Assembly (NCBI GenBank): GCA_020847175.1
Contig: JADLCM010000001.1
Span: forward strand, 1-64,000
DNA length: 64,000 nt
Source of the DNA: Phycisphaerales bacterium
GTDB lineage: Bacteria > Planctomycetota > Phycisphaerae > Phycisphaerales > UBA1924
Direction: 5' to 3'
Below, piece after piece: positions 1 to 64,000 of the stretch (positions are counted from its first letter, which is position 1; the number at the start of each line of letters is the position of its first letter). The translations under genes were made by a program, and so were the position numbers. The notes beneath the pieces were generated by a model. It ran no database searches. It had not been told where the DNA came from and worked only from the letters and a program-made list of their open reading frames with translations.

Positions 1-57
1 CAACCCATCCATCATCGCGTCCAGCAGCCCACGCCCCGCGTTCGTCCGTTCCGACAT
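1..57 (-). CDS. Unidentified protein, N-terminal 19 codons only
   Basis: An ATG on the minus strand at 57 opens a frame that runs off the left edge of the window (begins MSERTNAGRGLLDAMM). It is preceded by a good ribosome binding site (GGAGG about 7 nt upstream, near 65-69), which is the main reason to call it. The visible residues are too few to recognise a family. It would be transcribed in the same direction as the pseudopilin genes upstream of it, but about 500 bases separate them. Confidence 0.55.
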   Translation of the reverse strand, partial: MSERTNAGRGLLDAMMDGL

Positions 58-85
58 GACGAGCCTCCGTGCTTGCCCACGCACT

Positions 86-415
86 CTACTCGATCACGCG
101 AAATGCTGGGTTGTTCAGAGATCCCTTCTCGTCAATCTGCAAGACGAACGCGTCTGCGACTGCGAGGCCCGGCGCTGACTGGATTGTGTACGACTCGGGA
201 TCGAAGGCCCAGCTCACCGCTGACGCGGAATCCAGTCGGACGGATGAAATAGAACAAGCCGTGCACACGAAGCGCTCTGCCACGCACACCGAAGTAGGCG
301 GAGCATCGTTGATGACGCTTGTCGACGCCGACCGCCCGGTCGATGACGACGCCGCGGCACCTAAACAAGTCAAGAGTACCAACAATCGGTGTTGCCGCGG
401 GCGACCACCAACCAC
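86..415 (-). CDS. Possible small secreted protein (hypothetical)
   Basis: A 109-codon frame starting at GTG 415 with a GGAAGAG element a few bases upstream. The N-terminus (arginine-rich, then LLVLLTCLGAAASS) looks like a signal peptide. The rest is polar with no recognised domain and ends in NNPAFRVIE. It lies between the pseudopilin gene and the left-edge gene on the same strand. Support is only the signal-like start and continuous frame, and in such GC-rich DNA spurious frames are common, so this may not be a gene. If it is rejected, 58-554 holds no convincing gene. Confidence 0.3.
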   Translation of the reverse strand: MVGGRPRQHRLLVLLTCLGAAASSSTGRSASTSVINDAPPTSVCVAERFVCTACSISSVRLDSASAVSWAFDPESYTIQSAPGLAVADAFVLQIDEKGSLNNPAFRVIE

Positions 416-487
416 GCGCTCTTCCGAGTCTCGCGACTGTCGCTCATGCGATCTTGTCGTTGCCCTCAAATCAGTGCTGAATCCGCC

Positions 488-501
488 GGGGGGGGGGGGG
501 G
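488..501. repeat. Homopolymer of 14 G
   Basis: Fourteen consecutive G residues on the plus strand, lying between the stop of the pseudopilin gene (555) and the possible small frame that begins at 415. It is by far the longest mononucleotide run noticed in the window. It is intergenic in the favoured annotation. Its length may be uncertain because such runs are prone to slippage and sequencing error. Confidence 0.9.
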
Positions 502-554
502 CATGGGCATCTCCTTTGATCGATCGAAACAATGGAGTTCTGGCACACGCCAGA

Positions 555-1664
555 TCACTGAATCTTTGTCCGCGCGGGGAATCGCCGGCGCGCAAGTTCT
601 GGGAGGTCGCCCGCGTCGGTGACCTCACTGCCGGAGGGAACCCAAGGGGCGGGGTTGGACCACGCCTCGGTGGTGGACATGCCGCGGACTGAGCCGTCCC
701 AAAAAGTTACATTGAATCGCTTGTTGGGGTGGCGGAAGGAGAGCAGGATATTGGTGCCCGAGTCATCACCTGGGAACTCCTCGCCGTACGCCGTCGATGC
801 CCGGTACTGGGGACCGGCATCGCAGAACGACGAATAGTACCGGGGGTTTGGCGAAGGATCGAAGTCGAACTGAGCGCCCGAGCCCGTGGACTCGTAGTAG
901 CGGCTTCCGTCGGCGAACATCACCTTGCTAGCGGGAGAGAGGATCATTGCCGACGAAATGCGCGGCTCCCACCGTTCTGGGCCTCTGATCGGCGACGCGA
1001 AGGGATCGTACCGGAGCAGCGTGCTATTGAGGTTGGTGTTGATCGGCTCCGCGATGCCGGTGACTCGCGACGAAGGGACGTCGCGCCGAGCCCGAGTCGC
1101 GCTGGGCCACCAGGCAAACGATGCCGGCATCAGGTAGCTGATCTGCCGGAATCGTCCTTGGTCGAGTACGTTCTCCCAGTCCTGGCGTTCGGCACCGAGC
1201 CCTGAGAGGCTGCCCGGGTAGATCACGTCATACGGCAAGTAGGCTGCGGCGCACTTGAGTTGGTTGAAGATCTGGGAAGTCCGCTGAGCCCGATTGGGCG
1301 AGAGGTCCATCGACTGCCCAAGCGCCGGGCTGATCCAGTCCCAGGTTGAGGTAGGCACATCGCTGGCCGTGGTCCCCATCAGGAGAGTCGCGCCATCAAC
1401 CAGACCGCTCGAGCCCTGACGCCGGACCTGGTACCCCAGGCCGCTCGTCGCCAGACCCGCGTAATAGTCCTTGTTCTCCCCAGCATAGTTGGTCTGGCCG
1501 GTCGCAAGCTGCTTGGACGTTGCGGCGCACACCGTAGAGCGTGCGACGCCACGCGCCGCGCCGAGCGCGGGCAACAACAAGCCGATCAGAATAGCGATGA
1601 TCGCGATGACCACCAGCAGCTCGATCAACGTAAAGGCAGCCACATGTCGGGCTCGGGATCGCAT
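555..1664 (-). CDS. Prepilin-type cleavage/methylation domain protein (type II pseudopilin-like)
   Basis: A 369-residue secreted protein with a class III (type IV pilin) signal. A short basic leader ends in Ala, followed by [18 protein letters not shown] with the conserved Glu at mature position 5, then a long hydrophobic helix. Prepilin peptidase should cut before the Phe; the residue before it is Ala, not the usual Gly. The C-terminal part has the planctomycete-type H-x10-DG motif ([14 protein letters not shown]), placing it with the DUF1559-like pseudopilins that are abundant in Planctomycetota. The start has GGGAGA upstream. It follows the 1686-2072 gene by 21 nt on the same strand, so the two are probably one operon. 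The substrate or role of these pseudopilins is not known. Confidence 0.9.
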
Positions 1665-1685
1665 CGAGTGTCTCCCGGAGGGGGG

Positions 1686-2072
1686 TCAGTTTGCGGCGCG
1701 AATGTCCGTGCTCGGGGGCGTGAATCGCCCTGTGCCGGGGTCCACAACAACCCGATCACGCGGCACCGCCTTGGATTCGATCATGTCCTTTAGTACGTCG
1801 AGGTACCTCGGCGCGATTTCCCATCCCGCGTCGCCTTCAACGGCCGGGATCAGCATCGCTTCGCCGGTGTCTGGGTTACGCTCAGGAATCAGCGCAGGTC
1901 GGCGCTTGGTCGAGTACTCGAAAAGCTCGCCGGTCGTGACGTCGACCAGGATCAGGCTGCGCCGGAGCGATGATTCCGCCGTACTCGGGCGGAACGCAAT
2001 CCAGGCGACGGCCCCCACCGCGACGATGGCAAGGGCGAAGAGTCCGATTTGCCAGGGCTTGAGCGACTTCAC
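1686..2072 (-). CDS. Small single-pass membrane protein, hypothetical
   Basis: A 128-residue protein starting at GTG 2072 with a strong GAGGAGGG ribosome binding site. Residues about 8-26 form one N-terminal membrane anchor (IGLFALAIVAVGAVAWIAF). The remaining about 100 residues are probably periplasmic, with DVTTGELFEYSTKRRPALIP and a C-terminal part rich in Asp and Pro. No catalytic motif is seen. It is the first gene of the minus-strand pair with the pseudopilin, so it may be an assembly partner or accessory of it; that is inference from position only. It is divergent from prfB, with 204 bp between the starts. Confidence 0.75.
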   Translation of the reverse strand: MKSLKPWQIGLFALAIVAVGAVAWIAFRPSTAESSLRRSLILVDVTTGELFEYSTKRRPALIPERNPDTGEAMLIPAVEGDAGWEIAPRYLDVLKDMIESKAVPRDRVVVDPGTGRFTPPSTDIRAAN

Positions 2073-2264
2073 CCGCCGATCCCTCCTCGGTCCGTGCCCC
2101 GCGAGGCCCGGCGCGTGGTGCCCACCTCAGCGCCGGGCCGCCAGCGCTGCACGGGAGTATACGGGCGGCGGGTCGACGTTGGCGAACTCTCAAGGGCCTT
2201 CGGGGCGGGGGAAAGGGTCAAGATTGTGTTCACACCGATGCCGCACCCGCCCCACCCCGCCCGC

Positions 2265-2270
2265 TATGCT
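2265..2270 (+). promoter_or_regulatory. -10 box (TATGCT) of prfB, leaderless arrangement
   Basis: TATGCT ends 6 nt before the prfB ATG at 2277, so transcription would start at or next to the start codon. No Shine-Dalgarno sequence precedes the ATG. The same arrangement recurs at many genes in the window. No clear -35 is seen. Confidence 0.55.
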
Positions 2271-2276
2271 TGCCCC

Positions 2277-3381
2277 ATGCGATACGACGCCCACCAGCCG
2301 ATCATCAACGACCTCGAGGCGCGGATTTTGACGATCCGCGACTCGCTTTAACTACGATGCCAAACTCGCACAGGTCAAGGATTTAGAATCCCGCATGGGG
2401 GCATCGGACTTCTGGGACAAGCCCGAGGCCGCCCGCAAGACCGTCGCCGAACTCAAGCAGCTCAAGGCCCAGGTTGACCCCCTCAGCGAACTCGCTCGAG
2501 GGCTCGAAGACGCCACCTTGGCCTACCAGATGTCGAAGGACGCCGGGGACAAGGATCTGCTCGCCGAGGCGGACGAGAGTCTCTTCCAACTTTCGGAGAA
2601 GATGGCCCGCGTCGAGCAGCGGAGTCTCCTCTCCGGAAAGCACGACCACCGCAACTGCTTCCTCACCATCGCGGCGGGCGACGGAGGCACCGAGGCCAAC
2701 GACTGGGCCGAGATGCTCTACCGCATGTACATTCTCTACTTGGAGCGCATGGGCTTCGAGATCGAGGAAGTCTCGAAGAACTACGGCACGGAAGTCGGCA
2801 TCGATTCAGTCACGCTCCACATCAAGGGGCCGTTTGCGTTCGGCTACCTCAACTGCGAGCGCGGCACGCATCGCCTCGCGCGCGTTTCTCCCTTCAATGC
2901 ACAGGGCAAGCGCCAGACCAGTTTTGCCAGCGTGGACGTGACCCCGGAAATGGAAGAACTCGATGTCCAGATTCCGGAGAAGGACATTGACGTCGTGGCC
3001 TTTGTACGCGCCAGCGGCCCGGGCGGGCAGAACGTGAACAAGGTGGCCTCGGCGATTCGCGTCACGCACATCCCCACCGGCATCCAGATCACCGCGAGCA
3101 CGTACCGCGATCAGCCGCAGAACAAGAAGCAGGCCCTCTCGATTCTCCAGGCCAAACTTGAGCAGATCGAGCAGGAGAAGCGCGAGGCCGAGATCAAGGC
3201 GGCGGCAGGCGGCGACGTGGGACGGGGCTGGGGCACGCAGATCCGCAGTTACGTCATCTACGACAGCAGGGTGAAGGACCATCGCACCGGCGTCGAAGGC
3301 AACCCGACGGTGGTCCTGAACGGGCACATCGAAGAGTTCATCGACGCGGAACTGAAGCGGCGTCGCGCCGCGAAGGGGTGA
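2277..3381 (+). CDS. prfB: Peptide chain release factor 2, made by programmed +1 frameshift
   Basis: RF2 releases finished proteins at UGA and UAA codons. The gene has two frames: codons 1-24 from ATG 2277 end at CTT TAA, and the rest continues in the +1 frame from AAC 2350, giving 367 residues (E. coli RF2 has 365). The joined sequence around the shift reads TIRDSLNYDAKL, matching the family's LRGYLDYDAK region. In the product the SPF stop-codon recognition tripeptide is near 204-206 and the GGQ catalytic motif near 249-251 (ASGPGGQNVNK). Transcription is probably leaderless. An internal ATG at 2395 begins the main frame but would lose the first 39 residues. Unusual: the shift stop is UAA, and no SD-like stimulator is present. 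Confidence 0.93.
2343..2355 (+). promoter_or_regulatory. prfB programmed frameshift site with UAA stop
   Basis: The sequence reads TCG CTT TAA CTA C. The tRNA-Leu on CUU can slip to UUU and decoding resumes at AAC in the +1 frame. The known RF2 site is CTT TGA C with an AGGGGG-type element a few bases upstream. Here the context after the stop (CTACGATGCC) matches the classical site, but UGA is replaced by UAA and the upstream GGGG element is absent. Confidence 0.85.
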
Positions 3382-3645
3382 TGCCGGCGCACGCCGCGCC
3401 GGTGAGGCCCCCCGGGGGGCGACGCGATGTATTTTGCTTGCGTCGGCGCGGTCTTACGCCGATACTGCGTCATCGCGACCCGGGCAGCGCGTGCGCGGCC
3501 GAAGCCGACCAGCACGCTGCCCGACGTGACGACCGCTCCGGCGTCTGCAGCGCTACGAGCGGGCGATGAGCCTCGGGTGACGGCCCGGGGGACAGAAACC
3601 CGGCGGCGGCCAACCTCGCCGCGACCGCTGGGGCCGGTTTTTTGT
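3382..3645 (+). other. Structured intergenic region after prfB, no gene recognised
   Basis: This stretch holds no convincing protein gene. It contains GC-rich inverted repeats: CCGGCGC pairing just after the stop of prfB, and a branched structure near 3582-3635 with a CCGGG/CCCGG hairpin (3585-3603) and a CGGCG/CGCCG hairpin (3604-3621) enclosed by GGCC arms. The last arm is followed by six T (3638-3643), so it could be an intrinsic terminator for prfB or the 3' end of a small RNA. It matches no RNA family that I recognise. Confidence 0.4.
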
Positions 3646-3660
3646 AAAGGAGGTGATCCA
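3646..3660 (+). promoter_or_regulatory. 15-nt perfect complement of the 16S rRNA 3' tail (extended Shine-Dalgarno)
   Basis: AAAGGAGGTGATCCA is the exact complement of the conserved 16S 3' end (TGGATCACCTCCTTT). The flanking bases do not match 16S rRNA, so this is not an rRNA end. It sits directly before a GTG at 3661, with AGGAGG seven bases away, which is ideal ribosome binding spacing. Natural ribosome binding sites rarely pair over so many bases. Confidence 0.75.
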
Positions 3661-3699
3661 GTGATCAAGTCTGAGGGTTTGAAGGGGCTGCGCGCCTGA
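3661..3699 (+). CDS. Candidate 12-residue mini-ORF behind an extreme SD
   Basis: GTG 3661 to TGA 3699 encodes (M)IKSEGLKGLRA. The only support is the exceptional ribosome binding site in front and the position: the stop lies inside a strong hairpin (3685-3735), followed by an intrinsic terminator (3756-3791). This looks like a leader-peptide or ribosome-capturing RNA arrangement, but no downstream gene on this strand would be controlled, because tig is convergent. It may therefore be a free-standing short transcript or the tail of the prfB transcript. Function unknown. Confidence 0.35.
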   Translation: MIKSEGLKGLRA

Positions 3700-3735
3700 C
3701 GCGCCTCCCGACGGGGCAGGCGCTTTGCGCAGCCC
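3685..3735 (+). other. Long hairpin overlapping the mini-ORF stop
   Basis: GGGCTGCGC (3685-3693) pairs perfectly with GCGCAGCCC (3727-3735), extended by GCCTG (3694-3698) with CAGGC (3717-3721) across a five-base bulge. The stop codon of the mini-ORF is in the loop side of this stem. There is no T-run, so it is not a terminator itself. Confidence 0.6.
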
Positions 3736-3755
3736 ATCAGGATTCGATGCCTGAG

Positions 3756-3791
3756 GCCGCCTCCGGAACTTCCGGGGGCGGCTTTGTTGTT
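3756..3791 (+). terminator. Intrinsic terminator, plus strand
   Basis: GCCGCCTCCGG (3756-3766) pairs with CCGGGGGCGGC (3772-3782), followed by the T-rich tail TTTGTTGTT. It would end transcripts coming from prfB or from the mini-ORF element. Confidence 0.75.
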
Positions 3792-3857
3792 GGATCGGGC
3801 GACGCCCGCCGGCGCCGCCGCTTGCCCGGGAGGCTCCGAATCGTGGCGCGAGGGCCC

Positions 3858-3888
3858 AAAAAGAAGCGCACCCCGCGAACGGGGTGCG
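3858..3888 (-). terminator. Intrinsic terminator of tig
   Basis: On the minus strand CGCACCCCG and CGGGGTGCG form a perfect 9-bp stem closed by a TTCG tetraloop (3867-3888), followed by a TTCTTTTT tail. It lies 31 bases beyond the tig stop codon. Confidence 0.85.
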
Positions 3889-3918
3889 ACGGATTCGGCG
3901 AGTGCAGCGGGCCGAGAC

Positions 3919-5286
3919 TCAGGACGGCAAGGAGGCGTTGTATTCGTCCGCCGTGACCTCGGTCACGTTGGCCTTGGCCAGGATCGCGTCCATGGCCTTG
4001 TGCTCGCGGATCTGCTGGTAGATGGATCCGACGCGTCCGGAGTTGATGATGTCCTGGCGCAGCTTCTCGGGGCGAATGTTCTGCTCCATCGCCATCTGGG
4101 CGATCCGCCCGTTGATCTCCGCATCGGTGACGCGAATGTCAAGCTGCTCGGCGACGGCGTGCAGGATGAAGAACATCTTGAGCTCGCGCCGGGCGTTCTC
4201 GGCGCTGGCGGCGCGAAGTTCGGCCATGTGATGCTCGATTTCGGTCGCGGGCACGCCGCGGTACATCAGTTCCATGCGGCGCCGGTCGAGGCTGCGTGCC
4301 GCCTGGCGGTCGCTGAGGCGCTCCGGGAGGTCGAACTTGGTGTTGTCGATCAGGTGCTTGCTGATCTGCTGGCGCATCGCGACCTGCTGCTGGATGATCG
4401 CCCGCTGCGTCAGGCGCGTGCGGATGGTCTCCTTGAGCTGGTCGATGTTCTCGTAGCCGTAGCGCCCCACGATGTCGTCCTCGGCCGCGGGGATGATCCG
4501 GTCCACGCGCTCGACCTTGAAGGTGATGGTGAGGTCCTGCCCGCGGATCGCCTCGACCTCGTGCTGCTCGGGCCCTTTGACCCTGATGGTCGCGGTCTGC
4601 CCCGGGGTGGGCCGGCCGAGCTGGGACGCGAAGTCGTCCACGGCGACGCCCAGGATCATGCCCTTGCCGTTCTTGTCCGGGGTCGGGCACTGGACGACGG
4701 CCCCGTTGATGTTGTAGAACTCCTTGCCGTCAGCGCCGGTCATCACGCCGTGCCCGGTCAGGTAGTCACCGGCTTCAACGGTCTCACGCTCCTCAAGGTC
4801 GCCTTCATTGATGCAGATCTTGCGGAGCTCGTCGCTCACCATCGCGTCGGTCACGTCAAAGGTGGGCTTCTTCACCGCGATGCCGTCGAGCCCGGGGAGC
4901 TCGAACTCCGGCACGACCTCGATGTCGATCTCCAGGTTCAGCGGCTCGCCCATCCGCAGCTCAATGTCCGCGAGCTGCTCCGCCACCGGGTCGCCCACGA
5001 CCTTGAGCTTCAGGTCTTCAACGGCCTTCTGGTAGGCGCTGGCCACGATGGCGTTCTTGGCCTCGCGCTGGAGCTCCTTGCCGAATCGCTTCTCGATGAG
5101 CTGGCGCGGCGCCTTGCCCTTGCGAAAGCCGGGCAGCTGCGCCTCGACAGCCATCGTTTCCAGAGACTCCCCGAGCTTCTCGCTCACGGTCTCCGCGGGA
5201 ACTTCGATGAAAAGCTTCTTGCGGCTGGGCCCCGCGTCCTCGACGCGCACCGTGTTGGGACGTTCCGCCGCGATAGTGTCCGACAT
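3919..5286 (-). CDS. tig: Trigger factor, ribosome-associated chaperone
   Basis: Trigger factor binds the ribosome at the nascent-chain exit and shields new proteins in the cytosol. The 455-residue product has the N-terminal ribosome-binding domain with the signature GFRKGKAP at about 53-60, a central FKBP-like domain (about 165-255, including the AGDYLTGHGVMTG segment) and a long helical C-terminal chaperone region. The length is typical of the family. ATG 5286 is chosen because it has a CGGAG element upstream and gives the usual domain start; a longer frame exists upstream but reads as non-coding. It is convergent with prfB and has its own terminator. Confidence 0.93.
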   Translation of the reverse strand: MSDTIAAERPNTVRVEDAGPSRKKLFIEVPAETVSEKLGESLETMAVEAQLPGFRKGKAPRQLIEKRFGKELQREAKNAIVASAYQKAVEDLKLKVVGDPVAEQLADIELRMGEPLNLEIDIEVVPEFELPGLDGIAVKKPTFDVTDAMVSDELRKICINEGDLEERETVEAGDYLTGHGVMTGADGKEFYNINGAVVQCPTPDKNGKGMILGVAVDDFASQLGRPTPGQTATIRVKGPEQHEVEAIRGQDLTITFKVERVDRIIPAAEDDIVGRYGYENIDQLKETIRTRLTQRAIIQQQVAMRQQISKHLIDNTKFDLPERLSDRQAARSLDRRRMELMYRGVPATEIEHHMAELRAASAENARRELKMFFILHAVAEQLDIRVTDAEINGRIAQMAMEQNIRPEKLRQDIINSGRVGSIYQQIREHKAMDAILAKANVTEVTADEYNASLPS

Positions 5287-5484
5287 GATCCAAACTCCGA
5301 TGCCCGCACGGGGCCAAGTCCTTCGCCGGGCGCCCTTCGCCCGGCGATGGTGGGCCGCAAGTGTAGGCCCCACCCCACGATGAACAATGCTCTACGCGGC
5401 ACACCCAGGGCCCGGCACGCCACGCCCAGCCGCGCGAGCCGGCCGCAAGACCCGGCCCGCGCGACCCCGTAGACTTCACCCCGC

Positions 5485-5567
5485 GCCGGAGTGGCGGAAT
5501 GGCAGACGCGGCGGACTCAAAATCCGCTGCCCGAAAGGGTGTGGGGGTTCGACTCCCCCCTCCGGCA
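5485..5567 (+). tRNA. tRNA-Leu(CAA)
   Basis: A class II tRNA of 83 nt. The acceptor stem GCCGGAG pairs with CTCCGGC, the anticodon loop CTCAAAA gives anticodon CAA (reads UUG), the variable arm is long (CCCGAAAGGG), and the T arm is GGGGGTTCGACTCCCCC. The discriminator base is A. CCA is not encoded, as the next bases are CTT, so it must be added by CCA transferase. Confidence 0.96.
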
Positions 5568-5751
5568 CTTGAGTTCGGCCCGCCTCGCGCTCGGGGTGGA
5601 GCGCGCGCCCAGACAACTCCGCTGCCACCGCGGGGCCGCCCCGCGCCCCGACGCATCGCGAAGCCCGAGCCGGCGCGGGCACGCAGGTCTCGCGATTGTC
5701 ACGACCTGCGGAATACCCGGGCCCGGATTGAACCCGGACCCGTCGAAACGC

Positions 5752-5757
5752 CATAAT
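5752..5757 (+). promoter_or_regulatory. -10 box (CATAAT) 5 nt before the start at 5763
   Basis: CATAAT is followed by TGGGT and then ATG 5763, which supports leaderless transcription and selects this ATG over the upstream TTG 5757. Confidence 0.5.
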
Positions 5758-5762
5758 TGGGT

Positions 5763-8462
5763 ATGGCCCACGGCCCCACCCGATGCCGACGTGCCGCCTC
5801 GCGCGTGGCGCGCCGGGCCACCGTCGCTCGCCTTGTGCGAAGTGCCGGCTGGGCGCTTTGTGTTGGGGCTGCGGCGGGTCTCGCGATCATCGGCGCGGGC
5901 AAGATCGCGGGTTTGAACATTGACCCGGTGCTCTCATTGGCGGCTCCGCTGGGGGTGGGGCTGTTCGGGGCCGCAGCGTGGACATGGCGGAAACGCCCCA
6001 CGCGGACCGATGCCGCCCAGCGGATTGACCAGTCCCACGGCTGGCACGACCGGGTGAGCAATGCGATGCTGCTGGACCCCGCCCGGGGCGAGTTCGCCTC
6101 CTGGGCGGTCGAAGAAGGCGAGTCGATTGCGGCCCAGGCTCGGGCAGCCAAGGCTGCGCCGATCCGCGTCGGATGGGCCTGGCCGGCGGGCACCGTGCTG
6201 GCCGCGGGGGCGCTCGCGTTGGGGTTGTGGGCGCCGGCGATCGGTTGGCGCACACCTGCGCCGCGCATTGATCCGGCGGATGTTGCCGGCGCTGCGGAGG
6301 CGATCGGCGATGCGGCCCGCACCCTTGCGCCGGAGGCCCGGCCGACGCAGACAGCCCCCCTCGCGACGGCCGAAGACCGCAGACGCCTCGACGAGATTGA
6401 GCGTGAACTCGCGCAGGGAGGGATCACGCCTGCCGAGGCCCGGCTGAAGGCGGCGGAAGTCGCACGCGATCTCGCCGAACGGGCGCAGGCCGAAGCGGAA
6501 CAGATCGAACGCTCGCAGCAGATGCTCGCCGATGCCCTGCGCGAGGCATCACCCCGGGACGCGGCCGACGCAGATGTGGAGCGTCTGGGAAGAGCGCTCG
6601 CAGAACGCGACTGGGCAGGCGCCGAAGAGGCGAGCGAGGCGATTGAGAATCGCCTGGGGAGCGCAAGCCCGCAGGAGCGAGAGAGGCTGACCCGTTCGTT
6701 GGAGAGGCTGGCCGAGTCGATCCCGCCGGTGCCCCCCGGTGAAACCACGACAGAGGGCCGCAGAGAGAGCGACCAAGCGGAGAACGATCAGGCGGAAACT
6801 GACCAAGGCGGTGAGTCGCCAGCGGACACCGGCGCGGACGGGACCCGCCCGCCGACCGAGGGGCCAGCGCCCGGGGAATCGGCGAAGCCCGACGATCCAG
6901 AGAATTCTCACGGCGCCGATCCGGGGCTCCCCCACGGTGAGCCACCGACCGGATTGGATGAGCCGGGCCCCGCAGAGGCGGATCGTCCGCCGGCGCAACC
7001 CTCTCCCCAAAGCCCCGGGACATCGGCGCAGGAGCCCGACCAACCCGGGACACGGCCTGAACTCACCCCACCCACGAACGCGCCGCCGCAGGGCTCCGGA
7101 TCGCAGGAGTCGGAGCGACCCGGCACGGACCCGAAAGGATCAGGTCCGCCCGGAGCGCAGCAACCCCAGCCGCGCCAACCGGACCCCGCGGGCGCGCCTC
7201 CGAACGAGGGGACCGACAACACGCCCAGGCCGGGCAAACCCGAGGACGCCGCACGCGGGCCTGATCCCAACACACCATCGCGCGACGAGCTCGCCCGCGA
7301 GTTTCGCGAGGGCGGCATGAGCGACGAACAGGCTCAGCAGGCTGCCGATCGCGAGTTGGAGGCCCGGCGCGATGCCAAGGCCCGCCAGGATGCGGCGCGC
7401 CAGGCGGAACGGCTCCGCGAGGCGATTCGCGACACGGCGAAAGACCCGCGTGAAGGCGCCCCCTCGAACGAGCCGCAGCCCGGGAGCGAGACGCTCCGCG
7501 ATCCGTCACGCCCGGGGGACCAATCCGAGCCCGTCCAACCTGAACGCGGCCGGCCCGATACCTCGCCTCGCCCCGGCGCCGAGCCTCAACCCGCACCGGC
7601 TCCCGGGTCGCGGGCACAGGGCGAGCCCAAACAGGGCGAGTCTCCGCCGCAATCCCCTGGCACCCAGCCGAACCCCGGAACGCAGCCCCGACCCGGCGAA
7701 TCTCCCCAACCGGGTGCTCGCACGGGAAATGAGCCGACGGCGGACGGAGACCAGCGCCCAGACCAGACCTCTCCCCCGCAGCCGGGCACGCTGCCGGACG
7801 AATCCAAGGCCGAGGGCACGCGCCCGAGCGAAGGCGCGCCGCAACCGGGCAGCCCCGCGCCGGACGGAACCCCATCGCCTCGTGCGCCGGAACCCGGCGA
7901 CGAACGAAAGGCCGTAGAGGACCGCGGCCCCGGGCAAGGCAACGACGGGGGCGAACGCACCCCCGGCCGCCTGCGCGAGGAGATCAGGCGCTTGCGCGAC
8001 GCCGACCAGCGCGCCTCCGACCTCCGCAATCGTCAGCGCCAGGCGGAAGACACGGCCCGCGAACTCCTCGGAGAAGCGCCGGATGACAGGTTCGACCCCG
8101 TGCCGCGGTCGGGCCTGCCGCCGGGTGATGGCGGGGATCGTCCGCTCGGGCCGCGCCCGGGATCGAGCATGGAGGATGTCGAATCGCGCGCCCAGGGGCC
8201 GGAGGTCCGCCCCGACAACCCGGGCGGGCCCCCTGGGGCGGAGCGCGTGCTCGCGGAATGGGAGAGCGACCGGGCCGGTGATCGCGCCGGCACTTCTTCC
8301 CCGACTCTGATCGAGGGCGTCCGGCAGGCGGCTCAGGGCGCGGAGCGGGCGATCGAGCAGCGCGGCGTGCCGACCCGGTACGGAGACTTCCTGCGCCGGG
8401 TGTATCAGCGCCTCGAACAACGCACCGGGGCCGATGCGCAGAAAGGCGATGGCGAGTCCTGA
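5763..8462 (+). CDS. Large membrane protein with coiled coil and Pro/Gly-rich linker (DUF4175-like)
   Basis: An 899-residue protein of unknown function. Two membrane segments near the N-terminus (about 25-75) and another near 140-160 are followed by an Ala/Glu-rich region likely to form coiled coils (about 185-320). Then come roughly 400 residues of low-complexity Pro/Gly/Glu/Ser sequence that is almost certainly disordered, and short charged helical segments up to a conserved-looking tail (VPTRYGDFLRRVYQRLEQR). The general plan resembles large planctomycete proteins found beside BatA/VWA genes. It is followed after 5 nt by the VWA protein, so the two are co-transcribed and probably act at the same membrane site. 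The family assignment is tentative. Confidence 0.7.
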   Translation: MAHGPTRCRRAASRVARRATVARLVRSAGWALCVGAAAGLAIIGAGKIAGLNIDPVLSLAAPLGVGLFGAAAWTWRKRPTRTDAAQRIDQSHGWHDRVSNAMLLDPARGEFASWAVEEGESIAAQARAAKAAPIRVGWAWPAGTVLAAGALALGLWAPAIGWRTPAPRIDPADVAGAAEAIGDAARTLAPEARPTQTAPLATAEDRRRLDEIERELAQGGITPAEARLKAAEVARDLAERAQAEAEQIERSQQMLADALREASPRDAADADVERLGRALAERDWAGAEEASEAIENRLGSASPQERERLTRSLERLAESIPPVPPGETTTEGRRESDQAENDQAETDQGGESPADTGADGTRPPTEGPAPGESAKPDDPENSHGADPGLPHGEPPTGLDEPGPAEADRPPAQPSPQSPGTSAQEPDQPGTRPELTPPTNAPPQGSGSQESERPGTDPKGSGPPGAQQPQPRQPDPAGAPPNEGTDNTPRPGKPEDAARGPDPNTPSRDELAREFREGGMSDEQAQQAADRELEARRDAKARQDAARQAERLREAIRDTAKDPREGAPSNEPQPGSETLRDPSRPGDQSEPVQPERGRPDTSPRPGAEPQPAPAPGSRAQGEPKQGESPPQSPGTQPNPGTQPRPGESPQPGARTGNEPTADGDQRPDQTSPPQPGTLPDESKAEGTRPSEGAPQPGSPAPDGTPSPRAPEPGDERKAVEDRGPGQGNDGGERTPGRLREEIRRLRDADQRASDLRNRQRQAEDTARELLGEAPDDRFDPVPRSGLPPGDGGDRPLGPRPGSSMEDVESRAQGPEVRPDNPGGPPGAERVLAEWESDRAGDRAGTSSPTLIEGVRQAAQGAERAIEQRGVPTRYGDFLRRVYQRLEQRTGADAQKGDGES

Positions 8463-8467
8463 CCCGC

Positions 8468-11400
8468 ATGTCGTCGCCGCGAGCGCGGACTCCGTCGCGG
8501 CGCGCTCCGCCCGGATGGAAGTCCGCCGAGGGTCAAGAATCCCGAGTGCGCATCGTCGTGGACCAACCCTGGTGGCTCGCCGCGTGCCTGCTGACCCTGC
8601 CGGCGGGTGTGATCGCGTGGCGCTGGTTCTCGGCAATGGGCCGCGTGCGCCGGGCATCGGCGGTGGTGCTTCGCGTGGTGCTCATCGCGCTGCTCTCGGG
8701 GATGCTCGCCGGTGTGAGCACGGCCCGGCGCACCGATACGCTCGCGGTCATCGCCGTTGTTGATCTTTCGGGCTCGGTGCGCGAGTTCGTGTCGCCTGTG
8801 CCGACCCCCGACGGGCGGCTGCGCGGGGCGGTCGAACAGGTTCGGGCCTGGCTTGAGGCGGCGGGCGAGAAGCGCCGCCCCGATGACCTCCTCGGGCTGG
8901 TGGTCTTCGACGGTTCGAGCATGGCCGTTGCCGCCCCGACCGTGGGGGATCCGCTGGCCCGTTCGCTGGAGAAGGCCCCGGTCGAAGGCACCGACATCGC
9001 GGCCGCGCTCGACCTGGCGAGGGCGCTGGCCCCGCCCGACGCGCGCGCGCGAATCCTGCTCATCTCCGACGGAGTGCAGACCGCGGGCGATGCGATGCGC
9101 TCGGTGCAGGGGCTCGGGCCCGGCCTGCCCGTTGACGTGCTGCCGCTGCGCTATGACATCGCCCGCGAGGTCATGGTCGAAAGCGTCGACGCCCCCCCCA
9201 CCGCGTCAGCGGAGGCCGTGGTCCGCGTCCGCGTGACGCTCTCGGCGACCGCGCCGGCCCGGGGGCTTGTCCGGCTCTTCCGCGAGGCGGAAGAAGCGGA
9301 CATCAACGGCGAGGCTCCCGGCACGGCGCGCCGGGTCAACCTCAACGCGGGGTTGAACATCATCACGGCCGACGTCGTGCTTCCGCCCGGACGCGTGCAT
9401 CGGTTTGAGGCCGTCTTTGAGCCGACGAGCGAGGACGGCCAGCCCCAAGGTGACACCCTGCTGGCAAACAACCGCGCTGAAGCCCTCACCCTGACCCCAG
9501 GCCAAGGCTCGGTGCTCATCCTTGACGGCGTGAGCGAAGGCCAACCCGGGCCCGGCGCGACTCTCGGCCGGACCCTGGAGCGAGCCGGGATCAACGTCAG
9601 CACCGTGGCCCCCGGCGCGATGCCCGATTCCATCGTCGCGCTCCAACCCTACGACCTCATCATTCTCCAGAATGTCCCCGCCGAGGCCCTCTCGCTGCAG
9701 CAGCATGACCTGCTCTCCTCGCACGTGCGAGACCTCGGGGGCGGCCTCGTCATGATCGGCGGTCCTGACTCCTTCGGCGCAGGCGGCTGGAAGGGCACCG
9801 CGCTGGAGCCGATTCTTCCCGTCCGGCTCGACCTTCCCGAACAGGCGGTCGCCTCCGAAGCCGCGGTCGTGTTCGTGATCGACAACTCGGGTTCGATGCT
9901 CGCCAGTTCGTTCGGCTCCTCGCGCACCAAGCTGGCCATCGCCCGCGAAGCCACGGCCCTGGCCATCCAGGCCCTTGATCCGAGCGACGAACTCGGCGTC
10001 ATCGCGTTCAACAACGACTATGACGTGGTCATCCCCCTCGCCCCCAACTCCGACGCGCGGCGCTCGATGGCGCGGGTGCTGGGCCTGAACGCCGGGGGCG
10101 GCACCAACATGGGCCCGGCGCTCCGCGCCGCGGCCCGCCAACTCGAGACCTCACGCGCCAAGATCAGGCACGTCATCGTGCTCAGCGACGGGCGCAGCAT
10201 GAACGCCAACGGGCTGCCTGGCATCGCGGCGGAACTCAACGCGGCGGGCATCACCCTGACCTGCATCGGGGTGGGCGAGGACGCCGACCTCGACACCATG
10301 CAGAGCATGGCGGACCGGGGCAAGGGCGACTTCCATCACGCGCTCAACCCCAACATGCTTCCGCGCATCTTCGTCAAGGCCGTTCGCGTGATCCGCCGCC
10401 CGCTGATCCGCGAACAGCCGTTTGTACCCGAACTGAAGGGCCTGGCCTCGCCGATCACGCGCGGGCTGGGCTCGCCCCCGGTGCTGGGGGGCCTGGTGCT
10501 CACGCAGGAACGCACCGAGCCGACGGTTCTCACGCCCATCCGCGCGCCCGGGGGCGAGCCGGTGCTGGCGCACTGGAACGTGGAGCTGGGACAGGTCGCG
10601 GCCTTCACCTCCGATGCGTCCGGCCAGTGGAGCGCCGCCTGGATCGACTGGCCCGGCTACACGCGCCTGTGGGTCAACCTCGCCCGCTTCATCGCGCGCC
10701 CAGACAGCACGGGCAGGTTTGAGATCGAGGCCCGCGCCGAGGGCCCCCGCGCGGTGTTTCGACTGCGCGCCGCGGCGGAGAGCGGAACGCCGCTCGACCT
10801 CCTCGATGTTGACGGCTCGATGTACGCCCCGGACGGCTCGGTGACGCCCGTTACGCTTGTGCAGGTTGAGCCCGGCGTCTACGAAGGCCGCGCGGATGCT
10901 CCCCAGCCAGGGGTCCATGTGCTCGTTCTCAAGCCGCGCCAGGGGGAGAGCCTGCTGGCCCCGGTCGTCGGCGGGTTTACCGTGCCCCGCGGCGGCGAGA
11001 CCAGGGTGCTGAGGTCGAACGAAGGTTTCTTGCGCGAACTCGCCCGTGCATCGAACGGACGTGAGCTCTCGTTGGATGCCCCGTTGGCGCGCGTGCTCTT
11101 CGAGCGCGGCGGGTTGCCGCCTCGAAGCGCGGTCGAGCCGCTCTGGCGGGCGCTCCTGGTGTGGACGCTGCTGGTTCTGCTGCTCGATATCGGCACGCGG
11201 CGCATCGCCTGGGACCGTTGGCTTGACCCCGCCCGCCGGGCCGAGATTCGTCAGCGCGCAGGCACGATCCGCCTGAAGCGCGCGCCCCGGACGATCCCGG
11301 CCATCTCCGGCACAACGCCGGACCCCGAGGAGATCGCCCGCGCGGAACTGGAACGTCGCCGGGAGGCATCGCTCGAAGCGATCCGAGCGCGTCGGCAGGC

Positions 11401-11602
11401 CGCGTCGCGGGCGACCGCCGACCAGCCCACCGGCGCTACCGACGCAGACCCGGTGCCCGGCGCGCCTGCCGGCCCCGGAGCCGACGCGGAGGGCTCTCGG
11501 GGCGAGCCCGGGCCGCAAGGCCCGGAGACTCCGGACGAAGCCGGCCTGCTGGCGGCGAAGCGGAGGGCGAAGAAGCGGTTTGAAGACGACGGCGCGTTGT
11601 AA
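8468..11602 (+). CDS. Membrane protein with two VWA domains and a glutamine-amidotransferase-like domain
   Basis: A 1044-residue protein. Two N-terminal membrane helices (about 36-55 and 65-84) are followed by a VWA domain with MIDAS motif DLSGS (99-103), an amidotransferase-like fold region (VMIGGPDSFGAGGW, about 425-440), a second VWA domain with DNSGS (about 471-475), and a final membrane helix near 892-912 with a charged tail. VWA domains bind ligands through a metal ion and usually assemble protein complexes in the periplasm. Planctomycetes carry similar proteins next to MoxR and DUF58 genes, but neither is visible here. GTG 8546 (VRIVVDQPWW) is a plausible alternative start because the first 26 residues are basic and unlike the family. 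Confidence 0.85.
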   Translation: MSSPRARTPSRRAPPGWKSAEGQESRVRIVVDQPWWLAACLLTLPAGVIAWRWFSAMGRVRRASAVVLRVVLIALLSGMLAGVSTARRTDTLAVIAVVDLSGSVREFVSPVPTPDGRLRGAVEQVRAWLEAAGEKRRPDDLLGLVVFDGSSMAVAAPTVGDPLARSLEKAPVEGTDIAAALDLARALAPPDARARILLISDGVQTAGDAMRSVQGLGPGLPVDVLPLRYDIAREVMVESVDAPPTASAEAVVRVRVTLSATAPARGLVRLFREAEEADINGEAPGTARRVNLNAGLNIITADVVLPPGRVHRFEAVFEPTSEDGQPQGDTLLANNRAEALTLTPGQGSVLILDGVSEGQPGPGATLGRTLERAGINVSTVAPGAMPDSIVALQPYDLIILQNVPAEALSLQQHDLLSSHVRDLGGGLVMIGGPDSFGAGGWKGTALEPILPVRLDLPEQAVASEAAVVFVIDNSGSMLASSFGSSRTKLAIAREATALAIQALDPSDELGVIAFNNDYDVVIPLAPNSDARRSMARVLGLNAGGGTNMGPALRAAARQLETSRAKIRHVIVLSDGRSMNANGLPGIAAELNAAGITLTCIGVGEDADLDTMQSMADRGKGDFHHALNPNMLPRIFVKAVRVIRRPLIREQPFVPELKGLASPITRGLGSPPVLGGLVLTQERTEPTVLTPIRAPGGEPVLAHWNVELGQVAAFTSDASGQWSAAWIDWPGYTRLWVNLARFIARPDSTGRFEIEARAEGPRAVFRLRAAAESGTPLDLLDVDGSMYAPDGSVTPVTLVQVEPGVYEGRADAPQPGVHVLVLKPRQGESLLAPVVGGFTVPRGGETRVLRSNEGFLRELARASNGRELSLDAPLARVLFERGGLPPRSAVEPLWRALLVWTLLVLLLDIGTRRIAWDRWLDPARRAEIRQRAGTIRLKRAPRTIPAISGTTPDPEEIARAELERRREASLEAIRARRQAASRATADQPTGATDADPVPGAPAGPGADAEGSRGEPGPQGPETPDEAGLLAAKRRAKKRFEDDGAL

Positions 11603-11630
11603 GCCGGCGCGTAGACCACGCGCTCGCGGG

Positions 11631-12572
11631 TCAGCCGCCTTTGGGCTTGGGCCCGACGCGGGCTTCAAGCTCGATCCGCTCGAGCTGGTCATCAATCAGC
11701 GCGTCACGATTGGCCCTGCGTTCGGCGAGTTCCTTCTCCAACGATCCCACGCGCTCGGTTAGGCGGCCGATCTCCAGCGCCTGCGAATCACTCCGCGCGT
11801 CGAACGCCTCAGCGAAGGCCTCGCGAAGCTCGGCACGCCGTGCGGCGATGGCCTGCTCATCGCGCTCCTCCGCCCGCCACAGGTCGCGCAGGGCCCGCGA
11901 GACTGAGACGATCTCGAAGGTCGCCTGCAGTTCACGCCGGCGAATGTCCGCCATCTCGGGGTCGCGCTCGCGGAGGTCCTGCAACTCGCGCAACCGGGGC
12001 ATGAGCCGCATGAACATCCGCTCCGCCTCGGGGGCAGCCTCGGGCCCGAGCGCGTTCAACCTCGCGTGGATCCGCGGAAACTCCCGTTCGAGAACCTTGC
12101 GCAGACGTTCGCGGTCCTCCGGGCCGGGCCCCTGAGAGGGGCCGCCCGCACGTCCGTCGTCGGGGCCCCGCATGTGGCGCGGATCGCCCTGGGGGCGGTC
12201 GGCGCCGGGGCGGTCGGGCGGCTGCTGGATCGCCGGCCCGGGTTCCTCGCGAGGACGCAGGTCCCGCTCCGCCCGATCCGCTTCCAACCACTCGCGCGCG
12301 ACATCCTCGGTCGCGTCGCCCTCGGCGAGGCGATCAATCGAGCGGCGCAGCATGTCGCGCCGGGATTCAAGAATTCCGATATCCGTCTCCGTCTGCTTCA
12401 GCCGGTTCTCCAGCCTCGCACGCAGCCGCTCGGGCGAAAGCCAGCGCATGCCGCGCCCCTCGGGCTGCACGGGTGCGTCGGCAGGGTGCCCGGTTTCAGG
12501 TTGGGCGGCCAGGGCCGTGATGACCAGGGCGCCGAGGGCGCAAGCGGCGACACGCTTTGCCGCGCGGTTCAT
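11631..12572 (-). CDS. Secreted coiled-coil protein of ECF operon, hypothetical
   Basis: A 313-residue protein with an N-terminal signal peptide (RVAACALGALVITALAAQP, cleavage near residue 23). It is then rich in Arg, Glu and Leu with heptad-like stretches (about 45-90 and 180-300) separated by a Pro/Gly/Asp-rich linker. No enzyme motif is seen. It is the third gene of a minus-strand operon: sigma factor, anti-sigma, this gene, with one-base TGATG overlap to the gene before it. A periplasmic sensor or envelope-stress role like that of Spy/CpxP-type proteins is conceivable, but no family match is evident. Confidence 0.75.
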   Translation of the reverse strand: MNRAAKRVAACALGALVITALAAQPETGHPADAPVQPEGRGMRWLSPERLRARLENRLKQTETDIGILESRRDMLRRSIDRLAEGDATEDVAREWLEADRAERDLRPREEPGPAIQQPPDRPGADRPQGDPRHMRGPDDGRAGGPSQGPGPEDRERLRKVLEREFPRIHARLNALGPEAAPEAERMFMRLMPRLRELQDLRERDPEMADIRRRELQATFEIVSVSRALRDLWRAEERDEQAIAARRAELREAFAEAFDARSDSQALEIGRLTERVGSLEKELAERRANRDALIDDQLERIELEARVGPKPKGG

Positions 12573-13042
12573 CAGATCTCCTCCGAGTCGAGGTCTTCAG
12601 TCGAGAGCCAGTCCGAGTCCAGCGTCTTGCCCAGGAGCGAGGTCTGCGCGAAGAGCGCATCGAGGCTCGCGTCAAGGGGGTCTTCCGATTCTTCGAGCCA
12701 GGCATCCAGGTCGCTCGACAGGGCGGTGACGAGCTGCCCCGAAGCGCCGGACTCGGGCGCAGCGGGCGTGGAGGCGGGTCGTGAAGCGTTCCAGATCACC
12801 CAGCCCGAGATCAGCACGCCCAGGCACGCGGCCGCCGCCATCCACGAGCGCCGAAAGATGACGACCCGCGGCGTCGAAGCACGCAACCGGCCCGCCGAAA
12901 GCAGTTGGAGACGGTCCTCGAACCCGGGTGAAGGTTCGGCGCGGTCGGCCCGCGCCAGATCATCCAGCGAGGCTTCAACGGCTCGAAGTTCGGGGGGCGT
13001 TTCGCACGCCTCGTGCACCGGGTCATGATTCTGGTTCGTCAT
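12572..13042 (-). CDS. Putative anti-sigma factor, single-pass membrane protein
   Basis: A 156-residue protein with a cytoplasmic N-terminal part of about 65 residues (PSPGFEDRLQLLSAGR, a stretch typical of planctomycete anti-sigma proteins), one membrane helix at about 69-85 (AAAACLGVLISGWVIW), and an acidic periplasmic C-terminus. The classical zinc anti-sigma motif is not clearly present: only one HEAC is seen near residue 11. Its ATG overlaps the sigma factor stop (ATGA at 13039-13042), and translational coupling of this kind is typical of sigma/anti-sigma pairs. The call rests mainly on context. Confidence 0.7.
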   Translation of the reverse strand: MTNQNHDPVHEACETPPELRAVEASLDDLARADRAEPSPGFEDRLQLLSAGRLRASTPRVVIFRRSWMAAAACLGVLISGWVIWNASRPASTPAAPESGASGQLVTALSSDLDAWLEESEDPLDASLDALFAQTSLLGKTLDSDWLSTEDLDSEEI

Positions 13043-13668
13043 GCGTCGCCTCCTGCGGGCCCGAGCCCGTCAGAAACATCGCCGCCGCCTGCCTTGCCTT
13101 CGAGCATCTGGCGCAACTTCCGCAGCGCTCGGTGATGCCGGGCGAGCAGCGTGCCCACCGGCTCGTTCAGCAGTTCCGACATCGTCTTGAAACTCAAGCC
13201 CGCGTGGTGCCGGAGTTGGATGATGTCCCGATCCGCCTCGTTCAGTTGCTCCATCGCACGCCGGAGCGCCCCGAGCCCCGGTGCGCGGCCCCCGTCTGCC
13301 GGGGGCGCGGGCGCCGACGCCAGCGCGTCGTCGCCGCGGTCCGGCCCGCGCCGGGCGGCGCGTCGGGCCTCGTCCCGCACCCGGTTCATCGCCACGCGAA
13401 AGAGCCATGACTCGAATCGTCCCTTCTCGACGTACGCACCGGTCTGCAACTTGGTCGCGACGGTCACGAACACCGACTGCGTGATCTCTTCTGCCGCCTC
13501 CGCGCTCCGGCATCTGCTTCGCGCGAGGGCAAAAACCCTTCTCGCGTATCGATCTATGATGGCGCGCCATGCGGCTTCATCACCCGACGCCGCCATCGAC
13601 AGGCACCGCGCCAGTTCCAGGTCGCCTTCCGGAGACTCGTCGGCCTGAACACCCAACGCGGCCCTCAT
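13039..13668 (-). CDS. RNA polymerase ECF sigma factor
   Basis: A 209-residue sigma-70 family protein of the extracytoplasmic-function group. Region 2 spans about 30-95 (WRAIIDRYARRVFALAR, then EITQSVFVTVATKL, and WLFRVAMNRVRDEARR). Region 4 is at about 135-190 (QLNEADRDIIQLRHHAGLSF, then LNEPVGTLLARHHRALRKLR, the DNA-binding helix-turn-helix). It directs RNA polymerase to a specific set of promoters when its anti-sigma partner, encoded by the overlapping next gene, releases it. It is divergent from the DUF4286 gene at 13721. Confidence 0.92.
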   Translation of the reverse strand: MRAALGVQADESPEGDLELARCLSMAASGDEAAWRAIIDRYARRVFALARSRCRSAEAAEEITQSVFVTVATKLQTGAYVEKGRFESWLFRVAMNRVRDEARRAARRGPDRGDDALASAPAPPADGGRAPGLGALRRAMEQLNEADRDIIQLRHHAGLSFKTMSELLNEPVGTLLARHHRALRKLRQMLEGKAGGGDVSDGLGPAGGDA

Positions 13669-13709
13669 CTTCTGGAGAAACGCCGGTTCACGGGGCGTAT
13701 TGCCCCGAC

Positions 13710-13715
13710 TACCCT
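13710..13715 (+). promoter_or_regulatory. -10 box (TACCCT) 5 nt before the start at 13721
   Basis: TACCCT, five bases, then ATG 13721. This arrangement argues for a leaderless mRNA and decides for ATG 13721 against the upstream TTG 13700. Confidence 0.5.
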
Positions 13716-13720
13716 TGGCG

Positions 13721-14053
13721 ATGCCCCCGATTTTCTACCGGGTCATCGCACACCTTCCAGACTCTCACAGCCGATCAGCGTATCTGGCGTGGCTCCGGGA
13801 CGGGCACCTGAATGCCGTGCTGGCGGCGGGTGCCGTGGAAGCCCGGATCATCCTTCCGGACGACGAGAGCGCATTCCGGGTGGAGTCGCAATACATCTTT
13901 GAGTCCCGGGCTTGCTTCGATGATTACGTCCGAGAACACGCACCAACCTTGCGGGCTGAAGGGCTGGCCAGGTTTGGCCACCTTCCCAATCTGTGCTTCG
14001 AGCGCACCGTTGGGGAAATCCCGATAGAACTCACGCGGCACCGACCCTCGTAG
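13721..14053 (+). CDS. DUF4286 family protein
   Basis: A 110-residue soluble protein. It shows the features of the small DUF4286 (ferredoxin-like alpha+beta) family: an N-terminal strand IFYRVIAHLP, the segment YLAWLRDGHLNAVLAAGAVEA, a later strand SQYIFESRACFDDYVREHAP, and the RAEGLARFG motif followed by a basic strand near the end. Members are widespread in Bacteroidetes and Planctomycetes, and no biochemical function is established. It sits between two ECF sigma loci, divergent from one and upstream of the other in the same direction (48 nt gap). Confidence 0.8.
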   Translation: MPPIFYRVIAHLPDSHSRSAYLAWLRDGHLNAVLAAGAVEARIILPDDESAFRVESQYIFESRACFDDYVREHAPTLRAEGLARFGHLPNLCFERTVGEIPIELTRHRPS

Positions 14054-14100
14054 GATGCCGACTCGCGCCCGTGGGGTGTCGCGTCTGCCGTGAGCCCGGC

Positions 14101-14733
14101 GTGAATCAACTCTCAGACGAACAACTTTTCGGACGCTACCGCCAGGGGGATACAGACGCTCTGCGCACGCTTATCCTGCGCTACGAGGGCGACCTGTTCC
14201 GGTTTCTGTTCCGTCTGCTCGGCGACAAGGCTGCTGCGGAAGACGTGTTTCAGGAGACGTTTCTGCAGGTTCACGTGTCGCAGGACACGTTTGATCCGGA
14301 GCGACGTTTTCGGCCCTGGGTTTTCACGATCGCAGCGAACAAAGGGCGGGACTACCTGCGTAGAAAGGGTCGCCGCTTCGCGGTGGAGCTTTCGGCGCCC
14401 GTCGGGGGATCGTCGGACGGCGAAGGAGCCGGTGGCGCGACATTCGTTGACCTGCTCGCCATCGACGTGCCCTCGCCGGATGCGTCGATGGACCGGGAAG
14501 ACCGGGAACGACTTGTGCAGCGTGCTCTTGGGGGAATGTCCCCGACGCTTCGGGAGGTGCTCTTGCTCGCGTACTTCCAACGCCTGAGCTACGCGCAGAT
14601 CGCCGACGATCTGGGCATCCCGCTGGGCACGGTGAAATCCCGGCTTCACGCGGCGGTGGCCTCGTTCGCACGCAACTGGGAACGGGTCAGCCGCGAAGGC
14701 GGCACCGCCGCTGGGGAGGAGCGCGAGCCTTGA
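14101..14733 (+). CDS. RNA polymerase ECF sigma factor
   Basis: A 210-residue sigma-70 family regulator. Region 2: LFGRYRQGDTDALRTLILRY, AAEDVFQETFLQVHVSQ and FRPWVFTIAANKGRDYLRRK (about 8-85). Region 4: MSPTLREVLLLAYFQRLSY and ADDLGIPLGTVKSRLHAAVA (about 143-190). The start is taken at GTG 14101 because the family begins with a short polar segment before region 2; the longer frame upstream overlaps the DUF4286 gene. Its stop overlaps the start of the next gene (ATGA at 14730), which suggests that the next gene is its membrane partner. Confidence 0.92.
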   Translation: MNQLSDEQLFGRYRQGDTDALRTLILRYEGDLFRFLFRLLGDKAAAEDVFQETFLQVHVSQDTFDPERRFRPWVFTIAANKGRDYLRRKGRRFAVELSAPVGGSSDGEGAGGATFVDLLAIDVPSPDASMDREDRERLVQRALGGMSPTLREVLLLAYFQRLSYAQIADDLGIPLGTVKSRLHAAVASFARNWERVSREGGTAAGEEREP

Positions 14734-15941
14734 ACGAGCCGAACGACACCCTCGTTGAACTCACGCTGACTCCGGCGAGCGCTGAAGCCGTGGATGCGTA
14801 CTTTGCTTCGCGCGCGGATGACGGCTTCGCGGTCGCTGCGGATTCCGGCATAACGGCGCGGGTGGCAAGCCTGCTGGATCAGGTCGGTGCCGCGCCGGGG
14901 GCACGGAACGACCTTGCGACACGGACGCTGGAGCGGGTGGTGGGGCGCGGGGCGCTGGGCGAGCACGTGCTTGCCGACGCGGATGTCGAGGCGCTGGATG
15001 CGCTGCTGATCGCCCAGTTTGACGCGCGCCGGGTGCCCGGGACGCTGCGCCCGAGGGCGGAGAAGATCGCGGCGCTTTCGGCGCTGGTGGTCGAACCGCC
15101 CGCCGCGCGGCCCTCGGCCGACCTGGGCTCGCGAACCTTCGCGAAGGTCGCGGCGCGGATGAGCGAGTCTCCGCTGCCCTTTGAGCCGCGCCGACTGACG
15201 CTGCGCGGGCGTTGGCGCGACGTGGTTTCGGTGGCGGCGGTGCTGCTGATTGGGGCCTCGGTCGTCTGGCCGGTGATGAGTTCGGTGCGTCGAGAGGCCA
15301 GCCGCAGCGCGTGCCTCAGCAATATGCACGCGAGCGCGACGGGGCTCGCGGCGTACGCGGACGCGAATCGGGACACGCTGCCGGTGCTCACCGCCGGGTT
15401 CGGGGGCGGATCATGGTGGAACGTGGGGACGCCCGGGGGCTCGAACTCCGCCAACATCTTCACCCTCGCCAGGGAGCACTACGTGGGGCTTGATGATCTC
15501 GCCTGCCCGGGCAACCCAGAGGCCCCGACCGCGCTCGCGCACCCGGAAGACCGCGATTGGCGCGCCTTGCCCGAGGTGTCTTACTCGTACCGGATCATGC
15601 CCGGCCCGATGCGGGTTCACTCGGGCGCGGGCGATGTGGCGATTCTCGCCGATCGGTCGCCGGTTGTGTTGCGCGCGGTGCGCGGCGACCTGGTTGACCC
15701 GCTGGAGAACTCACCCAATCACCTCGGCACCGGGCAACATGTGCTGTTTGCCTCCGGGCGTGCGGCGTGGATGGACTCGCCCGAAGTTGAGGGGCGCACT
15801 GCGGATGGCCAGCCGACGGTGGACAACATCTGGCTGCCGCGCCGGGTGGAACGGGCGCTGGACCGGGCTGCGCGGCAGCGCGGGATCATCTCGGGGCGCG
15901 AGCTGCCGACAGACACGCTGGATTCCTTTGTCGGGCCGTGA
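14730..15941 (+). CDS. Putative anti-sigma protein fused to a pseudopilin-like extracytoplasmic domain
   Basis: A 403-residue protein translationally coupled to the ECF sigma factor. Residues 1-160 are cytoplasmic, Ala/Asp/Leu-rich and hypothetical. One membrane helix lies at about 163-184 (WRDVVSVAAVLLIGASVVWP). Outside, the sequence resembles the post-helix part of planctomycete pseudopilins: RSACLSNMHASATGLAAYAD (about 192-211) parallels the CxxNL...YA.DN pattern, and NHLGTGQHVLFASGRAAWM parallels the H-x-DG motif. There is no prepilin cleavage signal, since the helix is internal. I read it as an anti-sigma sensor with a borrowed pseudopilin domain; both the role and the ligand are inference. 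Confidence 0.7.
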   Translation: MNEPNDTLVELTLTPASAEAVDAYFASRADDGFAVAADSGITARVASLLDQVGAAPGARNDLATRTLERVVGRGALGEHVLADADVEALDALLIAQFDARRVPGTLRPRAEKIAALSALVVEPPAARPSADLGSRTFAKVAARMSESPLPFEPRRLTLRGRWRDVVSVAAVLLIGASVVWPVMSSVRREASRSACLSNMHASATGLAAYADANRDTLPVLTAGFGGGSWWNVGTPGGSNSANIFTLAREHYVGLDDLACPGNPEAPTALAHPEDRDWRALPEVSYSYRIMPGPMRVHSGAGDVAILADRSPVVLRAVRGDLVDPLENSPNHLGTGQHVLFASGRAAWMDSPEVEGRTADGQPTVDNIWLPRRVERALDRAARQRGIISGRELPTDTLDSFVGP

Positions 15942-16282
15942 GGATTCGAAAGGACAGCTTCGAAAGTAGTTGAAGGAGATTGAGACGATCGCACCTGAAC
16001 GGCGAGAGCGCGGCGGGCTCCGCGGCGGCGGCGGCGCACAAGCCCGAGGCAAGCAACGTGTGGGCACCGTAAGGTGCGCCCCGAAGCGATGTGCGGCGCG
16101 TCCAGTCCAGATCAAGCCCCGGTAAGGGAACCCCAGAACCGCAGTTGCGAAGTCGGGCTCTTCACCCGCGAAACGTGCACAAAAGGCTCGGGTTGGCCAG
16201 CGAATGAAGCCGCGCACTCCACCCGGCACGGGTGCCTTTATCGGCGCTGAACTCCTTGAGACACGCAGTTCGCTGGCGTCTC
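15942..16282. other. Intergenic region before the gene relic, no clear gene
   Basis: About 340 bases without a convincing gene. A 30-codon frame from TTG 15980 to TAA 16072 has a good AAGGAG site just upstream, but its product is Ala-rich with a (GCG)5 run and no recognisable features, so I do not call it. A small GC-rich inverted repeat (GGGCACC with GGTGCGCCC, near 16064-16083) overlaps its end. The remainder shows no open structure I can interpret. Confidence 0.4.
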
Positions 16283-16537
16283 ATGAAGGAGTCCTCCATG
16301 CGTGACCGCCGCCTGCCCGCGCCGCGCCCTCCAAGGGTGCTCTGGGCGCGGCCTTCGACCTCGCGTTCGGCGCCGCCGCCGGTCCGGAGTTCTATCGCCC
16401 GTGGATGCCCGATTTCGATCAGCGCCGCGATGAGGGTGTGCCGGGTGCCGTTGGCTTCCCGATTGACGGACGCATGTACTGTTCGCCTACCGCGACCATG
16501 AACATACTCGTCTACATCGATCGGCACGGCTACAGGC
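16283..16537 (+). pseudogene. 5' relic of a secreted-protein gene, frameshifted and cut off at an IS remnant
   Basis: ATG 16283 begins MKESSMRDRRLPAP, which soon changes frame. The second frame (with no stop from 16306) reads GAAFDLAFGAAAGPEFYRPW and then DFDQRRDEGVPGAVGFPIDG and RMYCSPTATMNILVYIDRHG. The Cys-containing MYCSPTATMN segment reads like the mature N-terminus of large secreted planctomycete proteins. The coding sense ends at about 16537, where antisense transposase sequence begins. A frame change plus loss of everything downstream marks it as dead. The exact family is not certain. Confidence 0.6.
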
Positions 16538-16745
16538 TCATGAGGATGAGGGCCTTGAGCAGCCGCTCGGGTGGGATGCTCGGGCGCCCCACCGGGCTGT
16601 ACGCCGCGGCGAACGTGCGTCCCACCGAGGCCAGCGCCTCGTCGGCCATCCGCCTGATGGCCCGCAGCGGGTGGTCGCCGGGGACCAGCTCCTCGAGGTT
16701 GATCCTCACGAACAGGTTCGACTGGCCGGTGATGCGTCCTCTCAT
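16530..16745 (-). pseudogene. N-terminal fragment of an IS5/IS1182-type transposase
   Basis: Seventy-one codons matching the beginning of these transposases: MRGRITGQSNLFVRINLEEL, then PGDHPLRAIRRMADEAL and GRPSIPPERLLKALILMSL. This is the N-terminal helical domain; full proteins run to several hundred residues with a DDE catalytic core, all absent here. The frame stops (TAG) right where similarity would normally continue with LYSVRSER. It cannot be active. Confidence 0.85.
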
Positions 16746-16824
16746 GCCGCCATCTTCGCACCACCAACCGCGGCGGTTGCGCGATTCGGCGCGTGTTCGG
16801 GGAGACTCTTCAACAGCCTGTTAG
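16530..16824 (-). mobile_element. Truncated insertion sequence (IS5/IS1182-type) end
   Basis: The fragment contains the start of a transposase gene and, just outside it, the motif CTAACAGGCTGTTGAAGAG on the minus strand (16824-16806), which resembles terminal sequences of this IS group. The other end and most of the transposase are missing. It abuts the disrupted gene relic on its truncated side. Confidence 0.6.
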
Positions 16825-16859
16825 TCCACCGAAGCACGCCAGCAAGGTTATCGCGCCCG

Positions 16860-16888
16860 GGCCCGCGCCCCGGCGCGGCCTTTTTTTT
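16860..16888 (+). terminator. Strong intrinsic terminator upstream of a PEP-CTERM-like gene
   Basis: A GC-rich stem (GGCCCGCGC / GCGCGGCC, 16860-16880) is followed directly by eight T (16881-16888) on the plus strand. It lies 77 nt before ATG 16965. It may be the original terminator of the destroyed gene upstream, or an attenuator in the leader of the gene downstream. A small GTGCGA-GGAT-TCGCAC hairpin (16933-16948) follows just before the ribosome binding site. Confidence 0.75.
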
Positions 16889-16964
16889 GCACCCGCCCTG
16901 CAAGAGCCGGCTCACGCGCGCCAAGTCATGGAGTGCGAGGATTCGCACCATAGGAGGAACGCCC

Positions 16965-17714
16965 ATGACTCTGTGTGCAATGCGTGGTATCGGTTCGTCC
17001 GCACGTCACCTCGTTCTCGCGGTTTTCGCCGCGGGAGCGGGCATCGGCCATGCCGAGGTCATCAAGCTCCGGTCCGGCCAGGTCGGAGGTCTGCCCGGCT
17101 CGGTCGGCCAGAACGATGACATCATGACGTGGGGCGCGAGCGTGGGGAGCGGCCCGCTCAGCGCGAGCCCGTTCACCGCGGCGGATTACAACAACACGAT
17201 CAGCAACCCGGCCGTCGTGATCCAGCCCGTCGGAGTGTGGCTGCCCGGGCTCACCTACGACACGCAGGCCCGCTGGGTGGGCACGACGCTTCTCGACCCG
17301 ACATTCCCGACCGGGGCTCCATCGAGCACCCTCTACCGAGTGCCCTTCACCGTGAGCACCGTCGGCATCACCAACGCGGTGCTCAAACTCTCGTTCGCGT
17401 GCGACGACAACCTGGGTGACATCCTGTTCGGCGGGGCCAACCCCGTCGGGGCGTATCTGCGCGACCCCTTCGGCAACGTCACCCCCATCACCCCCGCCGC
17501 GGGCGGCGGGTACGCGGTGGAGACGATCGTCAACTTCAACATCACCACCGCGATCAACACCGGCCTGAACGAGCTCTTCCTCTACCAGCGCGACCAGGGC
17601 TTCGGGGCCGCCGGGCTCATCTTCGGAGCCCGGATCGGCATCGTGCCCGCCCCCGGGGCGCTGGCGATGGTGGGCCTTGGCGGTCTTTTCGCGGCGCACC
17701 GGCGCCGGGCCTGA
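16965..17714 (+). CDS. Secreted protein with PEP-CTERM-like sorting tail
   Basis: A 249-residue exported protein. The start ATG 16965 has TAGGAGG eight bases upstream. A signal peptide covers about residues 1-30 (HLVLAVFAAGAGIGHA). The middle is beta-rich and polar with many Asn/Thr/Gly. The C-terminus is the sorting signal IVPAPGALAMVGLGGLFAA followed by HRRRA: a Pro-containing motif, a hydrophobic helix and a basic end. Such tails are processed by exosortase/archaeosortase-type enzymes and anchor or release proteins at the cell surface. No enzymatic domain is recognised. A second protein with the same tail type is at 23386. Confidence 0.85.
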   Translation: MTLCAMRGIGSSARHLVLAVFAAGAGIGHAEVIKLRSGQVGGLPGSVGQNDDIMTWGASVGSGPLSASPFTAADYNNTISNPAVVIQPVGVWLPGLTYDTQARWVGTTLLDPTFPTGAPSSTLYRVPFTVSTVGITNAVLKLSFACDDNLGDILFGGANPVGAYLRDPFGNVTPITPAAGGGYAVETIVNFNITTAINTGLNELFLYQRDQGFGAAGLIFGARIGIVPAPGALAMVGLGGLFAAHRRRA

Positions 17715-17943
17715 AACCTTCCGCTCGATGAATCGCACGCGGGGCGAGCCCAAGCGCCCCGCGCGCGGAGCCGCGGTGTCGCTCCGGATTCTCCGGCGCG
17801 ACATCGCCGCAGGACGGGGCGGGTGGGGTCAATGGGCGAGCGGCGGCGTCGCCCACGTGCGTGGGTGACGCCGGTCGCGCCCCGCCCGCCCTTGTTTCTC
17901 GCGGTCCGGCTGGAATGCGCCCGCAGCGCGGCAACGATCCGCC

Positions 17944-18798
17944 ATGGCGCAGCTCTCGGTCGAACCCAACGACCGCGTGACCTTCAAGGTTCACATCGAG
18001 GACGAACACCTCGCGGTGGTGGACAAGCGTTCGGGGCTTGTGACCCAACCGGGGGTCGGGCACGAGCGCGACACGTTGCTCAACGGCCTCTTCGCCCGGT
18101 GGGGCACGCGCCTGCAGAATCTCGGGGCCGCGCGAGACTTCGGCCTGCTCCACAGGCTCGACGCGGAGACCTCGGGCGTGCTCATCGTCGCGTTCACCAC
18201 CGGCGCGTACGCCGAGCTGCGCCGCCAGTTTGAAGCCCGCGAGGTGCGTAAGTTCTACTACGCGATCGTCGCCCGGGCGCCCAAGGCCGCCTCCGATGTC
18301 ATCCGCCTGCCCCTGGCCGAAGAAGCGCGGCGCACCAGCAGGTACTCGGCGGTGACGCGGGGCAAGGTGACCCGCTCGGGCAAGCCGGCCGTCACGGCGT
18401 TCCGGGTGCTCAGCGCCGGCGACCGGGGCGCGCTGGTCGAGTGCCGCCCCGTGACCGGGCGCCTGCACCAGGTGCGCATCCACATGGAAGCCATCGGCTG
18501 CCCGGTGCTCGGCGACAGGCTCTACGGCAAGGCCGACGGCCTGGCGCCGCGCCTGGCGCTGCACGCGCACCGGGTGATCTTCAAGCACCCCGCGACGGGC
18601 GAAACCGTGGAGGTGCGCTCGCCCCTGCCCAAGGAACTCCGCGCCGTGCTGACCCGCCTGGGGCTCGAACTGCCCCGCGCGACACCCTCCGGTGCGGCCC
18701 CGCACGAGGAAGGGGAATCGTCACGTCCACCAGAGATCACCCCAGAGGGCGAGGTTGATCATCGGCCAGGCGAAGTTCCAGAGCTCGACGGGGCGTGA
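17944..18798 (+). CDS. RluA-family RNA pseudouridine synthase
   Basis: This enzyme converts specific uridines in rRNA or tRNA to pseudouridine. The 284-residue protein carries the RluA signature HRLDAETSGVLIVA (about 76-89) with the catalytic Asp. Also present are the LAVVDKRSGLVTQPG segment near the start, KFYYAIV, and the late motif VTGRLHQVRIHMEAIGCPVL. There is no N-terminal S4 domain, so it is closer to RluA/RluC-like enzymes without that domain. The C-terminal 45 residues are polar and lie beyond the catalytic domain. Its last 78 bases overlap the end of the convergent asnB gene. The target uridine cannot be told from sequence. Confidence 0.87.
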   Translation: MAQLSVEPNDRVTFKVHIEDEHLAVVDKRSGLVTQPGVGHERDTLLNGLFARWGTRLQNLGAARDFGLLHRLDAETSGVLIVAFTTGAYAELRRQFEAREVRKFYYAIVARAPKAASDVIRLPLAEEARRTSRYSAVTRGKVTRSGKPAVTAFRVLSAGDRGALVECRPVTGRLHQVRIHMEAIGCPVLGDRLYGKADGLAPRLALHAHRVIFKHPATGETVEVRSPLPKELRAVLTRLGLELPRATPSGAAPHEEGESSRPPEITPEGEVDHRPGEVPELDGA

Positions 18799-20604
18799 GG
18801 CCACATGCGCAATCGCGGCGGGCTTGAAGAGCTCACGCACCAGGGGCGACGAGGTGAGCCGGGGCGCCAGGTCAGCCGCCCACCGCTGGAAGGGCACCGG
18901 GAAGCTCGCCTTCGGGCGGGCCAGGATTTCCGGCGGCACGTCGCCGGCGAAGGCGAGCCGCAGGCAGATCTTGGTGCGAGACACCGGGGGCGCAGTCGCC
19001 AACGTGGACACCGCCCCCCGCGCCGCCCCGCCCCGGGGCGCGGGCGGAACGTACTTCTCCGCCATGGGCAGACCCTCGGCGAAGCGAGCCACGCCCTGAT
19101 CGGCAAAGGGCGTGCGGCCCTCGACTCCGGCGAGCATCATCGCCCCGTCGAGGCGGTCGAGCAATCCCGCGAGATTGATGCGGCGCTGGAGGGCGAGTTG
19201 AATGTCCAGGTCGGGCGACGGTGCGTGCCCCGCCCCGGGCGAGCACTGTTCAGACATCATCGCATACTCCCGCCGGTAGAACGCGTAGAGCTCGGCGTCG
19301 CCGTCGAGCGCCTCGCATACGCGATGATTGAGCAGGGTCTGCTTGGCCGCCCCGTTCAGCCAGCACGCCACATCGAGCGCGGCGGCGCCCCGGTCGGGGG
19401 TCGCCGAAGCCGCCAGCGCATCGAGCGACTCGTGATACCCCCCGAAGAGCTCATCCGCCCCCTCGCCGGAGAGCGCGACCGGAAAGCCCCGCTGACGCAT
19501 GATCTGCGCGACCGAGAAGATCGCGACTTCGTTCGGCGTGGACAGGGGCCGGCCGAGATCGCGAACCATGCGCGGCCAGTGCTCGACGAACGCCTCCCGG
19601 GTCAGTTCAACCTCCTCGTGGCGTGTGCCGAGCGACTCGGCGGCGAGACGCGCGGCGGCAAAGTCCGGGGCCTCGGCTTCGCCGACCTCGCGGGCGCCGA
19701 CGCAGAAGGTGTGCAGCGAGGGAATCTCGCGCCGCGCGACCGCGCAGACGATGGAGCTGTCCAGCCCGCCGCTGAGGAGCCCCGCCACAGGCACGTCGCT
19801 CCGCAGGTGCCTGCGCACCGAGTCGGTGATGCGGGCGCGCGTGTCCGCGACCGGGTCGCCGGTCGGCTGCACGCCGGCCGAAGCGCCTCTGGCCTCCGGC
19901 GCTTCCTGCCACCAGTCACGGGAATCGGCGTGCGGGCTCGGCCCCGAGGCATCGACTTCAATCCACTCACCCGGACGAAGCGTGAGCACGCCCTCAAAGA
20001 GCGTGTCGGCGCCGGAATGGGTGCGGATGGTCGCGAGGTAGGCGCTGATGGCGAGCAGGTTCGGACGCCTGGGGATGTGCGGATGGGCGAAGAGCGCCGG
20101 ATACTCGCTCGCAAAGGCGAGCTCGAGCCCTCCAGGCACCGGACCGCACCAGAGCAGGAGAGGTTTGATGCCCAGCGGATCGCGCCCGAGCAGCACGACC
20201 TTGCGCCACGTGTCGATGAAGGCGAAGGCGTACATCCCGCGCACGCGCTGCATCGCGCCGCTCCCCCATCGACGAAGCGCCATGAGCAGCGTCTCGGCGT
20301 CGCTGCGCGAGCGGAAGGTGTCTCCCAACGCGCCGAGTTCGCGGCGCAGTTCGAGATCGTTGTAGAGTTCCCCGTTGTACGCGAGCACGAAACGCCCGTC
20401 GGGCGACGACATGGGTTGGGCGCCCGCCTCCGAAGTATCGAGAATCGCCAGTCGCCGATGCCCCAGGTACCCCCACGGCGCGACCCACTCACCCGCGCCG
20501 TCGGGCCCGCGCCGGGAGAGCGCCTCCCGCATCCGCAGCGCCTGGTCGCGCGACACGCTGAGCCGCCCACCCCCAACGCTCACGACGCCGACAATGCCGC
20601 ACAT
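18721..20604 (-). CDS. asnB: Asparagine synthetase (glutamine-hydrolysing)
   Basis: This enzyme makes asparagine from aspartate, glutamine and ATP. The 627-residue protein starts MCGIVGVVSVGGG, with Cys2 the N-terminal nucleophile of the class II glutaminase domain (residues 2 to about 200; motifs RRGPDG, GHRRLAILD and LAYNGELYN). It continues with the synthetase domain containing the PP-loop SGGLDSS at about 275 and SGEGADELFGGY further on. The start must be ATG 20604 because the Cys has to be residue 2; the frame is open further upstream but that is not meaningful. A TACCTT -10 box lies 4 nt before the ATG. It is divergent from the phosphatase gene at 20694. Confidence 0.93.
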   Translation of the reverse strand: MCGIVGVVSVGGGRLSVSRDQALRMREALSRRGPDGAGEWVAPWGYLGHRRLAILDTSEAGAQPMSSPDGRFVLAYNGELYNDLELRRELGALGDTFRSRSDAETLLMALRRWGSGAMQRVRGMYAFAFIDTWRKVVLLGRDPLGIKPLLLWCGPVPGGLELAFASEYPALFAHPHIPRRPNLLAISAYLATIRTHSGADTLFEGVLTLRPGEWIEVDASGPSPHADSRDWWQEAPEARGASAGVQPTGDPVADTRARITDSVRRHLRSDVPVAGLLSGGLDSSIVCAVARREIPSLHTFCVGAREVGEAEAPDFAAARLAAESLGTRHEEVELTREAFVEHWPRMVRDLGRPLSTPNEVAIFSVAQIMRQRGFPVALSGEGADELFGGYHESLDALAASATPDRGAAALDVACWLNGAAKQTLLNHRVCEALDGDAELYAFYRREYAMMSEQCSPGAGHAPSPDLDIQLALQRRINLAGLLDRLDGAMMLAGVEGRTPFADQGVARFAEGLPMAEKYVPPAPRGGAARGAVSTLATAPPVSRTKICLRLAFAGDVPPEILARPKASFPVPFQRWAADLAPRLTSSPLVRELFKPAAIAHVASRPVELWNFAWPMINLALWGDLWWT

Positions 20605-20608
20605 GGCC

Positions 20609-20614
20609 AAGGTA
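20609..20614 (-). promoter_or_regulatory. -10 box (TACCTT) 4 nt before asnB
   Basis: On the minus strand TACCTT, then GGCC, then the asnB ATG at 20604. The spacing implies a leaderless or nearly leaderless transcript. Confidence 0.5.
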
Positions 20615-20693
20615 TCGGCTTGGAGGGTGTTCGTGGGCGAATCCGCATCGCGGCGTATCCGCCAAGGAATACCCCAAGACCCGTCAGAGTTGA

Positions 20694-21728
20694 ATGGCGC
20701 ACATGACGATCTCTGAACCAACTCGCGCCGACGTGGGGTTGCCCGGCGCGCCCCCCGATGCGTCCTCGCCGCCCGCTCGCTCTCTTCAATGCCTCGAGGT
20801 CTTCGGAGGCAACACGCCGGTGGAAACGGGCGTGGTGATGCGCGGCATGGACGCCTGGCTGCTCAGCCGCCCCTGGAAAGACGCCGCTGCCGGCGGAGAC
20901 GTTCACTATCTCTCGTCGTGCGCGACAGGCCGCATCGCCCGCGTGCTCATCGCCGACGTGGCCGGACACGGCGAACGGGTCGCGGGCCTGTCGCAACGAC
21001 TGCGCGACCTGATGCGCCGGCACATCAATATCGTGGACCAGCGCCGCGTGATGGGCGCCCTCAACCGGCAGTTCACCCGGGATTCGACCGACGGGCGATT
21101 CGCTACCGCGGCCATGGTCACGCTCTGGACCCCGACGGGCGAGGCAGACCTCTCGCGCGCCGGGCACCCCCCGCCGCTGCTCTACCGCGCCCGCACCGGG
21201 CGTTGGAGCCCGATGCCCGGGGGAGAGCGAACCTCTGAGCCCGACGACATTCCGCTGGGCATCGAAGCCCGCGCAAAGTACGGGCGTGTTCGCGTCGCCC
21301 TTGAAGCAGGGGACATGATCCTCCTCTACACCGATGCCGCAGTCGAGGCGGGCGTGGAACGAGGGCGCCCGCTGGGTGAGCAGGGTTTGCTCGAGGTGCT
21401 GAGCACGTTGGACCCGACCAAGCCCGGTCGGCTTCTTGCAGACCTGGAGCGGGGAGTCGCAGACCGGGCCGGCGGGCCTCCGGGCGATGATCTGACGTGC
21501 GTGCTTCTGCGCGCCAACGAAGACCGGCCCAGACCGGGGCTGGGCCTGGGGCTCGCGGCCGGAGCGCGGATTGCCCGAGAAACTGTCCGGTCGCTCTCCG
21601 GCAAGGGCCCCATCCCGTGGCCGGAGATTTCGGCCCGGAACCTGGTGGGCGCGTTTGTGGAGGGGGCCAACGGGGCGCGCCCGCCTGCTGGCGGGCCCCG
21701 TGAAAGCGAAGAACCTCGGCAACCATGA
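20694..21728 (+). CDS. SpoIIE/PP2C-type serine phosphatase
   Basis: A 344-residue cytosolic protein with a PPM/SpoIIE phosphatase domain: GGDVHYLSSC near the start (metal-binding Gly-Asp), LIADVAGHGERVAGLSQRL (second metal Asp), FATAAMVTLWTP, LSRAGHPPPLLYRA, and the late DMILLYTDAAVEAG and GDDLTCVLLR with further acidic ligands. These enzymes usually act in partner-switching or stress signalling by dephosphorylating anti-sigma-antagonist proteins. No kinase or STAS partner is adjacent, so the substrate is unknown. The last 70 residues are Pro/Gly-rich and lie outside the domain. ATG 20703 is an alternative start. Confidence 0.88.
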   Translation: MAHMTISEPTRADVGLPGAPPDASSPPARSLQCLEVFGGNTPVETGVVMRGMDAWLLSRPWKDAAAGGDVHYLSSCATGRIARVLIADVAGHGERVAGLSQRLRDLMRRHINIVDQRRVMGALNRQFTRDSTDGRFATAAMVTLWTPTGEADLSRAGHPPPLLYRARTGRWSPMPGGERTSEPDDIPLGIEARAKYGRVRVALEAGDMILLYTDAAVEAGVERGRPLGEQGLLEVLSTLDPTKPGRLLADLERGVADRAGGPPGDDLTCVLLRANEDRPRPGLGLGLAAGARIARETVRSLSGKGPIPWPEISARNLVGAFVEGANGARPPAGGPRESEEPRQP

Positions 21729-21786
21729 CCGCTCGACCCCCAACGCACGCTTGCTCGCGTGCCACACACCCGCGTGAGCCGGCGGC

Positions 21787-21792
21787 TACCGT
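21787..21792 (+). promoter_or_regulatory. -10 box (TACCGT) 6 nt before the start at 21799
   Basis: TACCGT, six bases, then ATG 21799, with no Shine-Dalgarno sequence. Consistent with a leaderless mRNA. Confidence 0.5.
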
Positions 21793-21798
21793 CTGTGC

Positions 21799-22494
21799 AT
21801 GCTCGTGCTCTTCGATATCGACCTCACGCTAATCACGACCGGGGGGGCGGGCATCCGCGCGATGACGCGCGCCGGCGAGCGGCTGTTCGGCCCGGGATTT
21901 CGTGCCGACGGCATCTCGTATGCGGGTCGGCTTGACCCCCTCATCATGCGCGACATGCTCGCCCAGAGCGGTGTGGAGGCCGGGGACGCAACCCTGGCGC
22001 GATTCAGAGCGGAGTACGCGGCGGAACTTCCGACCGAACTGGCCCGGGGCGGGTGCCGCGCCCTGCCGGGCGTCGGCACGCTGCTGAGTTCTGTTGAACG
22101 CGCCGGATGCTTCACGATGGGGCTACTGACCGGGAATTTCGCCGAGACGGGTCAGGCCAAGCTGCGCGCGTGCGCGATCGACCCCGAACGGTTCGCGGTG
22201 CGGGCGTGGGGTGATGAATCGCCCCGGCGCCCGGAGTCACGCGACCAGTTGCCCGAGGTGGCGATGGCTCGCCACGGGGCGAGGCTTGGGCGTGCCGCGG
22301 ACCCGCGTCACGTGGTCATCATCGGCGACACCGAGCACGACGTACGCTGCGCGCGGGTCAACGGCTGCCGATCAATCGCGGTGGCCACGGGCCGGACTTC
22401 CGAAGCCGATCTGGCCCGCGCCGGGGCGGACGTGGTGCTCACGGACCTTTCGGACACCGACCGCATCGTTGGCCTCCTGAGGTCGTGGACGTGA
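21799..22494 (+). CDS. HAD-superfamily phosphatase
   Basis: A 231-residue haloacid-dehalogenase-type hydrolase. Motif I is FDIDLTL (DxDxT, residues 5-11: the nucleophile Asp and the acid/base Asp), motif II is the LLTGNF region near 110, and motif IV is VVIIGDTEHDVRCA near 172-185, which binds Mg2+. A helical cap lies between motif I and about residue 85. The layout is that of phosphoglycolate-phosphatase/beta-phosphoglucomutase-type enzymes, so a small phosphorylated metabolite is the likely substrate, but which one cannot be said. Its end overlaps the start of the following amidotransferase gene by 10 bases, so they are translated together. Confidence 0.87.
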   Translation: MLVLFDIDLTLITTGGAGIRAMTRAGERLFGPGFRADGISYAGRLDPLIMRDMLAQSGVEAGDATLARFRAEYAAELPTELARGGCRALPGVGTLLSSVERAGCFTMGLLTGNFAETGQAKLRACAIDPERFAVRAWGDESPRRPESRDQLPEVAMARHGARLGRAADPRHVVIIGDTEHDVRCARVNGCRSIAVATGRTSEADLARAGADVVLTDLSDTDRIVGLLRSWT

Positions 22495-23255
22495 TCCTCA
22501 TCATCGACAACTACGACAGCTTCACGTGGAATCTCGTCCATCGGCTCGCCGAGGCTGACCCTTCGCTCGACCTCGACCGCGACATCGTGGTGCGGCGCAA
22601 CGACCGCATCTCGCCTGACGAAGCCGACGCACTCGATGTCGGGCGCGGCCCGTCGCACCTCATCATTTCGCCGGGGCCCTGCACCCCCCGGGAGGCGGGC
22701 AACAGCGGCGCGCTCATCGAACACTTCGCCGGGCGAGTTCCGATCCTCGGCGTCTGCCTCGGGCACCAGTGCATCGCCGAACGGCACGGCATGACGGTGC
22801 GCCCCCACCCACTGCCCGTCCACGGGCGCACGTCACTCGTGGAGCACGACGGGCGAGGACTCTTCGCGGGAGTTCCCAGCCCCCTTGTCGCCGCACGTTA
22901 TCACTCGCTCATCGTCGAACCGGCATCCTTCGGACTAAGCCTCGTCACCGGCCCGGGCGCCGAATGCCCGGGTGTCGAGCGCGGCCGCGCCGCTCCGGGA
23001 GCCCCCATCGACGGGTGGGAAATCTCGGCGTGGACACACGACCAACTCCCGGGCGGGCGCACCCAGCCGGTCATCATGGGGCTGCGCCGGCTCTGGCGTG
23101 ACCCGCATCGTGCCCCGCTCAATGGAGTTCAGTTTCATCCCGAGTCGTTTATGACGGATCTCGGGCCGAGGCTCCTCGCCAACTTCCTGCGCGCCCGCTC
23201 TGCGCGCGTGCCCCCCGTCCATGCGGACGTGGCGCCGGCCGCGCGGGTTCGATAA
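22485..23255 (+). CDS. Class I glutamine amidotransferase, PabA/TrpG type
   Basis: This is the glutaminase subunit that supplies ammonia to anthranilate or aminodeoxychorismate synthase (tryptophan or folate synthesis). The 256-residue protein has the family hallmarks: LIIDNYDSFTWNLVH at the N-terminus, LIISPGPCTPREAGNS, the nucleophile elbow GVCLGHQCIAE with catalytic Cys, and the late NGVQFHPESFMT with catalytic His-Glu. It is longer than the usual about 190 residues because of an insertion around 150-205 (GPGAECPGVERGRAAPGAP region). Start GTG 22485 overlaps the HAD gene. No synthase large subunit (trpE/pabB) is adjacent, so pabA and trpG cannot be separated. Confidence 0.88.
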   Translation: MDVILIIDNYDSFTWNLVHRLAEADPSLDLDRDIVVRRNDRISPDEADALDVGRGPSHLIISPGPCTPREAGNSGALIEHFAGRVPILGVCLGHQCIAERHGMTVRPHPLPVHGRTSLVEHDGRGLFAGVPSPLVAARYHSLIVEPASFGLSLVTGPGAECPGVERGRAAPGAPIDGWEISAWTHDQLPGGRTQPVIMGLRRLWRDPHRAPLNGVQFHPESFMTDLGPRLLANFLRARSARVPPVHADVAPAARVR

Positions 23256-23385
23256 CGAAGACACCAGCCACCTCGGCTCGCCTCGGATATCTCGCGCGGT
23301 ACACTCCATCCGTCGCCCCCGAGAGCCCACGGCGGGTGAAGCCATATGGCCGGGTGAAAGCCCGGCCCGAGAGAAGGAGCAGGAC

Positions 23386-23934
23386 ATGAAGTTCGTGTCA
23401 TGCGTGGTTGCTGCGTTGTCCGGTGGACTGGTCGCGGGCGAGTTCGGTTCCGCCCACGCTGCGGTCTTCAGCCTCACCCCGATCACCAACACCACGCCAA
23501 ACTTCGCCGGACAAATCTCGATCCTCGGCACTGTTACCGCAGCCCCGGGAGAGGTCTTCTACTCCCCCACCGTCCAATCCGGGATTGCCGTCCCTTTCCT
23601 GCCCTCGTTCTCGGCGGGCTTCAATGGGCTTCCACAAGGTTGGGATCCCGGGTTCCTCGCGTGGGGCGGCACCGGCACCTACACAGGCCCGATCTACTTT
23701 CACACCGTGACTCCCGCAAACCTCGGCTACGCCGGAGGGATGCCCGTCGGTCTCTACAACGCAAACTTGCTCGGCCCCGGCGGTCAGCCCGGCATCACGC
23801 TCTTCTACCTTGGCGCTGACGGGCAGGATCATGCGCTCGCCCGCAACTATGCGATCAACGTGACGCCGGCCCCCGGCGCCCTCGCAGCCTTGGGGGCTGC
23901 CGGCGCCTTCCTGGGCCGCCGTCGGCGCTCCTGA
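23386..23934 (+). CDS. Small secreted protein with PEP-CTERM-like sorting tail
   Basis: A 182-residue exported protein. ATG 23386 follows a GAGAAGGAG ribosome binding site. The signal peptide is residues 1 to about 26 (VVAALSGGLVAGEFGSAHA). The middle is Gly/Pro/Thr-rich with no domain recognised. The tail VTPAPGALAALGAAGAFLG followed by RRRRS is the same sorting-signal type as in the 16965 gene. A TACACT sequence near 23290 could be its -10 box. It is probably a surface or matrix protein processed by an exosortase-like enzyme encoded elsewhere; that is inferred from the tail alone. Confidence 0.83.
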   Translation: MKFVSCVVAALSGGLVAGEFGSAHAAVFSLTPITNTTPNFAGQISILGTVTAAPGEVFYSPTVQSGIAVPFLPSFSAGFNGLPQGWDPGFLAWGGTGTYTGPIYFHTVTPANLGYAGGMPVGLYNANLLGPGGQPGITLFYLGADGQDHALARNYAINVTPAPGALAALGAAGAFLGRRRRS

Positions 23935-24046
23935 GAGTCGCCCGTCCTCGGGGCCGGGCCTAGAATCTCGCTCACACCGTCGCCCGGCTTTGTCCCGTGT
24001 TGGGGCTCCGGCCGGGCCTTTCGTCCATGACGGAAAGCGGGTTTCC

Positions 24047-24343
24047 ATGAGTCGAGGCGGCAGCGGTTACGGCGGGTTCGGTGGAGGCGGGGGCGGCGGA
24101 CGCGGCGGGTCGGCATTTGTGCCCGCCGGGCCCAAGCCCAAGCTCCTTCGCGAAGGCGCCCCGGGAATCCCCTACGTCGACTGGAAGGACATCGAGAACC
24201 TTCGGCGCTGCCTCAGCCCCAATGGCAAGATGTACGGGCGCAAGCGCCTCAGCACCAGCGCCCGCGAACAGCGCCTGGTGGCACAGGCCATCTCGCGCGC
24301 CCGCCAGATGGGACTGCTGCCTTACACCTCGGCCACGCTCTGA
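24047..24343 (+). CDS. rpsR: 30S ribosomal protein bS18 with glycine-rich N-terminal extension
   Basis: bS18 is a small-subunit ribosomal protein that pairs with bS6 on the platform. The 98-residue protein has the conserved core from about residue 42: PYVDWKDIENLRRCLSPNGK, then RLSTSAREQRLVAQAISRAR and MGLLPY. Residues 1-27 are an added Gly-rich segment (SGYGGFGGGGGGGRGGS). In most bacteria rpsR lies in an rpsF-ssb-rpsR-rplI cluster; here none of those neighbours is present. A TAGAAT at about 23960 could be the -10 box, with an untranslated leader of about 75 nt. Confidence 0.9.
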   Translation: MSRGGSGYGGFGGGGGGGRGGSAFVPAGPKPKLLREGAPGIPYVDWKDIENLRRCLSPNGKMYGRKRLSTSAREQRLVAQAISRARQMGLLPYTSATL

Positions 24344-24381
24344 GCCTCGCGTGTGCGCGGTGCTCCGTCGGGGAGGGCCCG

Positions 24382-24909
24382 GTGACCCCCTCTCGCCCTG
24401 TACCAACGGCACGCGACTACGCGCCGCTGCTGCGGCTCGCGGAAGGTCTGTCGGTGCGCGCGGACCGAAGCGCTCGCATGAGAGCGTGCATCGATGCGCT
24501 CTGGGATGCCTTCGGAGGCTCCGGCCCCGGCCGGGGGGTGTCGTGGGTGGGTGTGTATTCCAGGGCCCCGATGGCCCAGGAAATGATCCTGGAGTACCGC
24601 CGGAACAAGCCCGCCTGCTCGCCCATCGGCCTGTACGGCATGTGCGGGCGCAGCGCCCTTGAAAACCGGTGCCTCGTGGTGCGCGACGTGCGGGCGCTTG
24701 GGTCCGACTACATCGCCTGCGACCCTCGAGACCTTTCCGAGGTGGTCATCCCCCTGTGTGAGGACCGATCTGACCCCTGGGGCGTGCTTGATGTGGACAG
24801 TCACGAAGTCGGCGCCTTCGCACCCGAGGACGCGGCAGAGTTGCTCAGGGTCGCACAGGCGTTTGGCCTGACCTCCCCGGGGCCGGCGGGGCCTGCCATT
24901 CTGCTCTGA
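24382..24909 (+). CDS. msrC: Free methionine-(R)-sulfoxide reductase (GAF domain)
   Basis: This enzyme reduces free L-methionine-(R)-sulfoxide with thioredoxin electrons, as part of oxidative damage repair. The 175-residue protein is a single GAF domain, and the three family cysteines are present: Cys79 (KPACSPIG), Cys88 (GMCGRSA) and Cys113 (IACDPRDLSEVVIPL). VLDVDSHEVGAF follows as in the family. It starts at GTG 24382 with GGGAGG upstream and lies 38 nt after rpsR on the same strand, so they may be co-transcribed. Having all three Cys makes the assignment better than a generic GAF protein. Confidence 0.85.
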   Translation: MTPSRPVPTARDYAPLLRLAEGLSVRADRSARMRACIDALWDAFGGSGPGRGVSWVGVYSRAPMAQEMILEYRRNKPACSPIGLYGMCGRSALENRCLVVRDVRALGSDYIACDPRDLSEVVIPLCEDRSDPWGVLDVDSHEVGAFAPEDAAELLRVAQAFGLTSPGPAGPAILL

Positions 24910-25106
24910 TCGGCCCGACCTCGCCGCTGGGAGGCGTGGAACCGACGGAGACGGATCGTCGGACCGTCATCCGTGGGGCCGCACCCTTTCATTCGGGGGT
25001 GATAGACTCACCTTCCTCGCGCCGCGGGCGCGGGTCGCCGGGCGGGCTGCCGCCCCGTGCACTGCCGAGACCGGCCCCCTTGGGCCCGTGAGTTGAGGAC
25101 TGATTC

Positions 25107-26879
25107 ATGCCGACGATCGTGGCTTCTGGGACGGATTTCGGGCTGACGCTGGCGGCGGGCCTGATGCTCGTCTCCCCGTGGAAGCCCGTGCTGCTCATGC
25201 TCCCCTTCATCCCCTGGGGCATGTACGTCACGCGGATCTTCGACAAGCACTCGGCGATGTTCCACCTGGGCCGGGGCGGCTGGAACGCTGTCCATCTCTG
25301 CTTCGGGCTCGCCGCGCTCCTGCTCGGGCTGCTGGTGCCGGTGGCGGCAAACCTGACCGGCATCGTCGGCCTGATCGTGGGCTTCTTCACGGTCGTTCTC
25401 GTGCTCGGGCTCAACCTGGTCGTCTACCCGATAATGGCGAACAAGGACGAACGCGTGCCCGAAGAGCACAGGGTTAGCCTGTTCGACTTCTCCAAGCTGG
25501 CCGAACGGCGCGCCCAGCGGGCCGATGCCAAGCGAGAAGGCAAGGTGGAGCTGGCGATTATCAAGCCCGACAAGTCTCGCGTGCCGGTGCCCCAGGCCGA
25601 GACCCCTGAGTTCGCTCTCCGGGTCGAAGCCGAGCGGCTCTTTCTGGAGGGCCGCGGCAAGCGGGCGACATCGGTTGATCTGGTGCAGGTCGCCAAGGAC
25701 GCCTTCAGCGTGTCGTACATGGTCGATACCGTCCGCCAGCAGGGCGCGCAGGTGCCCGCCGCGGAGGCCGTGCGCGTCATGGATTTCTGGAAAGGCGCCG
25801 CGAACATGGACCTTGCCGAGCGCCGCAAGCGCCAGCAGGCCGACATCAAGGTGGAGGCGGGAGCCACGGCCGTGCCGGTGCGGGTGACGACCTCGGGCGG
25901 GCAGCAGGGTCTCCGGCTCTCAATGGCCTTTGAGCTCGAGAAGCAGGTCCGCATCAAGGCCGAAAAACTCGGGCTCACAGAGTCGCAGCTCAAGGAGCTC
26001 CGCGAGATCGTGGACGAGCAGAAGGGCGTCGTGCTCCTTGCGGCCCCGGCCCAGCGCGGGCGCACCACAATGTTCTACTCCGTCATCCGCATGCACGACG
26101 CGTACACGAACAACGTGCAGACCGTCGAGACGGAAATCCAGGACTCGCTCGAAGGCGCGAAACACAACCTGTTCGATCCGTCCAAGGAGGGGCAGGACTT
26201 CTCCAAGCTCGTGCGCTCCGTGCTCCGGCGCGATCCCCAGGTCGTGGGCGTCGCCGAGATGGATCCCGAAACCGCCCAGGAAGCGAGCCGCGCCGACCTT
26301 GACCGTGCCCGAGTCTACCTCTCGCTTCGCGCCCCCAGCGCCCTGGACGCGGTGGCGATGTGGGTGCGCGCGGTTGAAGACCAGGCCAAGGCCGGCAAGT
26401 GCCTGCACGGGGTCATGGCGGGCAATGTCCTCCGCAAGTTGTGCGACAACTGCCGCCAACCCTACAGCCCGGCTCCCGACATGCTCAAGAAGCTCGGCCT
26501 CCCTGCGGACAAGGTCCCCCAGCTCTTCCGCAAGGGCGGCAAGGTGCTCGTCAAGAACCGTGAGGAAGAGTGCCCTGCCTGCCGGGGCGGGGGCTACCTC
26601 GGGTGCGAGGGCTTCTACGAGGTCTATAAGTTCGGCCCCACCGAGCAGAATCTCGTCGCTGAAGGCAATATGCAGGGCCTCCGGGCCGAACTCCGCAAGC
26701 GCGCCCTCCCCACGCTTCAGCAGGCGGCACTCAAGAAGGTTGTTGACGGCATCACCAGCGTTGAGGAGTTCGCCCGCGTGACGCAGGAACAACCCGCCAA
26801 GCCCGCGACCGGCGCCAAGCCCCCGGCCGGTTCCAAGCCCGCCGGGGCGCCCGCCCCCGACGCCGCCAAGTCCTCGTGA
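25107..26879 (+). CDS. Membrane-anchored GspE/PilB-like protein with degenerate ATPase motifs
   Basis: A 590-residue relative of type II secretion/type IV pilus ATPases. Unlike normal GspE it begins with hydrophobic segments (about 11-40, 63-84, 86-110). A middle part (about 120-280) parallels the GspE N2 domain. The ATPase core is altered: Walker A reads APAQRGRTT (313-321) where GPTGSGKTT is expected, with Arg for the catalytic Lys; Walker B is VVGVAEM (379-385); the His box is LSLRAPS without His. The zinc site is kept (CDNC 446-449, CPAC 489-492). It probably binds or scaffolds rather than drives secretion. The next gene, 104 nt downstream, is a membrane protein and likely partner. The start has a TTGAGGA site. 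Confidence 0.8.
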   Translation: MPTIVASGTDFGLTLAAGLMLVSPWKPVLLMLPFIPWGMYVTRIFDKHSAMFHLGRGGWNAVHLCFGLAALLLGLLVPVAANLTGIVGLIVGFFTVVLVLGLNLVVYPIMANKDERVPEEHRVSLFDFSKLAERRAQRADAKREGKVELAIIKPDKSRVPVPQAETPEFALRVEAERLFLEGRGKRATSVDLVQVAKDAFSVSYMVDTVRQQGAQVPAAEAVRVMDFWKGAANMDLAERRKRQQADIKVEAGATAVPVRVTTSGGQQGLRLSMAFELEKQVRIKAEKLGLTESQLKELREIVDEQKGVVLLAAPAQRGRTTMFYSVIRMHDAYTNNVQTVETEIQDSLEGAKHNLFDPSKEGQDFSKLVRSVLRRDPQVVGVAEMDPETAQEASRADLDRARVYLSLRAPSALDAVAMWVRAVEDQAKAGKCLHGVMAGNVLRKLCDNCRQPYSPAPDMLKKLGLPADKVPQLFRKGGKVLVKNREEECPACRGGGYLGCEGFYEVYKFGPTEQNLVAEGNMQGLRAELRKRALPTLQQAALKKVVDGITSVEEFARVTQEQPAKPATGAKPPAGSKPAGAPAPDAAKSS

Positions 26880-26983
26880 TCGATCGCGCTGTCCGTGGGC
26901 TCGTTCCGCGCGGCACGCCGATCCCGCTGTTTCGCCTCTCCCCGAGGGCGCCCCGCCGCCCGGATTCCGCAGGAGCCTGACCC

Positions 26984-28783
26984 ATGTTCATGTCCATCCT
27001 CGCCATCGCCATCGCCGGCGGAATTGGCTACCTCTGGCTCATCCGCGGCTTCTTCTCCGCGCTGCTGCACCTGATCTGCGTCGTCGCCGCGGGCGCTGTG
27101 GCCTTCGCGGCCTGGGAACCGATCTCCATGGCGATTCTCAAGGGCTCGCCGACCAAGGGCTTTGCCTCGTTCCTGGGCGGCATGGCCTTCGGGGTCGGCC
27201 TGATCGTGCCCTTCGCCCTTTCGCTCTTCGTGTTCCGGGTCGTCCTCGACAAGGCGCTCCCCGCCAACGCCCAGGCCGAGAAGATCTGGGATGTCATCGG
27301 CGGCGGAATCTGTGGGCTCGCCTCGGGCACCATCACCGCGGGCATCGTGGTGATGGGCGTCGGCATGCTCTGGCTGCCGCAGGATTTCTGGGGTTCGCAG
27401 CGGCTCCGGTGGGACAACTCCAACGGCTCCCTCGTCTCCGACAAGAAGCTCATCTTCCCCGCTGATGACATCGTCGCGGGCCTGTATGGCAAGCTCAGCC
27501 TCACCACATTCGCCGTGGGAAACGAGTCGGCACTCGGCAGGCAGTATCCGAACCTCGCGGACGTTCCCTCGTCGGTGCGCCGCTCGATGCAGGCGGGCCG
27601 GGGGCGCAACTTCCTCCGCCCGGCGGATATCACGCTCCAGCAGGTCTTCACGGTCGGCGCCGATGAGAACTGGCGCGCCTTCGAGGGCTACAACGTCCAG
27701 TCCGGGCTTCGCCAACGCGACTTCCAGGTCAACCAGCCCCTCGTGGATCGCACCGGCGAAACACTCATCAAGCCCGGGGCCTACATCACCGGCTTCGTGG
27801 TCCAGTTCAAGGAAGCCGCCCGCGAACGCAAGAGCGGCCAGGTCAACATGACCCCCGCCCAGGCGCGCCTCGTGTGCATCAACGACGATGGCGAAACTGT
27901 GGAGGTCTTCCCGGCGGCGATGATCAGCCGAGCCGACGCGAGCGAGGTGCGCTGGGTGCGTTTCCCCATGACCGATGAGGACGGCCTGGGCACCGTCGCG
28001 GGCGACGGCACGCCGCTGATGGCCTTCGAGTTCGTGGTCCCCGCCGGGCACCGGCCCCTCTCGCTCTTCATCAAGAACGTCCGCATCGATGTCTCCTCGC
28101 GCCGGCCCGACCAGCGGTTCGCCACCAGCGGGTCGCGGCAGGCCGCGATCGACAACGGCTCGCTGATGCGCGCGGGTCGCATCGAAATCAACGAGGACCG
28201 CGCCATCACGGTGGCCCTGGGCGAAGACCTTCGTGCACGCGGAATCACCGAGGGCAACACCGTGCGCGGCATCGTGCTGCAGGACGGCACCACGGGCGGA
28301 CTCCACGTCAACAAGGAGCGTCAGATCGACGACGGCATCCAGCGCTTCAAGCCGCAGGACATGCACCGCAACACGCTCGACAAGGCCCTGCGCGTCGACA
28401 AGTTCGCCGTCAGCGAGGGCACCGATCTCGTCCAGATCGCCGTCACCCCCGGGCGCGAGGGCATCACCCCCGCCGTGGACATCGGCGCGCCCCCGATTTC
28501 GGAGACCAGCCGCGACCTGCCTGTCTACCTGATCGACGATCAGGGCAACCTCTACTCCTGCATCGGCTACGCCTACGAAGACCAGAACGTCGGCGAGATC
28601 CGCTATACCCGCGATGCCCCTCTTTCGGGCCTCTCCCAGCTCCCCAAGCTGCCCAGCCGCACGCAGCGCGGCCAGAACATCACGCTCCTCTTCGAGGTCA
28701 CTCGTCAAGTCAACATCATCGGCTTCGTGGTGGGGAATGAACTGATGGTTCGGTTCCAGCCCGCCGTGTCCTTCCGCGAATAG
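26984..28783 (+). CDS. CvpA-like multi-pass membrane protein with large extracytoplasmic domain
   Basis: A 599-residue protein. Four membrane helices occupy the N-terminus (about 3-20, 25-45, 62-88, 103-130) in the style of the CvpA/colicin V production family (IRGFFSALLHLICVVAAGAVA, then GGGICGLASGTITAGIVVMG). About 460 residues follow, probably beta-rich and outside the membrane, with no recognisable enzyme motif. The start has CAGGAGC upstream. It follows the GspE-like pseudo-ATPase in the same direction, and the two likely form a membrane assembly of unknown purpose. CvpA assignment is by helix pattern, not by a signature. Confidence 0.7.
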   Translation: MFMSILAIAIAGGIGYLWLIRGFFSALLHLICVVAAGAVAFAAWEPISMAILKGSPTKGFASFLGGMAFGVGLIVPFALSLFVFRVVLDKALPANAQAEKIWDVIGGGICGLASGTITAGIVVMGVGMLWLPQDFWGSQRLRWDNSNGSLVSDKKLIFPADDIVAGLYGKLSLTTFAVGNESALGRQYPNLADVPSSVRRSMQAGRGRNFLRPADITLQQVFTVGADENWRAFEGYNVQSGLRQRDFQVNQPLVDRTGETLIKPGAYITGFVVQFKEAARERKSGQVNMTPAQARLVCINDDGETVEVFPAAMISRADASEVRWVRFPMTDEDGLGTVAGDGTPLMAFEFVVPAGHRPLSLFIKNVRIDVSSRRPDQRFATSGSRQAAIDNGSLMRAGRIEINEDRAITVALGEDLRARGITEGNTVRGIVLQDGTTGGLHVNKERQIDDGIQRFKPQDMHRNTLDKALRVDKFAVSEGTDLVQIAVTPGREGITPAVDIGAPPISETSRDLPVYLIDDQGNLYSCIGYAYEDQNVGEIRYTRDAPLSGLSQLPKLPSRTQRGQNITLLFEVTRQVNIIGFVVGNELMVRFQPAVSFRE

Positions 28784-28900
28784 AAGCCTCTCGCTTCGGG
28801 GCCCGCCTCGTCATCTCGCGGCCCCGGCCCCGGCGTGGCGCACCGACCGGCGAAACGGCGCCCCGCGCGTGGCGTGCTGTCGTCCTTCGCCCTCGCTCGG

Positions 28901-29569
28901 TCACGTGCGCTTCGCACGCGCCGCGCGCGTTCGATCAGACGCACCCGCCTTGCCTCGGGCCGCTGCGCGCGAGGTCTTTCTGTTCGCGCCGCCCTTCCCG
29001 GCAGGTGCCCCGCGCTGAGACGACGCGGGGTTTGCAGGCCTCATGCCCGCGACGGCCTCGGACGTCCCCCTCGCCCTCGTCTTGCCTGCGGGGCGCGCCG
29101 CGCCCGGCCGGTTGGCGAGCACCGTCTGGTAGGCCCGAAGGTACGCAGCGCCGTCGATCTCGCGCAGCGCCGTCGCCAGCGCATCGAGCGGGAAGTCCTC
29201 AAGGCGCTTGAACCTGATGCAGCTCTTCCCGAGGTCGAGCCGGGGACCAGCCTGGAGAAACCGACTCCGCATCCGCGCACACGCGCCGGGATTGACGACA
29301 TCGAGATACATGGCGCAGAGGTAGACCGCGATGTGCTGCTTCTGCGACGCGATCGCCGCGTAGGGCACGGGCTGGTTGGGGTCACAGTGATATCCCGGGG
29401 GATAGACCTCGTGCGGGATGAAGTACCCGATCATGCCGTACTGCATGCCCTCGCGAAGCGAAGGGTCGATGTTCGCCTGAAAGACCTCGCGGATGCGTTC
29501 AACCGCCCGGCGCCGATCGTCCGGCAACTCGGCGAGGTATGCGTCAACCGTCGCGGCCTTGCTCTGCAT
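28901..29569 (-). CDS. DUF1801 protein with a basic, histone-like C-terminal tail
   Basis: A 222-residue cytosolic protein. Residues 1 to about 150 form a DUF1801 (YdhG-like) domain: VDAYLAELPDDRRRAVERIR, REGMQYGMIGYFIP, YAAIASQKQHIAVYLCAMYL, and a GKSCIRFKRLEDFPLDALAT segment near the end. The function of the family is not established. Residues about 155-222 are almost entirely Ala, Arg, Lys, Gly and Ser (KTRARGTSEAVAGMRPA, RKTSRAAARGKAGASDRTRA), a tail that may bind nucleic acid. A TAGACT box lies 6 nt before the ATG. Convergent with the CvpA-like gene. Confidence 0.82.
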   Translation of the reverse strand: MQSKAATVDAYLAELPDDRRRAVERIREVFQANIDPSLREGMQYGMIGYFIPHEVYPPGYHCDPNQPVPYAAIASQKQHIAVYLCAMYLDVVNPGACARMRSRFLQAGPRLDLGKSCIRFKRLEDFPLDALATALREIDGAAYLRAYQTVLANRPGAARPAGKTRARGTSEAVAGMRPANPASSQRGAPAGKGGANRKTSRAAARGKAGASDRTRAARAKRT

Positions 29570-29575
29570 TCCCCC

Positions 29576-29581
29576 AGTCTA
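29576..29581 (-). promoter_or_regulatory. -10 box (TAGACT) 6 nt before the DUF1801 gene
   Basis: On the minus strand TAGACT, then GGGGGA, then ATG at 29569. The G-run could be read as a weak ribosome site but is too close to the ATG to work; a leaderless start fits better. Confidence 0.5.
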
Positions 29582-29659
29582 CCGCACCGGGAAGTTTCCC
29601 GGCGCTCCGTCGCCGCCGGCGGGCTACAGTGAGACGGTCTTCGCGAGGGTTCTTCATCG

Positions 29660-30424
29660 ATGTCCGTCACAGCGCAGTTGCTTCGGCTGTATCGGGTGGA
29701 TCAGCAGATCTCGGGGCTCAAGTCCCGTTTGAACGCCGCCCAGCGATTCCTGGATGCCCAGACCCGCCAGCTCGCCGAAATCGAGACGAAGCGCGAAGCG
29801 CTCGCCGGGCAGTTGCGCCAGCTCCAGGCCTCCGCCGCGAACATCGAGGGTGAAGCCGACGCGTCGCAGGTCCGCATCGATCATCTTCGCAAGCAGATGG
29901 ACCAGGCCCGGACCAACAAGGAATACCAGGCCTTCCTTGTCGAGGTGAACACGCTCAAGATCGACAAGTCGAAGAAAGACGAAGAGGCGCTCAGCTTCAT
30001 CACCAAGGTGGACGAACTCAAGAAACTCATGGAGCAGCTCGATGCGCAGCGCGCTGAGCGGCTTGGCGTCATCAAGATCGCGACCGGCGACCGCGACAAG
30101 CGCGCGGACGAAATCAAGGACCGGCTCGCCGAACTGAGCGCCCAGCGCGATGCCCTGCTCACCGGCGTCCCGGCCCAGGCCATGGGCGTGTACAAGGACC
30201 GCCAGAAGAAGTTCGGCGACATCGAGGGCGGCGTCATGGCCCACATCGAGATCCACGACGCCCGCCGGCACGAGTTCACCTGCGCATCCTGCCAGATGAA
30301 CCTGCCCGTACAGGTGCTCAACGCCCTCCTCAACGGCACGTTTTCCACGTGCTCATCCTGCGGCACCATTCTCTTCGTCACCGAAGAGGACGCCGAGCGC
30401 GTCACCAGCCGCACCAAGCAATGA
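29660..30424 (+). CDS. Coiled-coil protein with C4 zinc ribbon (DUF164-type)
   Basis: A 254-residue protein made of a long coiled coil (about 5-180) and a C-terminal zinc ribbon with CASC (about 212-215) and CSSC (about 234-237). This is the architecture of the widespread C4-type zinc ribbon/DUF164 family, for which nucleic-acid or ribosome-related roles have been suggested but not settled. The conserved NKEYQAFLVEVNTLK motif in the coil is typical. TACAGT near 29624 and GAGGG before the ATG give a short ordinary leader. Divergent from the DUF1801 gene, 90 bp between starts. Confidence 0.87.
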   Translation: MSVTAQLLRLYRVDQQISGLKSRLNAAQRFLDAQTRQLAEIETKREALAGQLRQLQASAANIEGEADASQVRIDHLRKQMDQARTNKEYQAFLVEVNTLKIDKSKKDEEALSFITKVDELKKLMEQLDAQRAERLGVIKIATGDRDKRADEIKDRLAELSAQRDALLTGVPAQAMGVYKDRQKKFGDIEGGVMAHIEIHDARRHEFTCASCQMNLPVQVLNALLNGTFSTCSSCGTILFVTEEDAERVTSRTKQ

Positions 30425-30499
30425 GCCGCTTGTCGCCCGCGTCGAGGGGCTCGCCCCTGGGTCCACGCGCAGGCCCCGTCGGCACGCCGCGCGCGTCGG

Positions 30500-31951
30500 C
30501 TACCCGGCCAGACGCTCATCGGCATCGTCGATGCCGAGCGACTTCATCTTCTTGTACAGCGTGGTGCGGTTGATCCGCAGCGCATCGGCGGTGCGCTGGC
30601 GGTTGTAGTGATTCGCACGGAGCGCGTCCAGGATGATCCGGCGTTCGGGCTCCCGCAGGGCCTCGTCGAGGGGCAGGATGGGCCCGATGGCCCCGTCCGC
30701 GCCGCGGCCTTCTCCCGTCCCGGTCGCCCCGCCCCCCGATCGTTGCGCCTCGGAGCATCCGCGCTCCCCCGAGACGACCGCGAGCGGCAGGTCGTTGAGC
30801 GTGATGGTCGGGCGCGTCGAAAGAACCGCCGCCCGCTCGATCAGGTTCTGAAGCTCGCGCACATTACCCGGAAAGGCGTAGCTGACGAGCGCATCCATCG
30901 CGGAAGCCTCGAAGCCGACGATCTGACGCCCCAGTTCCGCCGCGTACCGGACCAGGAAGAACTCCGCCAGCGCCGGGATGTCGCCCGGCCGCTCGCGCAG
31001 AGGCGGAAGGTCGATGCTCACGACGTTGATGCGGTAGTACAGGTCTTGGCGGAAGGCCCCTGAGGCGACGAGGGCTTCGAGAGGCTGGTTCGTCGCGAGA
31101 ATCACGCGGACATCAACCTCCCGCGTCTCCGTCCCCCCTACCGCCTCGAACCGACGTTCCTGCAACACGCGCAGGAGTTTGAGCTGCATCGCGGGCGAGG
31201 CTGAGTTGATCTCGTCGAGAAAGATCGTGCCGCTGTCGGCGAGCAGGAACTTGCCGGGCTTGTCGGCATGCGCCCCCGTGAAGGCTCCCTTGACATGCCC
31301 GAACAGCTCGCTCTCCAGCAGCGTCTCGGGGATGCTCCCGCACGCGAGCTCGACGAAGGGCCGGTCGCGCCGCGGGGATCGCTGGTGGATGGCGCGGGCG
31401 ATCAGGCTCTTGCCCGTGCCGCTCTCGCCCCGCATGAGCACGGTGGTCCGGCTCGGGGCGACGGCCTCGACCAGTTGATAGACGCGCTGCATGCGTGGAT
31501 CGAGTCCGATGATTCCGTCAAGACCGTCCCGCGTCTCGAGGCGCCTGCGCAGCGTGATGTTCTCGCTTGCCAGGGCGTGCTGCCGAAGTGCCCTCGAGAT
31601 CGACAGGCGCAGCTCCTCATCCACCACCGGCTTGGTGAGGTAGTCCACCGCCCCGAGGCGCAGGGCCCGCACCGCGGTCTCCACAGTGCCGAAACCCGTG
31701 AGCATGATCGTCGACACGCCCGGGTGCCGGCGTGCGACCTCCTGCAGCAGGGCCAACCCGTCCATCCCGGGCATGGAGAGGTCGGCGAGCATCACCGCCA
31801 CCGGCGTGCCGGCTCGTCCGCCCGCCTCCAGCGCCAGCAGAGCCTCGGCCCCGTCGGCGCAGGCCTGCACGTCGTGACCCTCGCGCACAAGGAACTCCTC
31901 CAGCGCGTGAGCCAGGATCGGGTCGTTGTCCACAACCAGCACACGGGGCAT
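30500..31951 (-). CDS. Sigma-54-dependent response regulator, NtrC family
   Basis: A 483-residue transcription activator. It has a receiver domain (1 to about 120) with the phosphorylation Asp in VMLADLSMPGMDG and the Lys in DYLTKPV. The AAA+ domain (about 145-385) carries Walker A GESGTGKS, the sigma-54 contact loop GAFTGA, and Walker B TIFLDEI. The C-terminal Fis-type helix-turn-helix is ALRANHYNRQRTADALRINR. It should activate sigma-54 promoters when phosphorylated by the kinase encoded just upstream (3 nt gap). Targets are unknown. A Gly-rich linker of about 35 residues separates the AAA+ and DNA-binding domains. Confidence 0.94.
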   Translation of the reverse strand: MPRVLVVDNDPILAHALEEFLVREGHDVQACADGAEALLALEAGGRAGTPVAVMLADLSMPGMDGLALLQEVARRHPGVSTIMLTGFGTVETAVRALRLGAVDYLTKPVVDEELRLSISRALRQHALASENITLRRRLETRDGLDGIIGLDPRMQRVYQLVEAVAPSRTTVLMRGESGTGKSLIARAIHQRSPRRDRPFVELACGSIPETLLESELFGHVKGAFTGAHADKPGKFLLADSGTIFLDEINSASPAMQLKLLRVLQERRFEAVGGTETREVDVRVILATNQPLEALVASGAFRQDLYYRINVVSIDLPPLRERPGDIPALAEFFLVRYAAELGRQIVGFEASAMDALVSYAFPGNVRELQNLIERAAVLSTRPTITLNDLPLAVVSGERGCSEAQRSGGGATGTGEGRGADGAIGPILPLDEALREPERRIILDALRANHYNRQRTADALRINRTTLYKKMKSLGIDDADERLAG

Positions 31952-31954
31952 GGT

Positions 31955-32767
31955 TCAGCCCCCGCGCCCGAGGGCGCTGCGCGGTTCGGGGTGAGGCAGG
32001 GGGCACCAGACGCGGAAGATCGCGCCCGGGCGCGCTTCCGGCCCGAAGCCGTCCAGGAGGTCCACAGTGCCGCCGAGATCGACGACGATCTGCCGCGCGA
32101 GCGCCAGGCCGAGGCCGGAGCCGCGTGGCTTGGTCGTCACGCCTGGCTCAAACAACCGCGAAGGCGGCAGCCCGCTCGGCAGGCCCGCGCCCTGGTCTTC
32201 GATCTCAATCAGCAGCGATGGGCGCGCCGGGTCGTCGAGCAGCCGGGCCGAAACCGTCACCTGCCCGGGCGACTTGGTGCTCGCCGAAGACTCGACCGCG
32301 TTCCTGAGCCCGTTCAGAAACACGGCGTACAGCGGCCCCGCCGGAATCGCCTCCAGCCCCGGCTCCAGGCGGACCCTGATCTCCTGCCGATGCTCCGCCG
32401 CGAGGGGCCGCAGCACCTCGGCCGCATGACGCAGCGCTTCACAGACCGTGACCGCCCGACCCTGCGTCGCCAGCGCCGAACCGATGCTGGCGTCGGGCCC
32501 GATCATCGCGGCGTGCACAAGGTCGCCCATGCGGTCGAGGGCCGACTGCACCGTCTCCAGCTGGCCGTGGGCCGACCGGAGTTCTTCACTCGCCGATCCG
32601 ACCGAAGCTATCGATTGCAGCGCAAGGCCCAGGCACCGCGAAGAACCGTCCAGAAGGCCGCGCAACTCATGCACCAGCGCATGCACCCGCTCCACCCGGG
32701 CCGGGGCGTGGGCGGGGTCCGCAGAGTGCGGCGGCATGACCCGGCGTGGCTCGGGGCGTTGAGTCAT
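31955..32767 (-). CDS. Soluble sensor histidine kinase, NtrB-like
   Basis: A 270-residue kinase with no membrane segment. The dimerisation/phosphoacceptor site is VHALVHELRGLLDG (His near residue 34). The ATP-binding domain has the N box (LNGLRNAVESS), G1 (IEIEDQGAGLP), F-like (LFEPGVTTK) and G2 (RGSGLGLALARQI) boxes in order. There is no PAS, GAF or periplasmic sensor domain, so the signal must be cytoplasmic and perhaps delivered by another protein. It is paired with the NtrC-type regulator directly downstream. The start is ATG 32767; longer readings add unconvincing residues. Confidence 0.9.
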   Translation of the reverse strand: MTQRPEPRRVMPPHSADPAHAPARVERVHALVHELRGLLDGSSRCLGLALQSIASVGSASEELRSAHGQLETVQSALDRMGDLVHAAMIGPDASIGSALATQGRAVTVCEALRHAAEVLRPLAAEHRQEIRVRLEPGLEAIPAGPLYAVFLNGLRNAVESSASTKSPGQVTVSARLLDDPARPSLLIEIEDQGAGLPSGLPPSRLFEPGVTTKPRGSGLGLALARQIVVDLGGTVDLLDGFGPEARPGAIFRVWCPLPHPEPRSALGRGG

Positions 32768-33016
32768 CGCCACACCAATCGTCGATGTTCGCCGCAAGTT
32801 CAACCCAAGATGTTTCTCGGGCACCACAAGCGCGCTCGTCCAGGCGTTGCACGCAGACCACACACGGGTTCGCGGACCTGTTCTCCCGGACGCTGTGAGA
32901 TCTCGGACTTGGCCGGGCAGGCACCCGGACACGCCCGAGAACTCAAGCCCCGCCGTATGCCGCTCCGCCCCGCGCTCCGGGAAGCCGCCCCGTATGGGTC
33001 TGCCCCGAACCAGTGG

Positions 33017-34882
33017 TCATTCGGGCTTCTTGGGCTTCTTCCCGAACAACCCGTCGAGTCCTTCATTCAGCGTGCCGTCGATCAGGTCGCCCACACCCGG
33101 CACCTGGTCGCCGAGGCGGTTCTTGAGGTCGTCGGTGATCTTGCCGAGCTCCTTGTCGGCCTCTGCCCGCACGCGCGAGGCGAGTTCGGCCTTGCCCGCC
33201 TCCACCAGCGCATCGGCCAGCTTCTCTCCGTCGACCGTGATCGCAGGTGCTGAAAGTCGCCCGGCAATGCCGATCGGCAGGCTCATCTCCTCCACGCGCG
33301 TCCCACCGACCCCCGGCACATTGATATCTGCACCTCGAATCGTCACGCCCAGATCAAGCGCCAACCGAACGCCGTCGCCGAGGCGCATCGGCCCGGCGAG
33401 CGAAAGATCGACGATGCCGCCCGCGATGAGAGGCGGGTCCGCAACCTTGAGCTGCTGCTGCACCCACGTCCCGGGCAACCCCCGGCGCAGGAACTCCACG
33501 TGATCCTCGGGTGCCTGGGCTCCGGCCTCCCGCCCGGCGATGGAACCAACCGCGAGCGCCAGCACGAAGTCGCCCGAAGCAGCCCGGATGTCCGCCGTGG
33601 GCACGCCCTTCCACAGCCAGGGCTGTGTCGACAGGTTGGTCAGGACCACATCGACCGGATCCCCGGGGAGCGCATCCACCTTGACTCCGTCGATGGTGAT
33701 GCGCTTGATGAGCACAGTGGGCGAACCCTCCATGAGGTGCGTCGCCTTCACTCTCCGATAGCCGCGTTCCTCAATCTCGCGCCGGATGCGGTCGCGAAGC
33801 GACTCGTCAGAGGAGTCCTTGGGCTCAGAATCCGGGATCCGCTTGGCGACCTCCTCGATCCAGCGTTCAACCTGTTCCAGCCGGGCTTTCCAGGTTTCAA
33901 AGTCCCGCAGGTAGTCGTCCAGCGTCTTGCCTTCCGTGGGCGGTTTGGGCCTTCGCCGCGTGCCCACGATGACGCCCGGGCGGGCGCGCACACTGCCGCT
34001 CTCGGCGTTCTCCACCCGCACCTCGTCAATCGTGAATCGCGCCCGCAGCAGGTCTCGGCCAGAGAGGTTGCCCTCCAGTGACGCGGCCCGGAACGCATCT
34101 CGATCGAGCCGGTTGGCATCGGCGATGGCGAGACCTTCGACGCGGAGAGCGCCGCTGGAAAAATCAACGCTCACCCGCTGAATATCCACCGTGGCGCCGT
34201 TGGCACGCTCCAGGCCGCCCCGGAGCGCTTCGGTCAGGATGGTGTCGCTGACGAACTGGCGCCCGACCCAGGCCAGCGCCAAGACGCCGGCCACAAGGAG
34301 CACCCCAAGGGGCCGGATGGGCAGCCCGAAGCGACGCTTCATCATCTCGGCGTACGTCTTCTTGCCCTTCTTTCCGAAAACGAGCCAGCCAATCGCACGC
34401 ACCCAGCCGCGTTTGGCGTACTTCTGGTACGTCGGCGAACCCTCTTCAATCTTCAGCATCATCCGTCGGAATCGCCCCACAATGGCGATCAGGATCACCG
34501 CGCACACAAGCCCGTAGGCCAGCCCGATCGCGATGCCCCCGGTGGTGACGTAATACTCGAGACCGAGCAGGGCCGAGCCCGGGGCATTGATCGCGCGCTT
34601 GAAGAACGGCTGCATTGGCCCGTCAAGCAATGCCTGCCCGATGGTGAACGTAAGCGGGGTCAGAAACAGATTCACAAACTGTCCCGCCCCGGCAACCAGC
34701 CCCGCGACGAGGAGGTTGGCGTTGAGCACGGCGAGCAGCACGAACAGCGCCAGGATCAACCCCGGCGCCTGCCTCACTCCGGGCACAAACCCGGCGATGC
34801 CTCCCAGCACGCACGCCATGAACAGCTGCAAGGGCGTCGCCTTGCCCCGAAGGATCTTCCCGACCTGGCGGCTGATGAACAT
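33017..34882 (-). CDS. Membrane protein with DUF2062-like and AsmA-like parts (TIGR03546+TIGR03545-like fusion)
   Basis: A 621-residue protein. The first about 190 residues hold several membrane helices (LQLFMACVLGGIAGFVPGV, LILALFVLLAVLNANLLVAG, GIAIGLAYGLVCAVILIAIV) and resemble the TIGR03546 family. Another helix near 190-205 (LGVLLVAGVLALAWVG) starts a second part with AsmA/TIGR03545 character: FSSGALRVEGLAIADAN and repeated beta-sheet segments on the outer side of the membrane. In other bacteria I know these as two neighbouring genes; here they appear as one. AsmA-like proteins are linked to lipid transport and envelope homeostasis, but no function is shown for this one. The start has GGGGAGAA, with TACCCT upstream as a likely -10. 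Confidence 0.75.
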   Translation of the reverse strand: MFISRQVGKILRGKATPLQLFMACVLGGIAGFVPGVRQAPGLILALFVLLAVLNANLLVAGLVAGAGQFVNLFLTPLTFTIGQALLDGPMQPFFKRAINAPGSALLGLEYYVTTGGIAIGLAYGLVCAVILIAIVGRFRRMMLKIEEGSPTYQKYAKRGWVRAIGWLVFGKKGKKTYAEMMKRRFGLPIRPLGVLLVAGVLALAWVGRQFVSDTILTEALRGGLERANGATVDIQRVSVDFSSGALRVEGLAIADANRLDRDAFRAASLEGNLSGRDLLRARFTIDEVRVENAESGSVRARPGVIVGTRRRPKPPTEGKTLDDYLRDFETWKARLEQVERWIEEVAKRIPDSEPKDSSDESLRDRIRREIEERGYRRVKATHLMEGSPTVLIKRITIDGVKVDALPGDPVDVVLTNLSTQPWLWKGVPTADIRAASGDFVLALAVGSIAGREAGAQAPEDHVEFLRRGLPGTWVQQQLKVADPPLIAGGIVDLSLAGPMRLGDGVRLALDLGVTIRGADINVPGVGGTRVEEMSLPIGIAGRLSAPAITVDGEKLADALVEAGKAELASRVRAEADKELGKITDDLKNRLGDQVPGVGDLIDGTLNEGLDGLFGKKPKKPE

Positions 34883-35060
34883 GATGATTCTCCCCGGACT
34901 TTCTAGGGTACGTCCGGCAGCGCGGCGCCGCCCGGCGCGCCTGCCCCCGGTGTTCGTGGCCAGAGGTGGCCACGAAGCCAACGGGCGACTTCTGCCGCTC
35001 TCAAGCCCCTCGCGTCGATAGGAGTATCATGCAGCCCCTCCAGCCCTTGAGGATTGCACC

Positions 35061-35357
35061 TTGACCCGCCTTGATGTTCTTCGTCTTCGCGCCTTCGGCG
35101 TCCTGATCGCCCTGTGCCTCGCGGTCGTCGGCGTAGTCTCGTGGCTCGCCGTGCCGCTCCTGCCCGCGATCGGCGTCGCCGTCGCCACTGCAGCATTCGT
35201 GCTCAACGGCTTCGGCACGCGCGCGATCACCGCCTGTCACGGGTGCGGCAAGGACCTGCGCCACCTCGACTCGGGCACGCACGGGCTCATGTGCCCCGAC
35301 TGCGGCACGGTCTGCCAGTTCCCCATCGAAGCCGACGAACCCGATCAGCACGCCTGA
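35061..35357 (+). CDS. Small membrane protein with zinc-ribbon tail, hypothetical
   Basis: A 98-residue protein, TTG start at 35061 with TTGAGGA upstream. Two membrane helices (FGVLIALCLAVVGVVSWLAV and LLPAIGVAVATAAFVLNGF) are followed by a short cytoplasmic zinc ribbon, CHGCGKDLRHLDSG then MCPDCGTVC. A TATCAT near 35025 could be its -10 box. It is followed by shikimate kinase, which has its own apparent -10 box, so co-transcription is uncertain. No family name known to me. Confidence 0.7.
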   Translation: MTRLDVLRLRAFGVLIALCLAVVGVVSWLAVPLLPAIGVAVATAAFVLNGFGTRAITACHGCGKDLRHLDSGTHGLMCPDCGTVCQFPIEADEPDQHA

Positions 35358-35371
35358 ACGCCCCGGACCCC

Positions 35372-35377
35372 TACGGT
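35372..35377 (+). promoter_or_regulatory. -10 box (TACGGT) 5 nt before aroK
   Basis: TACGGT, CGGGC, then ATG 35383. No Shine-Dalgarno sequence. Supports a separate, leaderless transcript for the kinase gene. Confidence 0.45.
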
Positions 35378-35382
35378 CGGGC

Positions 35383-35925
35383 ATGGCGATGCGCCGAGCC
35401 CTGATCCTGATCGGCCTGCGCGGGGCGGGAAAATCCGACCTCGGCCGGGCGCTCGCCGAGCGCCGACGATGCGAGTTCATCGATCTCGATGACATCACCC
35501 CCGGCCTGCTCGGATGCACGTCGGCGGGCGAGGCGTTTTCAACCCAAGGCGAACCGTCATTCCGGCGTGCCGAGTACCGCGCGCTCCTTGACCTTCTCAA
35601 CCGGCCCTACCGAGGCATTCTGGCCCTCGGCGGGGGAACACCCACCGCCCCGGGGGTGCCCGAACTTCTTGCGCCGCCCGCACACGTGGTCTACCTTCGC
35701 GCCGCACCCCGGACTCTCCGCGCCAGGCTTGCCTCCACCGACTCATCCACCCGGCCATCGCTCACCGGGGCGCCGATGATGCATGAGATTGATGAGGTGT
35801 ACGCACGCCGCGATCCGCTGTACCAGCGCCTTGCACGCATCGTCATCGAAACCGATTCGATGACGCTTGGGCAGACCCTCCAAGCGCTTGTCGCCGCGGC
35901 GGGGCTGCTCGACGCGCGCCTTTGA
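35383..35925 (+). CDS. aroK: Shikimate kinase
   Basis: This enzyme phosphorylates shikimate at O3 in the chorismate (aromatic amino acid) pathway. The 180-residue protein has the P-loop GLRGAGKSDLGRALA (about 11-25), the shikimate-binding FIDLDD (33-38), the FRRAEYRALL region, the GGGTP loop (about 86-90), and the RPSLTG lid segment with its conserved Arg. The length is normal. It stands alone here, without other aro genes. The closely related gluconate kinases are less likely given the DLDD and GGG motifs. Confidence 0.88.
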   Translation: MAMRRALILIGLRGAGKSDLGRALAERRRCEFIDLDDITPGLLGCTSAGEAFSTQGEPSFRRAEYRALLDLLNRPYRGILALGGGTPTAPGVPELLAPPAHVVYLRAAPRTLRARLASTDSSTRPSLTGAPMMHEIDEVYARRDPLYQRLARIVIETDSMTLGQTLQALVAAAGLLDARL

Positions 35926-35940
35926 CCCCGGCTGCCGCGG

Positions 35941-36675
35941 TCAGAACTCTGGCTCGCACCGCAGCTCAACCTCGGCGCCCTCGTCCGGGCACTCAAAGAT
36001 CAGCGTTGTCGCGTGCAGCATGAGCCGCGGGGCGCTGTCACCCTGCCCGTACAGCGCATCCCCCAGCACCGGCGCGCCCAGCCCGAGATCATGTGCCGCG
36101 TGGATGCGGATCTGGTGGCTGCGACCGGTCACGGGCAGAAACTCGACGCGGGTCAAGCCCGGCGCGCCGGCGTTGTCGACGCCCGCCCGGACCTGCGCCA
36201 GCCACCGCGCGCGATGCTCCGCCGCGAAAGATTCTTCGCCCCGCGCGAGCACCCGGTAGTGCGTCTCCGCGGGCTTGCCGTCCTCGTAACTCACCTTGTG
36301 GCGCGGCCGACGCGCCCAGTCGTGCGTGAGCGGCAGCTTGACCACCCCCTGCTCGCGCGTCACGAGCCCGGAGAGCACGGCGGTGTAGGTCTTATGCACC
36401 CTACGCGACTCGAACTGCATGTTCAGGTGCCGGTGGGCCTCGGGGGTGAGCGCGACGATGATGAGCCCCGTCGTCTCCATGTCGAGCCGGTGGACCGTGA
36501 ACGCCCCGGGCGCGTCCGGATACATCGCCCCGACCCTCGACCGCACGCAGTCCTGCTGGTCGGGGCTGCGTCCGGGCACGCTGAGCAGCCCGCCGGGCTT
36601 GTCCACCACCACGTACCCCGGTGACCGGCGCACGATGCGCAACGCGCCCGCCGGGTTCTCCCTACCCTGATCCAT
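35941..36675 (-). CDS. RluA-family RNA pseudouridine synthase
   Basis: The second pseudouridine synthase of the window, 244 residues. The catalytic motif is HRLDMETTGLIIVA (about 62-75), preceded by YVVVDKPGGLLSVPG and followed by KTYTAVLSG, KPAETHYRVLARGE and VTGRSHQIRIHAAH. The compact length without S4 domain and the SVPG element are typical of RluA proper, which modifies 23S rRNA U746 and tRNA position 32 in E. coli, but a more distant member cannot be excluded. A shorter product from an internal TTG behind GGTAGGGAGAA (start of LRIVRRSPGY) is possible. Convergent with aroK. Confidence 0.85.
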   Translation of the reverse strand: MDQGRENPAGALRIVRRSPGYVVVDKPGGLLSVPGRSPDQQDCVRSRVGAMYPDAPGAFTVHRLDMETTGLIIVALTPEAHRHLNMQFESRRVHKTYTAVLSGLVTREQGVVKLPLTHDWARRPRHKVSYEDGKPAETHYRVLARGEESFAAEHRARWLAQVRAGVDNAGAPGLTRVEFLPVTGRSHQIRIHAAHDLGLGAPVLGDALYGQGDSAPRLMLHATTLIFECPDEGAEVELRCEPEF

Positions 36676-36714
36676 TGATGGACTGTCCGCCCGCGACCCC
36701 GGAGGGTCAACCGC

Positions 36715-38100
36715 ATGGTGCCGTTCGTACTCGGATTCACGCTCGCCGCGGCCTCACCCGTCGGGCCCGGTGAAACACTGGAGGCCCCGCTGCTGCGCGA
36801 TCACGTGCAGCTCACGTTCGACCGCGACTTCGTCAAGGCCGGTGAGTCCTATTTCAGCCCCAATGCCCGCTGGGTGATCTTCCAGGCCGTCCCCGTCCCC
36901 CCCGGCGGTGAACGCCCCAACCCCCACTACTCGATGTACGCGGCGCCCGTGCAGCGGAACGCCCAGGGGCACATCGTGGGCCTCGGCCGGGCCATCCTGC
37001 TCAGCCCTCCGGGCTCCGCCGCGACATGCGGGTGGTTCCACCCCACCGAGCCGGGCGTCGCGATCATGGGATGCACGTGGGTCGAACCCTCAAACGCCGA
37101 AGCGCCCGGCTATCAGCGTGCCGGGAGCCGATACGCGTGGAGTTTCCCGCGCGAGATGGACATCTTCCGCGTGTCCTTCGACCCCGCCGTCACGCCCAGC
37201 GCCGAAGCCGCCACAACGTTTTCGATCCCGCCCGAACACGTGCAGCGGCTCGTCAGCACCGATGGATATTCCGCTGAATGCTCCTACTCGCCGGACGGGC
37301 GATATGTCCTCTATGCGCAGGTCAACCCCGAGGCTGAGGGCAAGCCGGACGCCGACATCTGGATGCTTGACACCCGCACCGGCCGCAACCACCTCGTCGT
37401 GGCCGCCCCCGGGTACGACGGCGGGCCCTTCTTTTCGCCCGACGGGCGCTCCATCGTCTACCGATCCGACCGGCGAGGCGACGACCGCCTGCAGGTCTTT
37501 CTCGCCGAACTCGAGTTTGACGAGTCTGGCACGCCGCGCGTCGCGCGCGAGATTCCGCTCACCGACAATGACGACGTGAACTGGGCGCCGTACTTCCACC
37601 CCTCGGGCAAGTTCCTCGTGTTCACGAGTTCCGCGGCGGGGCACATGAACTACGAGGTGTTCTCGCTCGCCCTCGACGCCCCCGGCGCCGAGACGACGCC
37701 CCCGGCACGGCGGGCCCGCCGGCGCGTGACCTTTGCCGAAGGGTTCGACGGCCTGCCCGCGTTCTCGCCCGACGGCTCATGGATGATCTGGACGAGCCAG
37801 CGCGGCAGCGAAGGCGCCGATGGATCGATCGCCCACGGCTCAAGCCAGCTCTGGGCCGCCCGGGTGGCCGAGCCCGATGAGGGCGCCTGGACCGCCCCTC
37901 TGACGCGCGAGCAGGCGATCGCGATTGCGCGCGAGACCGCTCTCGCCGAACTCGGCGCCGAAGCCGAGGGCCTGTCGTGGGATGCCGCGCCCTTCGGACG
38001 CTCGTGGACGGTGCAGGGCTTGCTCGGCGGCACCTCGAAAGTGCGCTACGCCGTGGACCCGCTGGGCCTGACCCACGCGCTGGGCCTGGGGAACGACTGA
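36715..38100 (+). CDS. TolB-like beta-propeller (PD40 repeat) protein
   Basis: A 461-residue protein with several WD40-like PD40 repeats. Recognisable repeat cores are SYFSPNARWVIFQ, CSYSPDGRYVLYAQ, PFFSPDGRSIVYRS, PYFHPSGKFLVFTS and PAFSPDGSWMIWTS, about 40-60 residues apart, building a beta propeller. The N-terminus (FVLGFTLAAASPVG) may be a short export signal, which would put it in the periplasm, as for TolB. A helical C-terminal domain follows (about 390-461). There are no Tol/Pal genes beside it. Start ATG 36715 has GGAGGG upstream. The role is unknown; such proteins usually bind other proteins. Confidence 0.83.
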   Translation: MVPFVLGFTLAAASPVGPGETLEAPLLRDHVQLTFDRDFVKAGESYFSPNARWVIFQAVPVPPGGERPNPHYSMYAAPVQRNAQGHIVGLGRAILLSPPGSAATCGWFHPTEPGVAIMGCTWVEPSNAEAPGYQRAGSRYAWSFPREMDIFRVSFDPAVTPSAEAATTFSIPPEHVQRLVSTDGYSAECSYSPDGRYVLYAQVNPEAEGKPDADIWMLDTRTGRNHLVVAAPGYDGGPFFSPDGRSIVYRSDRRGDDRLQVFLAELEFDESGTPRVAREIPLTDNDDVNWAPYFHPSGKFLVFTSSAAGHMNYEVFSLALDAPGAETTPPARRARRRVTFAEGFDGLPAFSPDGSWMIWTSQRGSEGADGSIAHGSSQLWAARVAEPDEGAWTAPLTREQAIAIARETALAELGAEAEGLSWDAAPFGRSWTVQGLLGGTSKVRYAVDPLGLTHALGLGND

Positions 38101-38157
38101 TCGCGCCGTGCCCGAGTCGATCCCGGCTTGACGCGGGGGCCTGGCCCCGATCGCCGA

Positions 38158-38163
38158 TACTCT
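38158..38163 (+). promoter_or_regulatory. -10 box (TACTCT) 5 nt before the dehydrogenase gene
   Basis: TACTCT, CGTTC, then ATG 38169, without a Shine-Dalgarno sequence. Decides for this ATG; a longer frame upstream overlaps the propeller gene. Confidence 0.5.
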
Positions 38164-38168
38164 CGTTC

Positions 38169-39746
38169 ATGTCTGCCCCACCTTCGACGCACCCGAGTCT
38201 CTCCCGCCCCCCCTCAAACCTCGTGGGCGGCACATGGATACCTCTCAACCCCGGCGCTCTGAAGTCCGCCTCGCCCGCGGAGCCCGCGCGCGTCGTCTAC
38301 GCAGGCGAATCGCGGCCGGGCGACGTCAACGTCGCCATCGAGGCGGCCCGCGCGGCCCTGCCCGCGTGGAGCGCCTGGCCCCGCGAGCGCCGCTTCGCCC
38401 TGCTGCGCCGGTTTCAGTCGCTCGCCTCCGCGGCGAGCGCCAAGGCCGCCGCGCTCATCGCCGACGAGACCGGCAAGGCACTCTGGGATTCCACCGCCGA
38501 GGCGGGGCTGATCGGCGCGAAAGTGGACATCACGCTGGACGCCGCGCCGGGCGCGGCCCTGGGCAGGGTCACCGATTTCGAGGTGCCGGTGGCCCCGACG
38601 CGCCGAGGCGTCTGCACCTTCAGGCCCCACGGCGTCGTCGCAGTGCTCGGCCCCTTCAACTTTCCGATGCACCTGCCCAACGGGCACATCATTCCGGCCC
38701 TGGCGATGGGCAACACCGTGGTCTTCAAGCCAAGCGACAAGGCCCCGGCCTGCGGGCAGCTGCTCGTCGAACTGCTCGACGAGGCCTGCCGCGCCGAGGG
38801 TGCGCCCCCGGGCGTCATCAACCTCGTGCAGGGCGACGTCGACATCGCGCGGTCGCTGGTTTCGCACGGTGACCCGGACGCGATCCTGTTCACCGGCTCA
38901 TGGGCCGCGGGCCGGGCGATCATGCAGGCCAACCTCGATCGTCCCGGGCGCATTCTCGCGCTCGAGATGGGGGGAAACAACGCCGCGGTGGTCATGCCCG
39001 ATGCCGACCTCCGCCAGGCCCTCATCGAGTGCGTCAGGTCGGCCTTCGTCTCGACCGGGCAGCGATGCACCTGCACCCGGCGGCTTGTTCTGCATCGCGC
39101 GATCGCGCCCGGGTTCATGAGCGCCCTGGTGCGGGCCGCCGATGCGCTGCGCGTGGGCCCGCCGCTCGCCACGCCCCCGGTCTTCATGGGCCCGATCATC
39201 TCGCGCGAGGCCCGCGAGGGGGTGCTGGCGTTCCAGGCCCGCGCAGAACGCGCCGGGGCCCGGGTCGCCCTGCGCGCAGAGCCCGTCGAAACCGCCGAGG
39301 GCGGGTGGTATCTCAGCCCCGGCGTACTCGAAGTTCCCGGCTTCGTCGCGCGCGGTGCGGCGGACGCCCCCTTTCACCCCGGGTGCGATGAAGAGGTCTT
39401 CGGCCCGCTGCTGCGGGTCACCGTCGTGGACAGCATCGATGCCGCCCTGCGTCAAGCGAACGCAACGCGATTCGGGCTCGCGGCGTCGATCTTCACCGGC
39501 GACAGCGCCGCCGCTTCCCGGTTCCAGCGCGAGGCGCGCGCGGGGTGCGTCAACGTCAACACGGGCACGGCCGGGGCAAGCAGCAAGTTGCCCTTCGGCG
39601 GGCTCGGGCTCTCAGGCAACCATCGCCCCGCCGGCGCCTTCAGTCTCGACTACTGCGCGTACCCCGTCGCCGGGCTCATCGAGGCGGGGGATGCGGCGCC
39701 GCTTCCGCCGGGCATGACCGTGGATCGCGCGTGGCTGCCGGGTTGA
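38169..39746 (+). CDS. astD: Succinylglutamate-semialdehyde dehydrogenase-type aldehyde dehydrogenase
   Basis: AstD oxidises N-succinylglutamate semialdehyde with NAD+ in arginine catabolism. The 525-residue protein has the aldehyde dehydrogenase motifs in order: GVVAVLGPFNFPMHLPNGH, NTVVFKPSDKAP, LFTGSWAAGRAI, ALEMGGNNAAVV with the general-base Glu, and STGQRCTCTRRL with the catalytic Cys. The late SGNHRPAGAFSLDYCAYPVA is the AstD-specific signature (GNHRPs..adYCAYPVa). No other arginine-succinyltransferase pathway genes (astA, astB, astE) are nearby, so the substrate in this organism may differ. Confidence 0.82.
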   Translation: MSAPPSTHPSLSRPPSNLVGGTWIPLNPGALKSASPAEPARVVYAGESRPGDVNVAIEAARAALPAWSAWPRERRFALLRRFQSLASAASAKAAALIADETGKALWDSTAEAGLIGAKVDITLDAAPGAALGRVTDFEVPVAPTRRGVCTFRPHGVVAVLGPFNFPMHLPNGHIIPALAMGNTVVFKPSDKAPACGQLLVELLDEACRAEGAPPGVINLVQGDVDIARSLVSHGDPDAILFTGSWAAGRAIMQANLDRPGRILALEMGGNNAAVVMPDADLRQALIECVRSAFVSTGQRCTCTRRLVLHRAIAPGFMSALVRAADALRVGPPLATPPVFMGPIISREAREGVLAFQARAERAGARVALRAEPVETAEGGWYLSPGVLEVPGFVARGAADAPFHPGCDEEVFGPLLRVTVVDSIDAALRQANATRFGLAASIFTGDSAAASRFQREARAGCVNVNTGTAGASSKLPFGGLGLSGNHRPAGAFSLDYCAYPVAGLIEAGDAAPLPPGMTVDRAWLPG

Positions 39747-39793
39747 CCCTCCCCCACACGAAGCTCCCAGGCCCGCTTCACGGGGCCCCGCGG

Positions 39794-40732
39794 TCATGGC
39801 GCCGAGGTCGGCCCGCCCCGCTTGGTCATCCAGAAACTGCTTCCGATCGGCGGCCGAACGCCCTTGTAGCAGGCCTCCACGTGGGCCCGGTGCAGCATGC
39901 CCATCATGCTGTTGCAGAGCGTGACCTCATACGCGCGGTTGTGCATGAGAAACGCCTGAAGCAGGTACTGTTCATTCCAGGTCTGGCCGCGCTCAAAGAT
40001 CCAATGCTCGGGGTAATCCGCCGGAAAGAAGATGTCGTGGATGTGGATGAGCACCCCCGGCTTCACCCGTGGGAGCACGCGGAAGAAGAACCAGTTGACA
40101 TCGCTGGCGGCGCGCGTGACGTGCGACCCGTCATAAAACAGCACATCGCCGGGGCCGAGCGCATCAAACCATGCGAGGTCCGCGCGCTGGAGCATCACGG
40201 GTTCGAGTCTCCACGTCACCGGCACCGCGCGGAGCACCGCGTCACGCGGGTACGGCTCGATGAGCGTGACTTCAGCGGCCCCGGCCCCTTCCCCCTCGTT
40301 GCGCCGCAGCGCCCGCGCCATCATCACGCTGGACCAGCCGCAGCCGATCTCGATCACGCGTGCGGGCTTGCGCGACCGCAGGAGGCCGTACTGCGCCATC
40401 GCATCGGCGTTGTTCCACATGCCGTTCACCCAATGGAACGACAAGGGCCCCTCCTGCCCCCCCCCGGGCTGCGCGTCGGCGTGCTCCGGGATGTCCCGCA
40501 GTTCATCCGCAAACGCGCCCGCCTCCGCCGCCGCCGCGCGCTGGCCCTCGATGTTCCAGTCGATCTCGCCCGGCAGGTCACGACCTGTCCAGAGGTCCCG
40601 GTTCGCGTCCAGAAACGCCAGGTCGTTGCACGCCGAGTAGTAGTTGCACTTCTGAAAGTGCCATCCCCGACGCTGCACCTCGCGCAGCGGCGCCGCCCCA
40701 AGCACCTGGATCGCCCGTTGCACCTCGTCCAT
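39794..40732 (-). CDS. Class I SAM-dependent methyltransferase
   Basis: A 312-residue protein. The SAM-binding core has ARVIEIGCGWSSVMMARAL (motif I, about 126-144), then VTLIEPYPRD (acidic end of beta 2), LGPGDVLFYDGSHV (motif for beta 4) and GVLIHIHDIFFPADYP. This is the pattern of the Methyltransf_24 group, which modifies small molecules or sugars. The first about 115 residues are an N-terminal extension of unknown fold. ATG 40732 is chosen because GGAGG lies six bases before it. It is divergent from the MBL gene (42 bp). The substrate is unknown. Confidence 0.82.
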   Translation of the reverse strand: MDEVQRAIQVLGAAPLREVQRRGWHFQKCNYYSACNDLAFLDANRDLWTGRDLPGEIDWNIEGQRAAAAEAGAFADELRDIPEHADAQPGGGQEGPLSFHWVNGMWNNADAMAQYGLLRSRKPARVIEIGCGWSSVMMARALRRNEGEGAGAAEVTLIEPYPRDAVLRAVPVTWRLEPVMLQRADLAWFDALGPGDVLFYDGSHVTRAASDVNWFFFRVLPRVKPGVLIHIHDIFFPADYPEHWIFERGQTWNEQYLLQAFLMHNRAYEVTLCNSMMGMLHRAHVEACYKGVRPPIGSSFWMTKRGGPTSAP

Positions 40733-40763
40733 CCGCAACCTCCGCCCGTCGGGCGCTCCACCC

Positions 40764-40769
40764 TATCCT
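40764..40769 (+). promoter_or_regulatory. -10 box (TATCCT) 5 nt before the MBL gene
   Basis: TATCCT, CGCAC, then ATG 40775. One of the clearest leaderless arrangements of the window. Confidence 0.55.
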
Positions 40770-40774
40770 CGCAC

Positions 40775-41746
40775 ATGTCACGATATCGTTGGAAACTCCT
40801 TGACGCCGGGCCCCTTCTCCTCGATGGCGGCAGCATGTTCGGGCTCATCCCCCGGGTGGTCTGGTCAAAGAGCGTGCCCGCCGACGACAGGAACCGCATC
40901 GCCCTGCGCCACAACGCCCTCCTCCTCGAATCCACCGGCCCCGATCCGGAGCGCATCGTGATCGAAGCCGGCAGCGGCGACAAACTGGATGACAAGTTCA
41001 AGTCCATCTTCGGCCTCGGACCCCGCACGGTCGAATCCGCCGTGACCGACGTCGGCATTGACCCCGAATCAATCGATGCCGCCCTTGTCACGCACCTTCA
41101 CTTCGACCACGCCGGGGGCCTCACCCGGCTGGCCCGGCCGGGCGAAACACCCGATTGGACGCACGGCCCCCTCGCAGTCCGGCTCACCTTCCCGCGCGCG
41201 CAGGTCGTCGCCCAGCATCGCGAATGGCTCGACGCCCTCGCCGGCAACTCGGTGATGACCAAGACCTACTTCACCGAGAACCTCGAACCCCTGCGCCTGC
41301 CCCGCGCCGACGGCTCAGCACGCCTTCGCCTCGTCGAGTCCCCTCCCCCCTTCGCCCCCGGGCTTCACCCCTCCCGAGACGCCGAGCCCGTCGCGCCGGT
41401 GGAACTCCGCTGCACCGAGGTCATGCCGGGCATCCGCGTGCTCCTCACCCCCGGACACACATGGGGGCAGCAGGCCATCATCTTTGATGACGCCGCAGGC
41501 AACACCGTGATCTTCACGCCCGATGTCATGCCCACCGTCCACCACGTCGGCGCCACGTACAACCTCGCCTACGACGTGGAGCCGTACACCTCCATGCTCT
41601 CCCGTCGCTGGTTTCTCAGTGCCGCAGCACGCCTCAACTGGCTGCTGGTGCTCGACCACGAGCCCAACACCCCCCTCGTGCGGGTGACCACCAACGATAA
41701 CGGATGGTTCACCCTCGTTCCTGAGGCGGCGAGCCCCCCGTGGTGA
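40775..41746 (+). CDS. Metallo-beta-lactamase-fold hydrolase
   Basis: A 323-residue hydrolase of the MBL superfamily. The metal motif is HLHFDHAGG (about 107-115, HxHxDH), with a later His in TPGHTWGQQ and Asp in IFTPDVMPT completing the dinuclear site. The general pattern, with an insertion containing the VVAQHREWLDAL segment, fits quorum-lactonase or glyoxalase-II-like members, but the substrate cannot be assigned. It ends near the start of the hotdog-type gene; the GTG at 41740 would overlap it by 7 bases. Confidence 0.85.
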   Translation: MSRYRWKLLDAGPLLLDGGSMFGLIPRVVWSKSVPADDRNRIALRHNALLLESTGPDPERIVIEAGSGDKLDDKFKSIFGLGPRTVESAVTDVGIDPESIDAALVTHLHFDHAGGLTRLARPGETPDWTHGPLAVRLTFPRAQVVAQHREWLDALAGNSVMTKTYFTENLEPLRLPRADGSARLRLVESPPPFAPGLHPSRDAEPVAPVELRCTEVMPGIRVLLTPGHTWGQQAIIFDDAAGNTVIFTPDVMPTVHHVGATYNLAYDVEPYTSMLSRRWFLSAAARLNWLLVLDHEPNTPLVRVTTNDNGWFTLVPEAASPPW

Positions 41747-41841
41747 ACCGCCTGGCGGGCGCTCCGCTCCGCCGCGAGCCATCCGGGATTGCCGCTCAGT
41801 TTGGCGAAGGCTCCCGTTGGCTTGGCTACCATGAGGCGTTG

Positions 41842-42633
41842 ATGTCTTCCGCGCCTCCCATTCCGGTCGATGACACCTGGGGAGATTCACCCGAGCCCGA
41901 GGCAGGCGAACCGGGAACACCGCCCGAGGCGCCTCGTGGCGGAGACCCGGACCCGGAGCCTGCGGACCACGCCCCCGTGCCCGGTGAACGGGGCGGCCCG
42001 GGAGCCGAGCCGGGTGAGGCGGGGTGTTCCGTCCCGGCTGGAAAGGACGGCCGCCCAATGACGAGCGGCGTTCGTGCAAAGAAGTCAATGATGGACCGGG
42101 TGGAGGCATTCGTCAGCCGCCTCTCGACCAAGAACAACTTCTGGCACCGGGTCTGCTCGCTTTTCTGGCTCCCCTATGCCTTCCGGTCCGGCATCCGGAT
42201 GAAGCGCGTCGATGAAAAGACCTTCACGGCGGTGCTCCCCTTCCGCAAGTTCAACCGCAACTGGTACAACGCCATGGCCGGCGCCGCGCTCCTCGGCAAC
42301 AGCGAGATCGCGGGCGGGATGTACGTCTTCGGCGTGTGCGGCGGGGACTACACGGTCGTGTGCAAGCAGTTGCAGTATCGGTTCCTGCGCCCGTGCGTCG
42401 GCCCGGCCATCTACCGCATCGCCCCCCGCGAAGACATCGAGTCGCTCGTCAGGAGCGGCGCCGAGTTCAACGTCACGCTCGACATGGACGTGGTGCAGCA
42501 GCTGCCCCGGGCAAACGCGCTGCCCAAGGTGCGTGAGAAGCGCGTCGGCAAGGTGGAGGTCACCTTTCATGTCACGCCGAAGTCGCACCAGAAGAAGAAG
42601 GGCCGTTTCGGCCGCAAGCCTCGCAAGGGCTGA
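41842..42633 (+). CDS. DUF4442/hotdog-fold protein with disordered N-terminus
   Basis: A 263-residue protein in this reading. Residues 1-75 are a Pro/Glu/Gly-rich disordered segment. From about 85 onward lies a domain with the features of DUF4442, a thioesterase-like hotdog family: FWHRVCSLFWLPYAFRSGIR, FTAVLPFRKFNRNWYNAMAG, and AALLGNSEIAGGMYVF with the helix typical of this fold. The tail is Lys/Arg-rich (HQKKKGRFGRKPRKG). A TACCAT box ends 9 nt before ATG 41842; the TTG at 41839 is an alternative, and GTG 41740 would give a longer N-terminus. Enzyme activity is not shown by any motif I can see. Confidence 0.7.
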   Translation: MSSAPPIPVDDTWGDSPEPEAGEPGTPPEAPRGGDPDPEPADHAPVPGERGGPGAEPGEAGCSVPAGKDGRPMTSGVRAKKSMMDRVEAFVSRLSTKNNFWHRVCSLFWLPYAFRSGIRMKRVDEKTFTAVLPFRKFNRNWYNAMAGAALLGNSEIAGGMYVFGVCGGDYTVVCKQLQYRFLRPCVGPAIYRIAPREDIESLVRSGAEFNVTLDMDVVQQLPRANALPKVREKRVGKVEVTFHVTPKSHQKKKGRFGRKPRKG

Positions 42634-42684
42634 TCGGCGGCCGCCTGCTCGCGCCTGCGCACGTGCGCGCTGAACCCCGCCCGG

Positions 42685-44700
42685 TCAGTGCCCCGGCGTG
42701 TACCACAGCCCCGCGCCGGGCCCCAGCGGCAGGCCCAGCGCCATCCACGCGAGCATGAGCAGCGTCCACGAGATCAGAAACGTGATCGTGAAGGGCATCA
42801 TCATCGAGATGATCGTGCCCATGCCGCCCTTGGGCGCGTACCGCTGCACCACGGCCAGGATGATGATCAGGTAGGAGTTCAGCGGGGTGATGATATTCGT
42901 CACCGAGTCGCCGATGCGGTACGCGCATTGCGTGAGCTCGGGGCTGATGCCCACGAGCATGAGCATGGGCACAAAGATCGGCGCAAACATGCTGTACTTC
43001 GCGCTCATCGACGCGATCAGCAGGTTCACCAGCATCGTCACGCAGATGAACGCGACGATCAGCGCCGAGGGGCCGAGGCTCGCCTTCGCCAGCACGGTGC
43101 CCCCCGCGTACGCCAGCATCCGGTCCAGGCCGCTGTACTTGAAATACTCGATGAACTGGGCGGCGAAGAACGCGAGCACGATCACCGGCGCCATCGTCAC
43201 CATCGCCCCGACCATCATCTGCACCACGTCGCCCGCGCGCCTGAACTGCCCCGTCATCACGCCGAACACCACGCCCGGGGCCAGGAACCCGAGGAACAGG
43301 ATCGGCACGATGCTCTCCGCCCAGCGCGCGAAGTGGTCCGCCGTCCCCGGCGCGCCGTTGCGCTGGGCGTCTGTCAGCAGTCGCTTCGGGTCTTCGGCCA
43401 CCGGCGCCTCCAGCCATCGCCGGAAGGTCGCCTCGCGGCGTTGCCGCTCCGCATCGTCCTTGGGCTCGCTCGTCCAGCGCGCCGGAGTGCTGATCGCCTT
43501 GAGCAAGGCCGCGGGCGACACGCCCGCGAAGGCGGAACTCGGAACCCCCTCAAAACCCGCGAGCATCTCCCGCGTGCGCTCCGCCCCCACCGGGCCGGTG
43601 AACGAAATCACCCCGTCGCGAACCGCCCCGGCGATCAGTTCGCCCCGCGCCACCGGGGTGAGGTCGGCGTGCCGCATCACGTCGTCGAGCGGCCCGCGCG
43701 GCGTCAGCCGCATCGCGCCGAACACGCCCAGCACCACCACCACCGCGCCCAGCGCCCCCCACAGCCCCTTGATCTCGCGCGGCGAGAGCCGCTGCGAAGC
43801 GACATCAGACGCATCCGCCGGCACCGGCCCGCCATCTTCGGGCGGACGAGCCCGAAGCCGGCGTTCGACGATGAAATCCGCCGTGAACCAGCCGACGAGC
43901 GAGATGAGAAACGTCGAGACGATCATGAAGTACAGGTTCGCCGCCGGGTTGACGGCATACCCGGGCTCGATGGTCTGCGCTGCCGGGCCGGTCAGGCCGG
44001 CCAGCAGCGGGTCAAGGCTGGTGACCAGCAGGTTGGCGTTGAAGCCGCCCGCAACCCCCGCGAACGCCGCCGCGATGCCCGCGAGAGGGCTCCGCCCCAG
44101 GCTCTTGTAGAGCGCCGCGGCCACGGGCGGCAGCACGATGTACCCCGCATCGGTCCCCAGCGAACTCATCACCCCCAGGAAGATGACCGTCGGTGTCACC
44201 AGCGCTCGCGGCACCGCGAGCATCAATGCCTTGAGCGCGGCCCCGATCAGCCCGCACTTCTCCGCAACCCCCACGCCCAGCATCCCGACCAGCACGATGC
44301 CCAGAGGCGGAAAACGAACGAAGTTGTCCACCATGCTTGAAATCGCCCAGTAGAGGCCGTCGCCCGTCAGCAGGCTGCGCGGGCGAACCGGGTCGCCCAC
44401 GGGCTTGAGTTCGAGCTTCGGGCGCCCTTTCTCGTCGTGGGCGGGTTGGACGCGAGGGTTGCCGGAGGCGTCAAGCACCGGGTCGCCCGCCGCGTCAAGC
44501 ACGGGCTCGGTGATCGGCACCAGGCGCTGCGGCTGCACAGACCACCGGCCCACGGTCGCGAGGTGCGAGAGGCCGATCACCGCCAGCGCAAGAATCACGA
44601 AGAGAATCGCCGGATCGGGCAGGCGATTGCCCAGCCATTCAACGCCGTCAAGAAACCCGAACCCGGTGCGGCTGCTGCGCGAATTGGGCTGCTGGGACAT
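42685..44700 (-). CDS. AbgT-family transporter
   Basis: AbgT proteins import p-aminobenzoyl-glutamate or export sulfonamides and related compounds. The 671-residue protein has about ten or more membrane helices, with the conserved LPDPAILFVILA near the N-terminus, FVRFPPLGIVLVGMLGVGVAE, FLGVMSSLGTDAGYIVLPP, FNANLLVTSLDPLLAG, and the late YRIGDSVTNIITPLNSYLII. It is longer than typical (about 510) because of two hydrophilic insertions, at about 60-115 after the first helix and about 350-475 in the middle. SD GGAAGGAG precedes ATG 44700, with TAGGCT upstream as a possible -10. The substrate is uncertain. Confidence 0.9.
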   Translation of the reverse strand: MSQQPNSRSSRTGFGFLDGVEWLGNRLPDPAILFVILALAVIGLSHLATVGRWSVQPQRLVPITEPVLDAAGDPVLDASGNPRVQPAHDEKGRPKLELKPVGDPVRPRSLLTGDGLYWAISSMVDNFVRFPPLGIVLVGMLGVGVAEKCGLIGAALKALMLAVPRALVTPTVIFLGVMSSLGTDAGYIVLPPVAAALYKSLGRSPLAGIAAAFAGVAGGFNANLLVTSLDPLLAGLTGPAAQTIEPGYAVNPAANLYFMIVSTFLISLVGWFTADFIVERRLRARPPEDGGPVPADASDVASQRLSPREIKGLWGALGAVVVVLGVFGAMRLTPRGPLDDVMRHADLTPVARGELIAGAVRDGVISFTGPVGAERTREMLAGFEGVPSSAFAGVSPAALLKAISTPARWTSEPKDDAERQRREATFRRWLEAPVAEDPKRLLTDAQRNGAPGTADHFARWAESIVPILFLGFLAPGVVFGVMTGQFRRAGDVVQMMVGAMVTMAPVIVLAFFAAQFIEYFKYSGLDRMLAYAGGTVLAKASLGPSALIVAFICVTMLVNLLIASMSAKYSMFAPIFVPMLMLVGISPELTQCAYRIGDSVTNIITPLNSYLIIILAVVQRYAPKGGMGTIISMMMPFTITFLISWTLLMLAWMALGLPLGPGAGLWYTPGH

Positions 44701-44834
44701 GGGCGCTCCTTCCCGCTCAGGCGGGGTCGCACAGCCTACCGAGTCGCGTCCCCGCTGCCTCGGCCGACGCCCCGGGGGTGGGGTGGGAGCGCCGCGCAAG
44801 CCGATACCCTATTCTCCTCTCCAGCGGAAGCACG

Positions 44835-46373
44835 ATGAACCTCACCCAGTTCTTTGAGCACTGGCGCATCGCCGAAAACCCGTTCCGGGCCGAAGAGGCC
44901 CGCAACGACGAGGTCTTTCGGCGCCTGTGCGAGCGGGCCCTCGACCCGGAGGCCGGCGCGGGGCGGGGCGCCGTCCACTCCGACTTTGAGAAGATCCTGG
45001 GCCAGCTCGACCGGCCCAGCAGTTCGGTGGTCTTCGGCGAGAAGGGGTCCGGCAAGACGGCGATCCGGCTCCAGATCGAAGCCGCGGTCGCCCGGCACAA
45101 CGCCAAGTCGCCTCAATCCAAGGTGCTTCTCGTCGCCTACGACGACCTCAACAGCAAGCTCGACCGGCTCTTCCGCGCGTCGCCGGCCAAGACACCGATC
45201 GACGCCTTCAAGGGTATCCGGCTTGTCGATCACCTTGACGCCATCCTCGCCCTCGCCGGGACGCAGGTGATCGACGCGGCGCTCGGAGAAGGTTCGGGCG
45301 AACGCATCTTCGGCACCGATCCACGTCCCGCGCTCAAGCGGCTTGACCCAGCCTCCAGGCGCGACCTGCGCCTGCTCCAGGTGGCCTACGACGAGGCCGA
45401 GCAGGCGGGAGCCCGCGCGGCGCGCCTCCGCAGGAGCCTGCGGGTCAGGCACTCCCGGGCTCGTCGCTGGCTGACCATCGGCGTCTGGATGGGCTGGTTG
45501 CTCCCCGCCGGCGTGCTCGTCGGGCACGCCCTCACCGGGTTCCACCCCAACCCGCTCTGGACCGGCGCCTACGCGGCGGCCTTCGCGGCCTGGGGCGCCG
45601 CCCTCCTCAAACGCTTCGGCTGGGACCGCCTCGCCGTGCGCCGCACCGCCCGAAAGCTCCGCAAGCAGCTGCGCATCCTCGGACGCGACGACCAGTCCCT
45701 CATCGCAGCGGTCGATGAGCTCGAGCCCGGCGACCGGCGCCCCGGCCTCCTGCCCGTGACCGATTCCGATGAGCCCCGCTACGCCATGCTCACCCGGCTG
45801 ACCCGGGCGCTCCGGACGCAGGGATACGCCGGCATCGTCGTCGTCGTGGACCGCGTCGATGAACCGACCCTGGTCTCGGGCGACACCGACCGCATGCGTG
45901 CGGTGGTCTGGCCCTTGTTCAATAACAAACTCCTCCAGCAGGAGGGCGTCGGGGTCAAGATGCTCCTGCCCATCGAACTTAGGTACGCGCTGTTCAAGGA
46001 GAGCAGCGCGTTCTTTCAGGAGGCACGCCTCGACAAGCAGGGCCTCGTGGAGCGCCTGACCTGGACCGGCCCGATGCTCTACGACCTCTGCACGGCGCGC
46101 CTCAACGCCTGCCGCGTGCCCGGCTCGCCCCCGATGAGTCTGCTCGACCTGTTCGGAGAGGATGTGTCGCGCCAGGATGTCGTCGATGCCCTTGAGCAGA
46201 TGCACCAGCCCCGCGACGCGTTCAAGTTCCTCTATCGCTGCCTGGGTGAGCATTGCGCCGCGGTGAGCGTCGAAGAACGCCAGTTCCGCATCCCCCGGGT
46301 CATCCTCGAAAGCGTCAAGCGCCAGGAGACCGAGCGCCTCGCCCAACTCTACCGCGGAATCCGACCCGCATAG
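44835..46373 (+). CDS. P-loop NTPase with two membrane helices inserted in the domain (KAP-like)
   Basis: A 512-residue protein. Walker A is FGEKGSGKTA (67-76) and the Walker B-like strand is YAGIVVVVDRVDEP (331-344). Between them lie two membrane helices (about 212-232 and 241-258). Insertion of membrane segments into the P-loop domain is the hallmark of KAP-type NTPases; the assignment rests on this layout. The N-terminal HWRIAENPFRAEEARN resembles the ENPF start of some AAA ATPases. The C-terminal 170 residues are helical without clear motif. Start ATG 44835 with GCGGAAG; TATTCT near 44810 is a likely -10. Function unknown. Confidence 0.75.
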   Translation: MNLTQFFEHWRIAENPFRAEEARNDEVFRRLCERALDPEAGAGRGAVHSDFEKILGQLDRPSSSVVFGEKGSGKTAIRLQIEAAVARHNAKSPQSKVLLVAYDDLNSKLDRLFRASPAKTPIDAFKGIRLVDHLDAILALAGTQVIDAALGEGSGERIFGTDPRPALKRLDPASRRDLRLLQVAYDEAEQAGARAARLRRSLRVRHSRARRWLTIGVWMGWLLPAGVLVGHALTGFHPNPLWTGAYAAAFAAWGAALLKRFGWDRLAVRRTARKLRKQLRILGRDDQSLIAAVDELEPGDRRPGLLPVTDSDEPRYAMLTRLTRALRTQGYAGIVVVVDRVDEPTLVSGDTDRMRAVVWPLFNNKLLQQEGVGVKMLLPIELRYALFKESSAFFQEARLDKQGLVERLTWTGPMLYDLCTARLNACRVPGSPPMSLLDLFGEDVSRQDVVDALEQMHQPRDAFKFLYRCLGEHCAAVSVEERQFRIPRVILESVKRQETERLAQLYRGIRPA

Positions 46374-46556
46374 CACAGGAATGGGCGCGTCGGAGCGTGG
46401 CAATCGCGCCCGTCTCAACCCGCGCTCACCTCGCACGCCCACCCGACTCCCGCCCGGCATTTCGCAATGACCCGCCGCGCCGGACCGATACATCCCCCTG
46501 CGGGCTATGCTCCCGCGCGAGTTCTCGGAACCGCCTCACCCACCTGAGGATGTGCC

Positions 46557-47174
46557 ATGCCCAACCGCTACAAGACCGTCCTGCTCTTCGGAGCCCCCGG
46601 CGTCGGCAAGGGCACCCAGGGCAAGATACTCGGCCAGGTCCCCGGGTTCTTCCACCTGTCCTGCGGCGATGTCTTCCGCACGCTCGACGTGAACTCCGAT
46701 CTCGGGCGCGTCTTCCAGGAGTATTCCTCCCGGGGCGAACTCGTCCCGGACGACCTCACCATCCGCATGTGGTACGAGAACATGCACGCCCGGACCATTC
46801 TCAGCATCTACAAGCCCCGCGAAGACATCCTCGTCCTCGACGGCATCCCCCGCAGCGTGAACCAGGCCAGGCTGCTTGAGAAATACATCGACGTGCTCTG
46901 CGTCGTGCATCTCCGCTGCCCCGACCCCGAAAAAATGATCCAGCGCCTCCGCCGGCGCGCCCTCAAGGAGAACCGGGTCGACGATGCCCGGGAGGACGTG
47001 ATCCGGCGCCGCTGGCAGGTGTACGAAGCCGAAACCGCTCCCGTGCTCGCCTGTTACCGCCCGGAGATCATCCGCGAAGTGGACGCCGTGGGTTCGCCCG
47101 CCGCCGTGCTCCAGCACGTGCTCCAGGCCGTCGTGCCTGTGCAGGAGCGCCACTTTTCATCTCGCGCCGGCTGA
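46557..47174 (+). CDS. adk: Adenylate kinase-type nucleoside monophosphate kinase
   Basis: This enzyme interconverts AMP + ATP and 2 ADP. The 205-residue protein has the P-loop FGAPGVGKGTQ (10-20), the AMP-binding LSCGDVFRTLD, and LVLDGIPRSVNQARLLEKYI with the family's DG(F/I)PR motif. RRRALKENRVDDAREDVIRR stands where the long LID would be, so it is a short-LID form without the zinc-type lid. It is not beside secY or ribosomal genes where adk usually lies, so it may be a paralogue with a different nucleotide preference. Confidence 0.82.
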   Translation: MPNRYKTVLLFGAPGVGKGTQGKILGQVPGFFHLSCGDVFRTLDVNSDLGRVFQEYSSRGELVPDDLTIRMWYENMHARTILSIYKPREDILVLDGIPRSVNQARLLEKYIDVLCVVHLRCPDPEKMIQRLRRRALKENRVDDAREDVIRRRWQVYEAETAPVLACYRPEIIREVDAVGSPAAVLQHVLQAVVPVQERHFSSRAG

Positions 47175-47214
47175 CTCTTCATCCGCGGGCACGCCCTGAA
47201 CGCCGCGCGGTCTC

Positions 47215-47997
47215 TCATCCCGCCGACGACGGCTTTCCGAACCGGGGCAGCCAGCAGTCCAGCACGACCATCAGCCCGGCCACGGTCACGCCGCCGCTGA
47301 ACACCGCGCCGCCCGCAACGACCAGCCACGCCAGCTGCACATTGTCGCGCGCGAGCCACCACCCTCCGATATCCGCCAGCAGCCCCAGCCCGATCACGCA
47401 CGCCACCGGGTGGGTGAGCAGCCGGGGCATCCGCGTGGCGAGCATCAGCCCCCCCATCACCAATCCCATGAGCGACAGGCTGAGCGCGTGCACGTGCGTG
47501 GACAGCGCCAGAATCCGCTTGTCCACCGGCTTGATCTCCCGGCTCAACGTCAGGGGCCGAATCGCCCCGAACTCCGCCGCGCGCAGATTGACCGCCGGGT
47601 GCGCTCCCTCCGCCGTCGCGCCCGGGGCGTGGCAGCTCACGCAGTTCCGTTCGATCAGTTCCATCGGCGTCAGGTCGAGCGCGTCAGGATCGTTGTACGC
47701 CCGCGCCATCTCGTCCGGCGACTGCGCCAGCCACGCCTTGAGCACCGCCCGCACCTCGGGCGACAGGCTCTCGGGGTGCCCCCGGTCCAGCGCCGCCTGG
47801 AGGTCGCTCGTCCGGGTGACGCCGTGATAGTGGGCCTTCACGTCATTGATCGTGAGCCCGGGCCGCTCATCGCGGTTCTCCTGCATCAGATAAAGAAAGT
47901 ACCCCGACGCCGCCGTACCGCCCACGAGCGTGAGCACCAACGCCGTCAGCCCGATCCTCGGCAGAAACCCCAGGTTCCGGATACGCATCGAAGTCAT
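47215..47997 (-). CDS. Membrane protein with a monohaem cytochrome c motif
   Basis: A 260-residue protein. One N-terminal membrane helix (about 12-35) leads to an outer segment with the haem-binding motif NCVSCHAPG (CxxCH, about residue 118). Then come three to four further helices from about 160 (LSTHVHALSLSLMGLVMGGLM, VACVIGLGLLADIGGWWLA, LAWLVVAGGAVFSGGVTVAG). The His residues in STHVHAL could bind haem b. A TACCAT box lies 6 nt before the ATG. It is divergent from sdhC, so it may transfer electrons in the same respiratory chain; that is inferred from position and motif only. Confidence 0.72.
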   Translation of the reverse strand: MTSMRIRNLGFLPRIGLTALVLTLVGGTAASGYFLYLMQENRDERPGLTINDVKAHYHGVTRTSDLQAALDRGHPESLSPEVRAVLKAWLAQSPDEMARAYNDPDALDLTPMELIERNCVSCHAPGATAEGAHPAVNLRAAEFGAIRPLTLSREIKPVDKRILALSTHVHALSLSLMGLVMGGLMLATRMPRLLTHPVACVIGLGLLADIGGWWLARDNVQLAWLVVAGGAVFSGGVTVAGLMVVLDCWLPRFGKPSSAG

Positions 47998-48003
47998 GCG
48001 CGC

Positions 48004-48009
48004 ATGGTA
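48004..48009 (-). promoter_or_regulatory. -10 box (TACCAT) 6 nt before the cytochrome-like gene
   Basis: On the minus strand TACCAT, GCGCGC, then ATG 47997. Fits the leaderless pattern of the region. Confidence 0.5.
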
Positions 48010-48222
48010 CCGGCCCGCCGCGCGGGGCGCGCCCCAGAGGCCCCGTCCTCATCACTCCCGGCGCTTCGTCGCCTCGTCGCTCGATCCGGCAGCGCCCGAG
48101 AAAGCCCGCGAACCCCCGGGGCGCGACGCGCGCTGCTCCCCGGGGTTCCAACCACCCTCCGCGTCCGATTCCGCTAAAGTACCCGCGGCTGCGGGCCCAG
48201 CGCCCGCGCCAGGAGGCATCGC

Positions 48223-49050
48223 GTGCCCGGACTCGCTGGCTTTCTCGACAAGCACTACCTCCTCTTCCGCAGGCTCCATTCCCTCACCGGGGTCTTCCCG
48301 GTCGGCGTTTTCCTCTGCACCCACCTCCTGACCAACTCCTCCATCATCTGGGGCATGTTCAACAGCCGCGCGCCGGGCAATGGCATCGAGCGGGGCGTCG
48401 CGACCTTTCAAGAAGACGTCTCCTTCATCAACCACCTTCCCTTCCTCCTCTTCATCGAGATCAGCCTCTGGGGCGCCATCGCCTTCCACGCGGTCCTCGG
48501 CGTCTACTACGCGCGTACCGGCAAGTTCAACGCCACCCGGTACCCCTACCAGGACAACTGGCGCTACGTCATCCAGCGCGTCACCGGGTACCTCGCCCTT
48601 CTGTTCATCGTCTACCACGTCGCCACCCTCCGCTGGGGGTGGTCTTGGCTGGTCCCCGGCGGCACCACCTGGAAGCACATCAACGCCGGTTCCACCCTGG
48701 CCGCCGCCCTTCGCGGCAGCGCCAACGGCCCGGTCGAGTTCGGCGGCATCATCGTCGGCCTGCTCTACGCCGTGGGCGTCACGTCCTGCGTCTTCCACTT
48801 CGCCAACGGGCTGTGGACCGCCGCCATCACCTGGGGCCTCACGGTCTCCGTCGCCGCCCAGAAGCGCTGGGGCTACGTCTGCTTCAGCGTCGGGGCGGCG
48901 CTCATGGTGATGGGCTGGGCGGCTCTCATCGGCTTCATGACACTCAACCCCGTGAAGGCCCGCGACATCGAAGAGGGCAAGCACCTGCTCGTCCCGTCCG
49001 TCGAGCCCGCCCCCGCCCCTGCTGACCCCGCACCCCAGCCTCGGAACTGA
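48223..49050 (+). CDS. sdhC: Succinate dehydrogenase cytochrome b subunit (type B)
   Basis: The membrane anchor of succinate:quinone reductase that passes electrons to the quinone. The 275-residue protein has five membrane helices, and His residues suited to ligate two b haems sit in the helices (RRLHSLTG, LCTHLLTN, AFHAVLGVY, IVYHVATL, CVFHFANG). A single large subunit with five helices is the Bacillus/Wolinella type, usually coupled to menaquinone. The last about 25 residues are Pro-rich. Start GTG 48223 follows a perfect AGGAGG; TAAAGT near 48173 is a likely -10. It is the first gene of sdhCAB. Confidence 0.92.
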   Translation: MPGLAGFLDKHYLLFRRLHSLTGVFPVGVFLCTHLLTNSSIIWGMFNSRAPGNGIERGVATFQEDVSFINHLPFLLFIEISLWGAIAFHAVLGVYYARTGKFNATRYPYQDNWRYVIQRVTGYLALLFIVYHVATLRWGWSWLVPGGTTWKHINAGSTLAAALRGSANGPVEFGGIIVGLLYAVGVTSCVFHFANGLWTAAITWGLTVSVAAQKRWGYVCFSVGAALMVMGWAALIGFMTLNPVKARDIEEGKHLLVPSVEPAPAPADPAPQPRN

Positions 49051-49096
49051 CCCGCACCCCGCGCGCCCCACCGCGCGACAACGGAACCTCCCGCGC

Positions 49097-51037
49097 ATGG
49101 CACAGCATCGCGTCATCGTCGTCGGCGGCGGACTCGCCGGCCTGGCCGCCAGCGTTCGCATCGCCGAAGCCGGCCTCCCCGTCGATCTCTTCAGCATGGT
49201 CCCCGTCAAGCGGAGCCATTCGGTCTGCGCGCAGGGCGGCATCAACGCCTGCAACGATGTCGCCCGCCAGCAGGGCTACAGCGAATACCAGCACTTCGAC
49301 GAGACCATCTACGGAGGCGACTTCCTCGCAGATCAGCCCCCGGTTCTCGAAATGACCAACTGGGCCCCCAAGATCATCGACCTCCTCGACCGCATGGGCG
49401 TGCCCTTCAACCGCTCTCCCGAGGGCCGGCGCGATCTGCGGCTCTTCGGCGGCAGTCTCTTCAAGCGCACCCACTTCGCAGGCGCCACCACCGGGCAGCA
49501 GCTCCTCTACGCCCTCGACGAGCAGACCCGGCGCTACGAGGTTGAAGGCAAGGTCAACAAGTACGAGTTCTGGGAGTTCCTCTGGCCCGTCATCACCGGC
49601 GAGGGCGACGCCCGGCGCTGCGTCGGCATCGTCGCCCAGGACCTGCGCACCATGCAGATCCGCGCCTTCCGCGCCGATGCAGTCATCATGGCCACCGGCG
49701 GATGCGGGCTCGTCTTCGGCAAGAGCACCAACTCGATCATCTGCACCGGCGGCGCCGCCAGCCGCTGCTACCAGGCCGGCGCGTGGTACGCCAACCCCGA
49801 GATGATCCAGGTCCACCCCACCGCGATCCCCGGCGCCGACAAGTGCCGCCTGATGAGCGAGAGCGCCCGCGGCGAGGGCGGCCGGGTCTGGGTTCCTCGC
49901 AAGAAGGGCGACACCCGCGCCCCGCGCGACATCCCCGACGCCGAACGCTACTACTTCCTCGAAGAGCGCTACCCCAAGTACGGCAACCTCGTAACGCGCG
50001 ACATCGCCACACGCGAGATCTTCTCGATCTGCGTCGATGATGCCATGGGTGTCGGGGGCGAGAACGTCGTCTACCTCGACCTCACCCACAAGGACCCCGA
50101 CTACCTCACCCGCAAGCTCGGCGGAATCCTCGAAATCTACGAGAAGTTCGTCGGCGAAGACCCCCGCAAGGTGCCCATGAAGATCTTCCCCGCGGTCCAC
50201 TACAGCATGGGCGGCCTGTGGACCACCTACGCACGAGGGGCCTTCCGCCCCGGCGCGCCCGCGGGCGAACACAAGTCCGGCAGCCTTCCGCCCGTCGGGA
50301 CCGCCCTCGGCGTCGGCATGCGGTACGGCGCGCACGAGAACATGCGCACGAACATCACCGGCCTCTACGCCTTCGGCGAAGTCAACTTTGCGTTCCACGG
50401 CGCCAACCGCCTCGGGGCCAACGCGCTGCTCTCCTGCCTCTTCGACGGCCTCTTCTCCGGCGTCTCCGTCGTCAACTATGTGCGAGAAGGAGAGCCCGCC
50501 GCCAAGCCCGCCGAATCGCTCCCGGCCGAAGTTTTCGACGCCTGCGTGCGCCAGGAGACCGCCAAGGCCGACCGGCTGCTTGCAACCGCCGCCCAGGGCC
50601 CGGGCGGACCCGAGACCAATCCCTACGTCATCGCCAGGGAGATGGGCGAGGAGATGACCGCCGCCTCTACCGTGGTCAAGAGCGGCCCGCGCCTTGAGCA
50701 GGCCGCGGCGAAGATCGCGAGCCTCCGCGAACGATTCTCGCGCGTCCGCCTCGAGGACGCCGCCGCGTGGAGCAACCAGAGCCTCTCGTTCACCCGGGCG
50801 CTGGGGGACATGCTCATCCTGGCGCAGATCATCATCCGGGCCGGTGCGATGCGCAAGGAGAGCCGCGGCGCCCACTACCGCGTCGATTACCCTGATCGCA
50901 ACGACGCCGAGTTCATGAAGACCACCTGCGCCGCGTACGACCCCGGCGCCGCCGACCCGCACCAGATCACCTACCGCCCCATCGATGCCGACCTTGTGGC
51001 CCCCCGCGCCCGTACCTACGGCAAGGTGGACGGATGA
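49097..51037 (+). CDS. sdhA: Succinate dehydrogenase flavoprotein subunit
   Basis: Oxidises succinate to fumarate with covalently bound FAD. The 646-residue protein has the nucleotide-binding VIVVGGGLAGLAAS at the N-terminus and RSHSVCAQGGINACND, whose His should bind FAD covalently. It then has ATGGCGLVFGKSTNSIICTG, the substrate-site QVHPTAIPG and RGEGGRVWVP, and FGEVNFAFHGANRLGANALL with the FAD-binding His/Arg/Asn cluster. The C-terminal DYPDRND segment is typical. It lies between sdhC and sdhB in the same direction (46 nt after sdhC). The length fits the type B enzymes. Confidence 0.95.
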   Translation: MAQHRVIVVGGGLAGLAASVRIAEAGLPVDLFSMVPVKRSHSVCAQGGINACNDVARQQGYSEYQHFDETIYGGDFLADQPPVLEMTNWAPKIIDLLDRMGVPFNRSPEGRRDLRLFGGSLFKRTHFAGATTGQQLLYALDEQTRRYEVEGKVNKYEFWEFLWPVITGEGDARRCVGIVAQDLRTMQIRAFRADAVIMATGGCGLVFGKSTNSIICTGGAASRCYQAGAWYANPEMIQVHPTAIPGADKCRLMSESARGEGGRVWVPRKKGDTRAPRDIPDAERYYFLEERYPKYGNLVTRDIATREIFSICVDDAMGVGGENVVYLDLTHKDPDYLTRKLGGILEIYEKFVGEDPRKVPMKIFPAVHYSMGGLWTTYARGAFRPGAPAGEHKSGSLPPVGTALGVGMRYGAHENMRTNITGLYAFGEVNFAFHGANRLGANALLSCLFDGLFSGVSVVNYVREGEPAAKPAESLPAEVFDACVRQETAKADRLLATAAQGPGGPETNPYVIAREMGEEMTAASTVVKSGPRLEQAAAKIASLRERFSRVRLEDAAAWSNQSLSFTRALGDMLILAQIIIRAGAMRKESRGAHYRVDYPDRNDAEFMKTTCAAYDPGAADPHQITYRPIDADLVAPRARTYGKVDG

Positions 51038-51191
51038 TTCCCCCACGCCCGCTCACGCCGGTCTGTCCGCGGGCCGCCCGATCGCCCGGTGCCGGGCGCG
51101 CCGGGTCTGAGGCGTACCGTGAAGCCGTCCGCCCCGCCTGCCGACGAATCGGACGCACCCGCCCGGGCCACCGCCCCCAGAGGACCGCCCC

Positions 51192-52010
51192 ATGACCACC
51201 CATGCCCCTCGTTCCAAGCCCGTCGCCGGACGGAAGATCCGCGTCACCATCAAGCGTGCGGAAGGGCCGGGCAAGCCCTTCCGCTGGGAGACCTTTGAAG
51301 TCGCCCCGGAACCCGGCGGCAACATCATCAGCCTCCTCCAGAAGATCGCCGCCGACCCCGTGACCGTCGAAGGCCGGCGTTCCACCCCCGTCGTGTGGGA
51401 TTCCGGCTGCCTCGAGGAAGTCTGCGGGGCGTGCACCATGGTCATCAACGGCAGGGTCCGCCAGTCCTGCTCGTGTCTCGTCGATGACATCGCCCCTAAC
51501 CCCGGCGACGAAATCTCCCTCGAACCGATGACCAAGTTCCCGGTCGTGCGCGACCTCTGGGTCGATCGCGCCCGCCTCTTCGACACGCTCAAACGCCTCA
51601 AAGCGTGGGTGCCGATCGACGGCACCTACGCCCTCGGCCCGGGCCCCACCGAGACCGCCGGCCAGCAGGCCGTCAGGTACGTGCTCTCCACCTGCATGTC
51701 CTGCGGCTGCTGCCTCGAGGCCTGCCCACAGTTCAACCTCGAGACCGACGAGACCCGCTGGGACAAGTCCTTTATCGGCGCCCAGGGCTTCAGCCAGGCT
51801 CGCCTCTTCAACGACCACGCCACCGGCGCCCAGCTCAAGAGCGACCGCCTAGGCGTGCTCTCCGCGCAGGGCGGAATCGCGGACTGCGGCAATGCGCAGA
51901 ACTGCGTCAAGGTCTGCCCCAAGGACATTCCGCTCACCGAGAGCATCGGCGCCATCGGGCGCGCCGTCACGCTGCACGCCATCGCCAAGTGGTTCAGCGG
52001 CAGGTCGTGA
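51192..52010 (+). CDS. sdhB: Succinate dehydrogenase iron-sulfur subunit
   Basis: Carries electrons from FAD to the membrane subunit through three iron-sulfur clusters. The 272-residue protein has the [2Fe-2S] cysteines in SGCLEEVCGACTMVINGR followed by SCSC. The second cluster motif is CMSCGCCLEACP, and the third set is CGNAQNCVKVCPKD. The start is ATG 51192 with AGAGGA upstream. About 154 nt separate it from sdhA. Its stop overlaps the GTG of the next gene (GTGA), so that gene is translated with the operon. The CxxC pattern with Cys at each position indicates a complete [4Fe-4S] and [3Fe-4S] set. Confidence 0.94.
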   Translation: MTTHAPRSKPVAGRKIRVTIKRAEGPGKPFRWETFEVAPEPGGNIISLLQKIAADPVTVEGRRSTPVVWDSGCLEEVCGACTMVINGRVRQSCSCLVDDIAPNPGDEISLEPMTKFPVVRDLWVDRARLFDTLKRLKAWVPIDGTYALGPGPTETAGQQAVRYVLSTCMSCGCCLEACPQFNLETDETRWDKSFIGAQGFSQARLFNDHATGAQLKSDRLGVLSAQGGIADCGNAQNCVKVCPKDIPLTESIGAIGRAVTLHAIAKWFSGRS

Positions 52011-53038
52011 ACGCGCGCTGGTCCATCTCCGGCGCCGCCTCCGCCCGCGAACTCGGCCTCGCCCACCGCGGGGCCTGCGCGATCGCCTCGGGCAACGGCC
52101 TTGAAGTCGTCCGCCTCGCGTTCGCTCGCCTCAGCGCCGGCGAACACCCCCTCGATGCGTGCGTCGCGGGCGTCACCCTGCTCGAGGACGACCCCGACGA
52201 TGTCAGCGTCGGCTACGGAGGGCTCCCCAACGCGCGAGGCGAGGTCGAACTCGACGCCGCGGTGATGGACGGCCCCACGCATCGCGCCGGGGGGGTCGCC
52301 GGCCTGCGCGAGGTGCGCCACGCGGCGTCGCTCGCCCGCGATGTCCTCCGGCATACCGACCACGCGCTCCTCGTGGGCGAGGGCGCCCTGGCCTTCGCGC
52401 TCGACCGCGGCTACCGGCGCGAGAGCCTTCTCTCTCCGACCGCGCGCACCGCCTATGAGACGTGGCGCCGCGAACGCGACGCCCTGGGGCGCGAGCCCAC
52501 CGGGCTTCTCTCGGATGAAGATCGCTGGATGCTCCCCGACACCCACGGCGCGGGCCCGCCCATCCCGCACACGCACGGCACCGTGCATTGCGGCGCGCTC
52601 GCGCTCGACGAGCGCCAGGCCGCGTGCACCACCACCAGCGGTCTCTCCTGGAAGATGCCGGGCCGGGTGGGAGATTCGCCCATCGTCGGCGCCGGCCTCT
52701 ACGTCGAACAGGGCATCGGCAGCGCCGGCGGCACCGGGCGCGGCGAGGCGGCCCTCCAGTCAGGCGCCGCCCACCAGGTCGTCCGGCTCATGGCTCACGG
52801 CCTGCCCCCCACCGACGCCTGCGTCGCCCTGCTCACCCACGTCATCGACCAGACCCGCGATCCGCGTCTCTTGGACGCCCGCGGACTCCCCGCCTTCAAC
52901 CTCACCATGTATGCGCTCCGCGCCGACGGCGCGTTCGGCTCCGCGGCGATCTACGAAGGTTACTTCTTCGCGATCGGCGCCGAATCGGGCCCCTGCCTGC
53001 TCCCCAGCGTGGGAATTCTGCCCCGCCCCGGCGCGTAG
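52007..53038 (+). CDS. N4-(beta-N-acetylglucosaminyl)-L-asparaginase (Ntn hydrolase)
   Basis: An aspartylglucosaminidase/isoaspartyl-peptidase-type amidohydrolase of 343 residues, made as a precursor that cuts itself before the nucleophile Thr. The cut site is PHTHGTVHCGALALDERQAA (about 191-210, with Thr as new N-terminus of the beta chain). TTSGLSWKMPGRVGDSPIVG and GAGLYVEQGIGSAGGTGRGE follow, as in the family. The GYGGLPNARGEVELDAAVMD segment in the alpha chain is also conserved. GTG 52007 overlaps the sdhB stop. There is no signal peptide, so a cytosolic role is likely here. Confidence 0.88.
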   Translation: MNARWSISGAASARELGLAHRGACAIASGNGLEVVRLAFARLSAGEHPLDACVAGVTLLEDDPDDVSVGYGGLPNARGEVELDAAVMDGPTHRAGGVAGLREVRHAASLARDVLRHTDHALLVGEGALAFALDRGYRRESLLSPTARTAYETWRRERDALGREPTGLLSDEDRWMLPDTHGAGPPIPHTHGTVHCGALALDERQAACTTTSGLSWKMPGRVGDSPIVGAGLYVEQGIGSAGGTGRGEAALQSGAAHQVVRLMAHGLPPTDACVALLTHVIDQTRDPRLLDARGLPAFNLTMYALRADGAFGSAAIYEGYFFAIGAESGPCLLPSVGILPRPGA

Positions 53039-53122
53039 CCCCGCGCGGGCCCAGCCCCTCGCATCGACGCCATTCGTGCGCGCACGAACGCGGTCGTTCT
53101 GCGTTTACAGCACGCCAGGGCA

Positions 53123-53138
53123 TGTTCCACGTGGAACA
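53123..53138. promoter_or_regulatory. parS-type partition site (perfect palindrome)
   Basis: TGTTCCACGTGGAACA is a perfect 16-bp palindrome (18 bp with the outer A and T) matching the bacterial parS pattern TGTTnCACGTGnAACA bound by ParB. It is in the intergenic gap between the convergent asparaginase and dinG genes, where such sites are tolerated. parS sites cluster near chromosome origins, which agrees with mnmG only 5.5 kb away. No parA/parB gene is in the window. I saw one copy only. Confidence 0.82.
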
Positions 53139-53186
53139 TTGTGAGCGCCCCGCCCGCCTTCTTGCCCGCCCGCTGCCCGTACGGCG

Positions 53187-55247
53187 TCATTCGTCGACAC
53201 CCACGCGCCGGACTTCGACGCCCTCGGGCAGTCCTCTCAGAAAGAGCCGACCGTAGCGGGCGGTCAGAATGCGCGGATCGAGCACGACCACGCGTCCGTG
53301 GTCCTCCTGCGAGCGGATGAGCCGTCCGATGCCCTGGCGGAACCGGATCACCGCGCGCGGGATCGAGTCTTCGCGGAAGGGGTCTCCGCCCCGCGCCTTG
53401 ATGAGCTCACCCCGGGCTTCGGTCAGGGGCCGGTCCGGGGGCTCGAATGGCAGACGGGTGATGATGACGTTGCGCAGGCCCCGCCCGCGCACATCCACGC
53501 CCTGCCAGAAGGAATCGGCCCCCAGCAGCACGCTGCGCTCATCGGCGCGGAAGCGCCTGAGCATCTGCCCCCGCGCCTCACCCGCCCGATGCACGATGAG
53601 CGGCAGGCCCGCCTCGCGCAGCGGGAGCTCCAGCCGCTCGGCGGCGTACTCCAGCGCGCGGAAACTGGTGAAGAGCACGAACGCCCCGCCGTCGGTCTGC
53701 GCGACGTGCCACAGGATGCGCTGGGAGAGCTTCTCGCTGATCTCGCGGTCGCCCCCGGAGCCGGGCGCCGGGGCGAGCATGTCCACGTAGAACTCCATCT
53801 GGCGGGTGAAATTGAAGGGGCTGCCCAGACCCATGACCTTGGCGCCCTCGCACCCCAGGCGCGACATGATGAGGCTGAAGCCGGCCTCGGCGTGCTCCGC
53901 GGGCTCGTCGTCGCGCGCGGGGCGCGTGCCGAGCGTCGCGCTGGTGAGCACGACCGAGCGCGGCGTGTCGAAAAGGTGCTGCTTGAGAATCGGCGCCACG
54001 TCCACCGGGGCGCAGGCGAGCTCCACCCTGGGGCCGCGCGGGGTGCTCTGCGCATCGACCCAGTACACCGATCCGGCCTGCGTCTGGCCCACGATGCTCG
54101 CGGTGCTTTCGGCGAGCTCCGCCGCCCTGCGCGCGTAACTCGTGAGTTCAAACTTGTCCTCTTCGTTCTTGACGCGCTCCTTGAGGGCGGCCAGCGCAAG
54201 CGAGAGCTCGTGGAGAGGCCGCGAGAGCGTGTCGGGCACGAGGTGCGGGGTGCGGACACGGGCTCCGGCCAGGCGGCCCTCGATGCGGGCCTGCGCCCAC
54301 GCCCCGAAGAACTGGCGCGACGCTTCCCCGGCTTCAAGGGTTCGCCCGATCGCCCGCTCCACCAGTTCACCCGCATCCCCGGCGCTCAGCACGCCCGCAA
54401 GCGACGCGAGGTAGCCCTTGCGCCGGCGGGCGTCGTACAGCGTGCGGAGGAGGAACGCGACGCGCCCCTCGCTCACGGTGAGTCCGAAGTGCTCGCTGGC
54501 GACATCTTCGAGCGCGTGGGCCTCGTCGAGAATGACGTGCTGGTAGTCGGGCAGCAGCGCGGCCCCGCCGGCCCGCAGCGCGAGGTCACTGAAGAAGAGC
54601 GCGTGGTTGCAGATGAGGAGGTTCGCCTCTTCGGCCTCGCGCCGGGCGCGCTGGTAAAAGCACGTGCTGTAGCGCGGGCACTTGCGCCCCATGCAGTTGT
54701 CCGCGTCGGACCGGACCAGGTCCCACACGTCGGGGCGCTCGATCGCGGGGCGCGTGCTGAGCGTGCCATCGGAGGTGTCGTAGGCCCACGACTCGATCAC
54801 GCGGAGGGACACGCGCGACTCTTCGTCGCGCAGCACGTTCTCCCCCCGCCGGCTTGCGAGTTCAAGTCGCCGGATGCTCAGGTAGTTGCCCCGGCCCTTG
54901 ACCAGTACGGGCCGCAGTGAACCGCTCCAGCCCGGCACCGACTCATCGAGCGTGCGCGCGAGCAGCGGCACGTCCTTCTCGATGAGTTGCTCCTGGAGCG
55001 CGATGGTGTTGGTCGCCACGACGACCGTCTCGCCCGTGGCGACGATCCGCGCGATCGCGGGCACGAGGTAGGCGAAACTCTTGCCCACGCCCGTGCCCGC
55101 TTCGACCAGCAGGTGCGAGCGGTGCTCCATCGCCTCGGCCACGGCACCCGCCATGCGGACCTGCTCTGCGCGGGGTTCGAAGGTGCCGCCCAGGGCCCGC
55201 GCGATGGGCCCGTCAGTCCCCAGGATGGTCGCCTCTAGGCCGTGCAC
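53187..55247 (-). CDS. dinG: DinG-type ATP-dependent DNA helicase
   Basis: A superfamily 2 helicase (XPD/DinG group) of 686 residues. Motif I is VEAGTGVGKSFAYLVPA. The four cysteines of the iron-sulfur cluster appear as CMGRKCPRYSTCFYQRA plus an upstream or downstream partner. Motif II is VILDEAHALEDVA, motif III is LTSATLG, and later come FTSFRALEYAAE, SFWQGVDVRGRG and RFRQGIGRLIRSQEDHG (motif VI). It unwinds 5'-tailed DNA and R-loops. The start is taken at GTG 55247, six bases after a TACAGT box; ATG 55277 is the alternative and gives ten more residues. The parS site is just downstream of its stop. Confidence 0.88.
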   Translation of the reverse strand: MHGLEATILGTDGPIARALGGTFEPRAEQVRMAGAVAEAMEHRSHLLVEAGTGVGKSFAYLVPAIARIVATGETVVVATNTIALQEQLIEKDVPLLARTLDESVPGWSGSLRPVLVKGRGNYLSIRRLELASRRGENVLRDEESRVSLRVIESWAYDTSDGTLSTRPAIERPDVWDLVRSDADNCMGRKCPRYSTCFYQRARREAEEANLLICNHALFFSDLALRAGGAALLPDYQHVILDEAHALEDVASEHFGLTVSEGRVAFLLRTLYDARRRKGYLASLAGVLSAGDAGELVERAIGRTLEAGEASRQFFGAWAQARIEGRLAGARVRTPHLVPDTLSRPLHELSLALAALKERVKNEEDKFELTSYARRAAELAESTASIVGQTQAGSVYWVDAQSTPRGPRVELACAPVDVAPILKQHLFDTPRSVVLTSATLGTRPARDDEPAEHAEAGFSLIMSRLGCEGAKVMGLGSPFNFTRQMEFYVDMLAPAPGSGGDREISEKLSQRILWHVAQTDGGAFVLFTSFRALEYAAERLELPLREAGLPLIVHRAGEARGQMLRRFRADERSVLLGADSFWQGVDVRGRGLRNVIITRLPFEPPDRPLTEARGELIKARGGDPFREDSIPRAVIRFRQGIGRLIRSQEDHGRVVVLDPRILTARYGRLFLRGLPEGVEVRRVGVDE

Positions 55248-55253
55248 GCGGGC

Positions 55254-55259
55254 ACTGTA
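55254..55259 (-). promoter_or_regulatory. -10 box (TACAGT) 6 nt before GTG 55247
   Basis: On the minus strand TACAGT, GCGGGC-complement spacer of six bases, then GTG 55247. If this is the promoter, the upstream ATG 55277 cannot be the start. Confidence 0.35.
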
Positions 55260-55323
55260 GCGAACCGCGGATGACATCAGGGGCGCCGCAGAGCCGACGG
55301 ACGGATGGCATCCGGCGCGATGC

Positions 55324-56373
55324 TTACGGGTCGATTTCGATCGCCCGCCCGGTGCGCGCCGAGTCGAGCATGCCCTCCATGCACCGAAGCACGTGAAGCG
55401 CGGCTGCCCCGCTCGCCTGGTGCGGGCGCCCGGCGCGGATGGATTCGACCATGTCGTGCAGCCCGATGCCGCGTGCGTTGTCGATCTCGCCTTCGCCCAG
55501 GGGCACGTCGCGCCAGTCGGGCTCGCCGGCGCGCCGGATGCGCACGGGCCCACCGAATGCGTTGGGGTCGGGGAGCGAGAGCGACCCGGCCGCGCCGTAG
55601 ATCTCCATGCAGGGCAGGCTGTGGGCGGGGGTCTCAAAGCTCATGATCATGGTGAGCATGCCCCCCGACGCGAAAGCGGCGCTCGCGGAGATGTGCGTGG
55701 GCGTGCCGACGGCGAAGCGGGCGCCGGCGCGCGGGCCGCTCTTGATGCACCGTTCCGCCTCGGACATCTGGGCCATCGCCGTGACCCGGCTGATCGGCCC
55801 CATGAGTCGCGTCGCGCACGTCAGGTAGTACGGCCCCATGTCCCAGAGGGGCCCTGCGCCGGGGCGGAAGAGAAACTCGGGGTCGGGGTGCCACTCGTTC
55901 GGCCCGGCGTAGGCCATGAACGCGCCGATCGCCCGGGCGGGGCCGATCACACCGGCACGCAGGATGCGCTCGGCCGTGCGCCAGCCCGCGCCAAGGAAGG
56001 TGTCAGGGGCGCACCCGAGCCGCACCCCGCGCGCCGAGGCGAGACGCACCAGGCGCTCCCCGTCCGCCGCATTGAGGGCCAGCGGCTTCTCGGTGTACAC
56101 GTGCTTGCCCGCGTCCAGCGCGCGGGCCGTGACCTCGGCGTGCGACTCCGGGGGCGTGAGATTGAGAACCACATCGACTTCGGAACTGGCGAGCAGGTCC
56201 GCAGGCGTCACGGTGAGGCAGCCGGGGTGCCGGTCGGCGAACGCTTCGGCACGCGCCGGCACGGCATCGGCGACAGCGGCGAGCTCCCACGTGCCGAACC
56301 GCCCCGCGTTGCGGGCGTACGCGGGCGCGACGTTGCCGCACCCCACGAGGCCCACGCGAACCGGAGCACTCAT
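55324..56373 (-). CDS. Gfo/Idh/MocA-family oxidoreductase
   Basis: An NAD(P)-dependent sugar or inositol dehydrogenase-type enzyme of 349 residues. The N-terminal Rossmann fold has VRVGLVGCGNVAPAYARNA (4-22) and LNLTPPESHAEVTARALDAG. The signature VYTEKPLALN (Lys-Pro of the active site) lies near 93-102. The C-terminal beta-sheet domain includes GPLWDMGPYYLTCATRLMGP (the D..pH-type substrate region, here DMGPYY). It is translationally coupled (ATGA) behind the isomerase gene at 56370, a common pairing for sugar catabolism. The particular sugar is unknown. Confidence 0.88.
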   Translation of the reverse strand: MSAPVRVGLVGCGNVAPAYARNAGRFGTWELAAVADAVPARAEAFADRHPGCLTVTPADLLASSEVDVVLNLTPPESHAEVTARALDAGKHVYTEKPLALNAADGERLVRLASARGVRLGCAPDTFLGAGWRTAERILRAGVIGPARAIGAFMAYAGPNEWHPDPEFLFRPGAGPLWDMGPYYLTCATRLMGPISRVTAMAQMSEAERCIKSGPRAGARFAVGTPTHISASAAFASGGMLTMIMSFETPAHSLPCMEIYGAAGSLSLPDPNAFGGPVRIRRAGEPDWRDVPLGEGEIDNARGIGLHDMVESIRAGRPHQASGAAALHVLRCMEGMLDSARTGRAIEIDP

Positions 56374-57104
56374 CGCAGCATCCCCCGGAGCGCGGCGAAA
56401 TTCTCGACGGCGCAGGTCATGGCGTCAGGCCCGTCGGGCTCGTCCTGCTCCACGATGAGCCAGTCCGACGCGATGTCGCGCACGAAGCCAGCATAGCCGA
56501 CCCCACCTCGCCCGAGACGGCGGAAGTCGCGTCCGCCCCGGGAGGCGAGGTCCTTGATGTGGGCGGCGCGGGTGCCCTTCGAGCGGGCCCGTGCCCAGGC
56601 GCCGGGGTCTTCGCCCGCTTGCCACAGCCAGCCGTAGTCAAACTCGAAGGCAAGCGAGGGTCGCAGGGCATCCAGCACGTCCCAGAGGCGCGTGCCGTCG
56701 TCAAGGCGAGCGAACTCAAACTCGTGGTTGTGCCAGGCGAGGCGGAGGCCGCACGCCGCGACGCGATCGGCGGCGAGCGCAACGCGCCGCGCGATGAGGC
56801 GGGCCTGCTCGCCGGTCTGCGGCGGGTGAACCCAACCGACAATCAATGTGTCGAACCCGATGGTGCGAGCCCACGCTTCTTCACGCGCGAGGTCGCCTTC
56901 AAGCGCATCGAGCGATGTGTGCCCGCAGGGACATTCAAGGCCCTCGGCACTGAGCATCCGGCGCACCTCGCCCGGAGTGCGCCCGTGGCGCAGGGCGAAC
57001 TCGACCCCTTCGGCCCCCATCTCGCGAACGCGCGCCAGCACGCCGGGGAGGTCCGCGTCGCAGGCCTCACGCACGCTGTAGAGTTGCAGCCCGATTCTCG
57101 CCAT
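56370..57104 (-). CDS. Sugar phosphate isomerase/epimerase (xylose isomerase-like TIM barrel)
   Basis: A 244-residue TIM-barrel protein of the AP-endonuclease-2/sugar-isomerase group. It begins IGLQLYSVREACDADLPGVL, the usual start of this family. GLRLAWHNHEFEFARLDDG carries metal-binding His and Glu residues, followed by FEFDYGWLWQAGEDP and AAHIKDLASRG, with the acidic and His metal ligands in the expected order. The start is ATG 57104 behind AAGGGAG. It overlaps the oxidoreductase gene by four bases, so the two act together on a sugar or polyol. Reaction not assignable. Confidence 0.87.
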   Translation of the reverse strand: MARIGLQLYSVREACDADLPGVLARVREMGAEGVEFALRHGRTPGEVRRMLSAEGLECPCGHTSLDALEGDLAREEAWARTIGFDTLIVGWVHPPQTGEQARLIARRVALAADRVAACGLRLAWHNHEFEFARLDDGTRLWDVLDALRPSLAFEFDYGWLWQAGEDPGAWARARSKGTRAAHIKDLASRGGRDFRRLGRGGVGYAGFVRDIASDWLIVEQDEPDGPDAMTCAVENFAALRGMLR

Positions 57105-57134
57105 GCACTCCCTTGAGATCACGCCCCGGGTCCA

Positions 57135-58487
57135 TCACGCGCGGGCGCCGCGCCGACGCATCATCACGGCCCCGTCCACGAGGGTGAGCACCGCGCGCCC
57201 GCGGATTCGCCGGCCCATGAATGGCGTATTGCGGCTCTTTCCAGCGAGTTCGGCCGGGGTGACGGTCCATTCGAGCGCCGGGTCGATCACGGTGATGTCC
57301 GCCGGGCCTCCCTCGCGGAGCGTGCCGAGGCCCTGCGCATCGAGGCCGCAGAGGCGGGCGGGCTCGATGGTGAGGAGGGCGATGAGGCGGGGTTCGTCGA
57401 TGGCCCCGCTGCGGACGAGCGCTTCGTGGTAGAGGCCGAAGGCGGTCTCAAGGCCGATCATGCCCATCGGGGCGCTCTCGAAGTCCTGGGCCTTCTCGTG
57501 GGGCGCGTGGGGGGCGTGGTCCGTGCCGAGCACCGTAATCACCCCGTCGGACACTGCACGCCGGATGGCTTCGATGTCGCCCGCCTCGCGGAGGGGCGGA
57601 TTGACCTTCGCGTTCGTGTCATACGCGGCGCAGGCGTCGTGCGTAAGGAGAAGGTGGTGCGGCGTCACCTCGGCCGTGACGGGCAGGCCCCGGGCTCGCG
57701 CGCCCCGCACGATCTCCACGCTCCCCCCGGAACTGATGTGCTGCACGTGGTAGCGACAGCCGGAGGCACCCACGAGGCGCACGTCGCGCTCGATGATGAT
57801 CTCTTCGGCCTCCCGGGGCCAGCCCCCGAGCCCGAGGCGCGTGGCGACGCCGCCCGCGTGCATCGCCGCGCCACGGGTGAGAGTCGGGTCCTGGCAGTGC
57901 TGCATGAAGACGCGCCCGGTGACGGCCACCAGGCGCAGCACCTTGAGCATCACGCCCGCATCTGCGATGGCGTCTCCGTCGTCGCTGAAGGCGACCGCGC
58001 CGGCGCGGGCGAGCAGGCCGATCTCAGCGACCTGCTGGCCGTGCCGCCCCAGCGTGCCCGCAGCGACAAGAAAGACGCGGCAAAGGCCCGTCTCTCGCGC
58101 CCGGTCGTAGACGAAGCGCACGATCTCGGGAGAATCAATGGCTGGGCTGGTGTTGGGCATGCAGCAGAGGCCGGTGAACCCGCCGCTGACGGCGGCTTCG
58201 GTGCCGGAGGCGATCGTCTCCTTGTGCTCATGCCCGGGTTCACGGAGGTGGACGTGCGGGTCAATGAGGCCGGGGGCGACGAGGCAACCGGAGGCGTCGA
58301 AGACATCCGTCCCGGCGGGTGCATCCAGGCGCACACCGATGCGCTGAACCAGACCGCCAGCGACCAGCACGTCTGAAACCTCATCGCGCCCGGACGCGGG
58401 GTCGATGATGCGCCCGCCGCGGATCAGCATCGGAGCGCGCGGGCGCCCTGTTATCGGCGTGGGCTGGGCCGGTCCGGCGGTGGTCAT
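57135..58487 (-). CDS. pyrC: Dihydroorotase
   Basis: Cyclises carbamoyl-aspartate to dihydroorotate in pyrimidine synthesis. The 450-residue amidohydrolase has VAPGLIDPHVHLREPGHEHK (metal HxH plus conserved REPG), GGFTGLCCMPNTSPAID, EVTPHHLLLTHD, and VLGTDHAPHAPHEK with the catalytic Asp. The PFMGRRIRGRAVLTLVDG end is typical of the long class I/II form. The HxHxRxPG motif distinguishes dihydroorotase from hydantoinase. The start is ATG 58487, five bases after TATCCT. It sits upstream of the sugar gene pair on the same strand (30 nt), but with an unrelated function. There is no pyrB in the window. Confidence 0.92.
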   Translation of the reverse strand: MTTAGPAQPTPITGRPRAPMLIRGGRIIDPASGRDEVSDVLVAGGLVQRIGVRLDAPAGTDVFDASGCLVAPGLIDPHVHLREPGHEHKETIASGTEAAVSGGFTGLCCMPNTSPAIDSPEIVRFVYDRARETGLCRVFLVAAGTLGRHGQQVAEIGLLARAGAVAFSDDGDAIADAGVMLKVLRLVAVTGRVFMQHCQDPTLTRGAAMHAGGVATRLGLGGWPREAEEIIIERDVRLVGASGCRYHVQHISSGGSVEIVRGARARGLPVTAEVTPHHLLLTHDACAAYDTNAKVNPPLREAGDIEAIRRAVSDGVITVLGTDHAPHAPHEKAQDFESAPMGMIGLETAFGLYHEALVRSGAIDEPRLIALLTIEPARLCGLDAQGLGTLREGGPADITVIDPALEWTVTPAELAGKSRNTPFMGRRIRGRAVLTLVDGAVMMRRRGARA

Positions 58488-58492
58488 GCCCA

Positions 58493-58498
58493 AGGATA
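58493..58498 (-). promoter_or_regulatory. -10 box (TATCCT) 5 nt before pyrC
   Basis: On the minus strand TATCCT, TGGGC, then ATG 58487. A clear leaderless arrangement. Confidence 0.55.
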
Positions 58499-58675
58499 CC
58501 GGAGGCACGGGGAGAGGGTGAACGCCCGGCGCCCGGGAGTCGCGGGCCGATGCGCGCGCGAGGTGACGCTCCAGGGGGCGGACGACTCCGATCCGGAGGA
58601 GTCCGACCTTTGAACCGCGCTCCGGGCTTGAGTACCGCGTGCGTCCGCCCGGGACGGCGGCGGTTGCGGCCCACC

Positions 58676-60586
<1,911 letters not shown>

Positions 60587-61143
60587 GGGCAGATTGTTGG
60601 AAGGTGCGCGAATCGACGCCTGTTTCCGGGTCCGGCTGCGGGGATTGATGCCGGTGTCGTGATGGACGAGTTGGCCAGACGGAGAAACCCGGTGTGTTCG
60701 AGGGCGCACATGCGGAGATCGAGAGAGGGCCGCCGGCGGCCCCTCGAAACGGCGCGTGGAGCAGGGGTTGCCGCAGAGGCGCCCCCGATGCACCGCACCG
60801 CGAAGCTGCTCCCCGCGCGGTTGACCCGCGACGCGCACGCGGGCGCGTCGCACCTGGCCCGCGCCCGCCGCACGCACTGCCGCATGAGGCGGGGGACGCA
60901 TCCTCGCGCGAATCGTCCGGGGTCACGCGGGTATGCGGGCGCGCGAGACCGGCTCGCGCCGGAGCTTGAGCGATCTTCCCGCCGCCCACTGCTCCGCACC
61001 GATTACCATGAGACGTGCGCAGCGGGTGCGCGCACAGCGCCCCACACAACCTCGGCAGGCTGGGCGTCTCGCCGCGCACGATCGCGCCGGCGCAAACCAT
61101 CCCGGCATGTGGGACCCGCACGCTCCCGTGCCGGCCACCACGC
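60587..61143. other. 557-bp region between mnmG and the OmpA-type gene, no gene recognised
   Basis: This gap holds the promoter side of mnmG and the end of the OmpA-family gene (both minus strand). Frames open through it give Arg/His/Ala-rich products without family features, so I call no protein. I looked for RNase P, SRP, tmRNA and tRNA signatures by eye and found none. No DnaA boxes (TTATCCACA-type) were seen. It contains several inverted GC-rich repeats, such as GGGCCGCCGGCGGCCC near 60728. Confidence 0.4.
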
Positions 61144-62019
61144 CTACTTGTTCACGTCGAGGGGCCGATTGGGCGCCGCGGTTCGATCTGCGCCGATGTT
61201 GCCGCTTGCCTCGGGCACGGAAGCGTTCAGGCCCCCGGTGCTGCGGCGCAGGTACAACTCCACGCGCCGGTTCTGGGGGGTGTTGCCTGAGGCGCTGTTG
61301 GCGACGAGCGGGCGCTCCGCGCCCCAGCCCGCCACGAGCAGGCGGGCGCTCGGAATCCCCAGACTCACCAGTTCGCCCCGCACGCTGATCGCCCGGTGGG
61401 CGGAGAGGTGCGTGTTGGTAGGGTGGCGCTTCGCGGTCTCGGGATTGCTGATGCGCTGCGCATCGGTGTGCCCGACGATCTCGACGTCGTACTGCGCCGC
61501 GGTGCCGGCGAGCACGCTGGCGAGCGACTGAAGCGTGCTCTTGGCCGAGGGCTTCACCACGTCAGAGCCCGAGTCGAACGTGAGGTCGCTGTTGAACCGG
61601 AGCATGCCGTGCTCGGAGTCGTAGGACAGGAGGTCCGGGTGCTGGGCCGCGAGGTCGGCCAGCGCCATGTCGGTCGCCGGGTCGAGGCGGGTCTGGTCCA
61701 TCGAGTTGATGAGCCCGCCCATCTCGCGGAGGCGCCGGTCGCGATCGTCAATCTGCGCCTGCATGTCGGCGATCAACTGATCTCGCCCGCTCGCGCCGCC
61801 CCGGATCGAGGCAAGCTGCCGGTCCTTTTCGGCGAGCGACTGGTTCGCTTCGCTGAGGTCGTTCTCGAGCGCGACGACCTGCGACTGCAGCGCGCGGCTG
61901 GTCCGCAGGCAGTCGTCGAGGCTCTTGCTGTTCGCGCACCCGCCGAGCAGTGCGCCGCTCAGCGCCAGGCCCACGATGCTGATCCCCAGCCTCCGTGCGT
62001 GTGTCCGTCCCGCGACCAT
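61144..62019 (-). CDS. OmpA-family lipoprotein with coiled coil
   Basis: A 291-residue outer-membrane lipoprotein. The lipobox is LSGALLGGC (Cys28). A coiled coil follows (about 45-95, LENDLSEANQSLAEKDRQLA). The OmpA C-terminal peptidoglycan-binding domain spans about 125-265: LTFDSGSDVVKPSAKSTLQS, VEIVGHTDAQRISNPETAKR, LSAHRAISVRGELVSLGIPS and GNTPQNRRVELYLRR. The Asp and Arg residues that bind peptidoglycan (HTDA and NRRVEL) are present. It should tie the outer membrane to the cell wall, like Pal. The start has AAGGAG upstream. It is divergent from the amidohydrolase gene. Confidence 0.9.
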   Translation of the reverse strand: MVAGRTHARRLGISIVGLALSGALLGGCANSKSLDDCLRTSRALQSQVVALENDLSEANQSLAEKDRQLASIRGGASGRDQLIADMQAQIDDRDRRLREMGGLINSMDQTRLDPATDMALADLAAQHPDLLSYDSEHGMLRFNSDLTFDSGSDVVKPSAKSTLQSLASVLAGTAAQYDVEIVGHTDAQRISNPETAKRHPTNTHLSAHRAISVRGELVSLGIPSARLLVAGWGAERPLVANSASGNTPQNRRVELYLRRSTGGLNASVPEASGNIGADRTAAPNRPLDVNK

Positions 62020-62154
62020 GCCGTGCTCCTTCCGTGTGTCCGCCCCGGGTCCCCCGGGGTGCAAAGATTGTGCGGCTCCGACTCGCTCGCAGGGTACGCC
62101 AGCGCACCGGGCGCGTCATCATGGTGCGCGACCGATCCCGACTCACCTGACAGC

Positions 62155-63507
62155 ATGTCCACCAGTCTTCCACAACCCCGAACCTCCCCGGCCTTTCTGC
62201 CGACGCTCACGACCCATGCGCACCTCCGGATTCACGCCGCGCAGGTCGTTGACGGAGCAGGGGTTGACTATTCCCCCGGGGCTCTACTTATCGAAACATC
62301 GACCGGAACCGTCAGGGCCGCCGGGCGCCCGGGAGACCCCGACCTCGACGCGCCGGCGGAACTCGATCTCGGCGACTGCGTGGTCATGCCTGGGCTTGTC
62401 AATGCCCACGCGCACCTTGACCTCTCGCTCATGGGCGCGACTCCTCCGGCCCAGCCATTCGTCGATGCGCTCGCGGCATTCCGGCAGGCCCGGATCGCGG
62501 ACCCGACGCAGATCGTGCGGGCCGTCACCCTCGGCGCTCGGAAGAGCCTGGAGGCCGGAGTGGTCGCGGTCGGCGACATCGCCGGGGCGATTGGAACCAG
62601 CCTCGGGCTCTCGGCAGGCGTTGCTCTCGCGGCGACCCCGATTTGGGGGATGACGCTGTACGAGTTCTTCGGCATCGATATTGACGAACCGCAGACCAGA
62701 GATCGCCTCGCCCCGGCGCTCGGGCTGCTCGGCGCAGATGACTCGGGCGGCGCGGGGCTCTCGCCCCACGCCCCGTACTCGGTGGGCCCGGATGCGATCG
62801 GCGCCGCGCGTCGATTCGCCTCTGACGCCGGGGTGCCGCTCGTCATTCACCTTGCCGAGAGCCCCGAGGAAGCCGAATTGGTTGCCTCCGGGCGGGGCCC
62901 GATGCGAGAGCTCCTCGATTCGCTCGGCCTCTGGAACGACCGCGTCGCATCGAAGTTCGGGCGAGGGCTGAGCCCGATCCGGCATCTCCAGCCTCACCTT
63001 GGGCCCGGGGTGACGTGCATCCATGTCAACCAGGCGAGCGACGACGATCTCGACCTGCTGGCCGCATCGGGAGCGCACGTGGTGTACTGCCCGAGGGCGA
63101 GCGCGCATTACGGGGGCGAGCGTGCGTTCGGCCCGCACAGATACCGCGAGATGATGGAACGAGGCATTCCGGTGGCGCTGGGCACCGACTCGGCCGCAAA
63201 CCTTCCCGAAGGGGCGATGTCTCCAGAAGGAGAGGGGATATCGATCCTGGAAGAAATGAGACTGCTGCATCGGCGCGATGGCGCGGACCCGCGCGTGCTC
63301 ATGCGGATGGCGACGGTGGACGCGGCCCGGGTGATCGGGCTGGATCAATCGCGGGTCCGGCTGGGAGCGGGGTGCCGCCCCCTGGGGCTGGTCGCGATTG
63401 AGGCCCCCCCGGGGCCAGGAACGCCCCTGGAGCGGGCGCTGCGGAGCGGCGGTCGCCCGTTTGTGCTGCTGGGGGAGAAAATCTCTCGCGGCACGCGAAT
63501 AGTCTGA
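62155..63507 (+). CDS. Amidohydrolase-family metallohydrolase (chlorohydrolase/deaminase type)
   Basis: A 450-residue enzyme of the amidohydrolase superfamily. The metal motif is MPGLVNAHAHLDLSLMG (HxH, about 78-94). Next are GAGLSPHAPYSVGPDAIGAA and PLVIHLAESPEEAELVAS (third His and Glu), VVYCPRASAHYG, and VALGTDSAANLPEG (catalytic Asp). The pattern matches the ATZ/TRZ-type group that includes S-adenosylhomocysteine/methylthioadenosine deaminases and related nucleobase deaminases. Which amine or chloride is removed cannot be said. ATG 62155 gives a normal N-terminal beta-sandwich (IHAAQVVDGAGVDYS). No ribosome binding site or -10 box is clear. Confidence 0.87.
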   Translation: MSTSLPQPRTSPAFLPTLTTHAHLRIHAAQVVDGAGVDYSPGALLIETSTGTVRAAGRPGDPDLDAPAELDLGDCVVMPGLVNAHAHLDLSLMGATPPAQPFVDALAAFRQARIADPTQIVRAVTLGARKSLEAGVVAVGDIAGAIGTSLGLSAGVALAATPIWGMTLYEFFGIDIDEPQTRDRLAPALGLLGADDSGGAGLSPHAPYSVGPDAIGAARRFASDAGVPLVIHLAESPEEAELVASGRGPMRELLDSLGLWNDRVASKFGRGLSPIRHLQPHLGPGVTCIHVNQASDDDLDLLAASGAHVVYCPRASAHYGGERAFGPHRYREMMERGIPVALGTDSAANLPEGAMSPEGEGISILEEMRLLHRRDGADPRVLMRMATVDAARVIGLDQSRVRLGAGCRPLGLVAIEAPPGPGTPLERALRSGGRPFVLLGEKISRGTRIV

Positions 63508-63548
63508 GTCAGGCAGGAATTGGCGCACGGGGCGCCCGGCGGGGTGAA

Positions 63549-64000
63549 ATGAGCGCGAAGTGGCACAGAAGCCGAGCATGGGATGACCGGCACTTTCCCG
63601 AGTGGGCGTGGCCGGCCAAGAAGGTGCTTCGTGCACTGAGTTCGATCCCGCTCGCGGTGGTGCTGCTCTCCGGCGTCGTGCTCTACGGGGTGCTCGCCAG
63701 CGTGCCCATCGGCATTCTCGCTCAGGCACCCACCTACGCAATCGTGGGCGCAGTGTTTGCAGCGTGCGCGGCGGGCCTCGGCGCAGCGCTCGGCCTCGCG
63801 GGGCGGGCCGTGACGCGAGGCGGCTCGCGCCCGACCCGTATCGCCTTCACGATGCTCGGGACGATGGGAGGCGTTGTCGCGGGGCTCGCGGGGTGTGCCG
63901 CGCTCGTGTGGCCGCACCTGAAGTACGACTGGGGCACGGGCGAAGGGTTCATGCTGTTCGCCGACTTCTGCGCCCGCACCAAGGGTACGACGCTGCGGCG
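63549..64000 (+). CDS. Multi-pass membrane protein, N-terminal part (runs off the window)
   Basis: About 150 codons from ATG 63549 to the right edge, with no stop. The start is polar and aromatic (KWHRSRAWDDRHFPEWAW). Three hydrophobic segments follow: IPLAVVLLSGVVLYGVLASV, YAIVGAVFAACAAGLGAALG and IAFTMLGTMGGVVAGLAGCA. The first resembles the opening helix of ResB-type cytochrome c assembly proteins, but that cannot be confirmed from this fragment. It lies 41 nt after the amidohydrolase stop in the same direction. Confidence 0.75.
   Translation, partial: MSAKWHRSRAWDDRHFPEWAWPAKKVLRALSSIPLAVVLLSGVVLYGVLASVPIGILAQAPTYAIVGAVFAACAAGLGAALGLAGRAVTRGGSRPTRIAFTMLGTMGGVVAGLAGCAALVWPHLKYDWGTGEGFMLFADFCARTKGTTLR

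Follow-up and report, generated by a model that had tools for sequence, protein, structure and literature searches.

A predicted parS site lies at one of several scattered GC-skew switches in a Phycisphaerales bacterium

A perfect 16-bp palindrome between two convergent genes raised the question of whether the right part of a 64,000-nucleotide stretch of Phycisphaerales DNA, analysed here over its whole length and called the window below, lies near the origin of chromosome replication. The palindrome, TGTTCCACGTGGAACA, matches the 16-bp palindromic parS consensus with 0 mismatches, and Pfam-supported gene calls confirmed the original prediction that a palindrome of parS type occupies the convergent gap between an asparaginase gene and dinG (Table 1). 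It is the single match within the window even when ≤3 mismatches are allowed, a level at which 13% of shuffles yielded a match; the real site has no mismatch. The ParB gene on which the prediction depends is present in the genome. Contig C3 encodes a ParB of 308 aa that carries ParB_N (E 1.4e-33), HTH_ParB (E 1.8e-27) and ParB_C (E 1.7e-8) domains and, according to its PDB matches, resembles solved ParB, Spo0J and Noc chains. A perfect parS copy, identical to the window site, lies ~305 bp upstream of parB. Given that the genome encodes this canonical ParB and carries a copy of the site just before its gene, parS is the safe reading of the palindrome, which by its sequence is very probably a chromosome-segregation site.

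Table 1. Coordinates of the predicted parS, its neighbouring genes and the flanking skew domains in the window
Feature	Position	Strand	Evidence or description
Left skew-domain arm	28000..53122	.	GC skew negative, ~-0.06 growing to -0.15 towards parS
Asparaginase_2-family gene, left neighbour of parS, convergent	51989..53038	+	Pfam PF01112, E 7e-54
Predicted parS, perfect 16-bp palindrome TGTTCCACGTGGAACA	53123..53138	.	Sequence match; canonical ParB in genome
Right skew-domain arm	53139..64000	.	GC skew near zero to +0.05 inside window
DinG-type helicase gene, right neighbour of parS, convergent	53187..55277	-	Pfam PF13307/PF00270
mnmG/gidA, 5.5 kb from parS	58676..60586	-	Pfam PF01134, E 8e-133

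In common with known ParABS systems, the genome combines the canonical 16-bp parS, a ParB with ParB_N, HTH and C-terminal domains, a parS near parB, ScpB and ParA-like ATPases. It differs from them in that no parA was found adjoining parB, the ParA-like matches sitting on other contigs, and in that single parS sites are scattered over contigs, on skew minima of their own, instead of forming one oriC-proximal set. Among named genomes, several Phycisphaerales MAGs encode relatives of the ParB; the best matches are 41-45% identical, which makes placement in this order likely. A second protein with a ParB_N domain is encoded at a contig end of the same genome (G000 C44 20296-20478, L012); the part of it that was read has no ParB HTH match.

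The prediction that the palindrome occurs once holds for the window and fails for the genome. Across the assembly (3.18 Mb in 70 contigs, 95.6% complete and 0.45% contaminated) we found seven perfect and two one-mismatch copies spread over nine contigs, and a control with the 16-mer in reversed order gave no perfect match in the whole genome. All seven perfect copies are intergenic by our own gene calls, which came from a simple custom script, though ~85-88% of the sequence is coding; convergent, divergent and tandem gene pairs all occur next to the copies. Most relatives have 0-3 parS copies, frequently clustered, and a parS-rich minority of the family has more: 22 in G020, nine each in G076 and G129, seven in G080, six in G116, and five each in G005 and G086. 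None of the genomes sampled from the order outside this family has more than three. The site between asparaginase and dinG is absent at 29 related dinG loci, that of a same-genus relative included; parS positions are therefore not conserved, and conservation of this particular site was ruled out. The parS loci L027, L028, L029 and L032 of G020 have a G-run on the left and a C-run on the right, and the palindrome is lengthened at several sites.

Cumulative GC skew in the window declines from ~28 kb, passes through a minimum at 53-56 kb, at about parS, and then climbs; the window parS thus shows the negative-to-positive switch by which a bacterial oriC is recognized. Past the window, skew on the right arm reaches +0.06 to +0.15 over 64-88 kb of contig C1 and then falls back to ~0. 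Each of the remaining copies in the genome also sits at a local switch from negative to positive skew, which is weak on contigs C34, C45 and C59. Measured over 8 kb, the right-minus-left skew at the nine sites averaged +0.159, compared with a mean of 0.000 (sd 0.066) at random positions on the same contigs (z = 7.2; 0 of 200,000 draws reached the parS value) and with -0.01 at 22 control CCACGTGG sites other than parS. The averaged profile has its peak strength within ~10 kb of parS and is near zero past ~30 kb in either direction. Conversely, five of the seven strong minima that were identified after gene-strand correction on eight contigs of this genome, mostly picked for carrying parS, are no more than 3 kb away from one. 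The statistical association of parS with skew switches is strong. A genome-wide comparison of the 16-mer (≤1 mismatch) with GC skew bears on the original prediction in two ways: the copies are scattered, as would speak against it, yet each is tied to a skew switch.

The sign of the skew does not depend on the direction of the genes. Third-position GC skew, read on the + strand, is negative left of parS and positive right of it for genes of both strands, with values of -0.22/-0.08 on the left and +0.08/+0.28 on the right in this genome, and of -0.45/-0.25 and +0.29/+0.28, respectively, in G020. In intergenic DNA, too, the sign is set by the side of parS, and a site-by-site check of third positions found that the side rule holds, with few exceptions in small samples. 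T rises along with G right of parS in several comparisons, and a joint rise of G and T is the usual leading-strand signature. Skew minima remained once the gene-strand effect had been subtracted, and in four of the four genomes examined the corrected minima are sharper than the maxima (in this genome, 99th percentile +0.140 versus 1st percentile -0.078), which is what fixed starting points with diffuse ends would produce. Several negative-to-positive minima per contig, independent of gene strand and sharp where the maxima are diffuse, form the pattern expected of multiple origins, and this pattern was found.

The polarity recurs among related genomes, which were profiled as draft assemblies sampled mainly near parS. 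In seven family genomes, skew is higher on the right than on the left at 48 of 49 parS sites or clusters; the lone exception is on G076 C10, and several other sites are weak, the sign change being weak or missing near 925 kb in G016 and on C12, as well as C10, of G076. In G020, skew is negative to the left and positive to the right of every one of the 22 parS sites, which form 20 clusters. On the 342-kb contig C1 of G020 there are four V-shaped minima. A parS lies no more than 1.5 kb from three of them; at the remaining one, near 183 kb, there is none even with 3 mismatches allowed. At 12 parS clusters close to parB, taken from named genomes across several phyla, no right-minus-left jump exceeded 0.1.

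Other skew centres lack parS as well. In the genome under study, contig C5 has a clear minimum without parS near 93.7 kb (L096-L101), the dnaA-type gene of that contig being ~27 kb away. On the 1.06-Mb contig C2 of the relative G016, strong minima that are independent of gene strand and free of parS lie near 774.7, 849, 873 and 981 kb (L208-L224), neighbouring ones being 24-108 kb apart. The 334 kb of G016 that were examined thus hold several parS-less centres, and the parS pair near 925 kb is off any strong minimum. No long palindrome of another kind is common to the parS-less centres. Given that such centres exist and that none of 29 relatives has the parS at dinG, parS tracks skew centres and does not make them.

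How near to oriC, then, is the window? The view that its right part is close to oriC retains in its favour a parS identified by sequence, a matching ParB and a skew switch of origin polarity. The stronger claim, that this parS marks the neighbourhood of a single oriC, found no support: the genome holds 7-9 scattered copies, this site among them, and each has a skew switch of its own. The position of mnmG, which had been taken as a pointer to oriC, is not specific evidence for it, and the window genes near parS include ordinary chromosomal types, such as mnmG and a dihydroorotase-like gene. Neither dnaN nor gyrB is among the genes located up to 10 kb from the window parS. Mapping parS against parB and dnaA placed parB on C3 and the two DnaA-type genes on C5 (a 481-aa frame) and C29, all off the window's contig C1 and on contigs that are unordered. 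A search with one DnaA box sequence, TTATCCACA (≤1 mismatch), revealed no clustering within 1 kb of the parS sites, and no motif other than parS was found to be common to the centres.

We assign a probability of roughly 0.5 to the reading that parS sits at one of many dispersed origin-like centres on the chromosome and that these centres recruit parS. As judged from skew, the odds that replication starts at the parS-centred minima are about even. A bidirectional, strand-asymmetric process would operate at each centre, and it would leave G- and T-rich strands leading away on both sides; because such outward strands arise regardless of gene direction, replication moving outwards is the simplest candidate. 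Forks from many centres would meet at variable places, which would account for the fading of the asymmetry seen over ~30 kb. In ordinary bacteria, ParB at the single oriC segregates the origin and loads SMC. Here, ParB would bind at the scattered sites, segregating each newly copied centre and loading SMC there, and parS would be selected near centres. The dispersed-origin reading is weakened by the lack of a DnaA-box cluster and of any common motif but parS, by centres without parS, and by parS sites with a weak or missing sign change. Gene orientation around the centres, with 77 genes pointing outward and 70 inward, has no outward bias; such a bias is a feature of long-lived origins, and its lack counts against dispersed origins. 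Only tentatively, and with somewhat less than even confidence, do we extend the reading to the Phycisphaerales-type family, whose single chromosome would be copied from many origins that are dispersed and poor in DnaA boxes, with a parS per origin in some lineages.

The scattered sites might instead be an oriC-proximal set around a single oriC, with the local switches created by inversions or mis-joins. The parS sets of Pseudomonas and Streptomyces, at 1-20 sites and up to 650 kb around oriC (PMC7174722), resemble the present ones in having many copies (7-9 here, 22 in G020); our own assembly consists of 70 unordered contigs; and parS is both a repeat and a palindrome, embedded in G020 in G-run/C-run arms. 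Those sets are described as oriC-proximal (PMC7174722), whereas here each site has its own negative-to-positive switch and skew is not flat but reaches zero within tens of kb (~30 kb). Inversions and mis-joins also predict positive-to-negative switches equally often, whereas 48 of 49 go in one direction, and parallel skew centres lie away from parS on the 1.06-Mb contig of G016. We therefore regard a single oriC of this kind as unlikely. That the bin combines a number of small replicons, every one equipped with an origin and a parS, is very unlikely: it would fit the many copies on separate contigs, some of them near contig ends, but several centres share a contig (G020 C1, G076 C4 and G016 C2), and the neighbours of the window parS include ordinary chromosomal genes.

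Two further alternatives leave replication out of account. SMC loaded by ParB could run outwards from parS and expose the strands to unequal mutation or repair with no replication start, which would suit an asymmetry that is symmetric about parS and decays over tens of kb, and would suit parS being the sole common motif found. However, comparable skew centres are also found where parS is absent, the 12 parS clusters near parB in several phyla indicate that parS makes no switch in general, and we know of no such mutational effect of SMC; we consider this quite unlikely. If, on the other hand, parS merely lay where gene direction changes, coding-strand bias would do the rest. The genes do converge exactly at the window parS, and coding strands in this genome are C-rich at third positions, but genes of both strands and intergenic DNA follow the side of parS, neighbouring pairs are convergent, divergent and tandem, and the minima survive gene-strand correction. 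Gene orientation as the cause of the switches is thus largely refuted by the strand-independent third-position skew and the corrected minima, and only a slight chance is left to it.

A single origin per chromosome is a strict rule in all bacteria according to a 2023 review (PMC10331603), and the natural use of multiple origins by any bacterium has been described as an unsettled matter (PMC4403523). Exceptions have been proposed from skew (Xia 2012, PMC3269012; Gao 2015, PMC4403523), both studies cautioning that minima alone are not proof. For those bacteria, as for ours, the case for multiple origins was built on strand asymmetry; here, by contrast, an independent mark, parS, coincides with the minima across several genomes, and the centres lack the DnaA-box clusters that Gao 2015 required (PMC4403523). 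Archaeal chromosomes of the Sulfolobus type likewise have several separate skew minima per chromosome (PMC3269012). The present organisms, however, are bacteria that have DnaA, and their centres yielded neither an origin sequence nor an initiator gene; the reading here comes from skew. We found no title or abstract on parS at scattered skew minima or on multiple origins in this group, in a literature search that left most subscription journals uncovered.

In several genomes the sequence mark parS independently predicts where many separate skew switches of origin type lie, and the minima that it marks give defined positions for a test of multi-origin replication. The switches at parS hint that a chromosome in these bacteria may have many replication starts instead of one. 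If true, ParABS would segregate many origins per chromosome, an organization in a bacterium that is like that of eukaryotes or archaea. Should replication start elsewhere, a process that treats the two strands unequally and is centred on parS would still be new.

The DnaA-type protein of contig C29 (G000 C29 29635-29835, L014) scores below the DnaA equivalog cut-off. Its open frame of 719 aa combines an ATPase domain with a C-terminal DNA-binding domain, and it could be a second initiator.
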